From: Belliella buryatensis
GTDB lineage: Bacteria; Bacteroidota; Bacteroidia; Cytophagales; Cyclobacteriaceae
DNA: 64,000 nucleotides
Assembly: GCF_900188245.1 (NCBI RefSeq)
Contig: NZ_FZOK01000003.1
Location: forward strand, 1 to 64,000
Reading direction: 5' to 3'
Positions within the stretch are counted from its first letter, which is position 1. Every line of letters starts with the position of its first letter. The translations under genes were made by a program, and so were the position numbers. Under the pieces are notes generated by a model. It worked only from the letters and a program-made list of their open reading frames with translations. It was not told the origin of the DNA and ran no database searches. Shown piece after piece: positions 1 to 64,000 of this stretch.

Positions 1-98
1 TGGCTGAACTGTGGCAGCTGCTGTGATTCGACTCCGCCGATGGCCATCATGGCCATCAGCATTGTCATCATTGTTATTTTAAAAATCCCTTTCATCAT
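1..98 (-). CDS. PorP/SprF-like type IX secretion membrane protein, N-terminus only
   Basis: Only the first 32 codons lie in the window; the reading frame stays open to base 1. The translation starts MMKGIFKITMMTM, continues through a Met-rich hydrophobic signal peptide (to about residue 25), then reads QQLPQFS. A mature N-terminus QQLPQFSQ directly after the signal peptide is the usual opening of PorP/SprF family outer membrane proteins, which work with gliding/type IX secreted adhesins. The family call is inference from this short motif and the rest of the protein is needed to confirm it. The start ATG lies one base after the stop of the small upstream ORF at 100-342, which suggests coupling. 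Confidence 0.5.
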   Translation of the reverse strand, partial: MMKGIFKITMMTMLMAMMAIGGVESQQLPQFS

Positions 99-99
99 C

Positions 100-342
100 T
101 TAGGATTTAAGTGTAGCACCCGAATGAGTTTCCTCAACGGTAATTACAAGAACTTGAAAATTGCTGATTTGAAAACCTGAATTAACATCAGAAGCTGTGG
201 TCAGACCAAAAAATCTCTGAATACTGGTTTTGATACTTTCATTAAAAATCTGAATCGATCTACAATTCGAGATTACCATTAAGAATCCTAAAAGGTTCTT
301 AAACCATGCTAAATAGCTTGTTTTGATAAAACTTTGTCCCAT
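100..342 (-). CDS. hypothetical 80-residue protein
   Basis: An 80-codon frame of no recognised family. It has a mildly hydrophobic stretch near residues 12-27 and no cysteine pattern or clear DNA-binding motif. The reason to keep it is position: its TAA stop is followed after one base by the ATG of the PorP-like gene at 98, and the palindromic EPS-type element at 430-445 lies 87 bp upstream of its start. No convincing Shine-Dalgarno precedes the ATG. It could equally be an untranslated leader of the PorP-like gene that happens to be open. Confidence 0.3.
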   Translation of the reverse strand: MGQSFIKTSYLAWFKNLLGFLMVISNCRSIQIFNESIKTSIQRFFGLTTASDVNSGFQISNFQVLVITVEETHSGATLKS

Positions 343-429
343 ACCTGTAATATTTAAGTCCCTAATCTTGATAAATTCAAACCTTTAAATGAGTTTAAAA
401 CTTATCAAATAATTTTATTTGCTGTAAAA

Positions 430-445
430 ATACATTTTTTTGTAT
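430..445. promoter_or_regulatory. palindromic element ATACA-N6-TGTAT, copy 1
   Basis: The 16 bases ATACATTTTTTTGTAT have perfect 5-bp inverted arms around a T6 spacer. The same 16-mer recurs exactly at 25749-25764, and related copies lie at 2707-2722 and 11742-11757. Every copy is upstream of a minus-strand EPS-region unit. A related sequence, ATACA plus a T-run plus ATTGT, follows at 484-501 here and at 11763-11777 by copy 3. A regulator binding site is inferred; the protein that would bind is unknown. Confidence 0.5.
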
Positions 446-534
446 TTCATATCCAAATAAAACTACAGATATTTTATTTTTAAATACATTTTTTTTATTG
501 TAAAATACATTTTCAAACTCTTATAAATCATTTC

Positions 535-577
535 AAAAAGCTTTTAAGTGCTTAAATTTAAAGTAATGAAGCTTTTT
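535..577 (-). terminator. possible terminator after the wecA-like gene
   Basis: The arms AAAAAGCTT (535-543) and AAGCTTTTT (569-577) are complementary over 9 bp, with a 25-base loop that itself contains TTAAG/CTTAA. Read on the minus strand the second arm ends in five T. The position, just after the stop at 604, fits the end of the two-gene operon. The long loop and A/T-rich stem make this a weak call. Confidence 0.3.
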
Positions 578-603
578 CTTACTTAGATATCTAGTTCAAA
601 AAG

Positions 604-1785
604 TTAATTTACCTCAAGTTCTAGCTCTTGAATAGCTGGTATTGCGATCATATTAAAGTAACTTACTTTAAAGAGGTGCATACCAAAACTAGATATTAAA
701 AGAAAAACAATAAGAGAAGTAACAAGTAAAGTGTCAGAAAATCTATTAAAAAATAGAATAGTAAAAAATAGTATTACGTCAAAAGAAAGCAAGAGTGCCA
801 CAACTTTGCGAGGGCCAAGTTTCAAGCTAAATAAATAATGATGAATATGTCTTTTGTCCGCTAAAAATGGCGAGGATTTATTGATAATTCTCAAGATAAA
901 AACCCTAAATGTGTCAAATATTGGAAATACTAAAAGGGAAATGATTAAAGCAACTGGTGAGGAAATTTTGTAAAAATGATCTATTGCTAGCCCCTGATTA
1001 GTTTTCAAAAACGCAATAGATAGTACCGCTATGGTAAAACCAATACTTAATGAACCTGTATCTCCCATAAAAATTCTCGCAGGAAACCAATTGAACATCA
1101 GAAAACCAGCTATGGCACCCAATAAAGCTAGCGCGATCAAAGCGTAGGTCTGCTCACCAATTAAAAAGAACCATGCTCCAAATACCATCAAAATAAAAGA
1201 GGATATCGTACTGAGCAAACCATCTATCCCATCAATTAAATTAAAAGCGTTGGTCAAGAAAACTATCACCAGTAAAGTCAAAATATAGCTCGAAATGTTT
1301 GATAAAGCCCCAATACCAAATAAACCATAGAAGCTGTCTATTTTCAAGCCTGTAAAAGCCATCACAAGAATGGCCAAGAACCCAATAATAAAAAGCTTGA
1401 TTTTAGCGCTTAAATTATATAAATCGTCGATTAAACCTGTAAAAAACACCAAAATAATACAGCTACACAAGAGTAGTAATTCAAATGAAAATATTGGGAT
1501 AGAAAACAAAAATACAGTAATAAAAAATGGAATAAGCACGCCTAATCCACCAGCAGTTGGGGTAAACACTGTATGCATTCTCCTGCTATCCAACCGATCA
1601 CCAATTTTCTTGTAAATCAAGAAAGAAATCACAGAAGGAAGGAAAAGAATACTCATTCCAAAAGATATAAGAGCTGATGAAACAATCGTCAAAATTATCA
1701 TAAATACATATTTAGAAATATCAATATTCATTATAGTTTCACTGAACATGGTGCCCAGTAAAACCACAAAGAAATCTATAATCAT
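604..1785 (-). CDS. WecA/MraY-like undecaprenyl-phosphate sugar-1-phosphate transferase
   Basis: A polytopic membrane enzyme of the polyprenyl-phosphate N-acetylhexosamine-1-phosphate transferase family, which puts the first sugar phosphate on undecaprenyl phosphate. The 393-residue protein has about ten or eleven hydrophobic segments and the family signatures: GLIDDLYNLSAK (Asp pair for Mg2+), NAFNLIDGIDGL, FMFNWFPARIFMGDTGS-type loop, and a late HIHHYL motif. It lies 18 bp behind the WecG-like glycosyltransferase at 1804-2616, so the two probably form an operon that builds the lipid-linked first disaccharide. This is the only initiating transferase visible in the EPS locus. The sugar substrate cannot be read from sequence. 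A second ATG at codon 14 is an alternative start. Confidence 0.88.
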   Translation of the reverse strand: MIIDFFVVLLGTMFSETIMNIDISKYVFMIILTIVSSALISFGMSILFLPSVISFLIYKKIGDRLDSRRMHTVFTPTAGGLGVLIPFFITVFLFSIPIFSFELLLLCSCIILVFFTGLIDDLYNLSAKIKLFIIGFLAILVMAFTGLKIDSFYGLFGIGALSNISSYILTLLVIVFLTNAFNLIDGIDGLLSTISSFILMVFGAWFFLIGEQTYALIALALLGAIAGFLMFNWFPARIFMGDTGSLSIGFTIAVLSIAFLKTNQGLAIDHFYKISSPVALIISLLVFPIFDTFRVFILRIINKSSPFLADKRHIHHYLFSLKLGPRKVVALLLSFDVILFFTILFFNRFSDTLLVTSLIVFLLISSFGMHLFKVSYFNMIAIPAIQELELEVN

Positions 1786-1803
1786 TATTCAAAAGTTATA
1801 GAT

Positions 1804-2616
1804 TCAGCTTTTACCTTGAAATCCATGAGCGCTATGAGTATCCGCTTCATTGACATTTGAACCACGAGAACCTACAAGCTGACGCATATATTCTAAAAAA
1901 ATATAGTGAAGAAATAACGGACTAGTAGTCAAGGTCCTTCTAAGAAGTCTAGTACTATGCAAAGATCTATGTAACCACTCTAAGCCATTATTGACCATAT
2001 AGCTAGGGGCTCTTTTAGTCGTACCAGCATAAAAGTCAAAGACTGCTCCTATATTACAAATAACATTGACATTCAAATTTTTTAAATTGGAATTTGTCCA
2101 TTTCTCTTGCTTAGGTGCAGTCATTCCTACAAACAAAAAATCAGGGTTAAAACTATTGATATAGCCCACTATCTCATCGTTGTCTTCATCTGTGAAATCT
2201 TTGGTAAATGGTGGTGAGAAACTTGCAAATACTACATTTGGATACTCCCTACTAAGCCTAGCACCTATTTTCTTTAATGTTTGTGAGGATGACCCCAGAA
2301 AAAAACACTTGATGGGTTCACTTTTCTTACTTTCTAAAATATGCATGAATAAATCAAATCCTGCAATCTTCTGAATTTTGGTTTTGTTGATCAACTTATT
2401 AGCAATTACAATCCCAATTCCATCAGGTAATAAAATATCAGAAACTTCGAGAGACCTACGAAAGGTTTCATCTTGTAATGTAATATGATAAGAGTGAGGA
2501 TTAATGGTATTGATAACTGTTCTTCTATTGAAATCAATTCTGCTTAAAGGATCACAAAAAATAGAAAAACCCAAAAGGTCAACAGTTTTGTATTTTTGAA
2601 GAAGTATCTGGTCCAT
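1804..2616 (-). CDS. WecG/TagA/CpsF family glycosyltransferase (GT26)
   Basis: A 270-residue cytoplasmic or membrane-associated glycosyltransferase, typically adding the second sugar to undecaprenyl-PP-GlcNAc, for example ManNAc(A). Family signatures are LLPDGIGIV near residue 82, the FVGMTAPKQEKW motif, GAVFDFYAGTTKRAP, and GLEWLHR towards the C-terminus. It is the first gene of a unit with the WecA-like gene downstream, which is the classic enzyme order of lipid-linked intermediate assembly. A palindromic element lies 90 bp upstream (2707-2722), with a possible promoter between (TTG, then TATCTTTA after 18 bases on the minus strand). Confidence 0.9.
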   Translation of the reverse strand: MDQILLQKYKTVDLLGFSIFCDPLSRIDFNRRTVINTINPHSYHITLQDETFRRSLEVSDILLPDGIGIVIANKLINKTKIQKIAGFDLFMHILESKKSEPIKCFFLGSSSQTLKKIGARLSREYPNVVFASFSPPFTKDFTDEDNDEIVGYINSFNPDFLFVGMTAPKQEKWTNSNLKNLNVNVICNIGAVFDFYAGTTKRAPSYMVNNGLEWLHRSLHSTRLLRRTLTTSPLFLHYIFLEYMRQLVGSRGSNVNEADTHSAHGFQGKS

Positions 2617-3215
2617 AAGTCGTTGGTTTAGTAGGAGTTTAATTCTTTATTTCATTCCTATATAAAGATAGATATAATATATGAAAAACAATTTTTATTA
2701 TTCTAATAACATTTTTATGTATTTATAAATAATATTAAACCCCTTTAGACTTATCCTAAGATGAGTAAAATCAACCTGATCAAAGAATATTGAAAAATTA
2801 ATTCTATACGGAATAAAACAACTGAAATTGATCTTATTTCTTCAGGAAACAATTCATTCTAAAGGTTGAAATCCGCATTGAAGAAGATAAAACTTAGTAT
2901 TACAATCAAAAACTCTATTACGCTAAAAAAAAATGTCATTTTTTATTGAAAATACGTGAAACTTACTTAAAAATAAATCTTCATAATATTTTGATTATTA
3001 ATAGTTTATGAGCTTAATTATCGAAGTGATTTAGTCAAAATCAAGACATAAAAATGTTGTTTTAAATACATTATCGAATATTCAAAACCTCAATTACCAA
3101 AAATTGATAGTTGAAGTGCAGTTTAAGTGTAATCAAAATAATCCCAATGTTCATTTATCAAGGAGTTAGAGGCCAGTGGGAGTAAAATTAATAATTACAG
3201 GAAAGGGTGGGAATT
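2617..3215. other. 599-bp divergent intergenic region
   Basis: This very AT-rich region separates the minus-strand wecG/wecA-like unit from the plus-strand beta-helix gene. Apart from the palindromic element at 2707-2722 and promoter-like sequences I see no coding frame, RNA gene or repeat. A half-site-like AAATACATTA occurs near 3065, about 145 bp before the plus-strand gene, so both directions could share a regulator; that is speculative. Confidence 0.5.
2707..2722. promoter_or_regulatory. palindromic element, variant copy 2
   Basis: TAACATTTTTATGTAT matches ATACATTTTTTTGTAT at 13 of 16 positions, keeping ACA and TGTAT at the same spacing. It lies 90 bp upstream of the start of the WecG-like gene, just upstream of a promoter-like TTG-N18-TATCTTTA on the minus strand. 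Position relative to the gene matches the other copies. Confidence 0.4.
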
Positions 3216-6200
3216 ATGAAAGCGAGGGGAACATTGATTATACTCAGTTTTGTCTTAGCTCTGTTTAGAGTTGAGGCAGCGACATACTATTTTTCAAGTC
3301 TACAAGGAGATGACTCAAGGACAGCAGTCCAAGCCCAAAATGAAAATACACCTTGGCGATCGATAGAAAAACTGAACAACATAATGGGGAGTCTATCTCC
3401 AGGAGATCAAATTCTTTTTAAAAGGGGTGAAGTATTTTTTGGGACTATCAAGATTACAAAATCTGGAAGCTCAACACTGCCTATTGTATTTGGAGCATAT
3501 GGTTCCGGAACAAAACCAGTACTTACAGGCATGCAAAGCATATCAAAATGGACTTCAGTTGGTAATGGCATATTTGTTTCTAACCTAGAAACTTCTGTAG
3601 AAGGGAGGGTAAATGTCGTCACCGTAGATAGTCAAATTCAAGAGATGGGAAGATTTCCCAATTTCAATGATAGTAATAAGGGATTCAAAATAATCAATTC
3701 ATCAAGTTCAAGTACACAACTTTCTTCTTCTGATTTTGGAAACAATGAAAACTGGACAGGTGCTGAAATAATCATCAGGAAAAATCCTTGGGTACATGAT
3801 AGGCATGTGATTACAAACAATAATTCCGGGAACATCAACTTCACAGATATTCAAAGCAAGTACCCAGTTACCAATGGTTATGGATTTTTCATCCAAAACC
3901 ATATCAAAACTTTGGATCAATATGGAGAGTGGTACTATGATATAAACAACAAGAAGCTTTATGTATTTTTTGGAAATCAAACTAACTTCCCCGAAGTTGA
4001 CATCAGTACAAAAAGCAATTTAATCGAATTGACTTGGAAAGTAAGCCACATTGAATTCAACGAATTGGAAATGCGAGGTGCAAATGGAACAGGTATCCTA
4101 ATCAATGAAGGTACACATGTACAGGTCAAAAATTCCACTATCAAATATATGGGTGAATATGCTGTCAGGGGAATAATTTCTAACCACCTAACTGTGGAAA
4201 ACTGCGAAATAGACTTTTCTTTAAATAACGCCTTGTATGCCGAAAATACGAGCCAAAACATAACATTTAAAAATAACCTCATCACTAACACTTATCCATT
4301 TATAGGAATGGCCAATAGCGGGGACCTCAATGGACAAGCCATCTACACAAGCAACAGGTCTCATAATGGACTAATCGAGAACAACAAAGTATTCAATACG
4401 GGGTACATTGGAATCAATTTTGGTGGTGATAATTCTGTAGCTCGCAAAAATTATATTAAAGACTTTTGCATTCATAAAACTGATGGAGGGGGGATCTATA
4501 TCTGGGAAGGATGGGATAATAAAAACTCCTCAGGAAGAATCATAGAGGATAATATCATTGTCAACGGACTGGGATACAGTAATGGAACAAACAAACATGG
4601 GCTAATAGACCCTATACCTGTAGAAGGAATCTATATTGATGATAACACTTCAGGTGTACTGATCCAAAATAACACCATTACCAATATTTCAAAACACGGG
4701 ATATACCTACACAATGCGAGAAATATTAAGATTCTAGATAATTTATTTTATAACGCATTTGAAGGAATCTACCTCAATCACGATCAATATGGCGACCCAG
4801 TCAGGGATATTATAATAGAACGAAATCGAATCTTTTCTATCACAGAAGGGGCAAATTTCATCAACACCTCCTCCATCAAAGAAGATGAAGCTGAAATGGG
4901 CTCTTTCAACAGTAATTTTTACATCAGACCTTTTGAAAATGATTTTGGATTCCTTACTAAGTATCTCAATCAACAAACTTGGGAAATGAAGTCCCAATTA
5001 TCTAATCTGAAAAGCTGGAATAAAGACCCTAATGGGAAACTCAGCCCTATCAATCACCAAGCTTATAGCGCCTATACGGAAATTGGGAGTAATCTTTTCC
5101 CAAATGGAAAATTTGATTCCAATGGCAATAATACTTTCTGTAAAAACTGTTCCATACTTTGGAAAAATACCGGTGATTTCCAAGATGGTCACATAGCTGT
5201 CAATACCGAGAAAGACGCTGAAATCAACTTCAGCTTAGGTAAAATGAAACCAGAAACAAGCTATATGCTTAAATTCAAAATCAAAGGAAGTACGCTGGGC
5301 AATTTAGAAATATTTATCAGAGAAGCTCAAACACCATGGAAAACGCTCTCAGGGTCCAAAGGCGTAGAAATCAATGATAAAATTACTGCCTTTGAAATTC
5401 CTTTTTTCAATAAGGTTGGAGCAGAAAAAGCAAACTTGATCATGAAATCAGGAGTAGATAATTTCAATTTCTCCATTGATGATTTTGAAATTATTGAAGC
5501 TAATATAGCCTATAATGAACCTGAAGATTATCTATTCTTCGCTTACAATGCTACCGGAACTTCTCAAAAACAAAATATAAGCGGAAATTATGTGGATGCA
5601 TACAACATACCCCATTCTGGTTCAATTGACATTCCTCCATTCTCCGCTATTGCGCTGATTAAGGTGAGTAATGATGAAGAAAAAACTCCACAACCTCCAA
5701 CAGTAACAATTCTAAATCCTAAACCAAATGCAGAAATAAAACAAGGGAACAAAGTGAGTATCAATATTGACGCAAAAAGTGAACATTCAGAAATCAAGCA
5801 AGTCGAGATTTACTTGAATGACAAACTGCTGAAGACTTTAGATAAAATACCATATACACATGATCATATATTTGAAAACACAGGAATCTATCTAATCAAA
5901 GCCAAAGCAATAGATCAACATGGTCAGGAGACAACCTCTACTCCTATACAAGTAAATGTTGAAAAAGAAGCTATAAGCCCTACTATCAGTTGGTTGACAC
6001 CAGCCCCTAATGACTTTTTTTTTGTGTCTGACCCAATCAAACTATCTGTTATTAGTGAAAATGAGAAACAAAATATTGTAAAAATTGATTTTTCAATCAA
6101 TAATAATGTTGTTGGCACTGTAAATAATGCACCTTATCAAATTACAGTTCCAAACTTACCATTAGGGGTATATAATCTATCAGCAAAAGCAACAAACTCA

Positions 6201-7097
6201 GATGGATCAGAAGGAACAACAGAAACGATCACCATCAAAGTGATTGAGGTAAAAAATATACCACCTACTGTAACTATCATATCACCAGGAAACAATGCAG
6301 AATTTACTCAAGGGGATGTGATTAGTATCAAAGCAATTGCTGAAGACAGCGATGGGACAATTTCGAAAGTGGAATTCTATATCGGAAATACTCTGATAGG
6401 AACAGACTACGAATCTCCATACAACTACAATTGGGGCAATGCTGGAAATGGAAAACACAACATTACTGCCAGAGCGACAGACAATCATGGAGCTGTTACA
6501 ACATCAGATGTGATTCAAATACAAGTAAAGCAAAGACCTAAAAATCCAAAGATCCGATTGATATTGCCAAAGAAGGACCCTCAATTCATCGAAGGCGATA
6601 TTTTAAAATTAGATATTGAAATATTAGAAGAGTCTACAGAAATCTCGAAAGTATCTTATTATAAAAATGATATACTACTAGGCAGTCGTACCAACGGGGA
6701 TTTTACCTTCAATTGGAAAGCTGACGTGGTTGGAGATTTACTGCTCACTGCTGTCGCAACAGACATCAACGGAGTCAATACCACAGATGAAAGATTAGTC
6801 AGCATCTTTTTAAAAGAAAACAAACTCAATAGGGACCTGAATATCAATGACTTCAAAATAGGTCCAAATCCTACCAGCCAATACCTCAATTTAATATTTA
6901 ATACCATAGAAACTACTTATCAAATGACAGCCGAAGTAGTTTCTTTAGATGGTAGAACCACCAAGAATTTTGCTTTTGAATTGTCAGAAAATGAAGTGAC
7001 TTTAGATTTGCTAGGACTTAGCCCAGGCCTGTATCTTCTTCGGATTCATTATGGTGGAGAGATTGTCATTACCAAAAAATTCATCATGAAAAATTAA
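3216..7097 (+). CDS. secreted parallel beta-helix protein with Ig-like domains and type IX sorting signal
   Basis: A 1293-residue secreted protein. A GTG at 3207 is in frame, but ATG 3216 with GGTGGG just upstream gives a clean signal peptide (about residues 1-21). Residues of roughly 25-560 resemble a right-handed parallel beta-helix of the pectate lyase/alginate lyase type, with many Asn-rich turns (VENCEIDF, IQNNTITNI, ILDNLFYNA) and DGGGIYIWEG. About residues 610-760 look like a jelly-roll carbohydrate-binding domain. Four Ig-like repeats start near 825, 921, 1015 and 1109, each opening with a P-x-I/V-P pattern. Residues from about 1211 (NDFKIGPNPTS) form a type IX secretion C-terminal sorting domain ending VITKKFIMKN. 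It lies on the opposite strand inside the EPS locus, so a role in cutting, epimerising or binding the EPS is plausible but unproven. Confidence 0.85.
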   Translation: MKARGTLIILSFVLALFRVEAATYYFSSLQGDDSRTAVQAQNENTPWRSIEKLNNIMGSLSPGDQILFKRGEVFFGTIKITKSGSSTLPIVFGAYGSGTKPVLTGMQSISKWTSVGNGIFVSNLETSVEGRVNVVTVDSQIQEMGRFPNFNDSNKGFKIINSSSSSTQLSSSDFGNNENWTGAEIIIRKNPWVHDRHVITNNNSGNINFTDIQSKYPVTNGYGFFIQNHIKTLDQYGEWYYDINNKKLYVFFGNQTNFPEVDISTKSNLIELTWKVSHIEFNELEMRGANGTGILINEGTHVQVKNSTIKYMGEYAVRGIISNHLTVENCEIDFSLNNALYAENTSQNITFKNNLITNTYPFIGMANSGDLNGQAIYTSNRSHNGLIENNKVFNTGYIGINFGGDNSVARKNYIKDFCIHKTDGGGIYIWEGWDNKNSSGRIIEDNIIVNGLGYSNGTNKHGLIDPIPVEGIYIDDNTSGVLIQNNTITNISKHGIYLHNARNIKILDNLFYNAFEGIYLNHDQYGDPVRDIIIERNRIFSITEGANFINTSSIKEDEAEMGSFNSNFYIRPFENDFGFLTKYLNQQTWEMKSQLSNLKSWNKDPNGKLSPINHQAYSAYTEIGSNLFPNGKFDSNGNNTFCKNCSILWKNTGDFQDGHIAVNTEKDAEINFSLGKMKPETSYMLKFKIKGSTLGNLEIFIREAQTPWKTLSGSKGVEINDKITAFEIPFFNKVGAEKANLIMKSGVDNFNFSIDDFEIIEANIAYNEPEDYLFFAYNATGTSQKQNISGNYVDAYNIPHSGSIDIPPFSAIALIKVSNDEEKTPQPPTVTILNPKPNAEIKQGNKVSINIDAKSEHSEIKQVEIYLNDKLLKTLDKIPYTHDHIFENTGIYLIKAKAIDQHGQETTSTPIQVNVEKEAISPTISWLTPAPNDFFFVSDPIKLSVISENEKQNIVKIDFSINNNVVGTVNNAPYQITVPNLPLGVYNLSAKATNSDGSEGTTETITIKVIEVKNIPPTVTIISPGNNAEFTQGDVISIKAIAEDSDGTISKVEFYIGNTLIGTDYESPYNYNWGNAGNGKHNITARATDNHGAVTTSDVIQIQVKQRPKNPKIRLILPKKDPQFIEGDILKLDIEILEESTEISKVSYYKNDILLGSRTNGDFTFNWKADVVGDLLLTAVATDINGVNTTDERLVSIFLKENKLNRDLNINDFKIGPNPTSQYLNLIFNTIETTYQMTAEVVSLDGRTTKNFAFELSENEVTLDLLGLSPGLYLLRIHYGGEIVITKKFIMKN

Positions 7098-7357
7098 GCA
7101 AAAATTATACATGAGAGATTGTAGTAGCCTATTACTGTGACTTTCTTGAAGAAGTAAAACACAAAAAAACAAAATATTTAGCGAATGAAGCACAGGCACT
7201 TTTATGGTCAGTGAGCTAAATACAGTGAAGCGATTGATTATTTTCGCCCTGCCGGATGAATTCGTATTAACATATATTCCGTGGCTCAGAAATTATAAAG
7301 CAAATTTTGGGTTAGACAGCGCATCCCTAACTGATCAATAGTTTAGAGATGCCAATA

Positions 7358-8515
7358 CTATTCCTCTTGCAATAAAACAGCATGGCCAGATTTGATCAGT
7401 GCTATGTCTTTTTTGAATAGAGCTATATCGGCATGAACCATCTCTTTAATAAGGCTCTCCAAATTGTATTTTGGTTTCCAACCCAATTCACTATTTGATT
7501 TACTAGGGTCTCCTATCAATAAATCTACCTCAGTGGGTCTGAAATAGGAAGAATCAATTTCCACGAGAACATCGCCTTCCTTCACATGAAAACTCAGGTC
7601 TCCCAATGCTTGGAATGCCACCTCATGATTTATAGCATGCAAAATCCCGACTTCCTCTATCCCTTCTCCTTCAAATCTCAGGAGGAATCCTACTTCTTCG
7701 AAAGCTAAAGCTACAAAGTCTCGAACTTTAGTAGTAATTCCGGTGGCAATTACAAAATCAGAAGGCTTTTCTTGCTGTAAGATCAAATACATGGCTTCGA
7801 CATAATCTTTTGCATGACCCCAATCTCTGCGGGCATTGAGATTTCCCATGTATAGTACAGACTGCAAACCCAGTGCTATTTTGGAAACGGCCCTAGTGAT
7901 CTTGCGAGTGACAAAAGTTTCCCCTCTTAATGGCGATTCATGGTTGAAAAGAATCCCATTGCATGCAAACATTCCATATGCTTCTCTGTAATTTACAGTA
8001 ATCCAGTAAGCATATATTTTGGCGACTGCATAAGGAGATCTAGGATAAAAAGGGGTGTTCTCTGACTGAGGGACAGCCTGAACCATTCCATAAAGTTCAG
8101 AGGTAGACGCCTGATAAATTTTTGTCTTTTTCTCCATTCCAAGTAATCTTACAGCTTCCAGTAATCTTAATGTTCCTATTCCATCTGCATTTGCGGTATA
8201 TTCAGGAATATCAAAACTTACTTTGACATGACTCATAGCCGCAAGATTATAGATTTCATCTGGCTGTGTTTCTTGTATGATCTTAGTCAGATTCATAGAG
8301 TCCGTCATATCACCAAAATGCAGCTTGAAATTACAATTATCTGATTGAGGGTCTTGGTACAAATGGTCAATTCTATTTGTATTGAAAAGAGATGTTCTCC
8401 TTTTGATCCCGTGAACCATATACCCTTTAGATAGCAATAATTCAGATAGATAAGCTCCATCCTGTCCGGTAATCCCAGTAATCAGAGCTGTTTTTTTTAT
8501 CTTAGATGTTTTCAT
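7358..8515 (-). CDS. gmd: GDP-mannose 4,6-dehydratase
   Basis: Converts GDP-D-mannose to GDP-4-keto-6-deoxy-D-mannose, the first step of GDP-L-fucose synthesis. The 385-residue protein has an N-terminal Rossmann motif [15 protein letters not shown], the TSELYG segment that carries the catalytic Thr/Glu, and the SDR catalytic Tyr-Lys in [12 protein letters not shown]. The C-terminal part has an insertion of about 50 residues rich in acidic and hydrophobic residues before [11 protein letters not shown], which seems usual in Bacteroidota versions. It is the last gene of the four-gene nucleotide-sugar operon, 17 bp behind fcl, whose product uses its product. No strong terminator was found after it. 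Confidence 0.95.
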
Positions 8516-8532
8516 TTTGTGTTATTCAGGGA

Positions 8533-9492
8533 CTATGTATTGATTTTAACTTGCTTCAGATTATATGAATTTTCTAAATACCATTGATAGGTTGACTTGA
8601 TACCATCTTTGAGTTTAATCTTTGCCGACCAGCCTAATGCTGTCATTTTTGAAACATCCAATAATTTGCGTGGTGTACCATCTGGTTTTTGTGAATCCCA
8701 TAAGATTTGGCCTTTATGCCCCACAATTTCCTGAATCATCAATGCTAAATCTGAAATCGAGATCTCTTCGCCTGTTCCAATATTATAAAGGTTTTCAGGG
8801 AGCTTGTTTTCTAAAGCAAACAAAACAGCTTTTGCCAAATCATCCACGTGTAGAAATTCCCTTTTGGGGAATCCTGTACCCCAAAGTGTTACATTTTCAT
8901 GATCATTCATCTTAGCTTGATGAAACTTTGTAAGCATTGCAGGCAAAACATGTGAGGTCTCTGAGTCAAAATTATCCTTTGGGCCATAAAGGTTGGTTGG
9001 CATTAAGCTGTTGTAATCCTTGCCAAACTGCCTTCTTATGTATTCACAAGCTTTCACGCCCGTTATCTTTGCCAAGGCATATCCCTCATTCGTAGACTCC
9101 AATTGTGAGCTAAGCAAATAGCTTTCTTTGATGGGCTGAGGGGAGAGTTTTGGATAAATACACGAACTTCCTAGAAAAATGAATTTCTTACAATCATTCT
9201 CGAGAGCATATTCTATCAAGTTATTTTGTATCCTCATATTCTCCATCAAAAATTGATAGGGATGATCCTTATTTGCCATAATTCCACCAACCTTAGCCGC
9301 GGCATCAATAACTACAATAGGTTTTTCACTTGCAAAAAAATACTCTGTTTCCAGTTGGTTTTTCAAATCAATATCTTGACTGTTTCGTCCAAGGAGGTTT
9401 GAATAACCATTGGCTAGCAGCAAATCCCACACGGCAGAACCAACCATGCCTCTATGTCCAGCAATATATATTCTTGAATCTTTTGAAATCAT
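8533..9492 (-). CDS. fcl: GDP-L-fucose synthase
   Basis: A bifunctional 3,5-epimerase/4-reductase that turns the Gmd product into GDP-L-fucose. The 319-residue SDR protein has the NADP-binding GHRGMVGSAVW motif at residues 12-22, the AAAKVGGIMAN segment typical of Fcl/WcaG, a LGSSCIYPK segment with the catalytic Ser and Cys, and Tyr-Lys in YALAKITG. Length and motifs match the family closely. It lies between manC (4 bp away) and gmd, so the operon makes GDP-fucose from mannose-1-phosphate. This predicts fucose, or a related deoxyhexose, in the polymer. Confidence 0.95.
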   Translation of the reverse strand: MISKDSRIYIAGHRGMVGSAVWDLLLANGYSNLLGRNSQDIDLKNQLETEYFFASEKPIVVIDAAAKVGGIMANKDHPYQFLMENMRIQNNLIEYALENDCKKFIFLGSSCIYPKLSPQPIKESYLLSSQLESTNEGYALAKITGVKACEYIRRQFGKDYNSLMPTNLYGPKDNFDSETSHVLPAMLTKFHQAKMNDHENVTLWGTGFPKREFLHVDDLAKAVLFALENKLPENLYNIGTGEEISISDLALMIQEIVGHKGQILWDSQKPDGTPRKLLDVSKMTALGWSAKIKLKDGIKSTYQWYLENSYNLKQVKINT

Positions 9493-9496
9493 GACG

Positions 9497-10492
9497 TCAT
9501 CTTAAGTAGGTAGGGTTTTCTATCTCAAGTCTTTCATAGACTTTTTTGACATCTTGAGCATTGTGTTTATTGAGAACCAAAATGGCATCTTTTGTCTCAA
9601 CCAAAATTAAGTTATCAACCCCTACAAACTCTACGAGTTTTTTGGTATTCAAGGAAAGGTTAGTTGTAGACTTCCTTGCATCTTCGGCGGGAATAGTGTC
9701 GTATATTGCCATAAAACTTCCCATATCAGACCACTCAAAAAAGGAAGGGATCACTTTAACCTTGGTTGTCCTTTCCATTACAGCATAATCAACACTAATA
9801 GAAGGAATCTTTTGAGAAAGAATTTCATTCAAGAAAATTCCATTACTTTTGAAAAAAGCCCTTCTGCTAGTTTCATATACTTCTGGCTCATACTTACTCA
9901 ACTCCTCTAAGTAAACACCTGCCTTGAAACAAAAACAACCACTATTCCAAAGAAAATTTCCTGACTTTAAATAAGAAGCTGCTTGTTCTTTATTGGGCTT
10001 TTCTCTAAAGGAGATCACATCATGATCGACAAATTCAATATATCCAAAACCAGTCTCTGCACTTTTGGGCTTTAGTCCAAAAGTGACAATGAAATTTTGT
10101 TTTGCTTTGGCTATGGCTTTATTCAAGGCTTTTTGATACTCTTGCTCATTATTGATCAAATGATCTGATGGAGTCACTACCAAAATGTCATCCGAATCAG
10201 CTTCAAACGCCGCAAATGCAATCGCAGCAGCTGTATTGCGAGGCAAAGCTTCTACAATTTCCGAATAGGGTTTTACTTTTAACTTCTTCAAAATATTTCT
10301 TGAAAGCATGTAGTTATCGATACCTCCTACTACACAGATTTTGTCGCAGATTTTCTTATTTCTTTCCACTGCCAATTCAAAAAGTGACTTGCCATCAAAT
10401 AAAGGCAAATACTGCTTAGGACGTGATTTACGAGATAGTGGCCAGAGCCTACTTCCTACTCCTCCAGATAGGATTACATTAATTGTTTTCAT
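9497..10492 (-). CDS. manC: mannose-1-phosphate guanylyltransferase
   Basis: Makes GDP-mannose from mannose-1-phosphate and GTP. The 331-residue protein has the nucleotidyltransferase signature ILSGGVGSRLWPLSRK and RPKQYLPL, then VTPSDHLI, FREKPNKEQA and FLWNSGCF. It ends after the transferase and short C-terminal region, so it lacks the cupin phosphomannose isomerase domain of bifunctional ManC/AlgA. Mannose-6-phosphate isomerase and phosphomannomutase are not in the window and must be elsewhere. The start ATG overlaps the stop of the upstream SAF-domain gene by four bases (ATGA), so the two are translationally coupled. Confidence 0.95.
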   Translation of the reverse strand: MKTINVILSGGVGSRLWPLSRKSRPKQYLPLFDGKSLFELAVERNKKICDKICVVGGIDNYMLSRNILKKLKVKPYSEIVEALPRNTAAAIAFAAFEADSDDILVVTPSDHLINNEQEYQKALNKAIAKAKQNFIVTFGLKPKSAETGFGYIEFVDHDVISFREKPNKEQAASYLKSGNFLWNSGCFCFKAGVYLEELSKYEPEVYETSRRAFFKSNGIFLNEILSQKIPSISVDYAVMERTTKVKVIPSFFEWSDMGSFMAIYDTIPAEDARKSTTNLSLNTKKLVEFVGVDNLILVETKDAILVLNKHNAQDVKKVYERLEIENPTYLR

Positions 10493-11688
10493 GGCTGATT
10501 ATTTAGTTTTTCGACTATCAAGTCAAATTCTATATTCACTTTTTGATCTTTTAAGGTCTCATTCCAAGCTGTCAAGGCCATGGAACGAGGAATGTCTATA
10601 TCAGAGAAAGTAATGATTTGGCCTGCTTCGACGTTTTCTTTGATTACTACATTCTGCATGAGCCCTACCGGAACATGATTAGGTTCTTCACATATCCGGA
10701 CTGCCTCACCTCGAATATCAAAACTCCCTATTCCGTTCAAAATAAAATCACCCTTGTCTAGCTTCCTTTTTGCAATGGCTGCTACACTGATGCTGGGGTG
10801 CTGACCATTGTTGATCAAGACTTCCTTGGTTTCCAAGAGTCTCTTTATGGTTCCTGGAATTTCAAAAAAACAAAGATGTGCGGGTTTGTAATGATGATAA
10901 TAAGGCCCATCACCCATTTTGTAAGTTTGCAATTCGGTCCTCATAGATTCTCTATGGGTTGAAACAATGAATACACCCGGTGGCGCACTTTTAGATAAAA
11001 TATAATCACTAATCACCAACCCTGATTGGCTAGCTAAATCAGCCAACATAAAACCTGAGTTGACAAAATCTTCAGTTTCAAAACCTTCCATACCTTGTTT
11101 TGAAATCCCAGCATCAAATGCATTAGCTACTAATGCTTGTTCGATCTGAACCTTTGTTCCATCTGTGAATGAGGTGACAGAATTCAAAGAGTAGCCTTGC
11201 TTTAGTGCCCAATAACTCATGTCATCTGCTGTAGGGTTCAGGTTTCTAAACCCCTTTATATTACCATAGACAAGAGGCTCAAAGCCCATTTCCATGATTT
11301 CTTTCCTGAGAATAGCCAAACAACCAGGCTGATCACCATTGGATTCCGTGATCAAACCCTGCTTTGAAAGCCATGTACCAGTAGTCACCATCGTATCAGC
11401 ATCCATTGTCACTACTGGTAAATTATATTTGAATGCTTCAAAAATGACAGCTGTACTATAAATAGGATCTCCTGTACTGACCACAATTATGTCTGATTTA
11501 GAAAAAAATTTCTCAGGTGATTGAAATACAAGTTCTTTAGCAATCTCTAAACCATTGATAACTCCTTGTCTTCGGGTTAAAACACCAGAAATAGTCATTT
11601 CCTTATTGCCTGATAAAAGCTTGACCAATCCTCTGATAATCCAACCTGTACCAACTAATCCAACTTTGATTTTATCATCTCCTTCCAT
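10489..11688 (-). CDS. NAD(P)-dependent oxidoreductase with C-terminal SAF domain, homoserine dehydrogenase-like
   Basis: A 399-residue protein like the COG4091 'predicted homoserine dehydrogenase with SAF domain' group. The N-terminus is a Rossmann fold (VGLVGTGWIIRGLVKLL, residues 9-25) and a conserved middle contains YYHHYKPAHLCFFEIP. A SAF-like region (about residues 330-395) contains VVIKENVEAGQIITFSDIDIP, as in sialic acid synthase and antifreeze-type domains. True homoserine dehydrogenase is a housekeeping enzyme, so this copy, the first gene of a GDP-sugar operon and coupled by ATGA overlap to manC, probably acts on another small polyol or sugar acid. The actual substrate is unknown. 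An RBS CTGGAGAA precedes the ATG, and a palindromic element lies 53 bp upstream. Confidence 0.75.
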   Translation of the reverse strand: MEGDDKIKVGLVGTGWIIRGLVKLLSGNKEMTISGVLTRRQGVINGLEIAKELVFQSPEKFFSKSDIIVVSTGDPIYSTAVIFEAFKYNLPVVTMDADTMVTTGTWLSKQGLITESNGDQPGCLAILRKEIMEMGFEPLVYGNIKGFRNLNPTADDMSYWALKQGYSLNSVTSFTDGTKVQIEQALVANAFDAGISKQGMEGFETEDFVNSGFMLADLASQSGLVISDYILSKSAPPGVFIVSTHRESMRTELQTYKMGDGPYYHHYKPAHLCFFEIPGTIKRLLETKEVLINNGQHPSISVAAIAKRKLDKGDFILNGIGSFDIRGEAVRICEEPNHVPVGLMQNVVIKENVEAGQIITFSDIDIPRSMALTAWNETLKDQKVNIEFDLIVEKLNNQP

Positions 11689-11741
11689 TTCTCCAGTGTT
11701 TAAAATACCATATCTGAAGTTAAGGATTTTTTATTATTAAA

Positions 11742-11757
11742 CAACATTTATTTGTAT
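11742..11757. promoter_or_regulatory. palindromic element, variant copy 3
   Basis: CAACATTTATTTGTAT matches the 16-bp element at 13 of 16 positions, with ACA and TGTAT in register. It lies 53 bp upstream of the SAF-domain oxidoreductase start, the first gene of the GDP-sugar operon. A second similar sequence follows at 11763-11777. Confidence 0.4.
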
Positions 11758-12102
11758 TTAAAATACATTTTTATTGTTTTAAAATAATTTTTAGAATAAA
11801 GAAATAGGAATTATTACCCAAAAAAAGTTTAATAAAACATAAAACTAGGAGCTATGAATTCCATATTTCGTACTTAAGGTTCATCCACCCTTCATTGGGT
11901 ATGTTTTTCCCAAAAGAATATAGTAAATTATACCAGTGCACCAACAAAGAAAAAGACTTGAGGTGTGAGCGCTAAAGCTTGGTCAAATGAAAATATGAAT
12001 CTAATATTTTTGTGAAAAATTAATCTTGCATCCTCATGCAAAAAGTAGATCCAATGTTAGAATAATAGTCAAAAAACAAAAAAATCATAGGACACTACAC
12101 TT

Positions 12103-12132
12103 TCAAAAAAAATTAAACTAGTGAATTTCACT
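12103..12132 (-). terminator. terminator of the ten-gene EPS operon
   Basis: Read on the minus strand, AGTGAA-A-TTCACT (12120-12132) forms a short hairpin, followed after a few bases by a run of eight T (12105-12112). It lies 32 bp after the stop of the last glycosyltransferase gene. The stem is only 6 bp, so strength is uncertain. Confidence 0.45.
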
Positions 12133-12163
12133 TGCTTAGTCAAAAAATATTCATTCACTTTAG

Positions 12164-13246
12164 TTATAGATTCCTAAATAAACTTGCGAGTTCGTCCCCG
12201 AATAATTTGGAATTATATTTCTCTTCAAATAGACTTTTGGCTTTTTTCCCCATTTGATTTAGTTTCTGATGATTGTAAAGCAATTCGAGCAAAACTGGTT
12301 TCCAAGCCTCCACTTCGTGACTTTGAATCGTAACTCCAAAACCGGCTAAACTGGGATTAATATCAACATATTTATTGGCTGTCATTACCACCGGCTTACC
12401 AATAGCCATAGCATCTAGCAAAACTGTAAGCCCTAAAGTCCTCCCAGAGTTGATCGTCTCTTTCTTGATTGGAATAAGAATAAGTCGTGACTTTCTATAC
12501 CTTTCTAAGAGTTCTATATAGGGAATGAAATTAGCATTGATGGTAATATGTGCTGGAAGGTCTACAACTTTTGGAATCGTGGCAGGAGTACAATAAATCT
12601 CTAAAGGAAATTCAATCTCTCTGAAAACTTCAATAATCAGTTCAAAATCCCGGTCTGTAGCACCTGCACAGATTGCAAAACTTGACTCTTCTGAGGGGAT
12701 TGATTGATCTTTGCCTTCATAGAAGCTTTTCTCTGCACCCCAATTTAAATGAGTAAATTGATTTTGAATTGTATCAGGGTCAATCGCGAGATCCAAACTA
12801 GTTTTCTTCAGTAATTCGCTACTCAAAAACCCTATTCGGTCATATTGTAATAAAAGCTTTCTTTTGATCCCGTGTTTTTGCCCCTCCAAAGGCGGGGAAT
12901 ACAAGTTTTGATGACCTAAGGCTACAATTGGTTTTTTGAAAATCCCCAAATATTTCAATATAGTCAAAAGCCTTGTATTACTCAATGGAAAAGGGGCATA
13001 GATGATATCATAATTTTTTCTTAAAAGGAATGTCCTCAACTGTTGATCAAGGAAGTTGATTCTGAAAAACCTACCTATTCGATTGAGTAGCGGATACTTT
13101 TCAAATGGCAGGATATCAACTTCAAAACCCTCAAGTTTTTCTAAGTCTATTTTGCCAAATAGAAAATGTCCAGGACTTCTACCTTCTACCCAATCTTCAT
13201 AGATTTTATCAAAGGAATAAGAGTTTATCAAAAGTATTTTCTTCAT
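12164..13246 (-). CDS. glycosyltransferase, GT-B fold
   Basis: Last gene of the long EPS operon. I place the start at the ATG reading MKKILLINSY (360 residues), 11 bp after the upstream stop; an in-frame ATG at 13276 would add ten residues and overlap that gene by 19 bases. The protein has an N-terminal Rossmann-like half and a C-terminal half with a donor-binding region containing SGRTLGLTVLLDAMAIGKPVVMT, which resembles the E-x7-E area of GT4-type enzymes. It should transfer one sugar of the EPS repeat unit in the cytoplasm. Donor and linkage cannot be predicted. Confidence 0.75.
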   Translation of the reverse strand: MKKILLINSYSFDKIYEDWVEGRSPGHFLFGKIDLEKLEGFEVDILPFEKYPLLNRIGRFFRINFLDQQLRTFLLRKNYDIIYAPFPLSNTRLLTILKYLGIFKKPIVALGHQNLYSPPLEGQKHGIKRKLLLQYDRIGFLSSELLKKTSLDLAIDPDTIQNQFTHLNWGAEKSFYEGKDQSIPSEESSFAICAGATDRDFELIIEVFREIEFPLEIYCTPATIPKVVDLPAHITINANFIPYIELLERYRKSRLILIPIKKETINSGRTLGLTVLLDAMAIGKPVVMTANKYVDINPSLAGFGVTIQSHEVEAWKPVLLELLYNHQKLNQMGKKAKSLFEEKYNSKLFGDELASLFRNL

Positions 13247-13257
13247 AATATTTGGGT

Positions 13258-14385
13258 TTAATTTTTGGAAAGACATGCAAGTATTCCATTGCCGAAATTC
13301 TGCACCATAGTTTCAATGTTCAATGTTTTCAATGCTTCAAGTCCCTGAGCTTTGAAGGCATATCTCAAATCGGTGTTTTGCATCAGCTGAAGGACTTTGT
13401 CATTGAAATCGCATATATCATTCTTGGCTATAAAGCCATTATGATGATTCTTGATATATTCGATCTCAGGGCCATGGAAGGGAAATTCTATAGTAACTAT
13501 GGGGGTCTCATATGCAAATGCATCCAAAACAGCCAAGCCCATAGCTCCTGGTAAAACAAAAATATCTGCTAGCCTAAAATACTTGGCTTTTTCAATTCCA
13601 TACTTCGGCCCTAGATATGTGATATATTCAATGTTTTTCACAAAGTTTTCTATAGCAAGTTGCTCAGGCCCACTGCCCAATATCAAAAGCTTAAAACTCT
13701 TTGAATAAAGCTTTCTGAGTTTGATAATAGATTCTAGTAGGAAAGACAAGTTCTTTTCTCTGGAAAGTGCACCACAGTAAATCAATACTTTTTCATCCAA
13801 GTCTATCCCTAAATCTAATCTCAGTTGAGCGATCTCTTCATCCGCAAAAGAGAGGTATTGAGCCCTTAATGTATGGGTGTCGATCGCATTTTGAACTACA
13901 GTGATTTTTTCCATTTTGACACCTTTTTCAATCAAAAATCTCTTTACACCTTCTGTATAAGGAAACCACCAAGAAGATTGATTAATGTATGTCATCTTGA
14001 ACTTATTATAGAGACCATCCTTGGCCACTTGTAGGTTTTGTCCATGTCCCCAAAAAGCAAATTTCCTTTGGAAGAATACTCTTCTCAAAATCAAAAGATA
14101 ATTGATCAATAGCATATTGGCTTGCTCCACAATTACTAAATCTGAATTTCTAAGAAGACTCAGACAAGGCTGCCATATCAAGGCTATATCTCCTATCTGA
14201 ACTGAACTATTTTTTATAAAAGTAGCCCAAGGTAAATCCACCGAATCATTTCTCCCCTGAAATCCATTATCCCCATAAATCAGCTGAAGCTGAATATTTT
14301 GCTTTAATAGAAATGCCTTAAGCTGGTTATAAAACTCGACCCTGTATTGCGGAATGGTTCTATATATGATAGTTACTTTTTTCAT
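13258..14385 (-). CDS. glycosyltransferase family 4
   Basis: A 375-residue GT-B enzyme. The C-terminal domain has the usual GT4 features: YCGALSREKNLSFLLESI, LLILGSGPEQ, and VLPGAMGLAVLDAFAYETPIVT, where the Gly-rich/acidic segment binds the nucleotide sugar. The N-terminal domain opens MKKVTIIYRTIPQYRVEFY, a pattern of EPS GT4 enzymes. It starts 11 bp after asnB and is followed closely by the next glycosyltransferase. Cytosolic, probably membrane-associated; it adds one residue of the repeat unit, donor unknown. Confidence 0.88.
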   Translation of the reverse strand: MKKVTIIYRTIPQYRVEFYNQLKAFLLKQNIQLQLIYGDNGFQGRNDSVDLPWATFIKNSSVQIGDIALIWQPCLSLLRNSDLVIVEQANMLLINYLLILRRVFFQRKFAFWGHGQNLQVAKDGLYNKFKMTYINQSSWWFPYTEGVKRFLIEKGVKMEKITVVQNAIDTHTLRAQYLSFADEEIAQLRLDLGIDLDEKVLIYCGALSREKNLSFLLESIIKLRKLYSKSFKLLILGSGPEQLAIENFVKNIEYITYLGPKYGIEKAKYFRLADIFVLPGAMGLAVLDAFAYETPIVTIEFPFHGPEIEYIKNHHNGFIAKNDICDFNDKVLQLMQNTDLRYAFKAQGLEALKTLNIETMVQNFGNGILACLSKN

Positions 14386-14396
14386 GATAGGAGGAT

Positions 14397-16295
14397 TTAG
14401 AGGTTATTGATTCCATAAGCCTTAGCCCATATTTCTAGATTAATAATTCTCCAAAAAGGGAATTCCTTATTTTCTTTTACATTGGCAAACTTCTCCTTGA
14501 TTGCTAATGCATCCCAAATCTTTCTAGATTTAAAACTATCCCTATCCAAAATAGAAAAAATTAGTTTTTTGAAATCATCATTGTCTTCTAAATAAATCAG
14601 AAATGGTGTCCTAAATCCGATCTTTTTCCTATTTCTAGAAATAGATGAAGGTAAATCCTTCCCAATAGTATCCCTTTGAATTTTCTTTGTTATCCCTTTC
14701 GAAAATTTCATTTCCACTGGAATTGAAAAAGCAAATTCCATCAATCTATAATCCATAAATGGGGATCTTATTTCTATGGATTGATTCATTGACGAACTAT
14801 CTTCATATTGAAGTATTGTATTGATTCCTTGATAATTAATCTGATGAAGGAGGTATTTATTAAAACTATCTGCTCCAAATGAAAACTTATAGAATTGCTT
14901 AAAATGTGTCTTATTCTTTTTTACAAATTCAGGATTTAAAATATCAAGTGTTTTTTCTCGATACTTTGCACGTAAATAGGACGCAGTGGATTGATTAAGA
15001 ACTGCCTTGAACATCTGAGAAATAAGGAAGATATTGGAATAACCATTGATTCTTCTTAGAGCCATATATTCTTTCCAAAACTCAACTGGACCTTTAAAGA
15101 GTTTTGAAACTAGAAAAACACCTGCTATGTACTGAATATAACCTGCAAAAGCCTCATCACTTCCTTGTCCATTGAGCACCACTTTGATTCCCTCTTTTTT
15201 ACAGAGCTTCATAATCTTATTATGAGCTATTGAAGCAAAAGAACCCAAAGGTTGATCTAATTCTGCAAGTGATTTTTCAAAGTCCAATACCAATTCCTCT
15301 TTTTCAATCCGCATTTCATGAAGCTTAATGTGATCACAGGTAGCCACAAACTCCCGAACCAAGGCTGTCTCATCATCCTCAAAGTCTGGAAACGAGGCAG
15401 TATATGCATGCAAGATATTATCATGTAAACAACCTGATTCAATCAGCCGATCGGCAACTTTGGCTATAGCTGTAGAATCTAAACCTCCACTAAGCATAAT
15501 AGCCACTGACACATCACTTCTAAACCTGATTTTAACAGCATCCTCAAAAAGTGCTAGATATGCTTCTTCATAACTAACCTTCAGATCGTGCTTTGTGTGG
15601 TTTTCCCCCAATTGCCAATACCTATGCGTTTCAATCTGAGCTGATTCAATGATAAGGTTTGTGCCGGGAAGTAATTCAGAGCAATCCTCAAAAAAAGTTT
15701 CGCCATCATTTACCCTGTAGCCATATGCCAAATATTCATAGACTTTCCCGAAGTTGGCTTTATTTAAGCCACATGCCGAGTGGATAGCCTTCAATTCGCT
15801 TGAAAAGAACATCACCCCAACACTTACCGCATAATAAAATGGCTTGACTCCAAAACGATCTCTTGAACAAAATATTTTTTTTGTCCGAAAATCATAAATG
15901 GCAAATGCCCACATACCATTGAAGTGATGGACGCAAAACTCTCCATATTCCTTGTATGCTAGGAGAATCACTTCAGTATCAGATTCATTCTGAAAAGTAT
16001 ATCCCTTATTTTGGAGTTCTACTTTTAGTTCCAAGTAATTATAAATTTCACCATTGAAAATAATGGCCAAACCTAAGGCTTCATTGGCCATGGGTTGATC
16101 AGCATTACTGGATAGATCTATAATACTCAATCTATTGAATGCAAACCCAACTTTATCCTTGAAGAAAAAACCATCAGAATCAGGACCCCGATGAGCGGTC
16201 AACTGATTCATTTTCTTGAGCTTGGAACTGAGAATCCCAGCCCTTGTCTCAGACAAATCATTTTGCAAATCCACGAATCCATTTATTCCACACAT
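14397..16295 (-). CDS. asnB: glutamine-hydrolysing asparagine synthase family protein
   Basis: A 632-residue class II glutamine amidotransferase/ATP-PPi synthetase. After removal of Met1, Cys2 of MCGINGFVDL is the glutaminase nucleophile; RLSIIDL (55-61), NGEIYN (81-86) and SDTEVI support the domain. The synthetase half has the PPi loop SGGLDS at 269-274. In polysaccharide clusters such enzymes often form an amide on a uronic acid of the glycan rather than free asparagine. Here the gene is embedded among glycosyltransferase genes, five bases from its upstream neighbour and 11 from the next gene, so a sugar amide is the likelier role; that is inference from context. Confidence 0.88.
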   Translation of the reverse strand: MCGINGFVDLQNDLSETRAGILSSKLKKMNQLTAHRGPDSDGFFFKDKVGFAFNRLSIIDLSSNADQPMANEALGLAIIFNGEIYNYLELKVELQNKGYTFQNESDTEVILLAYKEYGEFCVHHFNGMWAFAIYDFRTKKIFCSRDRFGVKPFYYAVSVGVMFFSSELKAIHSACGLNKANFGKVYEYLAYGYRVNDGETFFEDCSELLPGTNLIIESAQIETHRYWQLGENHTKHDLKVSYEEAYLALFEDAVKIRFRSDVSVAIMLSGGLDSTAIAKVADRLIESGCLHDNILHAYTASFPDFEDDETALVREFVATCDHIKLHEMRIEKEELVLDFEKSLAELDQPLGSFASIAHNKIMKLCKKEGIKVVLNGQGSDEAFAGYIQYIAGVFLVSKLFKGPVEFWKEYMALRRINGYSNIFLISQMFKAVLNQSTASYLRAKYREKTLDILNPEFVKKNKTHFKQFYKFSFGADSFNKYLLHQINYQGINTILQYEDSSSMNQSIEIRSPFMDYRLMEFAFSIPVEMKFSKGITKKIQRDTIGKDLPSSISRNRKKIGFRTPFLIYLEDNDDFKKLIFSILDRDSFKSRKIWDALAIKEKFANVKENKEFPFWRIINLEIWAKAYGINNL

Positions 16296-16299
16296 AGCG

Positions 16300-17346
16300 C
16301 TATTCTTTTATGAATTCATGTTCTTTTTTGCCCAACCCATCATATAACTTGGTTAGTTCAAAGCCGAATTGCTCCCAAGTATTTTCTTCAAAAAATCCAT
16401 CCAATTGAAGCTTATCTTCAGTTTGAACTTCCTTATAACTGCTTAGTATTTCCCTCACATCCTCAAAAGCATCATAATTTTCAATGATGTTTAGATAAGA
16501 AAGATCCTTAAATGCACCGATCTTAGGACCGAGAATTTTTGTATTCATCCTCAATGAGTCCATCAAGGTTCCTGAGCTCAATAGGGAAGGAGAATTGTAT
16601 GGAAAAAAAACATACTTTACCTTCTCTGCATAAACCGAGATCTGTTCAAGTGTCTTGAATTCATTGATATGAGCTACATTCACTCCTAGACATTCATTCA
16701 ACCTGCTGAGGTAGGCTTCATCAAAGCATTTTCCGATAACCAATACCTTTACAGCTTGCCCTTTACTTTTGTCACAATCCAAAAATTCTAAAAACTCAGC
16801 TATTCCCTTGTAGGGGTGCAGAGCGCCCCAAATAAGTAAATCATATTCCTTTGAAGGGTGGTCTATATTTTTGAACTTTGACTTGGTAGGGTGTGGAAAA
16901 TAGTGAACCTTCCCTTCCATCCCAGCAAACTCCTCAGCGACAAACCGAACCCCTTCTTTGGAGTGGGTAATGATCAAATCTGACTTTTGAATCAAAATCT
17001 TATACATCAAATCTGTCCAAAAATTCTTCTCTGTTGCATGAGAATACTTATTATGTAGTATCCAGATCATCTTCTTACCCATCACCTTGGCAATTCTTGT
17101 GAAAAAAATAAAGAACAATACTTGAAATTTTCCAAAGCGATAAATTGGGAAATTTTCCACCCAATTGAATAAATACACATCTGTTTGTCTCAGATTCTCA
17201 AAAAACTCCAAAACCCCACCCCTATTATCATTTTCATTAATTATGGTGAAATGCTTGGAGAGTTCCGCTTCAAGGTTCATGATATATGGATTCGGAGAAT
17301 CAACTTTTGTGAAATCCACTTTCGGGTAAAAGAAAAGCCTATCCAT
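16300..17346 (-). CDS. glycosyltransferase, GT-B type
   Basis: I start it at the ATG reading MDRLFFYPKVDFTK, one base after the stop of the upstream gene (348 residues). An in-frame ATG at 17430 would overlap that gene by 83 bases and add an out-of-character leader. The protein has an N-terminal half with an IFFTRIAKVMGKKMIWILHN stretch and a C-terminal half with YDLLIWGALHPYKGIAEFLEF, where GALHPYKG is the GT4-like nucleotide-sugar site. It resembles GumK or mannosyl/glucuronosyl transferases only in general form. It should add one sugar of the repeat unit. Confidence 0.75.
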   Translation of the reverse strand: MDRLFFYPKVDFTKVDSPNPYIMNLEAELSKHFTIINENDNRGGVLEFFENLRQTDVYLFNWVENFPIYRFGKFQVLFFIFFTRIAKVMGKKMIWILHNKYSHATEKNFWTDLMYKILIQKSDLIITHSKEGVRFVAEEFAGMEGKVHYFPHPTKSKFKNIDHPSKEYDLLIWGALHPYKGIAEFLEFLDCDKSKGQAVKVLVIGKCFDEAYLSRLNECLGVNVAHINEFKTLEQISVYAEKVKYVFFPYNSPSLLSSGTLMDSLRMNTKILGPKIGAFKDLSYLNIIENYDAFEDVREILSSYKEVQTEDKLQLDGFFEENTWEQFGFELTKLYDGLGKKEHEFIKE

Positions 17347-17347
17347 T

Positions 17348-18670
17348 TTACTGTTGTTTAGTACAACGATCCAAGGTCTTAAAGAACCTAGCTTGGACAA
17401 TTGATTTGGTATGATAATTTCTCGCAACATTCCTTGCCGACTCAGATAATCTTAACCTTGCTATTGGATCAAAAAGCATTATTTTTAATGATTCCACTAG
17501 CTTTTCAACCCGATTGTCATTCAAGACATATCCCCATCCTAACTTCAATGCACTTTTCACCACAGCTGTATCCTTTGGTGCCATGATCAGGATTGGTGTG
17601 CCGCATACCATATATTCAGAAGCCTTTGTTGGCATGGAATATTTGATAAATTGCAGCGAGGCTTCCGAAAAATCATAAGGTAGAAATAACAAATCTGCAT
17701 TTGCAAAAATGCGAGGCAAATCACCATAAGGTGCTTGCTCTTTATAAGTCACATGTTCAAAATCACCAATCCAATCTGGTCTATTTTGGGTTTGAACTAC
17801 GAAGCTTATCTTTTGCTTCAAGCTTTCATTAAGCGTTGACACCGCTCTAGCCATCAATACCAGTGATGCGTCAATTCCAAGCCCTGTCCTGCCTGCATAT
17901 AATATTGTTGGCCGAATTGCTAGCTCCAAATTAGTTTTTTGATTCATTGACCAGAATTCATCATCTACTGGATTGTGAAATACTTCCGATGCTATCCCAT
18001 ATCTCGATAGATATTCTTCTGACATATAATCACTCACTGTAAGCACTTGATCACAGCTTCCGAATAGTTTTCTTAACAGCCCTTCAGTTGATTTTTTCCA
18101 AATTATTTTCGATAGCACGGATTGGCCTCCTAAAGAAACCCAATCATCCATCATGTGAAAAACAAAAGGTATGTCAAGCGCCTCTAAAATTTCTTGACAA
18201 AACCTCAGCTGTTGGATATTATTTGCTTGAGCATAGACAAGGGTTGGCTCAAACCGATCTATCCAGACTAATAAACTTTCTGAAGGTTTAATGACAAAGT
18301 AAGCTTGATAAATCCCTAGGTATTTGATCATTGGAAAAACCATTTCATTGACTAATGCGCCCTTCCAAGAATCCTTCTTCAAGACAGACCCCTTACTTCC
18401 TGTTATTCCCCCATTCGCTTCCATCTCACCAGAGAAGTTTTTTGAGCTCAACTGATTAAACGGAAAAGTCCATCGTTGCTCTAGTGAACCGAGCTGATAA
18501 TAGTGATGACTTTTACCAAAATCAGTATATTCATTGATGAGTTGTGCTCCACAGACTACCGCGATTTGATCTGGATCTACACCTGCAAATAAGTTGGAAA
18601 GCGTGACTCCTCCACCTGTTTGATTGTCAAACGGCTGATTCAAAACAAGTATTCTTTGGGATTTTTTCAT
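17348..18670 (-). CDS. glycosyltransferase, GT-B type
   Basis: A 440-residue enzyme. The N-terminus ILVLNQPFDNQTGGGVTLSNL has the Gly-rich acceptor-side loop of GT-B enzymes; the C-terminal half has RPTILYAGRTGLGIDASL and FLPYDFSEASLQFIKYSMPTKASEYMVCGTPILI, matching GT4-like donor sites. Its ATG directly abuts the TAG stop of the Wzy-like gene (18670/18671), so translation is probably coupled. Donor and linkage unknown. Confidence 0.8.
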   Translation of the reverse strand: MKKSQRILVLNQPFDNQTGGGVTLSNLFAGVDPDQIAVVCGAQLINEYTDFGKSHHYYQLGSLEQRWTFPFNQLSSKNFSGEMEANGGITGSKGSVLKKDSWKGALVNEMVFPMIKYLGIYQAYFVIKPSESLLVWIDRFEPTLVYAQANNIQQLRFCQEILEALDIPFVFHMMDDWVSLGGQSVLSKIIWKKSTEGLLRKLFGSCDQVLTVSDYMSEEYLSRYGIASEVFHNPVDDEFWSMNQKTNLELAIRPTILYAGRTGLGIDASLVLMARAVSTLNESLKQKISFVVQTQNRPDWIGDFEHVTYKEQAPYGDLPRIFANADLLFLPYDFSEASLQFIKYSMPTKASEYMVCGTPILIMAPKDTAVVKSALKLGWGYVLNDNRVEKLVESLKIMLFDPIARLRLSESARNVARNYHTKSIVQARFFKTLDRCTKQQ

Positions 18671-19933
18671 CTATAACTTCTTTAAATATTGCATGACAGT
18701 AGCGTCATTTAGATTCCTAATTTCACTGCTGTAACAAACCGCTACTCCAATCCACATCATCAGGTAGTTCAAGGTAAAGGTGTCGACAGAAGATGGATAC
18801 ATATTTACAATGCCTACAAAAATCCATAAACCAAATGCCCTTGATATCAAATTCTCAGAAAAGAAAATACCCAAAAAAGCTGCTGGAATCATGATCAATA
18901 ATAACAAGGCTAAACTAATCACTCCTCCTTTAAGGATGATTTGAAGGAATCCTGTCTCGATGACACTCCTATACAAAGTAGTATCATCCCAGTCTATCCC
19001 AGGGCAGAAGTATTGGCCCATCAGTCCCTTTCCAATCAGCCAATCTCTATCACTCATGTCTTCATAAAAACAGATCGCAACTGTAGATCTTGTATCTTCT
19101 AACCCGCGGTCCATTACAGTAGAAAAAAGACTTGATTTATCTAATGCCTCTGCTCCTACAAGTACCACAGAGGAGAAGAGCATCAAAAGTATTACTCCCA
19201 TAAGAAGTCGGTTTTCTCCTCTACTCAAGTAAATCAATCCTGCAATCATCAAGATCAATCCCATATAGAGCATCAATCCCCTTCTCCCATGAAAGGTCGC
19301 CAACATGAATATACTGATGATTACAGTAAAAGATAATGTGTTTGTCTTCCAAGAATGATAGGGAAATGTGAACAAAACAAAGCCTGCTGCAAGCCCTAGT
19401 GATCTAGAAAATATCTCTGTCATCACGATGGCTTGGTCACTAGACTTGAGTAGTATGTAAGCCGAAAAAAGTAAGAAAATCAGTAATGAAAGTATAGCAA
19501 ACAATTTTGTCGCATCAATTAATTTTTTAAAAAACCCAAGCTTCATCGGGAATAGAAAAACCAAAGGAGTTGCATAAATAAACAAGCCATACCAGGCATC
19601 AATCAAAAGATTTCGCATCAAAAAATACTCGAAAATAAAACCTCTAAAAATTATGGTGATGAGATAGCAGAGGTATAAATAAAAAAGAATCCTCAAGTAC
19701 CCGTTCTCAATTCTGAAATTGATTAATGAGATGATAGCAGGAAAAAAAAGAAAAACACCCACGACTTGAATAGAACTGCACACGATATAATTAATCAGCC
19801 CCGTCGCAGCTAATGCAAAGCCTAAAGAATATAAAATAAAGCCTAAAAAAAATAAATTGATTCGTTTTGTCTCACTTAAACTGAGTTGATTCAAAAACGC
19901 TATTCGGATATGTCTAGACGTGAGCGCTTTCAT
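18671..19933 (-). CDS. Wzy-like O-antigen/EPS polymerase
   Basis: A 420-residue integral membrane protein with about ten hydrophobic segments and no soluble catalytic fold, embedded between glycosyltransferases and downstream of wzx. A large loop (about residues 260-330) contains Arg, Asp and Trp residues, as in O-antigen ligase/Wzy proteins, and a segment ASVDTFTLNYL-type motif lies near the end. Sequence conservation of Wzy is poor, so the call rests on topology and position. It would polymerise flipped repeat units in the periplasm. Its start overlaps the previous stop by four bases (ATGA). Confidence 0.7.
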   Translation of the reverse strand: MKALTSRHIRIAFLNQLSLSETKRINLFFLGFILYSLGFALAATGLINYIVCSSIQVVGVFLFFPAIISLINFRIENGYLRILFYLYLCYLITIIFRGFIFEYFLMRNLLIDAWYGLFIYATPLVFLFPMKLGFFKKLIDATKLFAILSLLIFLLFSAYILLKSSDQAIVMTEIFSRSLGLAAGFVLFTFPYHSWKTNTLSFTVIISIFMLATFHGRRGLMLYMGLILMIAGLIYLSRGENRLLMGVILLMLFSSVVLVGAEALDKSSLFSTVMDRGLEDTRSTVAICFYEDMSDRDWLIGKGLMGQYFCPGIDWDDTTLYRSVIETGFLQIILKGGVISLALLLLIMIPAAFLGIFFSENLISRAFGLWIFVGIVNMYPSSVDTFTLNYLMMWIGVAVCYSSEIRNLNDATVMQYLKKL

Positions 19934-21156
19934 AAGGCTTTGGATAAGATTTGACTGAGAAGTGACTTATGACCTTTTATTATTGTGGAAGAAGCAAACT
20001 CCGATTTTAAATATCCTCTGATCTTACTATTCAGGCAATATAAGATCCCTTCAGCCAATCCTTGAGCGTCATATTTAGGGACTAAGTACCCATTCTTTAA
20101 GTGATCAATTATCTCTGGTATCCCTCCAGTTTGAAATCCAACTACAGGAACTCCACACTTTAAGCTTTCGAGAACGGTTGTAGGTAAATTATCAGCAAGA
20201 GATGGAATTATAAAGACATCCATTGAATTGAATGCTTCATTAATATCATGCTCGGAAGTCAAAAAACCTGTAAAATTGACCTTGAAAGGAATTGCTTGAG
20301 TGACATTCATAGGCACATTCCCCCCAAAGACCAAAACTTCACAATCCTCCAACCCTTCAGTTCGATTGAGGATCTGAAGTGCTTCCAATAAAAATGTAAA
20401 TCCTTTATATGGACTCATTAAGTCATTCGCCCCAAAACCGATTATCCTTTTTGAATAGCCTATAGGAATAAATTTCCCTGACCTTCCCTTTTTTTCCTTT
20501 ATATGCTCGGAAACAGAGTTGAAAATATTTCTGATATCTTTTCCTTTCAGTAGGTTAGAAGCCTTCGCTCTATCCAACATCCATTCACTCGGGGCTACAA
20601 AATACAAATGAGGCTTATTAAGGAAGAATTTCTCCTTCCTCTTGAATAGTTTATAAGATCTATCTTTCTCTTTCTGACCATCCAATACCGGGCAATTGCC
20701 ACAAGATGCAGTAAACTTCTCACAAGAAAAGCTATGATGACAACCTCCTGTAAAAGTCCACATATCATGCAATACGAATACCATAGGTTTGCCTAGTTCT
20801 GCTAATCTTGATAAACTTTTGAGATTCAAAAAGCCATTTAAAATCCAGTGCACATAGATTACATCAGCACTGGATACAGATACATGGTTGGAAATGTCCG
20901 AGCCAAAAATTGGATAGCTAAAATCCCCATATTCTACATGGTTTTTTCTATTGAGGTATTTTTGAATTTTGAAATCTATTCCAGCTTTAAAATTGGGTAT
21001 TTTCCCAAGCCATTTGATGCTTGGATCTTTGGGGATAAAATTACTGAACAAGGAAAGTACAGAAGAATTAATCCCATTTGCGAGCATAAGTTCATGAAGA
21101 GTAATGGTGTAGTTACCAGAGGAAGATGATCCGTATTGAAGATGTAGTACATTCAT
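19930..21156 (-). CDS. glycosyltransferase family 4, WcaC-like
   Basis: A 408-residue GT-B enzyme. Features are the opening MNVLHLQYGSSSSGNYTI, a Cys-rich loop HDMWTFTGGCHHSFSC followed by CGNCPVL, which is characteristic of colanic acid WcaC/WcaL-like GT4 proteins, and C-terminal GFGANDLMSPYKGFTFLLEAL and PSLADNLPTTVLESLKCGVPVVGF (the E-x7-E motif region). It adds one sugar of the repeat unit in the cytoplasm. It overlaps the Wzy gene by four bases. Donor is unknown; the relation to colanic acid enzymes fits a fucose-containing EPS but is not proof. Confidence 0.85.
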   Translation of the reverse strand: MNVLHLQYGSSSSGNYTITLHELMLANGINSSVLSLFSNFIPKDPSIKWLGKIPNFKAGIDFKIQKYLNRKNHVEYGDFSYPIFGSDISNHVSVSSADVIYVHWILNGFLNLKSLSRLAELGKPMVFVLHDMWTFTGGCHHSFSCEKFTASCGNCPVLDGQKEKDRSYKLFKRKEKFFLNKPHLYFVAPSEWMLDRAKASNLLKGKDIRNIFNSVSEHIKEKKGRSGKFIPIGYSKRIIGFGANDLMSPYKGFTFLLEALQILNRTEGLEDCEVLVFGGNVPMNVTQAIPFKVNFTGFLTSEHDINEAFNSMDVFIIPSLADNLPTTVLESLKCGVPVVGFQTGGIPEIIDHLKNGYLVPKYDAQGLAEGILYCLNSKIRGYLKSEFASSTIIKGHKSLLSQILSKAL

Positions 21157-21168
21157 AATGCTTTAAAT

Positions 21169-22548
21169 TTATTTTAACCAAACCCCCTGTTTTTTTCTGT
21201 CCACGACCATATAATACTGAAGAGGTGCAAGCACTACCCCGTTTACATTCGCAAAAATCGCTGCTATAAATAAGGCACTAACTCCCATCTGAAATGGCCC
21301 AATCAATGTGATTGCTATTAAAATGTAGAGTATTGGACTAAACATGCTAGACCAAAATTGAATCCTCAAAGCACTGATTCCATTGAGAAATGACACATAC
21401 TTACTCCCAAAAACGAAAAGGATAAAAAATATAAATCCCCACATCGAAAGCTGAAAATCAATCTGTATGGTGCCTTGACCAAGCCATAAGTCATAGATAT
21501 CCTGAGCAAAATACAACATCACCAATCCGACAAAAAATAACAACAAATTCAGTTTATTGTATTTTTTGATACTGCTTTTGATCCATTGAAAATCTTTCCT
21601 TAAGAAAGCCTCCGTCGATGCCGACCAAAAGGGTGTCAAGAATATAGCAAAGGCCATGTTGAGCACTCCAAAATAGCGATGAACTACATTAAAAGCTGTC
21701 ACATCGGTGGTAGAAAAATTCCTGGCTATGATGATATTTGCAGATTCATATTGGACAATTGAAGCAATTTGAATTACAAAAAACTTACCTCCTAGTTGAA
21801 ATAAAGATTTGGCATGCTTGAAATCCACTTTGGCCATACTCGGACGGAAATCACGATACTTCCCTTTAAACAAAATAAGGTTGGCAAATAACAATACTAC
21901 TATTGGGCTAATGCAAAGTGCCAAACCTAAATTGATCAGCGAACCTTCAGTGAAGACAACCAAAAAAATGATGGAAAGTAAAGAAATAAATTGACCGATA
22001 AGTTCAATTAGACTTGCTTGTGCAGGCTGTTGATCTGCTGTCAATATTGACGTGACGGTCTTGAGTATAAATTGTAGGCAGAAATAAGTAAATACGATAA
22101 CAACCAAAATTGAAAGCTCAGAAACCATGGCTGAATCCACTTTCAATATGGCCGTCCAGTCCAAAAAGCTGTTGGTCACCAAAAACACAATCCAAACCAA
22201 GAAAAAGATCAGAGTCAGCGTGGCATAAGTAGTAGAGACATATATTCTTGCTTGCTCCTTGTTTCCATCAGTCAGAGCTTCTGCAAATTTATTCCTGAGT
22301 CCCTGTGTCAACCCTATATCAAAAAATGCAAACCAGCCCACAATGGAGCTAAGGGTAAGCCAAATCCCATATCTGGAAGGATTGACATAATCAATAGTCA
22401 AAGGGACCATAGCTAAACTGATCATGATGCTTGTCCCTTTGATCAAAAGAGCCCCTAGAATATTCTTTTTGGCTTTGACACTCCTTTCTTGTCCATCGTT
22501 TAGATAGGTTGATATTTTTTGGTAACCTGATCTAAACTTCTCTATCAT
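21169..22548 (-). CDS. wzx: Wzx-type oligosaccharide flippase
   Basis: A 459-residue polytopic protein with about twelve to fourteen hydrophobic segments of the polysaccharide transport/MOP (MATE-like) family. N-terminal charged residues (MIEKFRSGYQK) lead into paired helices with GIWLTLSSIVGWFAFFDIGL, where the Gly-rich helix 2 and LTQGLRNKFAEAL are typical of Wzx/RfbX. It flips undecaprenyl-PP-linked repeat units across the inner membrane. It is 12 bp downstream of wzc, giving the order wza-wzc-wzx. Confidence 0.85.
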   Translation of the reverse strand: MIEKFRSGYQKISTYLNDGQERSVKAKKNILGALLIKGTSIMISLAMVPLTIDYVNPSRYGIWLTLSSIVGWFAFFDIGLTQGLRNKFAEALTDGNKEQARIYVSTTYATLTLIFFLVWIVFLVTNSFLDWTAILKVDSAMVSELSILVVIVFTYFCLQFILKTVTSILTADQQPAQASLIELIGQFISLLSIIFLVVFTEGSLINLGLALCISPIVVLLFANLILFKGKYRDFRPSMAKVDFKHAKSLFQLGGKFFVIQIASIVQYESANIIIARNFSTTDVTAFNVVHRYFGVLNMAFAIFLTPFWSASTEAFLRKDFQWIKSSIKKYNKLNLLLFFVGLVMLYFAQDIYDLWLGQGTIQIDFQLSMWGFIFFILFVFGSKYVSFLNGISALRIQFWSSMFSPILYILIAITLIGPFQMGVSALFIAAIFANVNGVVLAPLQYYMVVDRKKQGVWLK

Positions 22549-22560
22549 CTCAAATTAATT

Positions 22561-24894
22561 TTAAGTTAGCACTGGAGCATAGTCATAGCCGTAGCCATAT
22601 CCATTGACTACATTCACTCCATTGAGAATCAGCATGGGATGGTTCATTCTTTCCAGTACTCCATAATTGGAAAGAAAACTCAAATGATCCGTCGTAGTGT
22701 AGTTTGATTTCAGAATGTACAAGGTTATATCAGCATACTTGCACAATGACAAAGCATCTGGCACCATCCCAATAGGGGAAGTATCTATGATTACATAATC
22801 AAACATTGACTTGAGCTCTTTCATCAAATTCCCCATTCGGGGTAAGCTCATGATCTCTGCAGGATTAGATACTATATGACCAGAACCTATGTAATAAAAA
22901 TTCTCTTGATTGGGATGTTTTTTGATTAAACCATGAAGGTCATCATTTTCACCGCTGAGATATTCAATGATCCCCTCTGCTTCCTTAGGCATTTTCAGGC
23001 TTTTGAGTAAGGTGGGTTTTCTTAAATCAAACTCTAAAACCACTACTTTTTTGCCTATCAAATTCAAACTAGCGCCTATGTTGATACTGCAAAAAGTCTT
23101 ACCCTCTCCGGAAACACTAGATGTTACCAAAATCACCGCTTTCTTTTTAGCTTGATTGAAAGCAAAGATATTAGCTCTCAATAAACGAAACTGTTCAGCT
23201 ACTGGTGACTTGAACCTGTTTGAAAAAACGAGGTTTTCGCCATATTCATCTACAGAAATCTCAGCCACCACAGGTAGGTTGGTCAATTGCTCAGCCTCCG
23301 CCTTGGTTTCTATTTTATTGTTGAAAAAATTTCTTGCAAAAACAATTAAAAATGGAATACCAAAGCCCATAATAATAGCAAAAGCCATGATAATTACTAC
23401 ATTGGGCTTCACTGGGTTGTATGAAGCTTTAGCAGTATCAACAATCCTCAAAAAAGAATTTGTGGTAGCAGCCAAAGACATTTGAGCTTCTTCATTCTTT
23501 CTATTCAAATCTTGAAACTGCTCTAATTTGGTCAGTCGGAGTCTCGTAATCTCCTGAAGCTCCCTCTCTATCTGAGGAATTCTTGAAGATCTACCTTCAT
23601 ACCTAGATGAATTGACTTCCAAGTTCCTTATCGCTATTTGAAGACTTGACTTTAGATTATTCAAATTCTCATTTATCGAGGTTTTTTGGCTTGATATCCT
23701 ATCATTGATTGCTACTACTAAGGGACTTGACACTTGGACATCTCTCAATAGCCTTTCCTTATCCCTTTGCAATGAGTTATAACTTTCTACGGCGTTTACA
23801 AGTGCTGCGTCATTCAATGTCAATGCCGATGGAATAGTACTCGTATTGTCTTCCTTGCTATTGCGGAGTAAATTGAGAATGGACTCTATAACTTGAATTT
23901 GAGTTCTATATTCCGAAATTTGATTCCGGTTTTGATTTGATCCTTCTAGATATAGTCTTGCTTCAGTTTCGATATCACTTATTTGATTCTGATTTTTCAA
24001 TCGCTCTATGTCACCCTCTATAGCATCAATTTCATTGGCTAGTGTATTCAACTGCAAAGACAAAAAAGAAACAACTGTAGATGCAGATTGATTTTTCTCA
24101 TCTTCGGTCTGTGAATTATATTTTAGAATGAGATTATCAATTATGGCTATGCCACGCTTGGGAAGATTATCCAAACTGGATATTTCAAGTACACTGGATT
24201 GCTTATTAGTTGGCTCCACTTTGAGAGCAGCGCTATAATTTCTTGCCAATGCTTCCGCACTATTGAAAAAGACACTATACACTTTGCTCTCAAGAGAATC
24301 AATCAACACTCCCTCTCTCAGAGTAATGGTAAACTGCCCATAGTGTCCAGATACAAGACTACCGAAACGGTGCATTCGGACGTCTTTATCTACCGTTAGC
24401 TTGAACCTATTTTGATCAAGAATTTCTATTTTATATTCATCATCCTTTAGTTCATACTGCCACTCTCTGTCAGGCCAGTCTATCAATAAGGGGCTATCAG
24501 ATTTATAAAACTCCTTTTGTCTCCCAAGTTTATCTATTGCAAAGACAGAGGTCAAAATATCTAAGTCTTCCAATACACTTTCCATCAACTGAACTGATTT
24601 AAACACCTCTATTTCATTGTCAATGATTTTTGAAGACCTATAACTATCCAATTCTTTCATCAAGGGGTTGTCAGAAAAATCTACACCTTTCTCCCTATCC
24701 TTTATCACTATTTTGCTTGATATCAAGTATTGAGGTACAGTATAGAACATGTAAATTCCAGCTAACAAAATGGCGAGCAATATGCCAGAAATAAAAATCC
24801 ATTTATACTTCAAGTAACTCCTGATCGTTCTTCTATTATTCAGGCCTTTTCCTTCTAGTCCAAATCCATCGAGCAATACATCCGAATTTTTCAT
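22561..24894 (-). CDS. wzc: Wzc-like tyrosine autokinase and polysaccharide copolymerase
   Basis: A 777-residue inner membrane protein controlling chain length. The order is a cytoplasmic N-tail, TM1 near residues 33-53, a periplasmic Wzz/GNVR region with coiled coil (about 270-480, containing SRIPQIERELQEITRLRLTKL), TM2 near 500, then a BY-kinase: Walker A SSVSGEGKTF near 590, Walker A' VVVLEFDLRKP near 616, Walker B YVIIDTSP near 700. The tail has Tyr at 766, 768, 770 and 772 (GYGYGYDYAP), the expected autophosphorylation cluster. It is separated by one base from wza. No Wzb-type phosphatase gene is visible in the window. Confidence 0.95.
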   Translation of the reverse strand: MKNSDVLLDGFGLEGKGLNNRRTIRSYLKYKWIFISGILLAILLAGIYMFYTVPQYLISSKIVIKDREKGVDFSDNPLMKELDSYRSSKIIDNEIEVFKSVQLMESVLEDLDILTSVFAIDKLGRQKEFYKSDSPLLIDWPDREWQYELKDDEYKIEILDQNRFKLTVDKDVRMHRFGSLVSGHYGQFTITLREGVLIDSLESKVYSVFFNSAEALARNYSAALKVEPTNKQSSVLEISSLDNLPKRGIAIIDNLILKYNSQTEDEKNQSASTVVSFLSLQLNTLANEIDAIEGDIERLKNQNQISDIETEARLYLEGSNQNRNQISEYRTQIQVIESILNLLRNSKEDNTSTIPSALTLNDAALVNAVESYNSLQRDKERLLRDVQVSSPLVVAINDRISSQKTSINENLNNLKSSLQIAIRNLEVNSSRYEGRSSRIPQIERELQEITRLRLTKLEQFQDLNRKNEEAQMSLAATTNSFLRIVDTAKASYNPVKPNVVIIMAFAIIMGFGIPFLIVFARNFFNNKIETKAEAEQLTNLPVVAEISVDEYGENLVFSNRFKSPVAEQFRLLRANIFAFNQAKKKAVILVTSSVSGEGKTFCSINIGASLNLIGKKVVVLEFDLRKPTLLKSLKMPKEAEGIIEYLSGENDDLHGLIKKHPNQENFYYIGSGHIVSNPAEIMSLPRMGNLMKELKSMFDYVIIDTSPIGMVPDALSLCKYADITLYILKSNYTTTDHLSFLSNYGVLERMNHPMLILNGVNVVNGYGYGYDYAPVLT

Positions 24895-24895
24895 G

Positions 24896-25690
24896 TTAGT
24901 TGAATAAATTTTGATAATTGAAGATTATTGCAACCAAGACAGATGAAGCGACCGAAAGCACAGTAATCAAAGTGGAGTTGTTTTTAGCATCTTTTTCTTT
25001 TTGCCCGTGAGGCTCTACATAGATGATATCATTTTGCTGTAAATAATAGTAGGGGGAATTTAAGATATCCTTATTATTCAAATTGACTCTGTACACGTTT
25101 CTTACACCTTCAATATCCCGCATGATGAGCACATTTTCTCTTTTGCCATAGAGCGTAAGGTCTCCAGCCAATCCTATAGCTTCGAAAATATTTATCCTTT
25201 CAGATCCGACCAGAAAATTTGAGGGCCTATTGACTTCTCCTATGACTGTTACTTTAAAATTTGTAATGATGAGGTTCACGCTAGGTTCTTTCACTTGAGA
25301 TTTGAGTAAAAATTTCAACTCTTCCCGAGCCTCATGTAAAGTCAGACCTTGAAGCTTTATTTGTCCTAAAATTGGAAATTCAATGAACCCTTCTTTGCCT
25401 ACTAAATAGATATTCTGATCAGTACTTTCTTGCCTTATTTCAAGGCCATTGATGGTCTCAATATTTTCTGCAACTTTCCCCCTATTAAAAAGTAAATTTG
25501 CCTCCGTACTGGGACTATTGACTGTAATTCTTACTCTATCAAAAGGTTTAATTCTGATTTCAGACACCTCCCTTACTGCAATCGAATAATTAGAATTTGG
25601 TTCTATATCACTAAAATAGGTAAGGTTTCTCTTGGCGCAGCCGCTTATAAGTAGTGCCACAAGTAAAAATGGTAAGGTTAAAGTTTTCAT
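24896..25690 (-). CDS. wza: Wza-like polysaccharide export lipoprotein
   Basis: A 264-residue outer membrane lipoprotein. The signal peptide ends in LISGC with Cys18 as the lipidated residue. A polysaccharide export (Poly_export) domain follows (about 45-130: IRIKPFDRVRITVNSP, LIGKEGFIEFPILGQIKL-like), then an SLBB-type domain (about 140-225: VTVIGEVNRPSNFLV, INIFEAIGLAGDLTLYGKRENVLIM) and a C-terminal hydrophobic helix (about 240-258). First gene of the EPS operon, with a 16-bp palindrome 58 bp upstream and the likely promoter between. Confidence 0.95.
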   Translation of the reverse strand: MKTLTLPFLLVALLISGCAKRNLTYFSDIEPNSNYSIAVREVSEIRIKPFDRVRITVNSPSTEANLLFNRGKVAENIETINGLEIRQESTDQNIYLVGKEGFIEFPILGQIKLQGLTLHEAREELKFLLKSQVKEPSVNLIITNFKVTVIGEVNRPSNFLVGSERINIFEAIGLAGDLTLYGKRENVLIMRDIEGVRNVYRVNLNNKDILNSPYYYLQQNDIIYVEPHGQKEKDAKNNSTLITVLSVASSVLVAIIFNYQNLFN

Positions 25691-25748
25691 GGCAGCTTGG
25701 GATGTTGACTTTTTGTGAAATTATAAGTCACGGCGAACTGTAAACGTG

Positions 25749-25764
25749 ATACATTTTTTTGTAT
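25749..25764. promoter_or_regulatory. palindromic element ATACA-N6-TGTAT, copy 4 (exact)
   Basis: ATACATTTTTTTGTAT is identical to the copy at 430-445. On the minus strand it is followed by TTTACAG and then TATAATTTC 15 bases further on, a plausible -33/-7 pair for the wza operon, so the palindrome would lie just upstream of the promoter, where activators usually bind. This placement is inference. Confidence 0.5.
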
Positions 25765-25877
25765 ATAAAAAGCATTTTGCTATATTTATTTTGAAATTAT
25801 CTAAATAAAGGGATGAAAAATGGAAGAAAAACTGTATCTAAAAAATGATTTAAAATGAAGCATTTGGGCACAAAAAA

Positions 25878-25899
25878 AAAGAGACCTTTCAGCCTCTTT
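25878..25899 (-). terminator. terminator of a small minus-strand gene
   Basis: AAAGAG (25878-25883) pairs with CTCTTT (25894-25899); on the minus strand the hairpin is followed by a T-run of nine bases (25872-25880 on the plus strand read as A). It faces leftward, towards the EPS operon, and lies at the end of the small ORF at 25889-26014, whose stop is inside the hairpin. Confidence 0.5.
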
Positions 25900-26014
25900 G
25901 TGTTTGATTTTGTTTTTCTGATTTCAACCTTTTCAGGTACTCCTTAATCAATCTCATTCTTTGATTATCTCCCAAAAACTTCTGGGGAATAATCCTTTCC
26001 AAACTCCACTGCAT
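25889..26014 (-). CDS. hypothetical 41-residue basic protein
   Basis: The minus-strand frame from ATG 26014 encodes MQWSLERIIPQKFLGDNQRM and ends KSEKQNQTQRG. It is rich in Lys and Arg, with no known domain and no strong Shine-Dalgarno. The same frame stays open upstream into the 5' end of the aldehyde dehydrogenase gene without a start codon, with sequence such as KWKRLPFYNYHLQL, so it might also be the 3' remnant of a longer gene. A directional terminator at its end supports a transcribed minus-strand unit. Confidence 0.35.
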   Translation of the reverse strand: MQWSLERIIPQKFLGDNQRMRLIKEYLKRLKSEKQNQTQRG

Positions 26015-26121
26015 AATATTTAATTGTAGGTGATAGTTATAAAACGGAAGTCTTTTCCATTTTGTTCTAAATTTAGATATCGCTGATAATTTTCCTATAT
26101 TTTGAAAAAGATCCCAAGGAG

Positions 26122-27540
26122 ATGATGAATAAGGAAAGCAATATAGATCAAGTCTTCAACTTACAAAAAGAGGAGGCTTTGAAACTGAGGCGCAGTAGTA
26201 AAGTTCAAAGAATCAAGAAACTAGAAGACCTGCTAAGATGGATCAACAAGCATCAAGAGGATATCCGCAAAGCCATTCACGCTGATTTTAAGAAGCCATA
26301 TCCTGAAATTGATGTTTCCGAGATCTTCGTGGTGACTTCAGAAATCAAGCATGCCATGAAGCATTTGGGTGATTGGATGACACCCAAAAAAGTGTCTACT
26401 CCACTTACCATGCTTGGCAGCAGTTCTTTTATCCATTATGAACCAAAAGGCGTTACGCTGATCATTGCACCTTGGAATTATCCCTTCAATTTGGCTTTAG
26501 GGCCATTGGTTTCTGCAATTGCCGCCGGCTGCACGGCGATCATCAAACCCTCAGAAATGACGCCACATACTTCTGCATTGATTCGGCGATTAGTCGAAGA
26601 AACCTTTGAACCACAGCATGTAGCCGTATTCGAGGGAGAAATAGACACCGCACAATACTTGCTCAGTAAGCCTTTTGACCACATCTTTTTTACAGGAAGT
26701 CCGGCAGTGGGAAAGATCATCATGAAAGCTGCTGCTGAGCATTTGAGCTCTATCACCTTGGAATTGGGAGGTAAATCCCCCGCTATCATTGACAGCCGAG
26801 CTAACCTCAAAGACGCTGCTGAAAAGATCGTATGGGGCAAATTTGTCAACTGTGGACAAACCTGCATAGCCCCTGATTACATACTGGTACAAAGTGATGT
26901 CAAATCAGCCTTCTTAGAAACATTGGTTCAAGCTTTGAAAAACATGTATGACGCTAAAGGAAAAGGAATCGAAGCATCTAAAGACTATGCCCGCTTAGTA
27001 AATGAAAAACACTTAAAACGCCTTCAGCATCTACTTTCGGATGCCAGTATTAAAGGAGCATACACGTATTTTGGAGGTCAAATTCATGCAGCAGAAAAAT
27101 ATTTTGAGCCGACTATCTTAACCGATTTGACAGCAGATATGGAGATCATGCAAGAGGAAATATTCGGGCCAATACTTCCAGTGATGGAATATCAAACTTT
27201 GAACGAAGCCATTGCCTACATCAACCAAAACCCTAAACCACTTGCACTATATGTGTTTTCTAAGTCATCAGATGTCATCGACCAAGTCAATACATCCACA
27301 TCATCTGGAGCGACGGTTGCCAATGACTGTGTACTCCATTTTCTACAAAATGAACTTCCCTTTGGAGGAGTGAACAACTCTGGCATGGGCAAAGCTCATG
27401 GACATTTTGGATTCCTTGCATTCAGCAATGAAAAAGCTGTACTCAAACAAAGAATTGGGTTGACTGCCACCAAACCCCTTTATCCGCCATATGGTATCAC
27501 AGGTAAAAAAATCACACAACTATTATTGAAATGGTTTTAA
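26122..27540 (+). CDS. aldehyde dehydrogenase, class 3-like
   Basis: A 472-residue NAD(P)-dependent aldehyde dehydrogenase, probably cytosolic, oxidising fatty or aromatic aldehydes. Motifs: PWNYPFNLALGP (residues 117-128), FTGSPAVGK (190-198), general base Glu214 in LELGGKSP, catalytic Cys248 in GQTCIAPDY, and the EEIFGPILPV motif. Its shortness and lack of the N-terminal extra 40 residues of class 1/2 ALDHs fit class 3 (fatty aldehyde/coniferyl aldehyde). AAGGAG abuts the first ATG, and the second ATG at 26125 is an equal alternative. A P1 peptidase gene follows 28 bp downstream and may be co-transcribed. Confidence 0.93.
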   Translation: MMNKESNIDQVFNLQKEEALKLRRSSKVQRIKKLEDLLRWINKHQEDIRKAIHADFKKPYPEIDVSEIFVVTSEIKHAMKHLGDWMTPKKVSTPLTMLGSSSFIHYEPKGVTLIIAPWNYPFNLALGPLVSAIAAGCTAIIKPSEMTPHTSALIRRLVEETFEPQHVAVFEGEIDTAQYLLSKPFDHIFFTGSPAVGKIIMKAAAEHLSSITLELGGKSPAIIDSRANLKDAAEKIVWGKFVNCGQTCIAPDYILVQSDVKSAFLETLVQALKNMYDAKGKGIEASKDYARLVNEKHLKRLQHLLSDASIKGAYTYFGGQIHAAEKYFEPTILTDLTADMEIMQEEIFGPILPVMEYQTLNEAIAYINQNPKPLALYVFSKSSDVIDQVNTSTSSGATVANDCVLHFLQNELPFGGVNNSGMGKAHGHFGFLAFSNEKAVLKQRIGLTATKPLYPPYGITGKKITQLLLKWF

Positions 27541-27568
27541 CTTAATTTTCCAAAATCAATCCCAATAG

Positions 27569-28684
27569 ATGAAAAAAAGCTGTTTATCACTAATTGCTCT
27601 CCTACTTTTCTTATCAAATGCCCATGGTCAATCTCGTGCTAGAGATCTAGGAATCACTATAGGAGTCATGTCAACTGGAGCTACTAATTCCATCACGGAT
27701 GTAGCTGGAGTTAGTGTAGGACACCTAACAAAAATAGAAGAAAGTGATATCCGAACTGGAGTAACTGCCATCATACCACATCAAGGAAACTTATTCCAAA
27801 AGAAAGTTCCAGCAGCAGTTTTTGTAGGAAATGGTTTTGGAAAACTGGCTGGAACCACGCAAATCGAAGAGTTAGGGAATATAGAATCTCCCATTATTCT
27901 GACCAACACCCTTAGTGTGGCTGCTGGGATTGAAGGAGTAATCAAATACACGCTAGCACAGCCTGGCAATGAAAACGTCCAATCTGTCAATGCAATCGTG
28001 GGAGAAACCAACGATGGACTACTGAATGACATCAGGGGCATGCACATCAGTGCTGAGGATGTAGTAGCGGCCATAGAAAATGCTTCTTTTGGCCAGGTCA
28101 AAGAAGGCAATGTCGGTGCTGGTACCGGTACAGTATGTTTTGGATTCAAAGGTGGAATTGGAACAGCATCCCGTAAACTCCCCGAATCACTAGGAGGCTT
28201 CACTGTAGGCGTTTTGGTTCAAACCAACTTTGGAGGTGTCTTGCAAATCAATGGTGCTCAAGTGGGAAAAGAACTTGAGCAATATACTTTCAAAAATCAA
28301 CTGGAATCAGCAGATGGCTCTTGCATGATTGTGGTGGCTACGGATGCACCGGTAGGCGAAAGAAACTTAAAAAGAATTGCCCAGAGAGCAATGATGGGCC
28401 TAGCCAAAACAGGCGGCATTGCCTCCAATGGTTCAGGTGATTATGTCATTGCTTTTGCAAATAATCAAAATAATTTAATCCCACATCAACAAAAGGCCCT
28501 TAGTCTTTCAGAAAAAGTAGAGCTAAGAAATGACGACATGACAGCACTTTTTCTCGCAACCATCGAAGCCACAGAGGAGGCTATCATCAATGCTCTATTC
28601 GCCGCCGAAGAAATGACTGGAAAAGGAGGCAGAACAGTCAAAGCTTTACCTAAAGAAAAAGTACTAGAAATCTTAAAACACTAA
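27569..28684 (+). CDS. P1 family aminopeptidase (DmpA/S58-like), secreted
   Basis: A 371-residue protein with a signal peptide (about residues 1-20, ending AHGQ) and the S58/DmpA peptidase fold: N-terminal SITDVAGVSVGHLT, AAVFVGNGFGKLAG, AIVGETNDG, and the self-cleavage region ADGSCMIVVATDAPV, where Gly250-Ser251 would be the cleavage site and Ser251 the nucleophile, as in DmpA. SNGSGDYVIAFA follows as a conserved structural motif. Such enzymes release N-terminal amino acids, D-amino acids or beta-peptides. Here the signal peptide indicates periplasmic action. It is 28 bp after the aldehyde dehydrogenase. Confidence 0.92.
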   Translation: MKKSCLSLIALLLFLSNAHGQSRARDLGITIGVMSTGATNSITDVAGVSVGHLTKIEESDIRTGVTAIIPHQGNLFQKKVPAAVFVGNGFGKLAGTTQIEELGNIESPIILTNTLSVAAGIEGVIKYTLAQPGNENVQSVNAIVGETNDGLLNDIRGMHISAEDVVAAIENASFGQVKEGNVGAGTGTVCFGFKGGIGTASRKLPESLGGFTVGVLVQTNFGGVLQINGAQVGKELEQYTFKNQLESADGSCMIVVATDAPVGERNLKRIAQRAMMGLAKTGGIASNGSGDYVIAFANNQNNLIPHQQKALSLSEKVELRNDDMTALFLATIEATEEAIINALFAAEEMTGKGGRTVKALPKEKVLEILKH

Positions 28685-28915
28685 AAAACCATGACCAAAA
28701 AAAGCTTTCACCTTTGCATCAGGATACAAATCAACCAATAATATTTTAACTAAACACTCCTCCCAATAGCTCAAAAACAACTTTTAACCATTCTCGACTT
28801 CCCGACCCTGTAATTTCCTAGTTTTTCAAACAGCCATGTCAGACTAGTGCTTCTAATCCATATTTTTTCTCTATTTCAACCCTATTTCCACCTCCCTATT
28901 TTCCAAATCTACCCA

Positions 28916-30445
28916 TCATAAATCATCTAAATGATCAAGATAATAATCAGCCTGCTTGAGGATAGCTTCCTTATCTTTCATCTTGGCAAGTGTGCGATAG
29001 GCCATGCCTATTCGTGGATTTTTAGCTAATTGAGCTTCGTTCCTGGCGTAAAAATGCCAATATAGACTATTGAATGGGCAAGCCTTTTCACCTACTTTCA
29101 AGTTCTTTTTATAAAAGCAACCCTCACAATAATTGCTCATCTTATCAATGTAATTCGCAGAGGAAACATAAGGCTTTGTCCCTACAATCCCTCCATCAGC
29201 AAACTGGCTCATTCCTCTAGTATTGGTGATCTCAACCCACTCTATCGCATCAATATAAATTCCCAAATACCATGTATCTACCTCATCAGGATGGATCCCA
29301 GCTAAGAGTGCAAAATTTCCAGTCACCATCAGACGCTGAATATGATGCGCGTAGGAATGGTCTAAAGATTGACCTATGGCATGCTTGAGGCAATTCATCT
29401 TGGTCTTCCCTGTCCAATAATAGTTCGGCAACTTTCGCTGATGATCAAAAAAATTCAAGCTCGCATAATCAGGCATCTTAGCCCAGTATACACCTCGCAT
29501 ATACTCACGCCAACCAATGATTTGCCTGATAAATCCCTCCACTTGCGCTATAGAAACTTCCTCTTGATGACTATACCAATATTGCTCTACCTGCTCTACC
29601 ACCTCGAGCGGACTGAGCATTTTTGTATTCATTGCAAAACTGAGTCGACTATGAAATAAGAAAGCATCTCCTGTATACATGGCATCCTGATAAACTCCAA
29701 AATAGGGAAGCAACTTCTCACAGAAATAAGTAATCAAGCCAAGGGATTCAGCTCTCGTCACTGGCCATGAGAATTGCTTCTCATCTATCTTCCCAATGGT
29801 CTCAACCTCCATATCTTGAAGCAAGGCTACGATTTCACTTACATCCTTATAATTGACTTTTGGCGGAACCAGAAGTAAAGGGTCTTTGAATTTATTTCTA
29901 TTTTCATGATCATAATTCCACTTTCCCGTCAAGGGCTCATCCCCATCCATCAAGATATTGTACTGCTTGCGCATGGCACGATAAAAAGTCTCCATCAAGT
30001 ACGTCTTTTTCCCTTTAAAAAAATCCTTCAAATATCCCCTCTCAGTAAGGAAATGCTCCGCATCAAAGGCCTTTACATCCACTTCAAGCTCCTTACTCAA
30101 ATCACGTAATTGCTGATCTAACCTATATTCATCAGGCAACTGATACTCAAATCTCTCAAATCTATGTTCAGCAATGAGCCATTTGATGTTCTCCGAGAGT
30201 GATTGCTTATTCTCTTGATCATCTAAGCGATAATACACCACCTGATGCCCGTTCTCTCCTAACCAATCAGAAAAGTGTCGCATGGCAAGAAAAAATCCAA
30301 CCACCTTTTGGATATGATGCCTGACATATCCTGTCTCCTGCTTCAATTCCATCAGCAGGTAAGTCACATCCGAATCTAACCTATCAAACCAACTGTGCTT
30401 TTGATTCAACTGATCTCCCAAAATCAAACGTAAAGTCTTCGCCAT
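28916..30445 (-). CDS. iron-sulfur (6-4) photolyase/cryptochrome-like protein
   Basis: A 509-residue flavoprotein of the FeS-BCP (PhrB-like) photolyase group, which repairs UV photoproducts with FAD, a ribolumazine antenna and a [4Fe-4S] cluster. Cys352, Cys440, Cys443 and Cys456 have exactly the spacing of the PhrB cluster ligands. Supporting segments are the N-terminal antenna domain (LRLILGDQLN), IGWREYMRGVYW and a SQFADGGIVGTKPY region. The terminal ILKQADYYLDHLDDL is a regular helix. Near-perfect Shine-Dalgarno AAAGGAG directly precedes the ATG. It is monocistronic and convergent with the P1 peptidase gene. Confidence 0.93.
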   Translation of the reverse strand: MAKTLRLILGDQLNQKHSWFDRLDSDVTYLLMELKQETGYVRHHIQKVVGFFLAMRHFSDWLGENGHQVVYYRLDDQENKQSLSENIKWLIAEHRFERFEYQLPDEYRLDQQLRDLSKELEVDVKAFDAEHFLTERGYLKDFFKGKKTYLMETFYRAMRKQYNILMDGDEPLTGKWNYDHENRNKFKDPLLLVPPKVNYKDVSEIVALLQDMEVETIGKIDEKQFSWPVTRAESLGLITYFCEKLLPYFGVYQDAMYTGDAFLFHSRLSFAMNTKMLSPLEVVEQVEQYWYSHQEEVSIAQVEGFIRQIIGWREYMRGVYWAKMPDYASLNFFDHQRKLPNYYWTGKTKMNCLKHAIGQSLDHSYAHHIQRLMVTGNFALLAGIHPDEVDTWYLGIYIDAIEWVEITNTRGMSQFADGGIVGTKPYVSSANYIDKMSNYCEGCFYKKNLKVGEKACPFNSLYWHFYARNEAQLAKNPRIGMAYRTLAKMKDKEAILKQADYYLDHLDDL

Positions 30446-30748
30446 CTCCTTTAATCTTATAATTTAAAAAGTGCGTTTTGGGCCATATTGTTTTAGAGAA
30501 AATATATTATGTATATCCCCTTAATTGCACGTAGCCGAACAATCAATAGTTGAATCTACGATTTCAAGTTCGGTTGACTATGGGCTACGCCACAGCGCAC
30601 GAGTTGTCGTCCGTCGACGTGTATCCTCAAAACTGTAATGCCCTTTGTTAATCCACGTGCAATTCTACGGCTAAACATAAAAAAAATGCCTCCACTGAAT
30701 GAACAGCAGAGGCAACCATCTGAGTTTAAAAAGATCCCTAACCAAATA
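30446..30748. other. intergenic region with GC-rich inverted repeats
   Basis: Between the photolyase start and the PorP/SprF stop lies a stretch noticeably richer in G+C than its surroundings. It holds several inverted repeats: AATTGCACGT at 30523-30532 with its complement ACGTGCAATT at 30655-30664; GTAGCC near 30531 with GGCTAC near 30583; and AGCCGAAC near 30533 with GTTCGGTT at 30568-30575. No ORF is convincing. It may be a MITE or REP-type element, or a structured RNA. Confidence 0.4.
30679..30714 (-). terminator. terminator of the SprB-like/PorP operon
   Basis: TGCCTC (30687-30692) and GAGGCA (30709-30714) form the stem. On the minus strand the hairpin is followed by a run of eight T (30679-30686). 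It lies 35 bp after the PorP/SprF stop, where an operon terminator is expected. Confidence 0.7.
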
Positions 30749-31774
30749 TTAATACTTAAAGCATGGCATCATGCTAACTTTTCTGCCCTTCTGATTGGAG
30801 TCTCCAGCCAGGAAGGAAAATCTGATGGAGATTTCATGTGCTCCTCCTGAATTGGCCTGACCCAACTGAGAAAGTGTGTAATCATAGCTATAGCCTATAT
30901 CCATTCCATTGCCAAGTGAAATCCCTACCAATCCGATCAAAGATTCATTATTAGGCAGTGCTTCGCTGAAAGTCGGTAGACCTCTATACCACAAGCCGAA
31001 TACGATAGGCTGAAGATTGATTTGAGCACCTAAATCAAGTTGATTGAATGGATCCTGATGCTTGTAGTTGAATGCCAAAACCAACTCTCTAGCTCCCATG
31101 GTGTTGTTATAAAAGTTCTGCACCATGCCACTCGAAAGGTCAAATTTCACCCCACCATGTGCCGACAATCTCATCGGAAGCTTAGCAATGCCATCTTCCA
31201 CAAAGGAAATATTCGGCTGTGTGATGTGATGAGCTGACAAGCCTAACCACACATGCTCATTATTGTAGAGCACACCGAAATTGTAATCCATAAACCTATA
31301 TCTGGCATCTGCCCCAAGGTTTTCTCCACTGAAATCTCCGATATTACCATTGACATCAATCTGACTTCCGAAGACCATATTGCTAAAATTGGCATCTCTA
31401 GAAACAAAACTTGCCTGCCCACCAAACCTCAAAAAACTTCTGAAGCCCAATTGTAATCTGTAAGAATACACAGCACCTACTTCCATGGTGCTCAAGTTTG
31501 CCATTGACTCCTGGGTGCCATTTACGATCAAGCCTACACCACTATTCAAATTGAAAAGATAATGATCGATATAAGCAGAATAAGAATTCAATGTCTGACC
31601 TAGACCAGGCCATTGATTTCTGTAATTCACACCGATTCTGGTCATTTCAGATGCTCCAGCAAAAGCTGGATTTAAGTATAGGGGTGCAGCATAGAATTGA
31701 GAATACTGCATATCCTGACCTTTCAGGGAAAAGGTGATAAGGAGAAGGGCGATAATTGTCCATAATTTCTTCAT
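30749..31774 (-). CDS. PorP/SprF family type IX secretion system membrane protein
   Basis: A 341-residue outer membrane protein. A signal peptide (about residues 1-19, ending LKGQ) is followed by DMQYSQFYAAPLYLNPAFAG, the family's conserved mature N-terminus, then GVNYRNQWPGL and repeated amphipathic beta-strands to a closing barrel. PorP/SprF proteins are needed for surface display of type IX substrates with a type B C-terminal domain. The upstream gene, five bases away, is such a substrate, so the pair probably works together. Confidence 0.93.
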   Translation of the reverse strand: MKKLWTIIALLLITFSLKGQDMQYSQFYAAPLYLNPAFAGASEMTRIGVNYRNQWPGLGQTLNSYSAYIDHYLFNLNSGVGLIVNGTQESMANLSTMEVGAVYSYRLQLGFRSFLRFGGQASFVSRDANFSNMVFGSQIDVNGNIGDFSGENLGADARYRFMDYNFGVLYNNEHVWLGLSAHHITQPNISFVEDGIAKLPMRLSAHGGVKFDLSSGMVQNFYNNTMGARELVLAFNYKHQDPFNQLDLGAQINLQPIVFGLWYRGLPTFSEALPNNESLIGLVGISLGNGMDIGYSYDYTLSQLGQANSGGAHEISIRFSFLAGDSNQKGRKVSMMPCFKY

Positions 31775-31778
31775 GACA

Positions 31779-33866
31779 TTATCTGATTAGGGTTACGCCT
31801 CCGGTCTTGTTGAACTCTTGACCTTCGGAGGTCTTATAGGTTATTTTGTAGACATAGTTACCTGGAGGCAAAAGTCTACCTTTGAATGTTCCATCCCAGC
31901 CATTCACTTCTAGGCCATTTTCGGAATAGAGATGCTCTCCCCAATGGTTGAAAATATCCATCTGGAATGCAGAAATGCCTTTGGTTACAGGCTTTAAAGT
32001 ATCATTGAGCCCATCTCCATTTGGAGAAAAAGCATTGGGCATGACTACTATTTCGCCATTGGCCAATACCTGCACGTGATTGATTTCCACGGCAGAGCAG
32101 CCATAGATATCATAAGCCGTCAACTTCACTTCATATTCTCCAGCTTTTTTGTAGGTATGTACAGGGTCCTTGTCTTGGCATACACTACCATCTCCAAAGT
32201 CCCACTCCCATGTGATGTACTCTGGAGCGATGTAACTTTCAAATTGTAATGGATCATTAATAAATACCTCTGGCTCTGAGGTGATTTCCAGCTTTCTGTA
32301 TTCAAAGTGTAATCTGGCATTGCCTGTCACCTCAGGGAAACTGACACGCATTTTGTCAGATGTAGTGCAGCCATTAGCATCACTGATTTCTATACTGATT
32401 TCAGTACTACTATTGAAATTGATCTCTCTTGTATTTTCTGCACCTGAATTCCATTTGATCGTATAAGGTGCTTGTCCTCCAGTAATATTGACCCAAGCCA
32501 CTCCGATCACCTCACCTGTAGCACAATTCACATCCAAAGTATTGTCTAACCTTGCATTCAAAGCTTGTGGTGCAGTGATATTGACAACTTGCTCAGTATT
32601 ACATCCACCAGCATCACTTACTCGCACTGTGTAAGCACCTGCTTTAAGGCCTGTCCTTTTCAAGCTGTCTTTGACACCATCAGACCATAGCACAGAGAAT
32701 GGAGCTACACCACCCACAATTTCCACTTCAATAGCTCCATCCTCGCTGCCATGACAAGTAATCTGCTCTACACCAACCAACTTCAATCCTACAGCCTCTT
32801 CCCCTGCTTTCACTTCAAAAACTCCATTGACTGAACAACCTACGGCATCATTAACTTTAACTGAATAGCTACCCGCTTTTAGGTTAGTAATCTTTGCTGT
32901 CTTTGCACCATTGCTCCACTCGTAAGTGAATGGGGCTTGACCTCCAGTGATGCCTAGCTCTATTGTGCCATTATCATCTCCTGCGCAAGTAATGTCTGTG
33001 ATTTTCACTGCTTCTAATTCCATGGCAGTTGCTGCCTTGATTTCAAAAGATTTGCTCAAAGAACATCCCGCAGCATCTTCAATCAATACTTGATAGTTTC
33101 CAGCGCTCAGACCAGAAATATCCTTGGTAGTTTTACCATTAGACCACTTATAAGTAAAAGGAGCTTGACCACCTGAAACTTGCAAGCTAATCGCTCCATT
33201 CTGATCATCAGCACAGGATACACCTTGTACATTTTCAGCTACAGTGATTGCCGGGCCATTGGACCCTATAGAAAATGCTATGGTTGTGCTACAATTAAAA
33301 ATATCATATACTGTTGCTGTGTAATCTCCAGCCGGAAGATTGGTAGCCTCCATCTTATCTTTCAATCCATGACTCCATTCCACACGATAAGGCTCACCTC
33401 TACCAACTCTTACATTGATTTTTGCAGATCCATTAGGGCTGCTACCACAAGAGGCATTCTTGGTTTCTACCAAATCTACTATGAGTGGAAAAGGAGGCTG
33501 AACCACGATTTGCTCTGAGTGCTGCAAGCCTTTGGCATCAGTGATAAATACAGTATAAGTACCAGCAAATAAATTGTATCGATTTTGCTCTGTGGCATTA
33601 TTGTTCCATCTAAAAGTGTAAGGGGCTGTGCCACCGAAAACATCTAAAATGATATGTCCCTTCTCTGCGTGAGAACAAAGTGCCAACTTCCCAGATACAT
33701 TTACCTCTATTTTACCCATCATCTGATTGCCAGTGGTCGCAGCCACTTTAGCATTTTGAAGTGAGTTTTCCTTGGTCTGAGCATTGGACACGGCAAGAAG
33801 GCTTCCCACTCCAAGAAGGAGAAGGAAAAAGAAAAATTTGCCATATTTTATTCCGAAAGCTTTCAC
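31779..33866 (-). CDS. gliding-type adhesin with SprB repeats, PKD and CHU_C domain
   Basis: A 695-residue secreted protein. It starts at a GTG (no nearby ATG) with a signal peptide to about residue 30. Six SprB-type repeats (about 76, 153, 231, 308, 384, 461) each have a GGxAPF/YxxxW opening and AGxYxVxxxDAxGC ending, so they look like a repeated beta-sandwich. A PKD domain follows (about 538-600, WEWDFGDGS), then a CHU_C/type B sorting domain from about residue 607 (VVMPNAFSPNGDGLNDTL, WDGTFKGRLLPPGNYVYKI). It is probably a cell-surface adhesin secreted by the type IX system. It is 4 bp upstream of PorP/SprF. A CRP-like palindrome lies 200 bp upstream. Confidence 0.92.
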   Translation of the reverse strand: MKAFGIKYGKFFFFLLLLGVGSLLAVSNAQTKENSLQNAKVAATTGNQMMGKIEVNVSGKLALCSHAEKGHIILDVFGGTAPYTFRWNNNATEQNRYNLFAGTYTVFITDAKGLQHSEQIVVQPPFPLIVDLVETKNASCGSSPNGSAKINVRVGRGEPYRVEWSHGLKDKMEATNLPAGDYTATVYDIFNCSTTIAFSIGSNGPAITVAENVQGVSCADDQNGAISLQVSGGQAPFTYKWSNGKTTKDISGLSAGNYQVLIEDAAGCSLSKSFEIKAATAMELEAVKITDITCAGDDNGTIELGITGGQAPFTYEWSNGAKTAKITNLKAGSYSVKVNDAVGCSVNGVFEVKAGEEAVGLKLVGVEQITCHGSEDGAIEVEIVGGVAPFSVLWSDGVKDSLKRTGLKAGAYTVRVSDAGGCNTEQVVNITAPQALNARLDNTLDVNCATGEVIGVAWVNITGGQAPYTIKWNSGAENTREINFNSSTEISIEISDANGCTTSDKMRVSFPEVTGNARLHFEYRKLEITSEPEVFINDPLQFESYIAPEYITWEWDFGDGSVCQDKDPVHTYKKAGEYEVKLTAYDIYGCSAVEINHVQVLANGEIVVMPNAFSPNGDGLNDTLKPVTKGISAFQMDIFNHWGEHLYSENGLEVNGWDGTFKGRLLPPGNYVYKITYKTSEGQEFNKTGGVTLIR

Positions 33867-34068
33867 CGTGGTAGGGATCTAGGTTTTAAACTTTGCTTTG
33901 AATTTCACCCTGATATTTTGCTCTTTAAATGCATAATTTTGATTTTCACTATTTGAAACATTATTTTATGCTTTTCACAAATACCAAAATGAAATTCTTT
34001 TATTTCACTCGTTTTGATTAATTAATAGAATATTTTATAGATTTCCAAAATCAGATACGAGATATTTT

Positions 34069-34084
34069 TGTGATATAGATCACT
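34069..34084. promoter_or_regulatory. possible CRP/FNR-type operator
   Basis: TGTGATATAGATCACT has the spacing and arms of a CRP-like site (TGTGA-N6-TCACA, one mismatch at the last base) and an inner perfect palindrome GTGAT-ATAG-ATCAC. It lies 202 bp upstream of the adhesin GTG. Bacteroidota have Crp/Fnr regulators with related palindromes, but whether this one is used is unknown. Confidence 0.35.
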
Positions 34085-34372
34085 TAAAAAAATGCTATTT
34101 TTCACCCTATAATACCATGTTCAAATAACTAGGGAGGAGTTGCTTTTTTCCTGTTTCTAAAAGCAAAATCGAGAGATAAGCACCAGAAAAAATATTTTAA
34201 AAAATTTTTGATTTTTTTTAAAAAAGTTAATAATCTACCTGTTCATCAACATAATTTTCAGAAAATACGAGTAAAATCATTCCTGAAAGATTCATTTTTC
34301 AGAAATGTAGGCTTTTTGAATTGAGGCTTAAATCAGTAGAAAGTTCTGTTTTATTTTCTTAAATGATCAAAA

Positions 34373-34402
34373 AGCAAAAAAACCCGGTAATGGAGACCGG
34401 GT
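34373..34402 (-). terminator. lysA terminator
   Basis: ACCCGGT (34382-34388) and ACCGGGT (34396-34402) form a GC-rich 7-bp stem with a 7-base loop. On the minus strand it is followed by TTTTTTTGCTTTTTG. It is 138 bp after the lysA stop; no other gene lies between. Confidence 0.75.
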
Positions 34403-34539
34403 CTTTATTAAAATAATTACTACTACTAGGGAATATCTATCTAGGATTTTTGCCCTTATCAAATATACAACTAAATAAAATCTGTTCAAAAACTAACGAC
34501 AAATTAAACGATTAATAATCTGATGCTAAATAGCTTAGG

Positions 34540-35772
34540 TCAAATCCCAATATCAACCTGATGCTTCAGTATATCTTCAAAAGTCTCCCTTGCACGAATT
34601 AGGTAATCTTTACCATCTAAGATCAACACCTCTGCAGGTCTTAGTCTGGAATTATAATTTGATGCCATACTGTAACCATAAGCCCCTGCATTTTTGATGG
34701 CCAGAATATCCCCTTCCGATACTGTATGCAGCTTTCTGTCTGCAGCAATGGTGTCTGTTTCGCAGATATAGCCCACTACCGTATAAATATGTTCCTCGCC
34801 AGAAGTATTGGATACATTGACTACGCCATGGTATGCATCATACATCATCGGTCTAATGAGGTGATTCAAACCCGAATCAACACCTACAAATGTACTCACA
34901 GGTGTGGATTTGATCACATTGGATCTGACAAGCAGGTATCCAGCCTCACTTACTATGAATTTGCCCGGCTCAAACCAAATTTCCAATTTCCTTCCATACT
35001 CTTGGCAAAAATTCTGGAATGCAGCAGAAACCTTTTCTCCCACCTGCATGATATCCGTAGTGATATCTCCTTCTTTGTAGCCCACCTTGAATCCTCCACC
35101 GAAATCCAAAAACTTCAAATCAGGAAACTGCCTTGCCGCATCAAAAAGAATCTCTGCACCTTTCAAGAACACCTCTGCTTCCAAAATATCGGAACCAGTA
35201 TGTACATGCAAACCAGTAACTTCCAATTGGTACTCCTCCACTACTTTCAGTATATTTTTCAATTGTAGAATAGAGATACCAAACTTACTGTCAATATGGC
35301 CAACTGAGATTTTGGCATTTCCTCCTGCCATGATATGTGGATTCAGACGAATACATACAGGAACAGTATTTCCATAATGCTTCCCGAAATGCTCCAACAT
35401 AGGTACATTGTCTATATTGATCATCACACCCAAGTCGACCGCTTCTTGGATCTCGGAAAAAGCAACACAATTAGGCGTGTACATGATATCCTGAGCCTCG
35501 AAACCTGCATGCATTCCTAACATGACCTCTTCAATGGACACCGCATCGATACCAGTACCAGATGCCTTGAGTAGTTTCAAAATATTGATATTGGAAAGTG
35601 CCTTGGTGGCATATTTGATTTTGAGATCTACACTAGCAAAAGCATTTTGAAGTAACTTAACTTGAGATTTGATTTTGGCGCCATCATACACATAAACTGG
35701 TGTGCCATATTTTGATGCTATCTCGGTTAGGGCTAGGCCTTGTATCCGATAGGTTTGATTGATTAACTCCAT
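34540..35772 (-). CDS. lysA: diaminopimelate decarboxylase
   Basis: The last step of lysine synthesis, meso-diaminopimelate to L-lysine, in the cytosol. The 410-residue fold-III PLP enzyme has Lys57 in KYATKALSN as the PLP Schiff base, HVHTGSDI and FGGGFKVGY for phosphate binding, EPGKFIV with the dimer-contributed residues, and GAYGYSMASNYN. Length is usual. The gene is monocistronic: a -7 box TATCTTTG matching TAnnTTTG lies at 35790-35797 on the minus strand, giving a very short leader. A hairpin terminator follows the gene. Confidence 0.96.
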   Translation of the reverse strand: MELINQTYRIQGLALTEIASKYGTPVYVYDGAKIKSQVKLLQNAFASVDLKIKYATKALSNINILKLLKASGTGIDAVSIEEVMLGMHAGFEAQDIMYTPNCVAFSEIQEAVDLGVMINIDNVPMLEHFGKHYGNTVPVCIRLNPHIMAGGNAKISVGHIDSKFGISILQLKNILKVVEEYQLEVTGLHVHTGSDILEAEVFLKGAEILFDAARQFPDLKFLDFGGGFKVGYKEGDITTDIMQVGEKVSAAFQNFCQEYGRKLEIWFEPGKFIVSEAGYLLVRSNVIKSTPVSTFVGVDSGLNHLIRPMMYDAYHGVVNVSNTSGEEHIYTVVGYICETDTIAADRKLHTVSEGDILAIKNAGAYGYSMASNYNSRLRPAEVLILDGKDYLIRARETFEDILKHQVDIGI

Positions 35773-35789
35773 GATTTTGAATTGAGTCG

Positions 35790-35797
35790 CAAAGATA
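35790..35797 (-). promoter_or_regulatory. lysA -7 promoter box
   Basis: The minus strand reads TATCTTTG, an exact match to the Bacteroidota -7 consensus TAnnTTTG, 17 bases upstream of the lysA ATG. A matching -33 TTTG was not found at the ideal distance; only a T-run precedes it. Confidence 0.45.
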
Positions 35798-35815
35798 AGG
35801 ATTGATGCACAATAA

Positions 35816-35841
35816 AAAAGGAAGACCTAGGCCTTCCTTTT
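35816..35841. terminator. bidirectional hairpin between divergent lysA and kinase genes
   Basis: AAAAGGAAG (35816-35824) and CTTCCTTTT (35833-35841) form a perfect 9-bp stem around an 8-base loop. On the minus strand the tail is a T-run, so it is a terminator in that direction; on the plus strand it ends CTTTTCGG and would be weaker. No gene on either strand is known to run into it. Confidence 0.5.
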
Positions 35842-35984
35842 CGGTATTATACTAGCTATTCGCTATTTTAAGAAACAATTAAACAACGGTCAAAAGTACG
35901 AAAGGTTTGATAATTTAAAAGTCAAACATGCTTCCTTTTGCTGTTAAATAATGTTAAGCAGCTCTCTTGGTTCATATTAACCTA

Positions 35985-35992
35985 TAAATTTG
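35985..35992 (+). promoter_or_regulatory. -7 promoter box of the two-component operon
   Basis: TAAATTTG exactly matches the TAnnTTTG consensus and ends 4 bases before the ATG at 35997. This would give an almost leaderless mRNA, or translation starting at the second Met (36012). Confidence 0.35.
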
Positions 35993-35996
35993 TAGC

Positions 35997-37709
35997 ATGT
36001 CCAAATCCAGAATGAAGTTGATGATTGTATTGATGTCCCTAGCAAGCTTTGGCTTACTAGGGTTCCAGTTCTATTGGATCAGCAATGCTTTACGGATCAA
36101 CGAAGAGCGATTTGAGCAGAACGTCTACCAATCTCTCACCGCTACAGTAGCCCATATAGAAAAAGGAGAGACCAGTGACATTTTTTTAAATTACCTCGCC
36201 AAAGACACTACCTTACAACAATCACTTTTTGAACCCATTGAACCCATTGAGATTCAAGTCAGACAAAGACCTGTGAATAGAAGAAGACCATCCGTGACTG
36301 ATTCCGTGATGCAATTCCCCATTCCACAATTCAGCCAACGATTCCAAAGAATCATAGAAGCCTCTGGTTTTGACATCAATGTTCTTGCAGATTTAGACAA
36401 TTTCCTCAACAAGCTAACTGCAGAAATGGCATCGACCATTTTCACACCTGATGAATTACAAGTACTACTTCAGGAAAGGGAAAGACAATATGCATATCTC
36501 GATCAAATAGAACTATCATACAGAGGTAGATTCAATGCCCGAAGAGATGTAGAAGTAGAGAGGGAATACAATATTCCCCCAGAAGACTTGGAAAAAATCA
36601 GAAGAGCCAACGAGAAAATCGAATTGATGAATAGGGCTTGGGAAGAACTTCTCGAAGGTCAAAAAGACATCTTGAGCCGAATGGACACCAGTTTTGTAAG
36701 GCAATTTTTGGCCAATGTCCTCAGCGAAAGAGGTATCAATCAGAAATTTGATCTTGCAGTCATCAATGACAAAGGCAGTCTGATTCCAATCACTCCTGTA
36801 TCTGATGCATTGAAACTAATCCGTGATGGACAACAAGCCCGACTTTTCCCTAGTGATATCGTAGGCAAAGAAAATTACCTCTCCATCTATTTTCCCAGTA
36901 AAAAACTCTTTGTTATTCAACAAGTATGGCTTCCTGTCTTGAGCTCCATGATATTCATAGCAATCATCATCATCTGCTTCATCTACGCCATCAAGGTCAT
37001 CATCAGACAAAAAAATCTGTCCGAAATCAAAAATGATTTCATCAATAACATGACGCATGAGTTCAAAACACCCATCGCTACTGTCAGTCTAGCTGTAGAG
37101 GCACTCCAAGATCAAGAACTCGCCAATCAAGATGCTTTCAGAAATCGTTACCTCAGCATCATCAAAGACGAGAACAAAAGACTTGGATCTCAGGTGGAAA
37201 AAGTACTGCAATCCGCAGCATTAGATAAGAAGGATTTCAAACTCAAACTAGAACCAGTCGACTTTAAAGAATTAATCTCAACTGCCAAGAAGCAAGTCGA
37301 ATTGCAGGTGGAAAATAAAGGAGGTACTATCAGTTTAAATCCCAAACTAAAAGACTCAATGATCACTGCTGATAGGTTCCACCTTTCTCACATGGTCAAC
37401 AACCTCCTTGACAATGCCATCAAATACTCACAAGCCAAGCCTATCATCAAGATACAGGCTTGGGATGATCAAGACCATGTCTACATATCCATTGAAGACA
37501 ATGGAATAGGCATGTCTAAAGAGGCTGTGAAGAAAATTTTCGATAAATTCTACCGTGTACCTACGGGAAACCTACACGATGTCAAAGGTTTTGGACTTGG
37601 ACTTTCCTATGTCAAAACCATGCTGGAAGCGCATCGTGGCGAAATTCAAGTAAGCAGCGAACCAGGAAAAGGAAGTATATTTACTCTCAAACTACCCAAA
37701 AAACAATGA
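35997..37709 (+). CDS. sensor histidine kinase (RprX-like)
   Basis: A 570-residue membrane kinase. TM1 is about residues 8-28, then a long periplasmic sensor region with coiled-coil-like Arg/Glu-rich helices (about 150-230), TM2 about 313-335, and a cytosolic HisKA domain with phospho-acceptor His354 in NNMTHEFKTPI. The HATPase domain has N, G1 and G2 boxes: NLLDNAIKYS, DNGIGM and GFGLGLSYV. The stop overlaps the next start by four bases, giving a kinase-regulator operon as for Bacteroides RprX/RprY. The signal sensed is unknown. Confidence 0.94.
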   Translation: MSKSRMKLMIVLMSLASFGLLGFQFYWISNALRINEERFEQNVYQSLTATVAHIEKGETSDIFLNYLAKDTTLQQSLFEPIEPIEIQVRQRPVNRRRPSVTDSVMQFPIPQFSQRFQRIIEASGFDINVLADLDNFLNKLTAEMASTIFTPDELQVLLQERERQYAYLDQIELSYRGRFNARRDVEVEREYNIPPEDLEKIRRANEKIELMNRAWEELLEGQKDILSRMDTSFVRQFLANVLSERGINQKFDLAVINDKGSLIPITPVSDALKLIRDGQQARLFPSDIVGKENYLSIYFPSKKLFVIQQVWLPVLSSMIFIAIIIICFIYAIKVIIRQKNLSEIKNDFINNMTHEFKTPIATVSLAVEALQDQELANQDAFRNRYLSIIKDENKRLGSQVEKVLQSAALDKKDFKLKLEPVDFKELISTAKKQVELQVENKGGTISLNPKLKDSMITADRFHLSHMVNNLLDNAIKYSQAKPIIKIQAWDDQDHVYISIEDNGIGMSKEAVKKIFDKFYRVPTGNLHDVKGFGLGLSYVKTMLEAHRGEIQVSSEPGKGSIFTLKLPKKQ

Positions 37710-38398
37710 GCAAGCCAAGACTTTTGATCGTAGAAGATGATCCTAACTTAGGGGATATCCTCAATGAATACCTTACTATGAAAGGTTACGAGACCACACT
37801 GTGCCGAGATGGAGATGAAGGTTGGTCTAAGTTCAAAAAGGATAAATTCAACCTTTGCATCCTTGATATCATGATGCCAAAAAAAGATGGCTTTACACTG
37901 GGCAAAGAGATCAAAAAGGTACAGGAAGACCTACCCATCATCTACCTTTCAGCCAAAAACCTGAAGGAAGATGTCATCGAAGGGTTGAAAATCGGTGCGG
38001 ATGATTACATCACCAAACCTTTTAGCATGGAAGAACTGCTACTCCGAATTGCCGCAATTCTCAAAAGAACACAAAAGAGCGAAATGCACGAAGGACTAAA
38101 AATACTCAAGTTTGGAGACTTTACACTGCACTATGACGAGCAACAGCTCGAAAGCCCTAGTGGCAAACATAAGCTGACCTCCAAAGAAAATGAATTACTC
38201 CGACTGCTTGCTTCAGAAGTCAATAAACTGGTCAACCGAAGCCATGCACTCAAGCAAATCTGGGGAGATGACAGCTACTTCAATGCTAGAAGTATGGATG
38301 TTTATCTAAGCAAAATCCGAAAACTCCTCAAAGAAGATCCCAAAGTACAAATCATCACCATCCATGGCGAAGGTTTCAAAATGGTCGTCAGTGAATAA
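37706..38398 (+). CDS. OmpR-family response regulator (RprY-like)
   Basis: A 230-residue regulator partnering the kinase it overlaps. The receiver domain has Asp11/Asp12 for Mg2+, phospho-acceptor Asp54 in CILDIMMPKKDG and the Lys in YITKPF. The C-terminal winged helix (about 130-228) contains LTSKENELLRLL and NARSMDVYLSKIRKLL, the OmpR/PhoB recognition region. It binds DNA as a dimer when phosphorylated; targets are unknown. A strong bidirectional terminator follows. Confidence 0.95.
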   Translation: MSKPRLLIVEDDPNLGDILNEYLTMKGYETTLCRDGDEGWSKFKKDKFNLCILDIMMPKKDGFTLGKEIKKVQEDLPIIYLSAKNLKEDVIEGLKIGADDYITKPFSMEELLLRIAAILKRTQKSEMHEGLKILKFGDFTLHYDEQQLESPSGKHKLTSKENELLRLLASEVNKLVNRSHALKQIWGDDSYFNARSMDVYLSKIRKLLKEDPKVQIITIHGEGFKMVVSE

Positions 38399-38421
38399 GA
38401 TTTTACAGAGATAGAAGGTTT

Positions 38422-38452
38422 AAAAAAAGGAGGGGACTTCCCCTCCTTTTTT
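38422..38452. terminator. bidirectional terminator
   Basis: GGAGGGGA (38429-38436) and TCCCCTCC (38439-38446) make a GC-rich stem flanked by seven A and six T, so it stops transcription from both the response regulator (plus) and the TonB receptor (minus), whose genes converge here. Confidence 0.8.
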
Positions 38453-38479
38453 AGATTCTTCAACTAAGAATAAGCGCTG

Positions 38480-40879
38480 CTAGAATCTTACCTTCACACC
38501 AGCAAGGAAATTGGTTCCTGCCATTGGATAGTAAAAGTTCTCAGTAACCAATTGTCTCCCTGTCTCTCCTTCTCCCGGCAAGAAGTACGAGAAGGTATAG
38601 CCATTGGGCTCATAGAGTTGATTAAAAATATTGTATACCATCAAGGTAAACTCAAGGTTATTTACAAACCTTGGTCTCATAGCATAATTCAACCGCAGGT
38701 CAGTTGTCCAGAAGGCATCTAGCTTTCTATTTTCATTCATGGTGTTATCCATATACTGACTACCTACGTACTTGTTCAATAGACTCAACTCAAGGTTTTT
38801 GAAAGGTCTATAATCCAAAATCGCTGATCCCACTACATTTGGAGAGAAAGCAATATCTGTATTAGTATAGGTAATCTCTTCTTGGAAAAATACTGCTGCC
38901 GAGTAATCATCCAAATATTCAGTAAATTCAGCAATCTTATTCCTACTGATCGCCAAGTTACCTCCTAAGCTAAACTTCGAAGAAAGCTGATATGCACCAT
39001 CTAGCTCTATCCCTGCTCGATAAGAATCTGCTACATTGTCCCTTACATAAGCCCCAACATCATTCAATTGTCCAGTCAGCACCAACTGATTGTTGTACTT
39101 CATATAATAAAGATTAGCATTGTAAGTATACCTACTTTTATTGACCTTGATACCAGCTTCAATATTCTGTAAGTTTTCAGCTTGCGGGGCTCTATCTACA
39201 ATTGGAGAGTCAGTAAAATCTCTTCTTACTGGTTCACGATTAGCCACCGCATAGGAAGCATACCAAGATTTACCTGTACTAGTCTGATATGTCAATCCAA
39301 ATTTAGGGTTGAAGAAATTGTAACTTACCTGTCCACTGATATCACGCAGATCATTATTGATTCCATCAAATCGATAATCTATTCCTCGATATTGCAAATC
39401 TCCAAAAAGGAATAATCCTTCAATAGCCTCATAGGTACCTTTCAGGTAAATATTCCTGTCATCTTTTACCGCGACATTGTCATAATACGTGTCTCTGATA
39501 TTTACATCATTGGCAAACTGCATCCAGATGAGCTCTCCAAAGTGATCCCCATCATAACGATTGGCTCCTCCGCCCAAGACCACATCCCACTTGGCATCAT
39601 CAGAGATATAATTGAAAGAGAATACCCCTCCATAAAAATCATTGTCCAACCATCTTCTACGAATGATGTCCATTCTAGCAATCGAAGTCTCACCAATGAC
39701 TACCGGAGAAAGACTATAATTACTCAAACGATCATTTGGTCTAAACTGCTCGTAGTAACCCCGGCCATAGGTATAATGCAAGGCAGCATTAGCCTTCCAG
39801 TTAGGACTCAATGCTCCAGTATAGATCAATTGGTAATGATCCTGCTGGTAATTGTCAGTTTGATTATCGTATGTGTATCGATTGAAAGTCCTGTTTGTGG
39901 CTAGCAAGGCCTCTGGGACACCTTCCCAGGCCTGATAAGTTTGCTCTGCTCCAGAGAAAATATTCACCTTCACTACATGCTTGTCACCATAGTATCCTCC
40001 ACTGACAAAATAAGACCTCAAATCAGAAAACGCCCGATCAATATAGCCATCAGAGGTGATTTGTGATAGCCTAGCATCAAATGCCCAACGATCATTGATC
40101 AAGCCCGTACCTGCCTTGACAGTATGCCTTCTGGTATTGAAAGAACCAAATGAATTATCTACCTCTCCGTAAGCTTCATCTTGACGTGTATCTGTTTGGA
40201 TATTGATGCTCGCACCAAAGGTGGCTGCCCCATTAGTAGACGTTCCCACACCTCGTTGTATCTGCATATTGTCTACCGAAGAGGCAAAATCAGGCATATT
40301 CACCCAGAAAACCCCATGCGACTCTGCGTCATTGAGCGGAATACCATTCACGGTGACATTGATCCTCGTCTGATCAGATCCTCTGATGCGAAGTCCAGTA
40401 TAGCCTACCCCAGCGCCAGCATCTGAAAAACTCACCACAGAAGGTGTGTAGTTCAGGAGCATAGGAATATCCTGACCCAAGTTAAGCTTGGCAATATCCT
40501 CCTTTTTGATGTTTTGAAATGTGGTCGGCGTCACATCTGTAGCTCTTGTCCCATAGACGATAAACTCCTCCGTGAAAATACTACTTTGATCCAAGCTCAA
40601 CTCCAAGACCTCGTTCAAAGGCACATTGATGGAGTTTTTCAAGGTCTCGTAACCCAAGAAAGAAACCCTGAGCACATAAGACCCTGAAGGGATATTTCTA
40701 ATTTCAAACTTCCCCGAAAGGTCTACTGTCGCACCACGGCCAGTTCCTTCCAATACTACATTGGCACCTACTAAGTGTTCACCTGTTTGGGAATCCTTGA
40801 CAGAGCCACTGATTCTGTTCTGTGCCACCGCCACAAAACTCATTAGCAAGATCGCTAATGATAATCCATACTTTTTCAT
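38480..40879 (-). CDS. TonB-dependent receptor, probably for thiamine
   Basis: A 799-residue outer membrane transporter. Signal peptide about residues 1-19; a carboxypeptidase-regulatory-like domain (ISGSVKDSQTGEHLVGANVV, about 22-95); a plug domain with TPTTFQNIKKEDIAKLNLGQDIPMLLNYTPSV and LRIRGSDQTRINVTVNGIPLND; then a beta-barrel ending FLAGVKVRF. No SusD partner follows. A TPP riboswitch sits about 170 bp upstream on the same strand, so the receptor is expected to be repressed by thiamine pyrophosphate and to import thiamine or a precursor, as known for OMR1-type receptors in Bacteroidota. A stem at 40895-40908 covers the RBS area. Confidence 0.9.
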   Translation of the reverse strand: MKKYGLSLAILLMSFVAVAQNRISGSVKDSQTGEHLVGANVVLEGTGRGATVDLSGKFEIRNIPSGSYVLRVSFLGYETLKNSINVPLNEVLELSLDQSSIFTEEFIVYGTRATDVTPTTFQNIKKEDIAKLNLGQDIPMLLNYTPSVVSFSDAGAGVGYTGLRIRGSDQTRINVTVNGIPLNDAESHGVFWVNMPDFASSVDNMQIQRGVGTSTNGAATFGASINIQTDTRQDEAYGEVDNSFGSFNTRRHTVKAGTGLINDRWAFDARLSQITSDGYIDRAFSDLRSYFVSGGYYGDKHVVKVNIFSGAEQTYQAWEGVPEALLATNRTFNRYTYDNQTDNYQQDHYQLIYTGALSPNWKANAALHYTYGRGYYEQFRPNDRLSNYSLSPVVIGETSIARMDIIRRRWLDNDFYGGVFSFNYISDDAKWDVVLGGGANRYDGDHFGELIWMQFANDVNIRDTYYDNVAVKDDRNIYLKGTYEAIEGLFLFGDLQYRGIDYRFDGINNDLRDISGQVSYNFFNPKFGLTYQTSTGKSWYASYAVANREPVRRDFTDSPIVDRAPQAENLQNIEAGIKVNKSRYTYNANLYYMKYNNQLVLTGQLNDVGAYVRDNVADSYRAGIELDGAYQLSSKFSLGGNLAISRNKIAEFTEYLDDYSAAVFFQEEITYTNTDIAFSPNVVGSAILDYRPFKNLELSLLNKYVGSQYMDNTMNENRKLDAFWTTDLRLNYAMRPRFVNNLEFTLMVYNIFNQLYEPNGYTFSYFLPGEGETGRQLVTENFYYPMAGTNFLAGVKVRF

Positions 40880-40894
40880 GTTATTTACTGCTTG

Positions 40895-40908
40895 TCCGCA
40901 TCTGCGGA
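40895..40908 (-). promoter_or_regulatory. hairpin next to the receptor RBS
   Basis: TCCGCA-TC-TGCGGA can fold into a six-pair hairpin with a minimal loop, 15 bases upstream of the receptor ATG and within the riboswitch leader. It could hide the RBS, as the expression platform of the riboswitch; the alternative pairing was not worked out. Confidence 0.35.
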
Positions 40909-41049
40909 TGGTTAAACATCAGAAAACCAAGGGGATGATTTTCTTTGATTTGTTTACCCTATTCCCATTTCCAAATATCAAATTCGCTTGCATGCAATAC
41001 CGATAAACTCGGTGGACTCATCCTTTTGAAATTAATGACTTTGGTAATG

Positions 41050-41135
41050 GTTACTCATTTCCCTTCGCCGGCACTACCCGGATCAGGTATTGTGGGTATG
41101 ATCTCAGCCCGTTTTGTTAAGGCACCCCTCATGAT
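41050..41135 (-). ncRNA. TPP (thiamine) riboswitch
   Basis: The minus strand carries the THI-box core in order: GGGTGCC (41121-41127), GGCTGAGAT (41101-41109), ACCTGATC (41081-41088), GGGTAGTGCC and GCGAAGGGAA (41059-41068). These are the invariant parts of the TPP aptamer, which binds thiamine pyrophosphate with its pyrimidine and pyrophosphate arms. It sits in the 5' leader of the TonB receptor; control is probably at translation initiation. Confidence 0.93.
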
Positions 41136-41314
41136 CTTGCGTGCAAATGTAGACGATTTGAAGGATTAATGAAATTCTTGATAGAAATAAATATAATCCA
41201 GAATAAAAATCAAAGTGAAAAACCGAGCCACTCTTCCTACTCAATAGCTAGAGAAATAATACAATTCAACCGAATCTTAAAAAACATTAAATCAATTTTG
41301 ACTAAGAGGGTTTT

Positions 41315-42538
41315 ATGCCTCAAAACTATATCTTTATGAAAATGAACTTTTATACAACCATGGTAAAAACTACGTTAATTTCCTTCTCAGTCTTATTTAT
41401 CTTTCTGTTTTCGTGCGATACAAAAAACAAGGACCTAAACAACTCTAGCGCAGGGTATGAATTGATTGAAGCTGGGGAATTATACATTTCACTTGACAGC
41501 TTGACTCCTTCGAAGCCTCCTTTTGTCCAACTCATCAAAGGAACAAATCAAGAAGACAGCTTATTGACTTTTTACAATGTCTTAAATAACTCCATCTATT
41601 GGTATGACCTTGACAGGGCTGAGTATTTACCAAAAACACCCTTGGTAACTGAAGGTGAAAATGCCATACAAAGAGCCGTAGGCTACCATATCATCAACCA
41701 AGACTCCATCTTTGTCTATGATATGAATAGACAAAAACTAGTTTTGATCAATCAGCAAGGAAGGAAAATTAGTGAAAATTCTTTGATTGGTGACGAGCCT
41801 TCGTCTGATGGGAACTGGACATACAAATATCCCTTTCTATTCCCAAAAACAGTTACTGGAATGATTCGACACAAAGACGAGCTTATTTTTGCAGGTTCTT
41901 ATATCTGGGCGATTCCTGATAGAATATTGGATACATTCAAGTTCACTGTCGCCTACAACATCAAAACAGGAAACCAAAAGCACTACCATACTTATCCCAA
42001 ATCCAATTTTGGAAGTGAATTTGATTGGAATGACCCCTTTTACACTACTGTATATTATGATTGGAATCCCAAAGAAGAGAAGATGGTATATAGCTTTCCA
42101 ATCTCCAGCAGCATTTTTACTGCCTCACTACAAGAAGGGTCAATACTTCAAGAAGTAGCTAATACAAATGACTTGCAATCTGCAAAACCTCATTCAACCA
42201 AAAATCCAGCTATAGAAGAAATGCTCAGGCATTTGATCGTATCGGATATTTATCAAGGATTCAAATATGACCCATACAACAATGTCTACTACAGGGTTAG
42301 CTTGAAAGGAATCGCTGACTCTGGAGAACATACCGACCTATCTGCAAAGCCTATAGTCATCATCATCTATGATGCAAAATTCAATATCCTGACCGAAAAA
42401 CAAATCGGATTATCAGAGAACTGGAATCATATGAATATGCTGGTAACACGGGAAGGCTTATTGATAGAATATTTGGATCCAAATCCTGAGACGGAAGATT
42501 TCCTAATCTTCAAAAAGTTTCAAATGACTCAAAATTAA
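41315..42538 (+). CDS. DUF4221-like lipoprotein
   Basis: A 407-residue lipoprotein. The signal peptide is long and starts either at ATG 41315 (near AAGAGGG, a possible RBS), 41336 or 41360. It ends in a lipobox FIFLFSC. The rest is a series of beta-strands with Tyr/Trp/Asp motifs such as YDMNRQKLVLINQQGRKISE and YYRVSLKGIADSG, a pattern seen in six-bladed beta-propeller/DUF4221 proteins of Bacteroidota. It is monocistronic, with its own promoter region downstream of the riboswitch. Function unknown; an outer membrane, surface or periplasmic role is likely. Confidence 0.6.
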   Translation: MPQNYIFMKMNFYTTMVKTTLISFSVLFIFLFSCDTKNKDLNNSSAGYELIEAGELYISLDSLTPSKPPFVQLIKGTNQEDSLLTFYNVLNNSIYWYDLDRAEYLPKTPLVTEGENAIQRAVGYHIINQDSIFVYDMNRQKLVLINQQGRKISENSLIGDEPSSDGNWTYKYPFLFPKTVTGMIRHKDELIFAGSYIWAIPDRILDTFKFTVAYNIKTGNQKHYHTYPKSNFGSEFDWNDPFYTTVYYDWNPKEEKMVYSFPISSSIFTASLQEGSILQEVANTNDLQSAKPHSTKNPAIEEMLRHLIVSDIYQGFKYDPYNNVYYRVSLKGIADSGEHTDLSAKPIVIIIYDAKFNILTEKQIGLSENWNHMNMLVTREGLLIEYLDPNPETEDFLIFKKFQMTQN

Positions 42539-42640
42539 ATTGGAGGCATACGGATTTTTCGATTTCCCTCTAATTTTTCTCCGAAATCCTATGCTCCTTA
42601 ACCTTCTTTGCTAGATGAAATAATTCACTCAAAAAACAAA

Positions 42641-42670
42641 AAATCCCACTCTTTTACAAGAGCGGGATTT
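42641..42670. terminator. terminator after the OmpH gene
   Basis: AAATCCC (42641-42647) and GGGATTT (42664-42670), plus CTCTT/AAGAG inside, make a long stem. On the minus strand the tail is TTTTTTGTTTTTT, so it terminates the minus-strand envelope operon; on the plus strand it also serves the DUF4221-like gene. Confidence 0.7.
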
Positions 42671-42694
42671 CATATAATTTTAAGTTATCAGTTA

Positions 42695-43249
42695 TTATTG
42701 CTGATCTCCTGAAAGACCACCTTCTGGGATCTCAATACCCAATTTCTTCAATACCAATTCAGTAAACTTGTCATCATCTCTAGTGTACAACAAGATTGGA
42801 GAATTGCCTGCTGAATCAGAGAAAATATGGGTGTAGTTATTTTCTGCTGCTACTGCATTGATCGCATTGAACACCTTAGTCTGTACAGGCTCAAGCAATT
42901 GCTGCAATTTTCTCTGATAAGACACCTGTGCATCTTGCTCAAATTTCTGTAATTCATCTCTCAGCTTAGTCAAGTCGTTTTCTTTTGCTGCTCTCGCATC
43001 TTCAGTCATCGTAGCTGCTGCCTGCTGATAAGCTTGTACTTGTCTTTGGAAGCTTTCGCCTTTTGTCTGAATATTCATCTGAAGCTGCTGCTGATAATCT
43101 TGAATATCGGCTCCGATCTGCTCCATCTCAGGCATCAAATCCATGATCAACTCTACATTGGTATACCCAATCTTGATATCCTGGGCCTGTGCTACAAATC
43201 CCACGCAAAAGATCGCAATTGCAGAAAGGATAAATTTTGCTTTCATCAT
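42695..43249 (-). CDS. OmpH/Skp-family periplasmic chaperone, second copy
   Basis: A 184-residue periplasmic chaperone for outer membrane proteins. A signal peptide ends near residue 22 (VAQAQD); the middle is a long Gln/Glu-rich helical region (about 50-130, typical Skp tentacle helices) and the C-terminus contains the conserved LLEPVQTKVFNAINAVAAENNYTHIFS. It is the second of two tandem OmpH-like genes behind bamA; the two differ in length and charge, so they may form different oligomers. Both ATGs at the start (43249/43246) are possible. Confidence 0.92.
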   Translation of the reverse strand: MMKAKFILSAIAIFCVGFVAQAQDIKIGYTNVELIMDLMPEMEQIGADIQDYQQQLQMNIQTKGESFQRQVQAYQQAAATMTEDARAAKENDLTKLRDELQKFEQDAQVSYQRKLQQLLEPVQTKVFNAINAVAAENNYTHIFSDSAGNSPILLYTRDDDKFTELVLKKLGIEIPEGGLSGDQQ

Positions 43250-43369
43250 CTTAATTATAATTTATTTTATTTTGTTTTTTTAAATACAATACAATTCACT
43301 ACCTCGAAATACCAATACTTCTATCAATTTTCTATAGGCTATCGACAGTGGCTTGGCGTCAGTCGACCG

Positions 43370-43903
43370 TCATTTATTCTCGATCCCCAATTCTTCCAAC
43401 ACAAACTCTGAGTAATCATGCCTCGGATCCGTGTAGATCAAGCCTAAACCGGCCGCTTTGTCAAACAAACCCGCCAAACCATTTCTCTTCGCTACCCGAT
43501 CTATGGCATCATAAATCTTGGATTGCAATGGCTGCATCAGTTCAGTTTGCTTTTGGTAATACTGCCCGTTCACTCCAAAGGTTCTGTTATTGAATGCGAC
43601 AGCTTGTTTTTGCTTTTCTTCTATAGCCTGCATTCTTTCTTGGTACATTTCTTCGGTAAGCAAGACTTCTTCTGCTTTTAGGGTATTCAGCATTTCTTTG
43701 ATCTCTCGATCCAAATTTTGTGCCTCTTTTTTCCACTGACTACTCAGAGTCTCCAATTCCTGCTGAACAAGCTTATAATCAGGGTGTTTATTCAGAATAA
43801 ATTCTGTATCAATATACCCCCACTTCTGAGCAAAGGCATGATTCACGCTGGTCAACATGACCAATATGCCCGACAAAAGTAACAATTTCATGAATTTTTC
43901 CAT
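43370..43903 (-). CDS. OmpH/Skp-family periplasmic chaperone, first copy
   Basis: A 177-residue paralogue of the next gene. The signal peptide (about 1-25) is followed by WGYIDTEFILNKHPDYKLVQQELETLSSQWKKEAQNLD, a typical OmpH opening. A coiled-coil central region and LMQPLQSKIYDAIDRVAKRNGLAGLFD close it. It starts 2 bp after bamA, so it is probably translated with it. It would hold unfolded beta-barrels in the periplasm for BamA. Confidence 0.92.
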   Translation of the reverse strand: MEKFMKLLLLSGILVMLTSVNHAFAQKWGYIDTEFILNKHPDYKLVQQELETLSSQWKKEAQNLDREIKEMLNTLKAEEVLLTEEMYQERMQAIEEKQKQAVAFNNRTFGVNGQYYQKQTELMQPLQSKIYDAIDRVAKRNGLAGLFDKAAGLGLIYTDPRHDYSEFVLEELGIENK

Positions 43904-43905
43904 GA

Positions 43906-46605
43906 TTATCTGAATTGTTGTCCGATAGTAAAGTGGAATTGTGGGCCACTTCGCTGACCAGTAGTAGGAGAGTCATCAAATCCATATCCCCAGTCAATAC
44001 CCAAAAGACCGAATGCCGGCATAAATATCCTCGCACCTACACCTGCTGACTTATACAAAGTAAACGGATTGTATTCTGCATAGGATCCCCAGTTATTTCC
44101 TGCCTCTGCAAATCCGAGCAAGAATATGGTCGCTGATGGGTTTGGAGAAACCAAGAATCTCAATTCCATCACATGTTTATTGTACACGATACCACCATAT
44201 GGCTTATTAGATTCTGGATTAAACCTATCTTCTGCTCCTGGAGTCAGCGTCTGATTTTCATAACCTCTCAAGCCTATGATTTCCTGACCCAAAGCAAAGT
44301 TATTGAAGTTCATACCATCTCCACCCAATACAAATCGCTCTAGTGGAATAATACCGATTCTATTGCCGTAAGATCCAAGGAAACCCATGTGCGTTCTAGC
44401 ACTAAGCACCCATTTGTTAGACCCAAATACAGGGGTATAGAAAGTCCCGTCAAACATCCACTTATGATATTCCAACCACTTGAACCTTTCCTCATCTGGT
44501 GATTCTCTATCAATATTTCTATTCAAAGAAGAATATGGAGGGGTAAAAGAAGTGGCCAAGGAAATGTTAGAACCTAATCTTGGGTAGATTGGGTTATCTA
44601 CGTTATTTCTAGAAATAGTCGTATTGAATGTCACACTTTGGGATCTACCACTGGCATAACTCAATCCAAAACTCCTACCAAATTCGTCAAATTCATAAAT
44701 TTGATACTGAAGCGTGTTGCTGATCATGAAGTAATCATCAGGCCAAGTCACTCTTTTGGCTAAACCTATGGTTGCTCCTGTTATTTTGAATGACCCAATT
44801 TCTCGCATTGGATTTACCCTATTGAAGAAATCAAGCTGTCTTTGTACAGAGTGATTGAAACTAAAGCTCAATGCATTTGGCTTCTTGCCACCAAACCATG
44901 GCTCGGTCAAGGACACACTGTAGTTTTGGAAAGATCGACCATTGGCTTGTACTCTTAGTGAAAGCTTCTGCCCATCACCTACTGGTAGTGGTCTCCACTT
45001 ATCGAAGTTCCTGATATTCTTCATGGAGAAGTTATTGAACACCAAACCTACTGTACCGACAAAGCCAAAGAATCCACCCCAACCTCCAGAGAGTTCTACC
45101 TGGTCATTTGGACGCTCTTCTAATTTGAAGACAATATCCACAGTGGCATCCTCAAAATTAGGGCGCATGTCCGGCTCAATATTTTCTGGATCAAAATACC
45201 CAAGTTGTGAAAGCTCCCGGATAGTTCTCACCAACAAACTTCTATTGAATTTCTGTCCAGGTAAAATCCTGATCTCTCGCATGACCACGTGATCGGAAGT
45301 CCGCTCATTTCCTTCTATAGAAACGGAATTTACGGTTACTTGAGGTCCTTCCATGATTCTAAGCTCAATATCAATAGAATCATTTTGTACATTGACCTCT
45401 ACTGGATCTATATTAAAGAACAAATAGCCATCATCCTGATAAAGTGAAGAAACATCATCTCCTCTTTGTGGATCATAATTCAGGCGTTTTTCCAGTTTTT
45501 CTTTATTGTAAACATCTCCCTTCACAATACCCAACTTGGCCTGAAGCACACTATCAGCATAGATGTAATTCCCTACAAAATTGATATTCCTATAATAATA
45601 CTTATTCCCCTCTTCTATTTTGATACCAACATTTACAGTGTTCTCAGAGTATTTGTACAAAGTATCAGATACGACCTCAGCATCTCTAAAACCCCTAGAG
45701 TTATAAAAATCTATGACCTTTTTCTTATCATCTCTGAAGTCTTTTGCTACAAACTTGGAAGCATTGAAGAAATTGAGCTTGAAGTTTTTATTCATATATG
45801 TAATCACATCTTCATCGCTCACGGGATTCCTATAGACAATCGCTTCCTTAGCAGATTTAGGCGTGGTATTGGTCAATCTAGAGAACACCTCTCTTACAAA
45901 GTGCATTCTTGGGTGCTCCTTGGTGCCTTTCAGTTTGCCTTTGATCTTCCTATCGGAAATATCCTCATTTCCTTCTACGATGACTTCGTTGATCTTGACC
46001 TTAGACTTGGTGTCCACTTCAAACTTAAGCTTCACACTATTGGGCAAAGTAGTATCTCTTTCCTGAATGACCTTCACCTCAGTATTGAGGAAGCCCTTGT
46101 CCACGAAGTATTGTCTGATGTTACGCTGAGAGGTACTCAAGACATCATCTCTGACCACACGACCACGAATTTTGACCTTATCTTTCAGCTCTGATTCTTG
46201 CGTCTTATTGACACCACTGAACTCCACTCGGCTAAATCTCGGACGCTCAGTCAAGTCCAATAACAAGTAAATGTCATTATCTTCAATCTTGGTCACGAGG
46301 ATTTTTACATCACCAATGATCCCCTGTCCCCAGAGTTTCTTCAAAGCATTTGAAATAGCATCACCTGGTACGCTGATCTCATCATCCACCCTCAGACCTG
46401 AGAGGGAGATAATGGCAATCTCGTCCAATGTAGCAAGTCCTACTGCCTTGATTTCTGCTATCCTAAACTTTTGCGGTTTTGAATAATCCAATTCTAAAAT
46501 ATTCACCGGCTTGGCAGAGGTATAACGACTTTGACCCAAACGAATCTGGGCTTGGATCGAGCCTGCAAGCAGGAGAAAAGCTAGGATAATAAAGTACTTC
46601 TTCAT
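43906..46605 (-). CDS. bamA: outer membrane assembly factor BamA
   Basis: An 899-residue Omp85 protein that inserts beta-barrels into the outer membrane. The frame opens at a TTG (46608), but ATG 46605 gives MKKYFIILAFLLLAGSIQAQ, a clean signal peptide. Five POTRA domains follow (about 40-470; e.g. RIAEIKAVGLATLDEIAIISL, FSRVEFSGVNKTQESEL), then a surface-antigen barrel ending FHFTIGQQFR. RGYEN in the last third matches the L6 VRGF/Y-type loop (GLRGYENQTLTPG). The operon runs uppS, bamA, two OmpH/Skp genes. Confidence 0.95.
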   Translation of the reverse strand: MKKYFIILAFLLLAGSIQAQIRLGQSRYTSAKPVNILELDYSKPQKFRIAEIKAVGLATLDEIAIISLSGLRVDDEISVPGDAISNALKKLWGQGIIGDVKILVTKIEDNDIYLLLDLTERPRFSRVEFSGVNKTQESELKDKVKIRGRVVRDDVLSTSQRNIRQYFVDKGFLNTEVKVIQERDTTLPNSVKLKFEVDTKSKVKINEVIVEGNEDISDRKIKGKLKGTKEHPRMHFVREVFSRLTNTTPKSAKEAIVYRNPVSDEDVITYMNKNFKLNFFNASKFVAKDFRDDKKKVIDFYNSRGFRDAEVVSDTLYKYSENTVNVGIKIEEGNKYYYRNINFVGNYIYADSVLQAKLGIVKGDVYNKEKLEKRLNYDPQRGDDVSSLYQDDGYLFFNIDPVEVNVQNDSIDIELRIMEGPQVTVNSVSIEGNERTSDHVVMREIRILPGQKFNRSLLVRTIRELSQLGYFDPENIEPDMRPNFEDATVDIVFKLEERPNDQVELSGGWGGFFGFVGTVGLVFNNFSMKNIRNFDKWRPLPVGDGQKLSLRVQANGRSFQNYSVSLTEPWFGGKKPNALSFSFNHSVQRQLDFFNRVNPMREIGSFKITGATIGLAKRVTWPDDYFMISNTLQYQIYEFDEFGRSFGLSYASGRSQSVTFNTTISRNNVDNPIYPRLGSNISLATSFTPPYSSLNRNIDRESPDEERFKWLEYHKWMFDGTFYTPVFGSNKWVLSARTHMGFLGSYGNRIGIIPLERFVLGGDGMNFNNFALGQEIIGLRGYENQTLTPGAEDRFNPESNKPYGGIVYNKHVMELRFLVSPNPSATIFLLGFAEAGNNWGSYAEYNPFTLYKSAGVGARIFMPAFGLLGIDWGYGFDDSPTTGQRSGPQFHFTIGQQFR

Positions 46606-46613
46606 CAATTCTT

Positions 46614-47351
46614 TTAAGATTTAATCTGAGAACCGGTTTTTCCAAACCTCCTCTCACGCTTTTGATAATCCAGAACAGCCTCTTCCAAATGCTGTCTTCT
46701 GAAGTCAGGCCATAACACATCTGTAAAGTACAGCTCAGTATAAGCCAACTGCCAGAGGAGGAAATTACTGATCCTCAGCTCTCCACTCGTCCTGATCAAA
46801 AGCTCAGGATCTGGCATATCATTCGTATTCAAATGGGAAGCAATCGCTTCCTGTGTGATATCTTCTACGGTCATCTGACCATCGACTACTTTTTTGGCAA
46901 TGTTTTTTACAGCTTGCTCTATCTCCCATCTCCCACTATAGCTCAAAGCCAAATTCACTCTAACACCCGTATTGTTTTTGGTTTTTTCTACGGTATTGGC
47001 AAGATTTTCTTGCATGCCTCTCGGCAGACTATCAATATCTCCGATAGCTGTCAGGCGTACATTATTTTGTAGCATACGAGGAAGTTCGGATATAAAACTA
47101 TTGATCATAATCTCCATCAGCGCACTGACTTCATCTGCTGGTCTAGACCAGTTCTCAGTAGAAAAAGCGTATAAAGTCACGACCTTGATTCCTAAGTCAT
47201 CAGCAGCTTCTATAGTGTCTCTTACTGCAGCCAAAGCATGCTTGTGGCCAAAAACTCTCATGGCACCTTTTTTCTGGGCCCAACGCCCATTGCCATCCAT
47301 GATTATCGCTACGTGTTGAGGGATTTTTGTACTGTCTATCGATTCCTTCAT
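46614..47351 (-). CDS. uppS: undecaprenyl diphosphate synthase
   Basis: Makes C55-PP from FPP and IPP, supplying the carrier for peptidoglycan and for the EPS made in the left part of the window. The 245-residue protein starts at ATG 47351; an in-frame TTG at 47360 is less likely. Motifs: HVAIIMDGNGRW with catalytic Asp19, RVFGHKHALAAVRDTIEAA, LYAFSTENWSRP, LALSYSGRWEIEQA and DPELLIRTSGELRISNFLLWQLAYTELYF. Position 8 bp upstream of bamA, with DUF6089 before it, is a common Bacteroidota arrangement. Confidence 0.95.
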   Translation of the reverse strand: MKESIDSTKIPQHVAIIMDGNGRWAQKKGAMRVFGHKHALAAVRDTIEAADDLGIKVVTLYAFSTENWSRPADEVSALMEIMINSFISELPRMLQNNVRLTAIGDIDSLPRGMQENLANTVEKTKNNTGVRVNLALSYSGRWEIEQAVKNIAKKVVDGQMTVEDITQEAIASHLNTNDMPDPELLIRTSGELRISNFLLWQLAYTELYFTDVLWPDFRRQHLEEAVLDYQKRERRFGKTGSQIKS

Positions 47352-47435
47352 TCCGTTCAATTCCTATTACGGTATTTTTTTGGAGGTACAAAAATGCTAT
47401 TTCTTTTCCATAATTCTAACCTAACGGTCAATTAA

Positions 47436-48197
47436 TTAATAAGCGTAGCATTTTACCGTCGTAATAGAATAACTCACCGTCAAACCCAAAAAATAATACC
47501 AGTCCCTATCGCTAGGATTGCCATAATAAGTAAACCTGATTTGCTCCAAGGGATCTACTTGGCCATTATCATTTCTACTGAACCTCGCTTGACTGTCTAT
47601 GCGGTCTATCAGATCAGAGAAAGTTGCCCTGAACCCCATTTCTAAAGCCAAGCCCCAATTGTTGTTCAGCTTATACTTCACTCCTATACCAAATGGGATC
47701 ACTGGAGTGGCCAAGCTGTATCCTCCTCTGTCTGGATTACTCGGATCAAACCCAAAAGCCCCAGAACCATTGAAGTAAGAAAAACCTAAACCAAAGAAAC
47801 CATAGGGAGAAAACCTGTGTGCTGATTGAGGATGGAGATAATCAAGAAAATGGTACTCCATCACAGCTGACACTTCAAAGAGATTGCCTTTGAAATAAGC
47901 ATCTCTGAACTCCGCCATCGCGTCGATAGGATTGATGATATCCGCAGCACTAAGCCTTCCATAGGAAAGCCCCAGTCGGAGTGACCATACATTGTCAAAA
48001 TTTCGTCTGCCAAATAACGTTCCTTGAGCACCCAGATTCCCCTTATCCAATCTGCGGACAATGTCACCTGAGTAGGTAGCCACTCCCAATCCCCCTCCGA
48101 ATTCGAATTGCTGCGCCTTTACATCTACCAAAGCCAAGAGGCTTAAGCTGCATAGCAGCACGGAAAACAAGAAAAGATTGAATTTGACTTTTTTCAA
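47436..48197 (-). CDS. DUF6089-like outer membrane beta-barrel protein
   Basis: A 253-residue protein with signal peptide (about 1-29, ending VDVKAQ) and an eight-stranded-type barrel: alternating beta-strands with aromatic girdles (GVATYSGDI, VMEYHFLDYLHPQSAHRFSPYGFFGLGFSYF, GVKYKLNNNWGLALEMGFRATFSDLID). The first codon must be the TTG at 48197, because no ATG or GTG lies in the short upstream frame; a TTG start or a short upstream frameshift needs checking. It opens the envelope operon with uppS and bamA. Function unknown beyond the outer membrane. Confidence 0.8.
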   Translation of the reverse strand: MKKVKFNLFLFSVLLCSLSLLALVDVKAQQFEFGGGLGVATYSGDIVRRLDKGNLGAQGTLFGRRNFDNVWSLRLGLSYGRLSAADIINPIDAMAEFRDAYFKGNLFEVSAVMEYHFLDYLHPQSAHRFSPYGFFGLGFSYFNGSGAFGFDPSNPDRGGYSLATPVIPFGIGVKYKLNNNWGLALEMGFRATFSDLIDRIDSQARFSRNDNGQVDPLEQIRFTYYGNPSDRDWYYFLGLTVSYSITTVKCYAY

Positions 48198-48364
48198 GAC
48201 GTTGCAATTTATAAAGTACCAAACGATATTAAAACCTACTTTTGTATTTGACGGGTTAATTTATGTTAAGACTATCTCATATCAAATAGATTAGCAGAAT
48301 ATATCCTGCATAAACCTAATTTTAATTGATATTTGACACCATGATCACTTCAAGCCTGAATTAA

Positions 48365-48829
48365 TCAATTCCTTATCCCTTCGGCAAAAAAATTCTTTAC
48401 CCAAAAAGTCCTACTGATAAGATTTACAGTATCGAGGATATCGTAAATGTTTTTGGGATTAAAAGGACCTATGCGAATGGAATAATGTTCATGCCTATCT
48501 TGCCTGACTTCCAAGTCAAACTTCAAACCAAGTTTGAGTAGTTCATTTGGAAAAAAAACTGCGGTGGATGCAGGTGAAAAAGTCTTCTGTTTGATACCAA
48601 ATCGCCTCCTTTGGGCTTGATAAGTTCTATGAACCAGATTCTCCTGAAATTTGACATCTTCTAGGTAGAGACTCGAGTCCAAAAGCAATTTAGGATTGAA
48701 TTGATGGATCAACCTTTGTGTTCCTTTTCGCACGGCATAACTCACCTTTAATCCTACCTGATGCTGAGGTGTCAGGTTGTTTTTGAGACACAAAAATCTC
48801 CACAAATTATCAATCCTTTTCAAGTCCAT
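48365..48829 (-). CDS. hypothetical basic protein, 154 residues
   Basis: A cytosolic protein without recognised domain. ATG 48829 (MDLKRIDNLWRF) is preferred over an in-frame TTG at 48838. It is rich in Lys, Arg and Phe (LKVSYAVRKGTQRLIHQ, RTYQAQRRRFGIKQK) and overlaps the upstream gene by 20 bases, so the two are probably translated together and act in one process. The basic character could mean RNA or DNA contact, but I see no fold to support a function. Confidence 0.55.
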   Translation of the reverse strand: MDLKRIDNLWRFLCLKNNLTPQHQVGLKVSYAVRKGTQRLIHQFNPKLLLDSSLYLEDVKFQENLVHRTYQAQRRRFGIKQKTFSPASTAVFFPNELLKLGLKFDLEVRQDRHEHYSIRIGPFNPKNIYDILDTVNLISRTFWVKNFFAEGIRN

Positions 48830-49412
48830 CTGCTTCAATATTTATCAATCTTAGAAAGTCTTTAATTGGAATCCGCAAGGCATCTCTTTCTTTATCGTCT
48901 TGTAAAATTGGAATCCAGTCTGACCCATCCCATAAAGTAAAGTACGAATTTTCACTCAAATACGGATAAAGTTGTTGAACAAACTCAAAATGTGAAAACT
49001 TATCTCCTTGTGAAAAAATCAAGGTGTCTACCTTTTGATCTACTTCAACTTTAAGCTTGAAATTAGCTAAGCCCCAAGATGGCTCCAAATAGATATAGGC
49101 TTCATTTTTCACCCTATTGATCAGTATAGATAGGTTCAGGACAGGATGTTTGGCATCTGCTATCCTTTTTCCAAATCGGTAGACCATCATCTTGGCATCT
49201 GCACGAATCTCTTGATCATAATAGATACCTCGGACATTTTTAAAGTACAAACGCTCCGCATCAGTGATGCTCAGGATTGAAATCTCCTTCCCTGAATTAT
49301 TGGCTCTCCTACCGTCAAAAAACGACAATACCAAAACAATAAAAAGCGAACCCAATCCAAAAATCTTAAGGATCTTGAGCATCTCAGGTGATAAGCTGTC
49401 ATTTTTAGGCAT
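48810..49412 (-). CDS. hypothetical membrane-anchored protein, 200 residues
   Basis: One hydrophobic segment near residues 12-29 (LKILKIFGLGSLFIVLVLSFF), flanked by basic residues, then a soluble domain with many Tyr/Asp residues (AERLYFKNVRGIYYDQE, ENSYFTLWDGSDWIPIL). No family recognised. No cleavage site is obvious, so it is probably a single-pass anchor with the domain outside the cytoplasm. It shares 20-30 bp with the following gene, and both lie apart from the neighbours, which suggests a two-gene operon of unknown role. Confidence 0.55.
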   Translation of the reverse strand: MPKNDSLSPEMLKILKIFGLGSLFIVLVLSFFDGRRANNSGKEISILSITDAERLYFKNVRGIYYDQEIRADAKMMVYRFGKRIADAKHPVLNLSILINRVKNEAYIYLEPSWGLANFKLKVEVDQKVDTLIFSQGDKFSHFEFVQQLYPYLSENSYFTLWDGSDWIPILQDDKERDALRIPIKDFLRLINIEADGLEKD

Positions 49413-49506
49413 GCTGTCAATTGATTTTTGGAACCTGTGAAATTGAATCTAATTCAGTCTTACCTTAATAACAGCGATAGCTTCTAAAAGTTGGTGTTTG
49501 GTCTAA

Positions 49507-50265
49507 TCAATGCACATAAGAACCAGCATTGATATCAATGGTAGCGCCAGTTGCATGATCAGCAAGTCCCGAACAGAGTAAAGTCACCATAGGAGCAATA
49601 TCCTTAGGTTCTGTCAACTCCGTAAGTGCAATGTCATTGAGTGCATATGCCTCACCATATTGATCCATAAAATCCTGAGCCATATCTGTTCTAGTAAATC
49701 CAGGAGCAATGATAAAGGCCTTGATCCCTTCCTTTCCATAATACCGCGCTAAAGATCGGGTATAACTCACAATGGCAGCTTTAGAAGCAGCATAAGCCAG
49801 GTAATCTGGAGTATCTCCTCTGAATGCAGCTCGGGAAGAAATATTGATTATCCTACCTTGCTTCCTAACTCTAGCATGCTCAATAAACTCCTTACTGATA
49901 ATGGCCAGTGCATTGATATTGACATCCATGGTTTTGAGCCATGCGTCAGTCCATTCACCAGTTGCTGTATCATCAGCCACAGAAATCGCTATGCCGGCAT
50001 TATTGACTATCGCATCGATGGCTCCATAGGTCCTAATCAATTCTGGAATCCATCCCTTGACTGCTTCCAAATCTGATAGATCACATGCAGTCAAGTGGGA
50101 TGGGTTTGGAAGATTTTTTTGAAGTGACTGGGCTTCTTCCAAATTCTTATTGAAATGAATCAAGACCTCCGCGCCTGATGCTGACAATTGCTCTGCTATA
50201 CCTCGCCCAATTCCACGTGAGGCACCAGTGACAAGTATTCTATGATTTAATAAAGAGATGTTCAT
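49507..50265 (-). CDS. SDR-family oxidoreductase, FabG-like
   Basis: A 252-residue short-chain dehydrogenase/reductase. NADP-binding VTGASRGIGRGIAEQL at residues 12-27, VNNAGIA near 87, active-site Ser in IINISSRAAF, Tyr-x3-Lys in YAASKAA, and a following APGFTRTDM. It has the size and motifs of a 3-oxoacyl-ACP reductase (FabG), but no acyl-carrier genes are nearby, so the substrate may be another small ketone. Monocistronic, cytosolic. Confidence 0.85.
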   Translation of the reverse strand: MNISLLNHRILVTGASRGIGRGIAEQLSASGAEVLIHFNKNLEEAQSLQKNLPNPSHLTACDLSDLEAVKGWIPELIRTYGAIDAIVNNAGIAISVADDTATGEWTDAWLKTMDVNINALAIISKEFIEHARVRKQGRIINISSRAAFRGDTPDYLAYAASKAAIVSYTRSLARYYGKEGIKAFIIAPGFTRTDMAQDFMDQYGEAYALNDIALTELTEPKDIAPMVTLLCSGLADHATGATIDINAGSYVH

Positions 50266-50434
50266 CCTAAAGTAGTAAAATGTTATGCGTGATTAGTTAT
50301 TAGTAATCAAAAGGTGATAGTATAAGGGAATGTTCAATAAATTCTAATTCTGGTTGATTCAGTTCTATCGAAAGTTATAATAACTGGTCAAGGGTCTGAT
50401 AATTTACTGATTATAAATTCCCTAATCCACTTAA

Positions 50435-50917
50435 TTACTTTTTCCCAAGAAGTCCTTTGATTTCATCTGCTTGAAGGTTACAATTGATCCACTCGCCGTC
50501 TAAATCCGCACCATATTTTTTATAAAAATTGATAGCAGGCTCGTTCCAATCTAGGACTTGCCACATCATTCCAGTACAGCTATCCTCCAGACACTTGAGC
50601 ATGGTTCTATCAAACAAGAGTTTGCCTGCACCATTTCCCCTTTCGGATTCAGTGACTACAATATCTTCTAAATAGAGTCTTCGCCCCTTCCAAGTGCTAT
50701 ATCTGTAGTAATAAATGGAAATACCTACAATCTCTTGTGTACTCTCTTTAATAGCTACAAAGAATCCGAAGATAGGATGCTCACCAAAACCATCCTTCTC
50801 CATCAATGCTACTGTATTGGTCACTTGCTCTGGAGCTTTCTCGTATAAAGCCAATTCCTTAACCAATTCCAAAACTCTGGGTAAATCTGTTTTTTCTCCT
50901 TTTCTAATCGTGTACAT
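50435..50917 (-). CDS. GNAT-family N-acetyltransferase
   Basis: A 160-residue acetyltransferase with the acetyl-CoA loop ESERGNGAGKLLFDRT (R/Q-x-x-G-x-G/A). I start at ATG 50917 (MYTIRKGEKTDLPRV); a longer frame from 50956 adds a hydrophobic, out-of-character leader. The sequence YYYRYSTWKGRRLYLEDIVV and WQVLDWNEPAINFYKKYGA resembles the spermidine/spermine or thialysine (SAT-like) subgroup, so a polyamine or lysine analogue is a possible substrate; unproven. Confidence 0.85.
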   Translation of the reverse strand: MYTIRKGEKTDLPRVLELVKELALYEKAPEQVTNTVALMEKDGFGEHPIFGFFVAIKESTQEIVGISIYYYRYSTWKGRRLYLEDIVVTESERGNGAGKLLFDRTMLKCLEDSCTGMMWQVLDWNEPAINFYKKYGADLDGEWINCNLQADEIKGLLGKK

Positions 50918-51009
50918 TCCCGAAAGTAGGCAAAAATTAAAAAAGCTTAAAATCAATTTTTATATTTGGAAGTGCTAGACTCTAACTGGTTCTGACTAAC
51001 CCATCTTTT

Positions 51010-51789
51010 ATGTTTCTATCTATTGACGCAGGTAACACCAACATCACCATTGGCTTTTTTGATGATGAGCAAGAGAAATGGAAGCATGAATTCAGGATTT
51101 CTACAAAAGAAAATCTCTCCCTCTTAAAATTAGAAAAAGACCTCCATCTATTTTTTCTTGAGAATGACCTCAAAATAGAAATGGTCTCTCAAGTAGGAAT
51201 TAGTTCAGTAGTCCCGGAGCTAAACCCCATATTGGCACAGTTTTGCAAGGAATTTTTAGGGAAATCCTGTTACTTCATCAATGGTAAGAGCTACCAAGCA
51301 TTGGAAGTATCCACTACAAAGCCCAATGGAATCGGTACCGATTTGATGTGCAATGTCACCGCTGCTTTTGAAAGGTTTTCTCAAGCAACCATAATCGTGG
51401 ATTTTGGAACAGCCTTGACTTTTACAGTGGTAGATGACCAGGGGAAAGTACTCGGAGTCAATATTGTTCCAGGGTTGAAGACTGCTGTGAGGGCATTGTT
51501 TGCTCATACCTCCAAGCTACCAGAAGTTGATCTTAAATTTCCCAAATCAGCAATCGGAAAAAATACTATAGAGTCGATTCAAGCTGGAATACTACATGGT
51601 TACACAGGTTTGGTCAATGGCATGCTAGAGACCATCCAAGCCGAAATCCAGCTACCAATGAAAATCATAGCCACAGGCGGACTTTCAAGTATTCTGTCAA
51701 ATCTCCAAAATACCTTTGACGAAGTAGATCGCTATTTGACCTTGGAAGGTATCCGCTTGATCACACGAGCTAATCTCAAAAACCGATAA
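51010..51789 (+). CDS. coaX: type III pantothenate kinase
   Basis: The first step of CoA synthesis, pantothenate to 4'-phosphopantothenate. The 259-residue protein of the ASKHA fold has LSIDAGNTNITIGFF (Asp6, phosphate-1), GIGTDLMCNVTAAFERF (phosphate-2), IIVDFGTALTFTVVD and GVNIVPGLKTAVRAL as the pantothenate site, matching CoaX rather than CoaA. It overlaps the convergent M23 peptidase gene by 14 bp at its 3' end. Confidence 0.94.
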   Translation: MFLSIDAGNTNITIGFFDDEQEKWKHEFRISTKENLSLLKLEKDLHLFFLENDLKIEMVSQVGISSVVPELNPILAQFCKEFLGKSCYFINGKSYQALEVSTTKPNGIGTDLMCNVTAAFERFSQATIIVDFGTALTFTVVDDQGKVLGVNIVPGLKTAVRALFAHTSKLPEVDLKFPKSAIGKNTIESIQAGILHGYTGLVNGMLETIQAEIQLPMKIIATGGLSSILSNLQNTFDEVDRYLTLEGIRLITRANLKNR

Positions 51790-52513
51790 TAATGTGAGGG
51801 TCAGGGCAGATTTGCTGAAACTTCTCTCTATCTCTATGTGAACATACACCAGGAAAATCTCCAGAATTACCAAGCATTTCCCACATCAATTGAAAATGAA
51901 GATGGGGAGGCCAATCTCCGTTTTCAGGATAGGGGCCAAGATGACAAAACAACTCCCCTTTTTTGATCTGCTGACCTACCTCCAAAGCCTCCAAATCCTT
52001 GAGCGCCAGATGACCATATAAACTATAAAGTGTCTGACCTCCAAAATGATGTTCTAAAATAATAGTCGGTCCATAATTACCAAAACCAGCATTGTCTTGA
52101 AAACTATGCACTATACCTTCTATTGGCGCATGAACTGCATGGCCAGCTTTCGCCCAAATATCCACTCCCAAATGAATGTCTCTAAAATCTTCAAGGCCTG
52201 TTTCAAAAACAGCACTTCTGCTGTAAATCGCCCTATGTTCAAAATAACCTCCAATACCATAAGCTTTATCTTTCAACTTAAGCATATCGAACACATAGGT
52301 GTTGAAATCATCTGTATTACTGATATCAACAGTCTCCAATGCTAGGTTAGATGGAGAAAAATCCATTCTCAATGTATTGCTTTCGTCAAGCTTAATCCCC
52401 ATCAAAGGAAAAATATCCTCTGTGAGTAACAATTTTTTTAAATCCATATCAAAATCAAATATAAGAGGGTCTTTGAAATTATTAAACCTTAATGGAGATA
52501 CTTCTCCAATCAT
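51776..52513 (-). CDS. M23-family metallopeptidase domain protein
   Basis: A 245-residue LytM-like protein. Zn ligands His114 and Asp118 (HLGVDIWA) and His206 (HLHFQ) are present, and His168 in YGHL is the catalytic position; the glycine-rich GFGNYGPTIILEHH loop fits. It has no obvious signal peptide, so it may be cytosolic or exported by another way, and the N-terminal 100 residues are not known. It may cleave peptidoglycan peptides or act as a degenerate regulator. Convergent with coaX (14 bp overlap). Confidence 0.85.
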   Translation of the reverse strand: MIGEVSPLRFNNFKDPLIFDFDMDLKKLLLTEDIFPLMGIKLDESNTLRMDFSPSNLALETVDISNTDDFNTYVFDMLKLKDKAYGIGGYFEHRAIYSRSAVFETGLEDFRDIHLGVDIWAKAGHAVHAPIEGIVHSFQDNAGFGNYGPTIILEHHFGGQTLYSLYGHLALKDLEALEVGQQIKKGELFCHLGPYPENGDWPPHLHFQLMWEMLGNSGDFPGVCSHRDREKFQQICPDPHIIIGF

Positions 52514-52586
52514 GTAATTTCATGGTAAATCAATTCCTAACTCATTCAAAAGTTCATAAATTGAAAGTTCATAATAAACATAGATC

Positions 52587-53534
52587 ATGCTTCCTTTTCC
52601 TACTTTAGAAGAAATCAAGAATGCGCATGCACGCATTCAGCCTTTTATACACCATACCCCAATCATGAAATCAGCTGCTATCAACGAAATGGCAGGTTGT
52701 GAGATCTTTTTTAAGTGTGAAAACTTCCAGAAAGTCGGAGCCTTCAAAGCCCGTGGCGCAGCCAATGCTGTGGCCAAACTCACTGAAGAACAAAAGAGAA
52801 ACGGTGTCGCTACACACTCTTCTGGCAATCATGCCGCAGCACTAGCCAGAGCAGCAACTGTAGCAGGAATTAAATCTTACATTGTCATGCCTTCTTCTGC
52901 GCCAGAGATCAAAAAGAAGGCTGTCAAATCATATGGAGGTGAAATCATAGAATGCGAGCCCAATTTAAAGGCTAGAGAAACAACCCTGCAAGAAGTAGTA
53001 GACAGAACAGGCGCTACTTTCATTCCACCTTATGATTTTTTTGATGTGGTAGAAGGGCAAGCTACTTGCGCTTTAGAAATGTGGAATTCAGGAATTGAAT
53101 TTGATACCATAATGGCGCCAGTGGGGGGTGGGGGTTTACTAGGAGGCACTGCCTTGACAAGTAAGTATATCTCACCTCAAGTAAAAATCATCGCAGGAGA
53201 ACCAGAGGGTGCAGATGATGCTTATCGCTCATTCCAAGCCAAAAAACTGATTCCTATGGAAAAGCCAAATACCATCGCAGATGGCTTACTCACATCCTTA
53301 GGCTTACTGAATTTCCAGATCATTATGGAATACGTCGATGATATTCTTACGGTCAATGATGAAGAAATCATTGCTGCGATGCGCTTGATCTATGAAAGAA
53401 TGAAAATCGTGATTGAGCCTAGTTGTGCTGTACCCTTAGCAGCCTTACTCAAAAATAAAAACCGATTCCAAGGTCAAAAAGTGGGAATCATTCTCAGTGG
53501 AGGAAATGTTGATCTCGGGAAACTCCCGTTTTAA
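52587..53534 (+). CDS. PLP-dependent threonine/serine dehydratase-like enzyme
   Basis: A 315-residue fold-II PLP enzyme of the serine/threonine dehydratase/serine racemase subfamily. PLP Lys54 is in FKARGAANAV; SSGNHAAALARAA binds the substrate; APVGGGGLLGG forms the phosphate-binding Gly loop; SGGNVDL closes it. Without the C-terminal ACT regulatory domain of biosynthetic IlvA, it is probably catabolic or a serine racemase. Cytosolic. A strong bidirectional terminator follows. Confidence 0.92.
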   Translation: MLPFPTLEEIKNAHARIQPFIHHTPIMKSAAINEMAGCEIFFKCENFQKVGAFKARGAANAVAKLTEEQKRNGVATHSSGNHAAALARAATVAGIKSYIVMPSSAPEIKKKAVKSYGGEIIECEPNLKARETTLQEVVDRTGATFIPPYDFFDVVEGQATCALEMWNSGIEFDTIMAPVGGGGLLGGTALTSKYISPQVKIIAGEPEGADDAYRSFQAKKLIPMEKPNTIADGLLTSLGLLNFQIIMEYVDDILTVNDEEIIAAMRLIYERMKIVIEPSCAVPLAALLKNKNRFQGQKVGIILSGGNVDLGKLPF

Positions 53535-53573
53535 AAATAAGAGGCTGATGCACGATGCAACAGCCTCTTATTT
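53535..53573. terminator. strong bidirectional terminator
   Basis: AAATAAGAGGCTG (53535-53547) and CAGCCTCTTATTT (53561-53573) form a perfect 13-bp stem around a 13-base loop, between the dehydratase (plus) and the desaturase (minus) genes, which converge here. Confidence 0.8.
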
Positions 53574-53601
53574 CTGATAATATAAAATTATGAACAATTT
53601 T

Positions 53602-54666
53602 TTAAGGTCTTCCAAGGCCTCTCAAATGATTGACATGAGAAGCAAAAGCCAATCTAAATTTCGGATGCTCTAAGTAGGGGATTCCATATTCTTGACAAGT
53701 TTCACGAATGATTTTACTAATCGCCGGATAATGAATATGGGATACATTAGGAAATAAATGATGTTCCACTTGAAAATTTAATCCTCCAACAAACCAGGAT
53801 AGAACTTTATTATGTGTGGCAAAGTTTGAAGTGGTTTTGAGTTGATGAATAGCCCAGTCGTCTTCTAGTTGATTGGTGTCAGTATTGGGCAGAGGAAAAG
53901 CAGCCTCTTCTACAGCATGTGCCAGTTGGAATACTACACTGAGAATAACCCCTGTTGCCAAGCCATAAATCACAAAACCTATCAACCAAGGCAACCAACC
54001 TACCATCATGATAGGAACTACTACAAAAAGTAAAATATGGATCGCCTTAAAACCCCAAAATGAAATATGATCAATTGCATTCATCTTTTGGATGGGGATA
54101 ATCCCCACTTTCTTGGTTGCATATTTTTTATAATCAGTCACAAATACCCAATATAAATAAAGCAAAGAGTACACAAATAAGAAGTATTTATGCTGATACT
54201 TATGGATTTTGTAAAATCGCTGATTTGGACAAAGTCTCAAGAAAGGTCTGGCATTCATATCGTCATCTACCTCATCAATATTAGTAAAAGAGTGATGTAC
54301 TACATTATGTTTGGTTTTCCACATGAATACATTGGCCCCAAGGAAGTTGATGGAGACACCTGCTAATTCATTGACCCACTTTTTCTTGCTGAAGCTTCCA
54401 TGAGCTCCATCATGCATGACATTGAAACCAATCGTAGCTGCTAAGCCTCCAAGAAGGATTGCACCCAAGATTGCTAAAGACCAATGGGGGGTGAAGAATA
54501 CCAATATCACATAGGTTGCGATATAAGCAGCAACTAATATGATGGCTTTTGAATAAAGAGTGAAATTTCCTGTTGGGTTGAGATTTTTCTCTGTGAAGTA
54601 ATTTTTGATCCTCAACTTCAAATCTGAATGGAAGGAGGATGCGGCACTAAATCGAGGGGGACGCAT
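53602..54666 (-). CDS. fatty acid desaturase
   Basis: A 354-residue membrane di-iron desaturase, acting on acyl chains of lipids. The three His boxes are HDGAH (residues 85-89), HNVVHH (120-125) and QVEHHLFPN near 305. About four hydrophobic helices flank them. Spacing and the final box resemble acyl-CoA or front-end (Delta-6/linoleoyl) desaturases without a cytochrome b5 domain. Such enzymes adjust membrane fluidity, often with cold. Substrate position is unknown. Monocistronic. Confidence 0.93.
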   Translation of the reverse strand: MRPPRFSAASSFHSDLKLRIKNYFTEKNLNPTGNFTLYSKAIILVAAYIATYVILVFFTPHWSLAILGAILLGGLAATIGFNVMHDGAHGSFSKKKWVNELAGVSINFLGANVFMWKTKHNVVHHSFTNIDEVDDDMNARPFLRLCPNQRFYKIHKYQHKYFLFVYSLLYLYWVFVTDYKKYATKKVGIIPIQKMNAIDHISFWGFKAIHILLFVVVPIMMVGWLPWLIGFVIYGLATGVILSVVFQLAHAVEEAAFPLPNTDTNQLEDDWAIHQLKTTSNFATHNKVLSWFVGGLNFQVEHHLFPNVSHIHYPAISKIIRETCQEYGIPYLEHPKFRLAFASHVNHLRGLGRP

Positions 54667-54840
54667 GTAATTTGATTAATTTGGTAATGAACTCGAAAAA
54701 AAATTAAAACGCTGGGTGATTTTATTTCTCTTCTTGCAATAAAGTTACAGCAAAATATCGGACTTCAAAGGTTTTTTTAATATTCAACTAGAATAAAGCA
54801 TTGATTTAAGGTAATTTAACAAGTCTACAAGATTTTAGTC

Positions 54841-55365
54841 TTAAGCTAACATTTCCCTCACTTTTCGCAAAGCATTCACAAATCTTTCGTCATACTTCCC
54901 CTTAATTATGGCATACGGAACTCCAGAATCCTTGATCAATTGATGGTATTGTTCAAATAAATACGCGCGCATTTCCGGTTGAGGATGCTCTCTTTGCGAG
55001 TCCTCTTCCCAAGGTAGGTCTACATCCGTCAACAAATAGAGGTCATATTTTCTTTGAGCTATCTGGCCTATGATCCATGGGTCTGTTTTTCCATACTTAT
55101 GCTCGCTCCAAACCTTGAGTACATGTAAGTCTGTATCTATAAAAAGCATTTTCTTAGCTCGCTTACTTTTAGCATCCTCTTCCCTCAACTGCCCCTTGGC
55201 TATTTCCAATAGGTCTTCATATTGATAAGGCCTTTCCAGACGCTCTATATAAACTCTTGCAAATTCCATAACCCATGGCTCGTCAAAAGCTGCCGCCAAT
55301 GCCTGTGAAAGTGTGCTTTTTCCTGTAGATTCAGGCCCAATGACTACGATCCTTTTAATTGACAT
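54841..55365 (-). CDS. NadR-like nicotinamide riboside kinase
   Basis: A 174-residue P-loop kinase with Walker A GPESTGKST (residues 10-18), a following WVMEFARVYIERLE segment and FIDTDLHVLKVW, as in the C-terminal nicotinamide riboside kinase domain of NadR. It would phosphorylate imported riboside to NMN. It lacks the NadR adenylyltransferase and regulatory domains. It overlaps pnuC by 11 bp and so is translationally coupled, giving a riboside salvage operon. Confidence 0.88.
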   Translation of the reverse strand: MSIKRIVVIGPESTGKSTLSQALAAAFDEPWVMEFARVYIERLERPYQYEDLLEIAKGQLREEDAKSKRAKKMLFIDTDLHVLKVWSEHKYGKTDPWIIGQIAQRKYDLYLLTDVDLPWEEDSQREHPQPEMRAYLFEQYHQLIKDSGVPYAIIKGKYDERFVNALRKVREMLA

Positions 55366-55978
55366 AAGCAGTAGATTTCTTCGCTGATTTTATCCAAGAA
55401 AACAAACCGACTGTCGCAAGTACAGTGAAAAATAAGAACTGAAACGACGTAAGTGGCAAACCTTTGTACCAGTATAAAGGCACAGAGACCAAGTCTGTTA
55501 TGATCCAAGCAATCCAATTCTCCACCTTCTTTTTCGCCATCAACCACATCCCAACAAACGCAGAAGCTGTGGTAAAAGAATCCCAATAAGGTACATCAGA
55601 ATCTGTAAAGTTGGATAAGGTAAAGTAAAGCGCCAAGTAAGAAGAAAGTAATAGGGCAATGGACTTAATAATTCCAGAACTACTCAGCCAAGTGACAGGT
55701 AATTCTCCATTGCTTGCAGCAGGTCTACTCCAAAGATACCAGCCGTAAATAGACATGGCCGTGTAATAAACATTGATCCCCATGTCAGCATAAAGCTTAT
55801 ATTTCAGGCAGATATAGATATAAATGATCGTACTGATAATTCCAGTAGGAAAAACAAGTATGTTTTTCTTGATAGAATAAATCACACTAGCTATTCCAAA
55901 AAATACAGCAACAACTTCCAATAAAGAGAGTTCTGCAATTCCAGCTAAAATACTTTCAAGTAGCCATTCAAAATCCAT
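55355..55978 (-). CDS. pnuC: PnuC-family nicotinamide riboside transporter
   Basis: A 207-residue inner membrane transporter of about seven helices, with NWIAWIITDLVSVPLYWYKGLPLTSFQFLFF and the charged N-terminal helix. PnuC-type proteins facilitate diffusion of vitamin ribosides; the partner kinase gene (11-bp overlap) indicates nicotinamide riboside rather than thiamine. The same family has PnuT (thiamine) members, but here the kinase context decides. Confidence 0.9.
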   Translation of the reverse strand: MDFEWLLESILAGIAELSLLEVVAVFFGIASVIYSIKKNILVFPTGIISTIIYIYICLKYKLYADMGINVYYTAMSIYGWYLWSRPAASNGELPVTWLSSSGIIKSIALLLSSYLALYFTLSNFTDSDVPYWDSFTTASAFVGMWLMAKKKVENWIAWIITDLVSVPLYWYKGLPLTSFQFLFFTVLATVGLFSWIKSAKKSTAYVN

Positions 55979-56027
55979 GGAACGAATTAAGCGATTATTT
56001 TTTCTTTCTTAGAAATTTATCTAAATA

Positions 56028-56657
56028 TCACTCACCTTCTTGTAGAAACTGTTTTTGAATTTCATCTTCTTCCTCTGCTTTATCTTCTTTGAAGAACCTC
56101 CCTTGGAAGATCAAAATAATAGCTACACCTACAAAAATCGATGCATCTGCTATGTTGAAAATTGGCCATAGTGCAGTATAGCTTCCTCCCCAAAGTGGAA
56201 CCCAATCAGGAATATAGCCTTCCCAAATATCAATGTAAAACATATCTACAACTTGACCATGAAGCCAAGGAGTAGGGGCATTGTAAGGCGCATTGTTGAG
56301 CCATACTCCATAAAAAACAGAATCAATTAAATTCCCTATTGCACCACCCAAAATCATTGAAATACAGATGATGTATCCCACGTGCATTTTTTTCTGAATG
56401 ATGTAATAGAGGTAATAACCAATACCAAACATCGCCACTAGTCTAAAAGAAGTCAAAATTAGCTTTCCATACTCCGATCCCAATTGCATCCCAAAAGCCA
56501 TCCCTGGATTAGTGGTATAGTGTAATTTGAACCAATCTCCGAAGATCTTGATCTGACCAGGGGTGCCAAAATCCATTTGATAATGGACGAGCATTTTGAC
56601 GATTTGATCCAGAATGATTACCGCTAGGGCTATTCCAAAATATTTTAGATATTTCAT
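56028..56657 (-). CDS. lspA: lipoprotein signal peptidase
   Basis: A 209-residue inner membrane aspartic protease, the type II signal peptidase that releases the signal peptide of lipoproteins such as the lipobox proteins in this window. Conserved regions are GGAIGNLID near 104-112, VVDM with catalytic Asp138, and FNIADASI with catalytic Asp171. Four hydrophobic helices. The loop between the two catalytic Asp is longer than in E. coli, common in Bacteroidota. It is just downstream of ileS with a hairpin between, matching the conserved ileS-lspA order. Confidence 0.94.
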   Translation of the reverse strand: MKYLKYFGIALAVIILDQIVKMLVHYQMDFGTPGQIKIFGDWFKLHYTTNPGMAFGMQLGSEYGKLILTSFRLVAMFGIGYYLYYIIQKKMHVGYIICISMILGGAIGNLIDSVFYGVWLNNAPYNAPTPWLHGQVVDMFYIDIWEGYIPDWVPLWGGSYTALWPIFNIADASIFVGVAIILIFQGRFFKEDKAEEEDEIQKQFLQEGE

Positions 56658-56670
56658 TGAGTCATATTAA

Positions 56671-56715
56671 AGCCACAGATTTAAGGAATTTTTACTAATC
56701 TTCCCATCTGTGGCT
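56671..56715 (-). terminator. hairpin between ileS and lspA
   Basis: AGCCACAGAT (56671-56680) and ATCTGTGGCT (56706-56715) form a 10-bp perfect stem with a 25-base loop. The minus strand lacks a clear T-run after it, and the lspA ATG is only 13 bases away. It may be a weak terminator of ileS, a processing signal, or a structure near the lspA RBS. Confidence 0.4.
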
Positions 56716-56732
56716 GTTATTTTTTATCAGGT

Positions 56733-59700
56733 CTATACTTTGGTTACTTTTACAGACAATTCAAAATCATCCATATCCAATACTTTAGCATCATCTAATG
56801 ATCCTCTTACAGTCAAGGATGTGGCTTGCGTTTCTGTCTTGATATATGTACCAAAATTCTCGAAAGCGGCACTTGTCAATTCATCATACCTGGCTATTTC
56901 AATCTGGATTTTATCCTGAACTTCTAGCCCCATGTCTTTTCGGAGATTTTGTATTCTATTTACCAAATCCCTTGCAATCCCTTCCTGCCTCAACTCTTCA
57001 GTCAATGTCACGTCCAAAGCAACTGTGAGACCTTGATCTGTAGCCACAGACCATCCTGGGATATCTTGTGAACTGATCAAAACTTCCTCAAGCAATAACT
57101 CTAAATTCTCACCATCTAAATCAACATTGATTTTACCGTTGCGCTCTATTTCTGAAATCTGCTCCTTACCCCAAGAATTGATTGCAGCTACCACAAATCG
57201 CATTTTTGGACCTAGTTTTTTACCTAAGAGGGGAAGATTAGGCTTGACACTTTTCACCAAGACGTCAGAAGCATCATCTATATACTCTATTGATTTAATA
57301 TTTACTTCTGACTTAATAAGATCTTCCACATGCTGAATCTGAGCGCGTGCTTTTTCATTCAATACGGGAACGAGTATTCGCTGCAGGGGTTGTCTTACTT
57401 TGATGCCAATCTTTGGGTTTTTTCTAAGTGAATGTACCAAGGAAGAAATACGCTGTGCCATATCCATACTTTCTTCCAAATCTATATTGATCAAATTGTG
57501 GTCAGCATGAACCCAGTCTGTCAAGTGAATTGATTCAGCAGCTGTTGCATTAGAGGCTGTCAGGTTCTTGTACATCCAATCAGCATAAAACGGAGCAAAT
57601 GAAGACATTAGCTGTGATAAGGTCATCAAGCATTCATACAGCGTCTCATACGCAGCCTGCTTATCTGGATTCATTTCTCCTCTCCAGAACCTTTTTCTAG
57701 CTAACCTCACATACCAGTTTGACAAATGATCCACTGTGAAATTCATGATAGCACGAGTTGCCTTGGTGGCATCGTAATTGTCCATAGAAGTCTCTACCTC
57801 TACGATCAAAGATTGAAGCTTAGAAATGATCCATTGGTCAAGCTCTGCCCTTTCTGAGATGTTGATACTCTGCTCCTTGTTGTAAGCGAAAGCATCTAAA
57901 TTTGCATATAGGGCAAAGAAGTTGTAAGTATTTTGCAATGTCCCAAAGAATCTTCTCTGCACTTCTGCTACCCCTTCCAAATTGAATTTCAAATTGTCCC
58001 AAGGGTTGGCATTGCTCAACATGTACCAACGCAAAGCATCTGGTCCATATTCTTTCAAAGTCTTGAATGGATCTACAGCATTGCCCAATCTCTTGGACAT
58101 TTTGTTGCCGTTTTTGTCCAAAACCAAACCGTTGGCTATGACATTTTTGAAAGAAACTGAATCAAATAACATCACAGCCAATGCATGCAATGTGAAGAAC
58201 CAACCTCTAGTCTGATCTACTCCTTCAGCAATGTAATCAGCAGGATAATTCGCATTGAAAATTTCTTCGTTCTCGAATGGATAGTGCCATTGTGCATAAG
58301 GCATCGCTCCCGAATCAAACCAAACATCAATCAAATCTGGCTCACGATACATGGCTTCACCTTTTGGAGAAACCAAAACCACATCATCTACATAAGGTCT
58401 GTGCAAATCAATTTCTTCTTCATTGATTGGAGAAGTTTCCATCAATCCAGCTTCAATAGATTTCTTGATTTCTGATTTCAACTCATCAATAGATCCGATA
58501 CAGATTTCTTCAGACCCATCTTTTGTTCTCCAAATTGGAAGTGGAGTACCCCAGAAACGCGATCTACTCAAGTTCCAATCCACCAAATTCTCTAACCAAT
58601 TTCCAAAACGACCGATTCCAGTTGCCTCAGGCTTCCAGTTGATCGTTTTGTTCAATTCTACCATTCTATCCTTGTAAGCGGTAGTTTTGATAAACCAGCT
58701 TTCTAATGGATAATAGAGGATAGGCTTGTCAGTTCTCCAGCAATGTGGATAGCTATGTTCGTATTTTTCGACCTTGAAGGCCTTATTTTCATTCTTTAAA
58801 ATAATGGTGATGATGATATCCGTGTTTTTGTAATCCTTGCTCTCCTCATCATCATTGGTGTAATTTTTTACAAAGAAATCATCTTCACCAAACTCTTTAT
58901 GAGCTGTGATTCCATGCTCTTTCATTTTGGCTGTTAGGTATTTTCCTACCACCGGCAAGAATTTACCTTGCTTATCTACCACAGGGATTTCATTCCCTTT
59001 TTCGTCCTGCACAAATACTCCAGGGATATTATTCTGAACCAAAGTTCTAAAATCGTCTGCGCCGAAAGCTTTTGCAAGATGGACGATTCCTGTGCCATCT
59101 TCAGTGGTCACATAATCCCCAGAAATGACAGTAAAAGCAGGATTTGGAAGACTCAAATCAGCTATTGGGAAGAGCTGTTCATATTCCAATCCAAGCAAAT
59201 CCGCTCCTTTCATCTCCTCGACAACTTCGTAAGGAATCAATTTATCCCCTGCTGTATAATCAGCTATAGCTAAATCTTGTGCTTTTGCATTGAAGTAAGA
59301 ACCAATTCTAGCTTTCGCCAAAATCACTTGTTGTGGCTCAAAAGTATAGGGATTGAAAGTCCTCACTTTCACGTAATCCAATTTTTCTCCAATTGCCAAA
59401 GCGGAGTTAGAAGGCAGGGTCCAAGGAGTGGTGGTCCATGCCAAAATGTATGTATTCTCTTCTCCTTTAAGCTTAAACTGTGCTGTGATGGAAGTGTCCT
59501 TCACATCTCTGTAGCAGCCCGGTTGATTGAGTTCGTGGGAACTCAGACCTGTACCCGCAGCAGGAGAGTAGGGCTGAATTGTATACCCTTTATACAGTAA
59601 ATCTTTGTCATAGAGTCTCTTCAACAAATGCCAAAGTGTCTCTATATATTTCGCATCGAAAGTGATATAAGGATCATCTAAATCAACCCAATAGCCGATT

Positions 59701-60113
59701 TTTTCTGTCAAATCATCCCATTCATCCTTGAATCGCATGACCGTTTCACGGCATTTGCGATTATATTCCTCTACGGTGATTTTCTTTCCGATATCCTCTT
59801 TGGTAATTCCAAGTTCCTTTTCCACCTGAAGTTCAACAGGAAGACCATGGGTATCCCAACCACCTTTTCTTTTTACCTGAAAGCCTTTGAGCGTTTTGTA
59901 TCTACAGAAAATATCTTTGAGCGTCCGCGCCATCACGTGGTGGATGCCAGGTGTGCCATTGGCTGAAGGTGGTCCTTCAAAAAAAGTAAAGGTTTCTGCA
60001 CCCTCTCTATTAGCTACAGATTTATTGAATATTTGATTCTCTTTCCAGTACTGAAGTACACTCTCCCCTATTTGTGGGTAATCTACTTGTTTGAACTCCT
60101 GATATTTTTTCAC
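56733..60113 (-). CDS. ileS: isoleucyl-tRNA synthetase
   Basis: Charges tRNA-Ile with editing of Val. The likely start is GTG 60113 (VKKYQEFKQVDYPQIG), matching the usual IleS N-terminus, with AGGA at -10; the frame extends upstream to a TTG at 60152 with a non-conserved leader. The 1126-residue protein has the HIGH-type GIHHVMA, KMSKRLGN, a CP1 editing domain (about 185-390), and a long C-terminal region of the bacterial/eukaryotic-like class II group. lspA follows. Confidence 0.95.
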   Translation of the reverse strand: MKKYQEFKQVDYPQIGESVLQYWKENQIFNKSVANREGAETFTFFEGPPSANGTPGIHHVMARTLKDIFCRYKTLKGFQVKRKGGWDTHGLPVELQVEKELGITKEDIGKKITVEEYNRKCRETVMRFKDEWDDLTEKIGYWVDLDDPYITFDAKYIETLWHLLKRLYDKDLLYKGYTIQPYSPAAGTGLSSHELNQPGCYRDVKDTSITAQFKLKGEENTYILAWTTTPWTLPSNSALAIGEKLDYVKVRTFNPYTFEPQQVILAKARIGSYFNAKAQDLAIADYTAGDKLIPYEVVEEMKGADLLGLEYEQLFPIADLSLPNPAFTVISGDYVTTEDGTGIVHLAKAFGADDFRTLVQNNIPGVFVQDEKGNEIPVVDKQGKFLPVVGKYLTAKMKEHGITAHKEFGEDDFFVKNYTNDDEESKDYKNTDIIITIILKNENKAFKVEKYEHSYPHCWRTDKPILYYPLESWFIKTTAYKDRMVELNKTINWKPEATGIGRFGNWLENLVDWNLSRSRFWGTPLPIWRTKDGSEEICIGSIDELKSEIKKSIEAGLMETSPINEEEIDLHRPYVDDVVLVSPKGEAMYREPDLIDVWFDSGAMPYAQWHYPFENEEIFNANYPADYIAEGVDQTRGWFFTLHALAVMLFDSVSFKNVIANGLVLDKNGNKMSKRLGNAVDPFKTLKEYGPDALRWYMLSNANPWDNLKFNLEGVAEVQRRFFGTLQNTYNFFALYANLDAFAYNKEQSINISERAELDQWIISKLQSLIVEVETSMDNYDATKATRAIMNFTVDHLSNWYVRLARKRFWRGEMNPDKQAAYETLYECLMTLSQLMSSFAPFYADWMYKNLTASNATAAESIHLTDWVHADHNLINIDLEESMDMAQRISSLVHSLRKNPKIGIKVRQPLQRILVPVLNEKARAQIQHVEDLIKSEVNIKSIEYIDDASDVLVKSVKPNLPLLGKKLGPKMRFVVAAINSWGKEQISEIERNGKINVDLDGENLELLLEEVLISSQDIPGWSVATDQGLTVALDVTLTEELRQEGIARDLVNRIQNLRKDMGLEVQDKIQIEIARYDELTSAAFENFGTYIKTETQATSLTVRGSLDDAKVLDMDDFELSVKVTKV

Positions 60114-60402
60114 CGTATTCCTATGGGTTTGACGTGGTACTGTACACCACAAATTTGATCTTAATTGATTTGGGGAATATTCATAAACCCCTATTAAAAC
60201 AGAAACTTTCCACTAAGGAAAGTAATGCATCAAGTACAAGAGATCGATTCATTCCGTTTTATAATTCAGGCGCAAAGTTAAGAGATTTTGCAGGAATAGA
60301 GATAATTTATTGTAGAATTCGAATTTCCTATCTATAAGTCAATACTTGATCACCTATTCTTGTCCAAATAGCTTATATTTAGATAAATCAAAGGAAAAAA
60401 AT

Positions 60403-60855
60403 ATGGCAAAATCAATCTACAAATATGGTGCAGTAGATGCATTGATCCGTCGGGTTCAGAGGCTGAGCCCGGATCAAATCCCCTATTGGGGAAGTATGAA
60501 TGCCACTGAAATGCTACATCATTGTAACCTTGCCAACGAGGCTATCTTGAATGCCCCTAAGTCCTCAAAAAAACCAACTTTCAAGCAGCGCATATTGAAG
60601 CTTACATTTTTTCACATCAAAAAGGACTTTCCAAAGGGAGCTAGAGCCGCAAAAAGATTTGATGTCAAAGGCCAGATCGATCAAGTTGCATTTGATACTG
60701 AAAAAACGAAGTACTTTGAACTTGTAGAAAAATTCAAGAATTTAAACAAAAAGCTTCAAGGCGGCCATCCTGTCTTTGGTTCGCTGAATCATTATTATTG
60801 GGGTAGGTTTGTCTGGAAGCATTTAGATCATCATCTGAAACAGTTTGGGGTATGA
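60403..60855 (+). CDS. DUF1569 domain protein
   Basis: A 150-residue cytosolic protein. I use ATG 60403, with AAGGA upstream, not the longer frame from 60346. It has the pattern of DinB-like DUF1569 proteins: PYWGSMNATEMLHHC near the N-terminus and HYYWGRFVWKHLDHHLKQFGV at the end, with His residues that may bind a metal. Function unknown; DinB-type folds are often linked to bacillithiol transferases. The secreted esterase gene starts 53 bp after its stop. Confidence 0.8.
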   Translation: MAKSIYKYGAVDALIRRVQRLSPDQIPYWGSMNATEMLHHCNLANEAILNAPKSSKKPTFKQRILKLTFFHIKKDFPKGARAAKRFDVKGQIDQVAFDTEKTKYFELVEKFKNLNKKLQGGHPVFGSLNHYYWGRFVWKHLDHHLKQFGV

Positions 60856-60907
60856 TCAAAAAGTTGAATCAACCCTAAAAATCAACTTATTTTCAAAAGT
60901 CATATCA

Positions 60908-61801
60908 ATGAAAAAATTAATCATTTTAATAGGTTTAGCATTCTGCTCTTCAGCTTTTGCTCAAAAAATCGAAACACTTAGACTTTGGGAAGAACAAGCC
61001 CCTATGACTATCAAACAAATAGATGTTGATATTTATAATGCGCGAAATAACGTACAGACAGTAGCTCATCCGGAAATTATAGTTCATTTTCCTCTTGAAA
61101 ATAAAGCAAATGGAAGAGCACTTTTGGTAATGCCGGGTGGTGGATATTCAAATTTGGCATTCAATCATGAAGGGAATCAAATTGGGGAATTCTACAGCAG
61201 CCATGGCTATGTAGTAGCGGTTTTGAAATACCGATTGCCAGATCCTGCATACATGGATGAACCATGGATTGTGCCCTTAATTGATGCCAAACAGGCTATC
61301 CAAGTGATGCGAAAAAATGCAAAAAGTTGGAAAATTGACCCAGAAAAAATTGGAGCGCTAGGATTTTCTGCTGGGGGCCATTTGGCTTCATCGCTAGCAG
61401 TTCATGGAAGCAAAGAAGAAGGAACCCAGCCAAACTTTAGCATTCTGATTTATCCAGTCATCACTATGGAAAATGGATTAGCTCACCAAGGTTCTCGGAA
61501 ATTATTACTTGGAAGCAAATTAAATAGTGAATGGGAAATCTTCCATTCCAATGAAAAACAGGTAAAGCCAAGTACTCCACCTGCATTTATGGTTCATAGT
61601 TGGGATGATAAGTCAGTGGTGGTTGAGAATTCGATAATCTATGCAAAAGCCCTAGCAGCTGAAGGCATCAAAGTAGAGCTTCTTCTATTTGAAAAAGGCG
61701 GGCATGGCTATGGTATGGGTAATCCCGATATGCATGGTAATGTGGCTCAATGGCCAAATTTAAGTTTAGCTTGGATGGAGGAGTTTTTCAAAAACAAATA
61801 A
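60908..61801 (+). CDS. secreted alpha/beta hydrolase (acetylesterase/xylanase-like)
   Basis: A 297-residue secreted hydrolase. Start ATG 60908 gives MKKLIILIGLAFCSSAFAQ with a clear signal peptide; an upstream in-frame TTG (60845) is unlikely. The fold is that of BD-FAE/acetyl-xylan-esterase-like proteins: oxyanion loop VMPGGGYSNLAF, nucleophile Ser in GFSAGGHLASSL, acid Asp in SWDDKSVVVEN, and His in KGGHGYGMG. It may remove acetyl groups from plant or algal polysaccharides. It is probably one unit with DUF1569 and ends in a terminator. Confidence 0.9.
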   Translation: MKKLIILIGLAFCSSAFAQKIETLRLWEEQAPMTIKQIDVDIYNARNNVQTVAHPEIIVHFPLENKANGRALLVMPGGGYSNLAFNHEGNQIGEFYSSHGYVVAVLKYRLPDPAYMDEPWIVPLIDAKQAIQVMRKNAKSWKIDPEKIGALGFSAGGHLASSLAVHGSKEEGTQPNFSILIYPVITMENGLAHQGSRKLLLGSKLNSEWEIFHSNEKQVKPSTPPAFMVHSWDDKSVVVENSIIYAKALAAEGIKVELLLFEKGGHGYGMGNPDMHGNVAQWPNLSLAWMEEFFKNK

Positions 61802-61826
61802 AATATCTTAAAAAATCATGCAAACG

Positions 61827-61849
61827 CTTTTCAAGAATGAAAAGTTTTT
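61827..61849 (+). terminator. terminator of the esterase gene
   Basis: CTTTTC (61827-61832) and GAAAAG (61839-61844) form the stem, followed by TTTTT, 25 bp after the stop. Confidence 0.6.
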
Positions 61850-61935
61850 AATATTTGAATTGATTGCAGAAACAAGGAAGTCCAAGAGGAAGTAAAGTAA
61901 AAGAGAATTATGCTGGAACTATAGATCAGAAAGCA

Positions 61936-63288
61936 TCAAGCCCCAGGCAATGCAATTCCTTTCACTCTTCTGTAGAGACTCAAAGCATATTTGTCCGTCA
62001 TGCCAGAGATGAAATCCATCAAAACCCTCAACATAGGATATGGATTGACACTAGCGTCTAGACCAGCCAATGGAAAATCTTCAGGCAGCAATCTCAGAAT
62101 ACTTTTATCCTTACCTGAATATAGGTCTGTCTGATAATATTTGTGATTGAGAGCACGAGAAAATACCTCCAGTAGCCCTTCCAAAACCTGGTAGCCCGCT
62201 GCTTCTTTTTCAAGTACAGGTTTGGAACGATAGATCTTTTTGACAGAAATCTTGGAAATATTCTCAAGTGCATCAGCTGAAGGAATCACTTCTGTCAAAG
62301 CTTGATCAAAATCCCCACTTAACATAGCTTCTTCATGTAGCTCAAAAGCTTCCACAGTCTCTTGTATCAATTGATTAATCGCCATAGCACGGAGGATCGC
62401 GAGCTTTTGTGCTTGTGTAGGATAGGAATCTAGCTTTTCTCTATCCAATCTATCTTTTAAAATTGCTCCAAAAAGTATAATCGTCTCTTCAATGTTTACC
62501 AGACCTAAAGTACAGCCATCCTCCAAATCAATAATACTATAACAAATATCATCTGCAGCTTCTACTAAAAAAGCCAAAGGATGCCTCAACCAGCAGCCAT
62601 TTGTCGCCTTTTCAATTCCAAGAATCATGGCTAGCTGCTTGTAATCTTTAGATTGATCTGAATAGTACCCGAACTTCTTTTGACTTCTCCTGCCAGGCTC
62701 TTTTTCAAAAATGTAAGCAGGTCTCGGATATTTTGTGAAAGCCGCTAAAGTAGCATAGGACAACTTCAATCCATTGTTCTGAGCTACAAGCATCCTGAAT
62801 CCTTGGGCATTTCCCTCAAAATTGCAGAGGTCTTCCCATTGCTCTGGAGTGATATGTTTCTGCCACACTTGTCCATACTCGTGGAACCTAAAAAAATCTG
62901 AAATAGCCGTCTCTCCAGCATGTCCAAAAGGTGGATTACCAATATCATGTGTCAGTGCAGCGGCAGCTACAATGGCTCCAATTTCAGAAGCTGTAATACC
63001 TTTTTCTCCTAGGTGCGCATATTTTTTAATAAGAAAGTCTCCCGCTGACTTACCCAGCGTCCTTCCTACAGAAGATACCTCTAAACTATGCGTCAATCTC
63101 GTATGAACAAAATCATGCTCAGGCAAAGGGAATACTTGTGTTTTATCTTGAAGATTCCGAAATGGAGCTGAAAAAATAATTCTATCATAATCCCTTTCAG
63201 ACTCACTCCTGAATTGATTATCAGTCTGCTGTCCAGATATTTTCGGATCAAATCTCCCGGAGGTTAGTAGTTTTTCCCATTGCATCAT
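61936..63288 (-). CDS. dgt: deoxyguanosinetriphosphate triphosphohydrolase
   Basis: Hydrolyses dGTP to deoxyguanosine and triphosphate, lowering dNTP pools. The 450-residue HD-superfamily enzyme has RDYDRIIFSAPFRNLQDKTQVFPL, HTRLTHSLEVSSVGR and HDIGNPPFGHAGE with the metal-binding His-Asp pair, and the later FLVEAADDICYSIIDLEDG. I start at ATG 63288 (MMQWEKLLTSGRFD) or 63285; a TTG at 63306 is the frame opening. Convergent with the esterase gene. Confidence 0.94.
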   Translation of the reverse strand: MMQWEKLLTSGRFDPKISGQQTDNQFRSESERDYDRIIFSAPFRNLQDKTQVFPLPEHDFVHTRLTHSLEVSSVGRTLGKSAGDFLIKKYAHLGEKGITASEIGAIVAAAALTHDIGNPPFGHAGETAISDFFRFHEYGQVWQKHITPEQWEDLCNFEGNAQGFRMLVAQNNGLKLSYATLAAFTKYPRPAYIFEKEPGRRSQKKFGYYSDQSKDYKQLAMILGIEKATNGCWLRHPLAFLVEAADDICYSIIDLEDGCTLGLVNIEETIILFGAILKDRLDREKLDSYPTQAQKLAILRAMAINQLIQETVEAFELHEEAMLSGDFDQALTEVIPSADALENISKISVKKIYRSKPVLEKEAAGYQVLEGLLEVFSRALNHKYYQTDLYSGKDKSILRLLPEDFPLAGLDASVNPYPMLRVLMDFISGMTDKYALSLYRRVKGIALPGA

Positions 63289-63420
63289 GGTCAAAAATAC
63301 AATCAATTCAACAAAATCAGGTAATTCAACCCTTGCTTTCTGTTAAAATCCACCAAATGAATCCATTTTGGCATAATCATTGAAAAATTTGCGAAAGAAA
63401 ATAATTAACCAACAAATATC

Positions 63421-64000
63421 ATGAAAACTAAACTTAAAACTCTTAATGCTCTATGGCTAGCGATTCTAGCAATATTTGCATTCTCTTGTAGCATGGAAGA
63501 CGACAATGCCAGTATCTCAGAAGGAATGGCAAGAGTCAATGTATTTCTAGTAGATGCCCCTGCAGATTATGATGCAGTGTGGGTAGAGGTACTTGGGGTA
63601 GAAATTCTCCCTAAAGGTGAAAATGAAGATAATGGTTCGGCATGGATCAACCTTGCCAATGAAGCTTCTGAAGACAACATGATCAACCTTTTGGAGCTTA
63701 CTGGAGGTAATTCTGCTAACCTAGGTGAAGTGGAAGTGCCAGCTGGTGAGATTTCACAGATTAGATTACTCCTTGGAGACAATAATTATTTAATACAAGG
63801 TGATAATCAAATCGAACTCAAAACACCAAGTGCTCAACAAAGCGGTCTAAAAATTAAAGTTGATAAGCCACTACAGGCAGGTATTTCTTACGACTTAGTC
63901 ATTGATTTTGATGCAGGAAGGTCAGTTGTAAAAGCAGGTAATTCGGGACAATATATATTAAAACCTGTTTTGAGGGCTATTGCTGAGGAATCCGCGACGA
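63421..64000 (+). CDS. DUF4382-like lipoprotein, truncated at right edge
   Basis: The first 193 codons are present and the frame stays open. Signal peptide MKTKLKTLNALWLAILAIFAFSC ends in a lipobox (Cys23), then MEDDNAS. The mature part fits DUF4382: VDAPADYDAVWVEVLGVEI, NLLELTGG, VPAGEISQIRLLLGDNNYL, TPSAQQSGLKI and ISYDLVIDFDAGRSVV, which resembles a beta-sandwich found in many Bacteroidota lipoproteins. Function unknown. The C-terminus lies outside the window. Confidence 0.8.
   Translation, partial: MKTKLKTLNALWLAILAIFAFSCSMEDDNASISEGMARVNVFLVDAPADYDAVWVEVLGVEILPKGENEDNGSAWINLANEASEDNMINLLELTGGNSANLGEVEVPAGEISQIRLLLGDNNYLIQGDNQIELKTPSAQQSGLKIKVDKPLQAGISYDLVIDFDAGRSVVKAGNSGQYILKPVLRAIAEESAT

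Follow-up and report, generated by a model that had tools for sequence, protein, structure and literature searches.

Inside an EPS locus of Belliella buryatensis, on the strand opposite to the genes around it, lies a gene for a beta-helix protein that is, on balance, probably a GH141-like hydrolase. It would leave the cell through the type IX system and act on the polymer that its own locus specifies, in the manner of WceF and RbmB. The gene was analysed within a window of 64,000 nt, the whole stretch of DNA under study (NZ_FZOK01000003.1 positions 1-64,000, assembly GCF_900188245.1), whose features are collected in Table 1. That the protein is an enzyme is suggested by its predicted fold and conserved residues, and the likely substrate by the position of its gene.

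Precedents for such an arrangement are available. In the accessible text of its description, WceF of Pantoea stewartii is a secreted parallel beta-helix hydrolase that is encoded in an EPS cluster and cuts that EPS (PMC7949094), and RbmB of Vibrio cholerae is presented, in the part of the source at hand, as an enzyme encoded in a biofilm gene cluster and cleaving EPS that the cell itself has made (PMC11637428). Mutants lacking wceF or rbmB are reported to have EPS that is longer or more strongly retained. The window protein is likewise a beta-helix protein encoded in an EPS locus, and its T9SS tail suggests export. It is likened to WceF by description, the latter being trimeric, phage-tailspike-like and equipped with a Tat signal, unlike the window protein; RbmB is also a beta-helix (Z 22.2 against our model) but is a lyase, with a chain of about 350 residues in the solved structure.

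Table 1. Features of the beta-helix gene, its product and the flanking EPS locus.
Feature	Position	Strand	Basis
WecA-like initiating phosphoglycosyltransferase	604..1785	-	NCBIfam, below equivalog cut-off
WecG/TagA/CpsF glycosyltransferase	1804..2616	-	NCBIfam
GH141-like beta-helix protein, 1293 aa	3216..7097	+	ORF list; Pfam/NCBIfam families
Probable signal peptide, residues 1-23	3216..3284	+	Read by eye from sequence
N-terminal cap with the first coils of the helix, residues 24-108, resembling GH136 lacto-N-biosidase	3285..3539	+	Profile matches
Inserted beta domain, ~residues 109-270, at place of GH141 insertion domain	3540..4025	+	GH141_M scores; BT_1002 insert
Main right-handed parallel beta-helix, ~residues 271-590	4026..4985	+	Pfam, model, fold matches
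D423, candidate catalytic Asp, DGGGIY motif	4482..4484	+	Alignment
D475, candidate catalytic Asp, GIYxDD motif	4638..4640	+	Alignment
CBM4-like beta-sandwich, ~residues 620-770	5073..5525	+	Profile and Foldseek
Four Big_7 Ig-like repeats, ~residues 830-1200	5703..6815	+	Pfam
Type IX secretion C-terminal sorting domain	6864..7085	+	Pfam, NCBIfam
gmd, GDP-mannose 4,6-dehydratase	7358..8515	-	NCBIfam
fcl-like epimerase, probable GDP-fucose synthase	8533..9492	-	Epimerase family
manC-like mannose-1-phosphate guanylyltransferase	9497..10492	-	Family search
Remaining EPS locus: DRL-type oxidoreductase, glycosyltransferases, AsnB-like, Wzx-like, Wzc-like, Wza-like	10489..25690	-	Family searches

The open reading frame extends from 3207, with an ATG at 3216, to 7097, and long orthologues in four of the seven other Belliella genomes indicate that it is not a chance ORF. 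The parallel beta-helix, four Ig-like repeats and type IX tail named in the original prediction are borne out by family searches: in Pfam the protein matches Beta_helix (E 3e-20), Big_7 in four stretches (E 1.9e-50) and Por_Secre_tail (PF18962, 38.3 bits, cut-off 27), and in NCBIfam it reaches 32.6 bits against a cut-off of 23 for the T9SS type A tail TIGR04183, as is characteristic of type A cargo. Of 61 complete relatives, 51 also match a T9SS tail at E up to 0.001, alongside Big_7, Malectin and other binding domains; in some relatives the gene is broken within the Big_7 array. Three observations support the probable carbohydrate-binding domain also proposed there: the family profile weakly matches CBM4 (1gui, E 5.7e-4, and 0.0023 in a second run), approximately residues 620-770 match 1gui and the porphyran-binding CBM 8xmz (TMt 0.77) in Foldseek, and CBM_4_9 is matched in 5 of the 61 relatives. 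In Pfam, the window protein has no match to a CBM family.

Profile, fold rank and candidate active-site residues all place GH141 enzymes closest among those known, with GH136 closest for the N-terminal cap. The AlphaFold model of residues 21-830 (pLDDT 93.6, pTM 0.92) has as its best structural match BT_1002, a GH141 enzyme of Bacteroides thetaiotaomicron (5mqp; Foldseek E 5.9e-18; VIA Z 29.0 over 466 aligned residues, 2.8 A), with which it shares both the beta-helix and an inserted beta domain, and GH136 structures rank below it (Z 23-26.5). The best sequence match of the cap is to GH136 (5gqc, profile E 5.5e-15); the GH136 lacto-N-biosidase LnbX is alike in cap and fold, with significant sequence similarity confined to about the first 114 residues. 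A profile-profile comparison with 17 GH141 proteins gave Prob 99.9 and E 1.1e-34 over 475 columns and placed D423 and D475 opposite two aspartates kept in 17/17 of these proteins. In the accessible text on BT_1002, two aspartates, D523 and D564, are essential (PMC10154630, PMC12786026) and the insertion domain occupies residues 109-295 (PMC10154630); by our own count the aligned pair in 5mqp is 41 residues apart, equal to the D523-D564 spacing. D423 and D475 are therefore candidate catalytic residues, which supersedes the earlier remark that no recognised catalytic triad was seen.

These comparisons rest on alignments of defined membership. The relatives' alignment (A2) leaves out L092, which has stops in the matched range, and alignment A1 leaves out L027/G055, a distant relative whose coordinates had been wrong; the GH141 alignment (A4) holds 17 of 21 proteins, L146 being omitted for its overlong start and L150, L151 and L152 without a strict rule. 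All four omitted GH141 proteins carry the first-Asp motif and were included in the tree, in which all 21 GH141 rows fall into a single 100/100 group and the window family stands outside it; this tree is unrooted, its GH141 rows come only from Cyclobacteriaceae and were chosen by GH141_M, and among its seven 'intermediate' rows L177_2_1504 (branch 4.4) is likely to be an unrelated ORF. Membership of the window protein inside GH141 is not supported by this tree, which sets its family beside the GH141 clade. The full protein scores 23.4 and 24.4 bits for GH141_M, and the genome search 27.2 bits, against a cut-off of 27. The family thus has in common with GH141 (BT_1002, Xyn141E and the Wf141 endo-fucanases) the beta-helix, a beta domain after about residue 108 and the two aspartates, and differs from it in its identity of only 20-22% in long alignments, its separate branch, its EPS-locus context, and its extra CBM4-like domain, Ig stalk and T9SS tail.

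It is unlikely that the protein is a non-catalytic matrix component whose beta-helix and CBM would attach to EPS and whose Ig-like stalk would hold it at the cell surface as an anchor or adhesin. Such a role would suit the CBM-like domain, the Ig-like repeats and the type IX sorting, and the beta-helix adhesin PfbA matches the model with Z 19.8. Against it, the GH141 Asp pair is present in 71/71 aligned sequences (the window protein and 70 relatives), and comparison with B. aquatica shows conservation to be highest in the helix (76% vs 45% in the Ig region), which would not be needed for a mere scaffold.

The location between EPS assembly genes and on the opposite strand, as originally described, is confirmed by the flanking genes, with the WecG/TagA and WecA-like genes on one side and gmd onward on the other, all on the - strand. 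In the genus, the WecG/TagA/CpsF gene is the divergent neighbour in 5/5 genomes that have the long gene. More widely, the family often adjoins EPS clusters in related bacteria: among 71 relatives' loci, drawn from the best 80 of 155 confirmed stretches and including 13 of less than 12 kb, 34 have two or more genes homologous to EPS genes of the window, so that absence from the EPS loci of relatives, which would have spoken against the original proposal, was not observed. Such homologues occur at 38 loci, and at 31 of these every one is on the strand opposite to the beta-helix gene. No homologue of these genes was found in the DNA examined at 33 of the 71 loci (again with 13 of the 71 under 12 kb), 10 of which have a DnaK-like gene nearby.

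This linkage bears on the quite unlikely possibility of a catabolic enzyme for a foreign polysaccharide such as fucoidan, pectin or xylan, functionally unconnected to the EPS locus. Characterised GH141 enzymes, as far as the sources at hand describe them, are fucosidases, endo-fucanases and one xylanase, which would fit such a role, as would the matches to GH43 near EPS-negative loci, seen in 6 of the 106 neighbours scanned there (of 140 in all, 130 were shorter than 900 aa). Counted by genus-level group, however, at least two EPS homologues occur in 16 of 29, but at none of 18 GH141 loci and in none of 20 arbitrary regions of 20 kb, and SusD is not among the families matched by at least 2 of the 106 or at least 3 of 122 neighbours, for proteins up to 900 aa; at EPS-positive loci, neighbours were limited to those of 140-900 aa, two per side.

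Least probable is the proposal first made for this gene, that of a polysaccharide lyase or C5-epimerase acting on a uronate-containing EPS. Structure prediction and a search against PL6, PL31 and alginate epimerases, which had been suggested as a check, showed that the fold is shared and that GH141 ranks first: lyases and epimerases all have Z of 25.1 and below, with the alginate lyase PsAly (6kfn), which we take to be PL31, third by fold (Z 25.1, 272 residues), and with lower values for AlgE6 (23.6), PL6 (up to 22.8) and RbmB. A right-handed parallel beta-helix is indeed held in common with PL6 and AlgE (Z 21-24), but it is common to many families and is thus not diagnostic. By profile, AlgE and PL6 chains give E of only 0.027 and 0.25, where the GH141 match covers 475 columns; no lyase or epimerase family appears in the Pfam list for the window protein up to E 10, and YGxDPH, the motif of AlgE and AlgG, is absent from residues 1-620. 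PsAly, a small single-domain lyase of Paenibacillus that has the beta-helix and a cap match in common with the window protein, speaks in favour of the proposal, since it also matches the cap by profile (E 8.5e-7). In the accessible text it uses Tyr184 and Lys221 and has a bound cation (PMC6796002), and D423 is flanked by K421 (65/71) and Y428 (71/71); an equivalent of Y428 is kept in 17/17 GH141 proteins and that of K421 is not. Because of the fold rank of PsAly and the conservation of K421 and Y428, the lyase or epimerase reading retains a slight probability and that of the GH141-like hydrolase has been lowered. K421 and Y428, recalling the Lys and Tyr of PsAly, count against the latter, as do the 33 loci with no EPS homologue and the full-protein GH141_M scores below cut-off. 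Of the original proposal, the idea of a probable enzyme acting on the polymer of the locus is supported, and the uronate direction less so, GH141 being closer by profile, fold and residues.

Since the gene lies in an EPS cluster and its family is often found beside such clusters, the GH141-like hydrolase probably trims or loosens the cell's own slime. It would be transcribed apart from the surrounding EPS genes from a promoter of its own and would pass the outer membrane through the type IX system, and the Ig-like stalk may hold it at the surface or allow its release. The CBM would then bind the EPS made by the surrounding genes, the two-Asp active site on the parallel beta-helix would cut glycosidic bonds in it, and the cutting may set EPS chain length, viscosity or the release of cells. 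Scans for promoters (31 vs 30.8) and terminators (4 vs 4.2) gave no excess over shuffled sequence, no RNA family reached its gathering score in 1-30000, and a pattern from a conserved intergenic block, badly drawn, had no match in its own genome at three mismatches, its source included. A deoxy-sugar bond such as that of fucose is a first guess for the target because gmd and the fcl-like gene, named a probable GDP-fucose synthase because it adjoins gmd, lie next to the gene, and because of the activities in GH141. A fucose link as a general rule is ruled out: gmd is over its cut-off in 8/8 genomes of the genus, with or without the beta-helix gene, and present at only 6 of 71 relatives' loci, so that fucose is no general partner of the family.

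No description of this GH141-like EPS-locus family was found in a literature search made mostly without full texts. It is tentatively suggested that these proteins form a glycoside hydrolase family of their own, undescribed, exported by type IX secretion and most closely allied to GH141, which would serve many Bacteroidota as a standing means of EPS remodelling. Each EPS locus would then carry its own matched, separately transcribed endo-glycanase, and the family as a whole would catalogue depolymerases specific to particular EPS. The hydrolase claim is directly testable through D423 and D475. If that claim is true, Bacteroidota would have an equivalent of WceF and RbmB that draws on another group of enzymes and another way out of the cell. 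It would also point to many such enzymes, each perhaps suited to the polymer encoded beside it, which would aid the solving of EPS structures and the loosening of biofilms.

The reading frame of the parallel beta-helix protein, which encodes 1293 residues, coincides exactly with the position and strand given in the original prediction, and lies in a window that forms the beginning of contig C50 in a genome of 3.88 Mb. The DRL-type oxidoreductase within the EPS locus shares 64-75% identity with counterparts in three relatives' loci, and the PorP/SprF gene and its type IX partner are probably an adhesin pair.

Features of the window around the beta-helix protein gene
Feature	Position	Strand	Remarks
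WecG/TagA and WecA-like enzyme	604-2616	-	one flank of the window gene
Divergent intergenic region	2617-3215		
Conserved block near the WecG gene	about 2679-2722		~40 bp
Window protein gene	3216-7097	+	- strand genes on either side
gmd, fcl-like epimerase, manC-like, glycosyltransferases, Wzx-, Wzc- and Wza-like	7358-25690	-	other flank
DRL-type oxidoreductase (PF21135)	10489-11688	-	inside the EPS locus
PorP/SprF gene and SprB-repeat, PKD, CHU_C type IX protein	30749-33866	-	neighbours

The protein of Belliella aquatica, the nearest named relative, is 67-68% identical across the first 830 residues, with 76% identity in the helix and 45% in the Ig region. A long orthologue is present in four of the seven other genus genomes. 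WecG adjoins the gene divergently in all five cases (the window and these four). On its other side the gene is next to gmd in the window and in two of these genomes; of the remaining two, one has gmd at a distance of ~13 kb and one carries it on a separate contig. The WecG match is absent from two of the three genus genomes lacking a long orthologue, and the third holds a 51% copy. The assemblies of three relatives (paired loci L022/L029, L023/L028, and L024/L030) end within the Big_7 array, and because the sequences at the two sides of each break are identical over 127, 127, and 103 bases, the gene in these relatives must exceed either piece in length; where such breaks occur, stalk length is under-reported and may vary. 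The divergent intergenic region measures ~500-700 bp in five Belliella genomes (the window and loci L033, L034, L035, and L036), and the block near the WecG gene is strongly conserved. Promoter scans yielded nothing exceeding chance. The window's only two ACATAAAAATGTT sites (at most one mismatch) fall in this region, each pointing outward to one gene; two sites were likewise obtained in 6 of 100 shuffles, and the second is not conserved among the relatives.

A confident model of residues 21-830, built from 71 sequences (pLDDT 93.6, pTM 0.92), found its top solved-structure match in BT_1002 (PDB 5mqp), the founder of GH141 (Foldseek E 5.9e-18; VIA Z 29.0 over 466 residues, 2.8 Å). By VIA, GH136 came second (Z 26.5, 387 residues) and the alginate lyase PsAly third (Z 25.1, 272 residues), followed by AlgE epimerases (at most 23.6), PL6 lyases (at most 22.8), RbmB (22.2), and XylC of GH120 (21.7 across 435 residues), although the fold is common to all of these enzymes and rank by itself is thus no proof. 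Sequence-profile comparison of the window family, comprising the window protein and its relatives, was led by 9rx2 (E 1.8e-18), GH136 chains, and 5mqp, with E values down to 1.1e-10 in strength. The entry 9rx2, titled 'Parallel beta-helix repeat protein', is for its part a match to the GH141 profile (E 5.7e-83); a literature search found no paper naming it.

Residues D523 and D564 of BT_1002 are essential, according to the available portions of two sources (PMC10154630; PMC12786026), and are equated here, through a 5-residue offset in our reading of the chain numbering, with two Asp of 5mqp that lie 41 residues apart by our count, in the blocks MYDVAGVYTL and YLYTDEGSS. When the window family was aligned, profile to profile, with 17 GH141 representatives from the window's bacterial family (Prob 99.9, E 1.1e-34, 475 columns), D423 (KTDGGGIY) and D475 (GIYIDDN) fell on this Asp pair. 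Among the window protein and 70 relatives, drawn from the best 80 of 155 stretches, D423, D475, Y428, and N446 are each invariant (71/71), and D476 and K421 are kept in 67 and 65. The loop between the two Asp is of variable length, at 52 residues in the window protein, 38 in L154, and 41 in BT_1002. A Lys and a Tyr are conserved on either side of D423, and alginate cleavage by PsAly relies on a Tyr and a Lys, as stated in the part of that report available (PMC6796002); this counts against hydrolysis by an Asp pair. The Asp pair and the Tyr are present in all 17 GH141 rows, from which a Lys equivalent to K421 is absent. By profile, PsAly matches the cap (E 8.5e-7), and AlgE and PL6 are weak (E 0.027 and 0.25). 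Judged on these comparisons, a lyase appears less likely than an Asp-pair hydrolase.

Membership of GH141 proper is unsupported by the tests run: the full-length protein scores slightly below the Pfam cut-off of 27 bits for the insertion domain GH141_M, the genome search gave 27.2 bits, and in an unrooted 55-row tree, 21 GH141 proteins, selected by that same domain, form a single group (100/100 support) with the window family outside. Support for the window family as a single group is low (46/23); of seven further rows, two fall next to GH141 and four next to the window family, and the seventh is probably an unrelated ORF. The window family is best regarded as a putative GH141-like sister group, with its CAZy name left open.

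Reaching past the genus, the genome scan gave 71 distinct loci (the best 80 of 155 confirmed stretches), which extend over Cyclobacteriaceae, Sphingobacteriaceae, Chitinophagaceae, Saprospiraceae, Spirosoma and kin, Hymenobacter, and Bacteroidales. Within the window's own bacterial family, 37 of 148 sampled genomes contain a match at E ≤0.001, 18 of them below 1e-40, its own genome included. Among complete relatives (61 of 70 ORFs), a type IX tail is found in 51, Big_7 in 37, and Malectin in 24 (E ≤0.001), and CBM_4_9, CBM_6, CBM_35, NPCBM, or PA14 in a few; an unchanging core with swapped binding domains fits a carbohydrate-active enzyme.

The window family is often, though not always, associated with EPS loci. 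When 16 EPS genes of the window were used as probes (blastp, E 1e-10), a choice that favours near relatives, at least one homologue was found in 38 and at least two in 34 of the 71 loci (best 80 of 155 stretches), the latter spread over 16 of 29 genus-level groups; among loci of at least 12 kb, 30 of 58 had at least two. Twenty arbitrary 20-kb regions in four related genomes yielded one homologue in a single region and two in none. As a sharper control, 18 loci (15-20 kb) around GH141_M-found proteins of the same bacterial family contained none (Fisher p 6.5e-5 for at least two homologues, ignoring relatedness). The EPS homologues all oppose the family gene in 31 of the 38 loci, all share its strand in 5, and are mixed in 2 (when counted by group, 13 are opposite, 3 share the strand, and 2 are mixed or varied). 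The 122 near neighbours in these loci, with Glycos_transf_1 (22), WecG (15), GDP_Man_Dehyd (6), and Bac_transf (6), are descriptive and not a test, since the loci were selected for EPS genes. In Pedobacter loci L052 and L055, the family gene sits between two EPS gene groups oriented oppositely.

In the remaining 33 loci, several of which are on short contigs, the 16 probes found no homologue, which speaks against a general EPS link; their 106 scanned neighbours include HSP70 (10), MOSC (8), Beta_helix (7), and GH43 (6), with no family of glycosyltransferases matched twice. A DnaK-like ORF lies nearby in ten (L042, L046, L048, L053, L054, L056, L057, L058, L059, and L090), and this neighbourhood, found in Cyclobacterium, Lunatimonas, and two more genera, makes up another conserved location, distinct from EPS genes. 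MOSC proteins are also frequent among the neighbours of this group of loci.

An EPS-depolymerase role has precedents in what is available of two reports: chains are longer when the stewartan cluster lacks its beta-helix hydrolase WceF (PMC7949094), and dispersal suffers when RbmB, a lyase encoded in the biofilm gene cluster of Vibrio, is deleted (PMC11637428). Our literature search found no description of this enzyme group together with its export route and its spread in Bacteroidota. Endo-fucanases occur among GH141 members in the available portions of the sources (PMC10154630; PMC12786026), and because gmd and an fcl-like gene adjoin the window gene, a bond to fucose can reasonably be guessed as the target at this locus to begin with; as a family-wide rule, the fucose link does not hold. 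The analysis shows the architecture, predicted fold, conserved Asp pair, EPS linkage, and strand. Going by established knowledge of type IX secretion, the protein would cross the outer membrane and then be anchored at the surface or released; going by that of GH141, hydrolysis would proceed through the Asp pair, with the Ig stalk giving reach and the CBM grip. Gene position suggests that the substrate would be the EPS of its own locus, and we would guess that the opposite strand allows enzyme and polymer to be made at different times, serving trimming or release.
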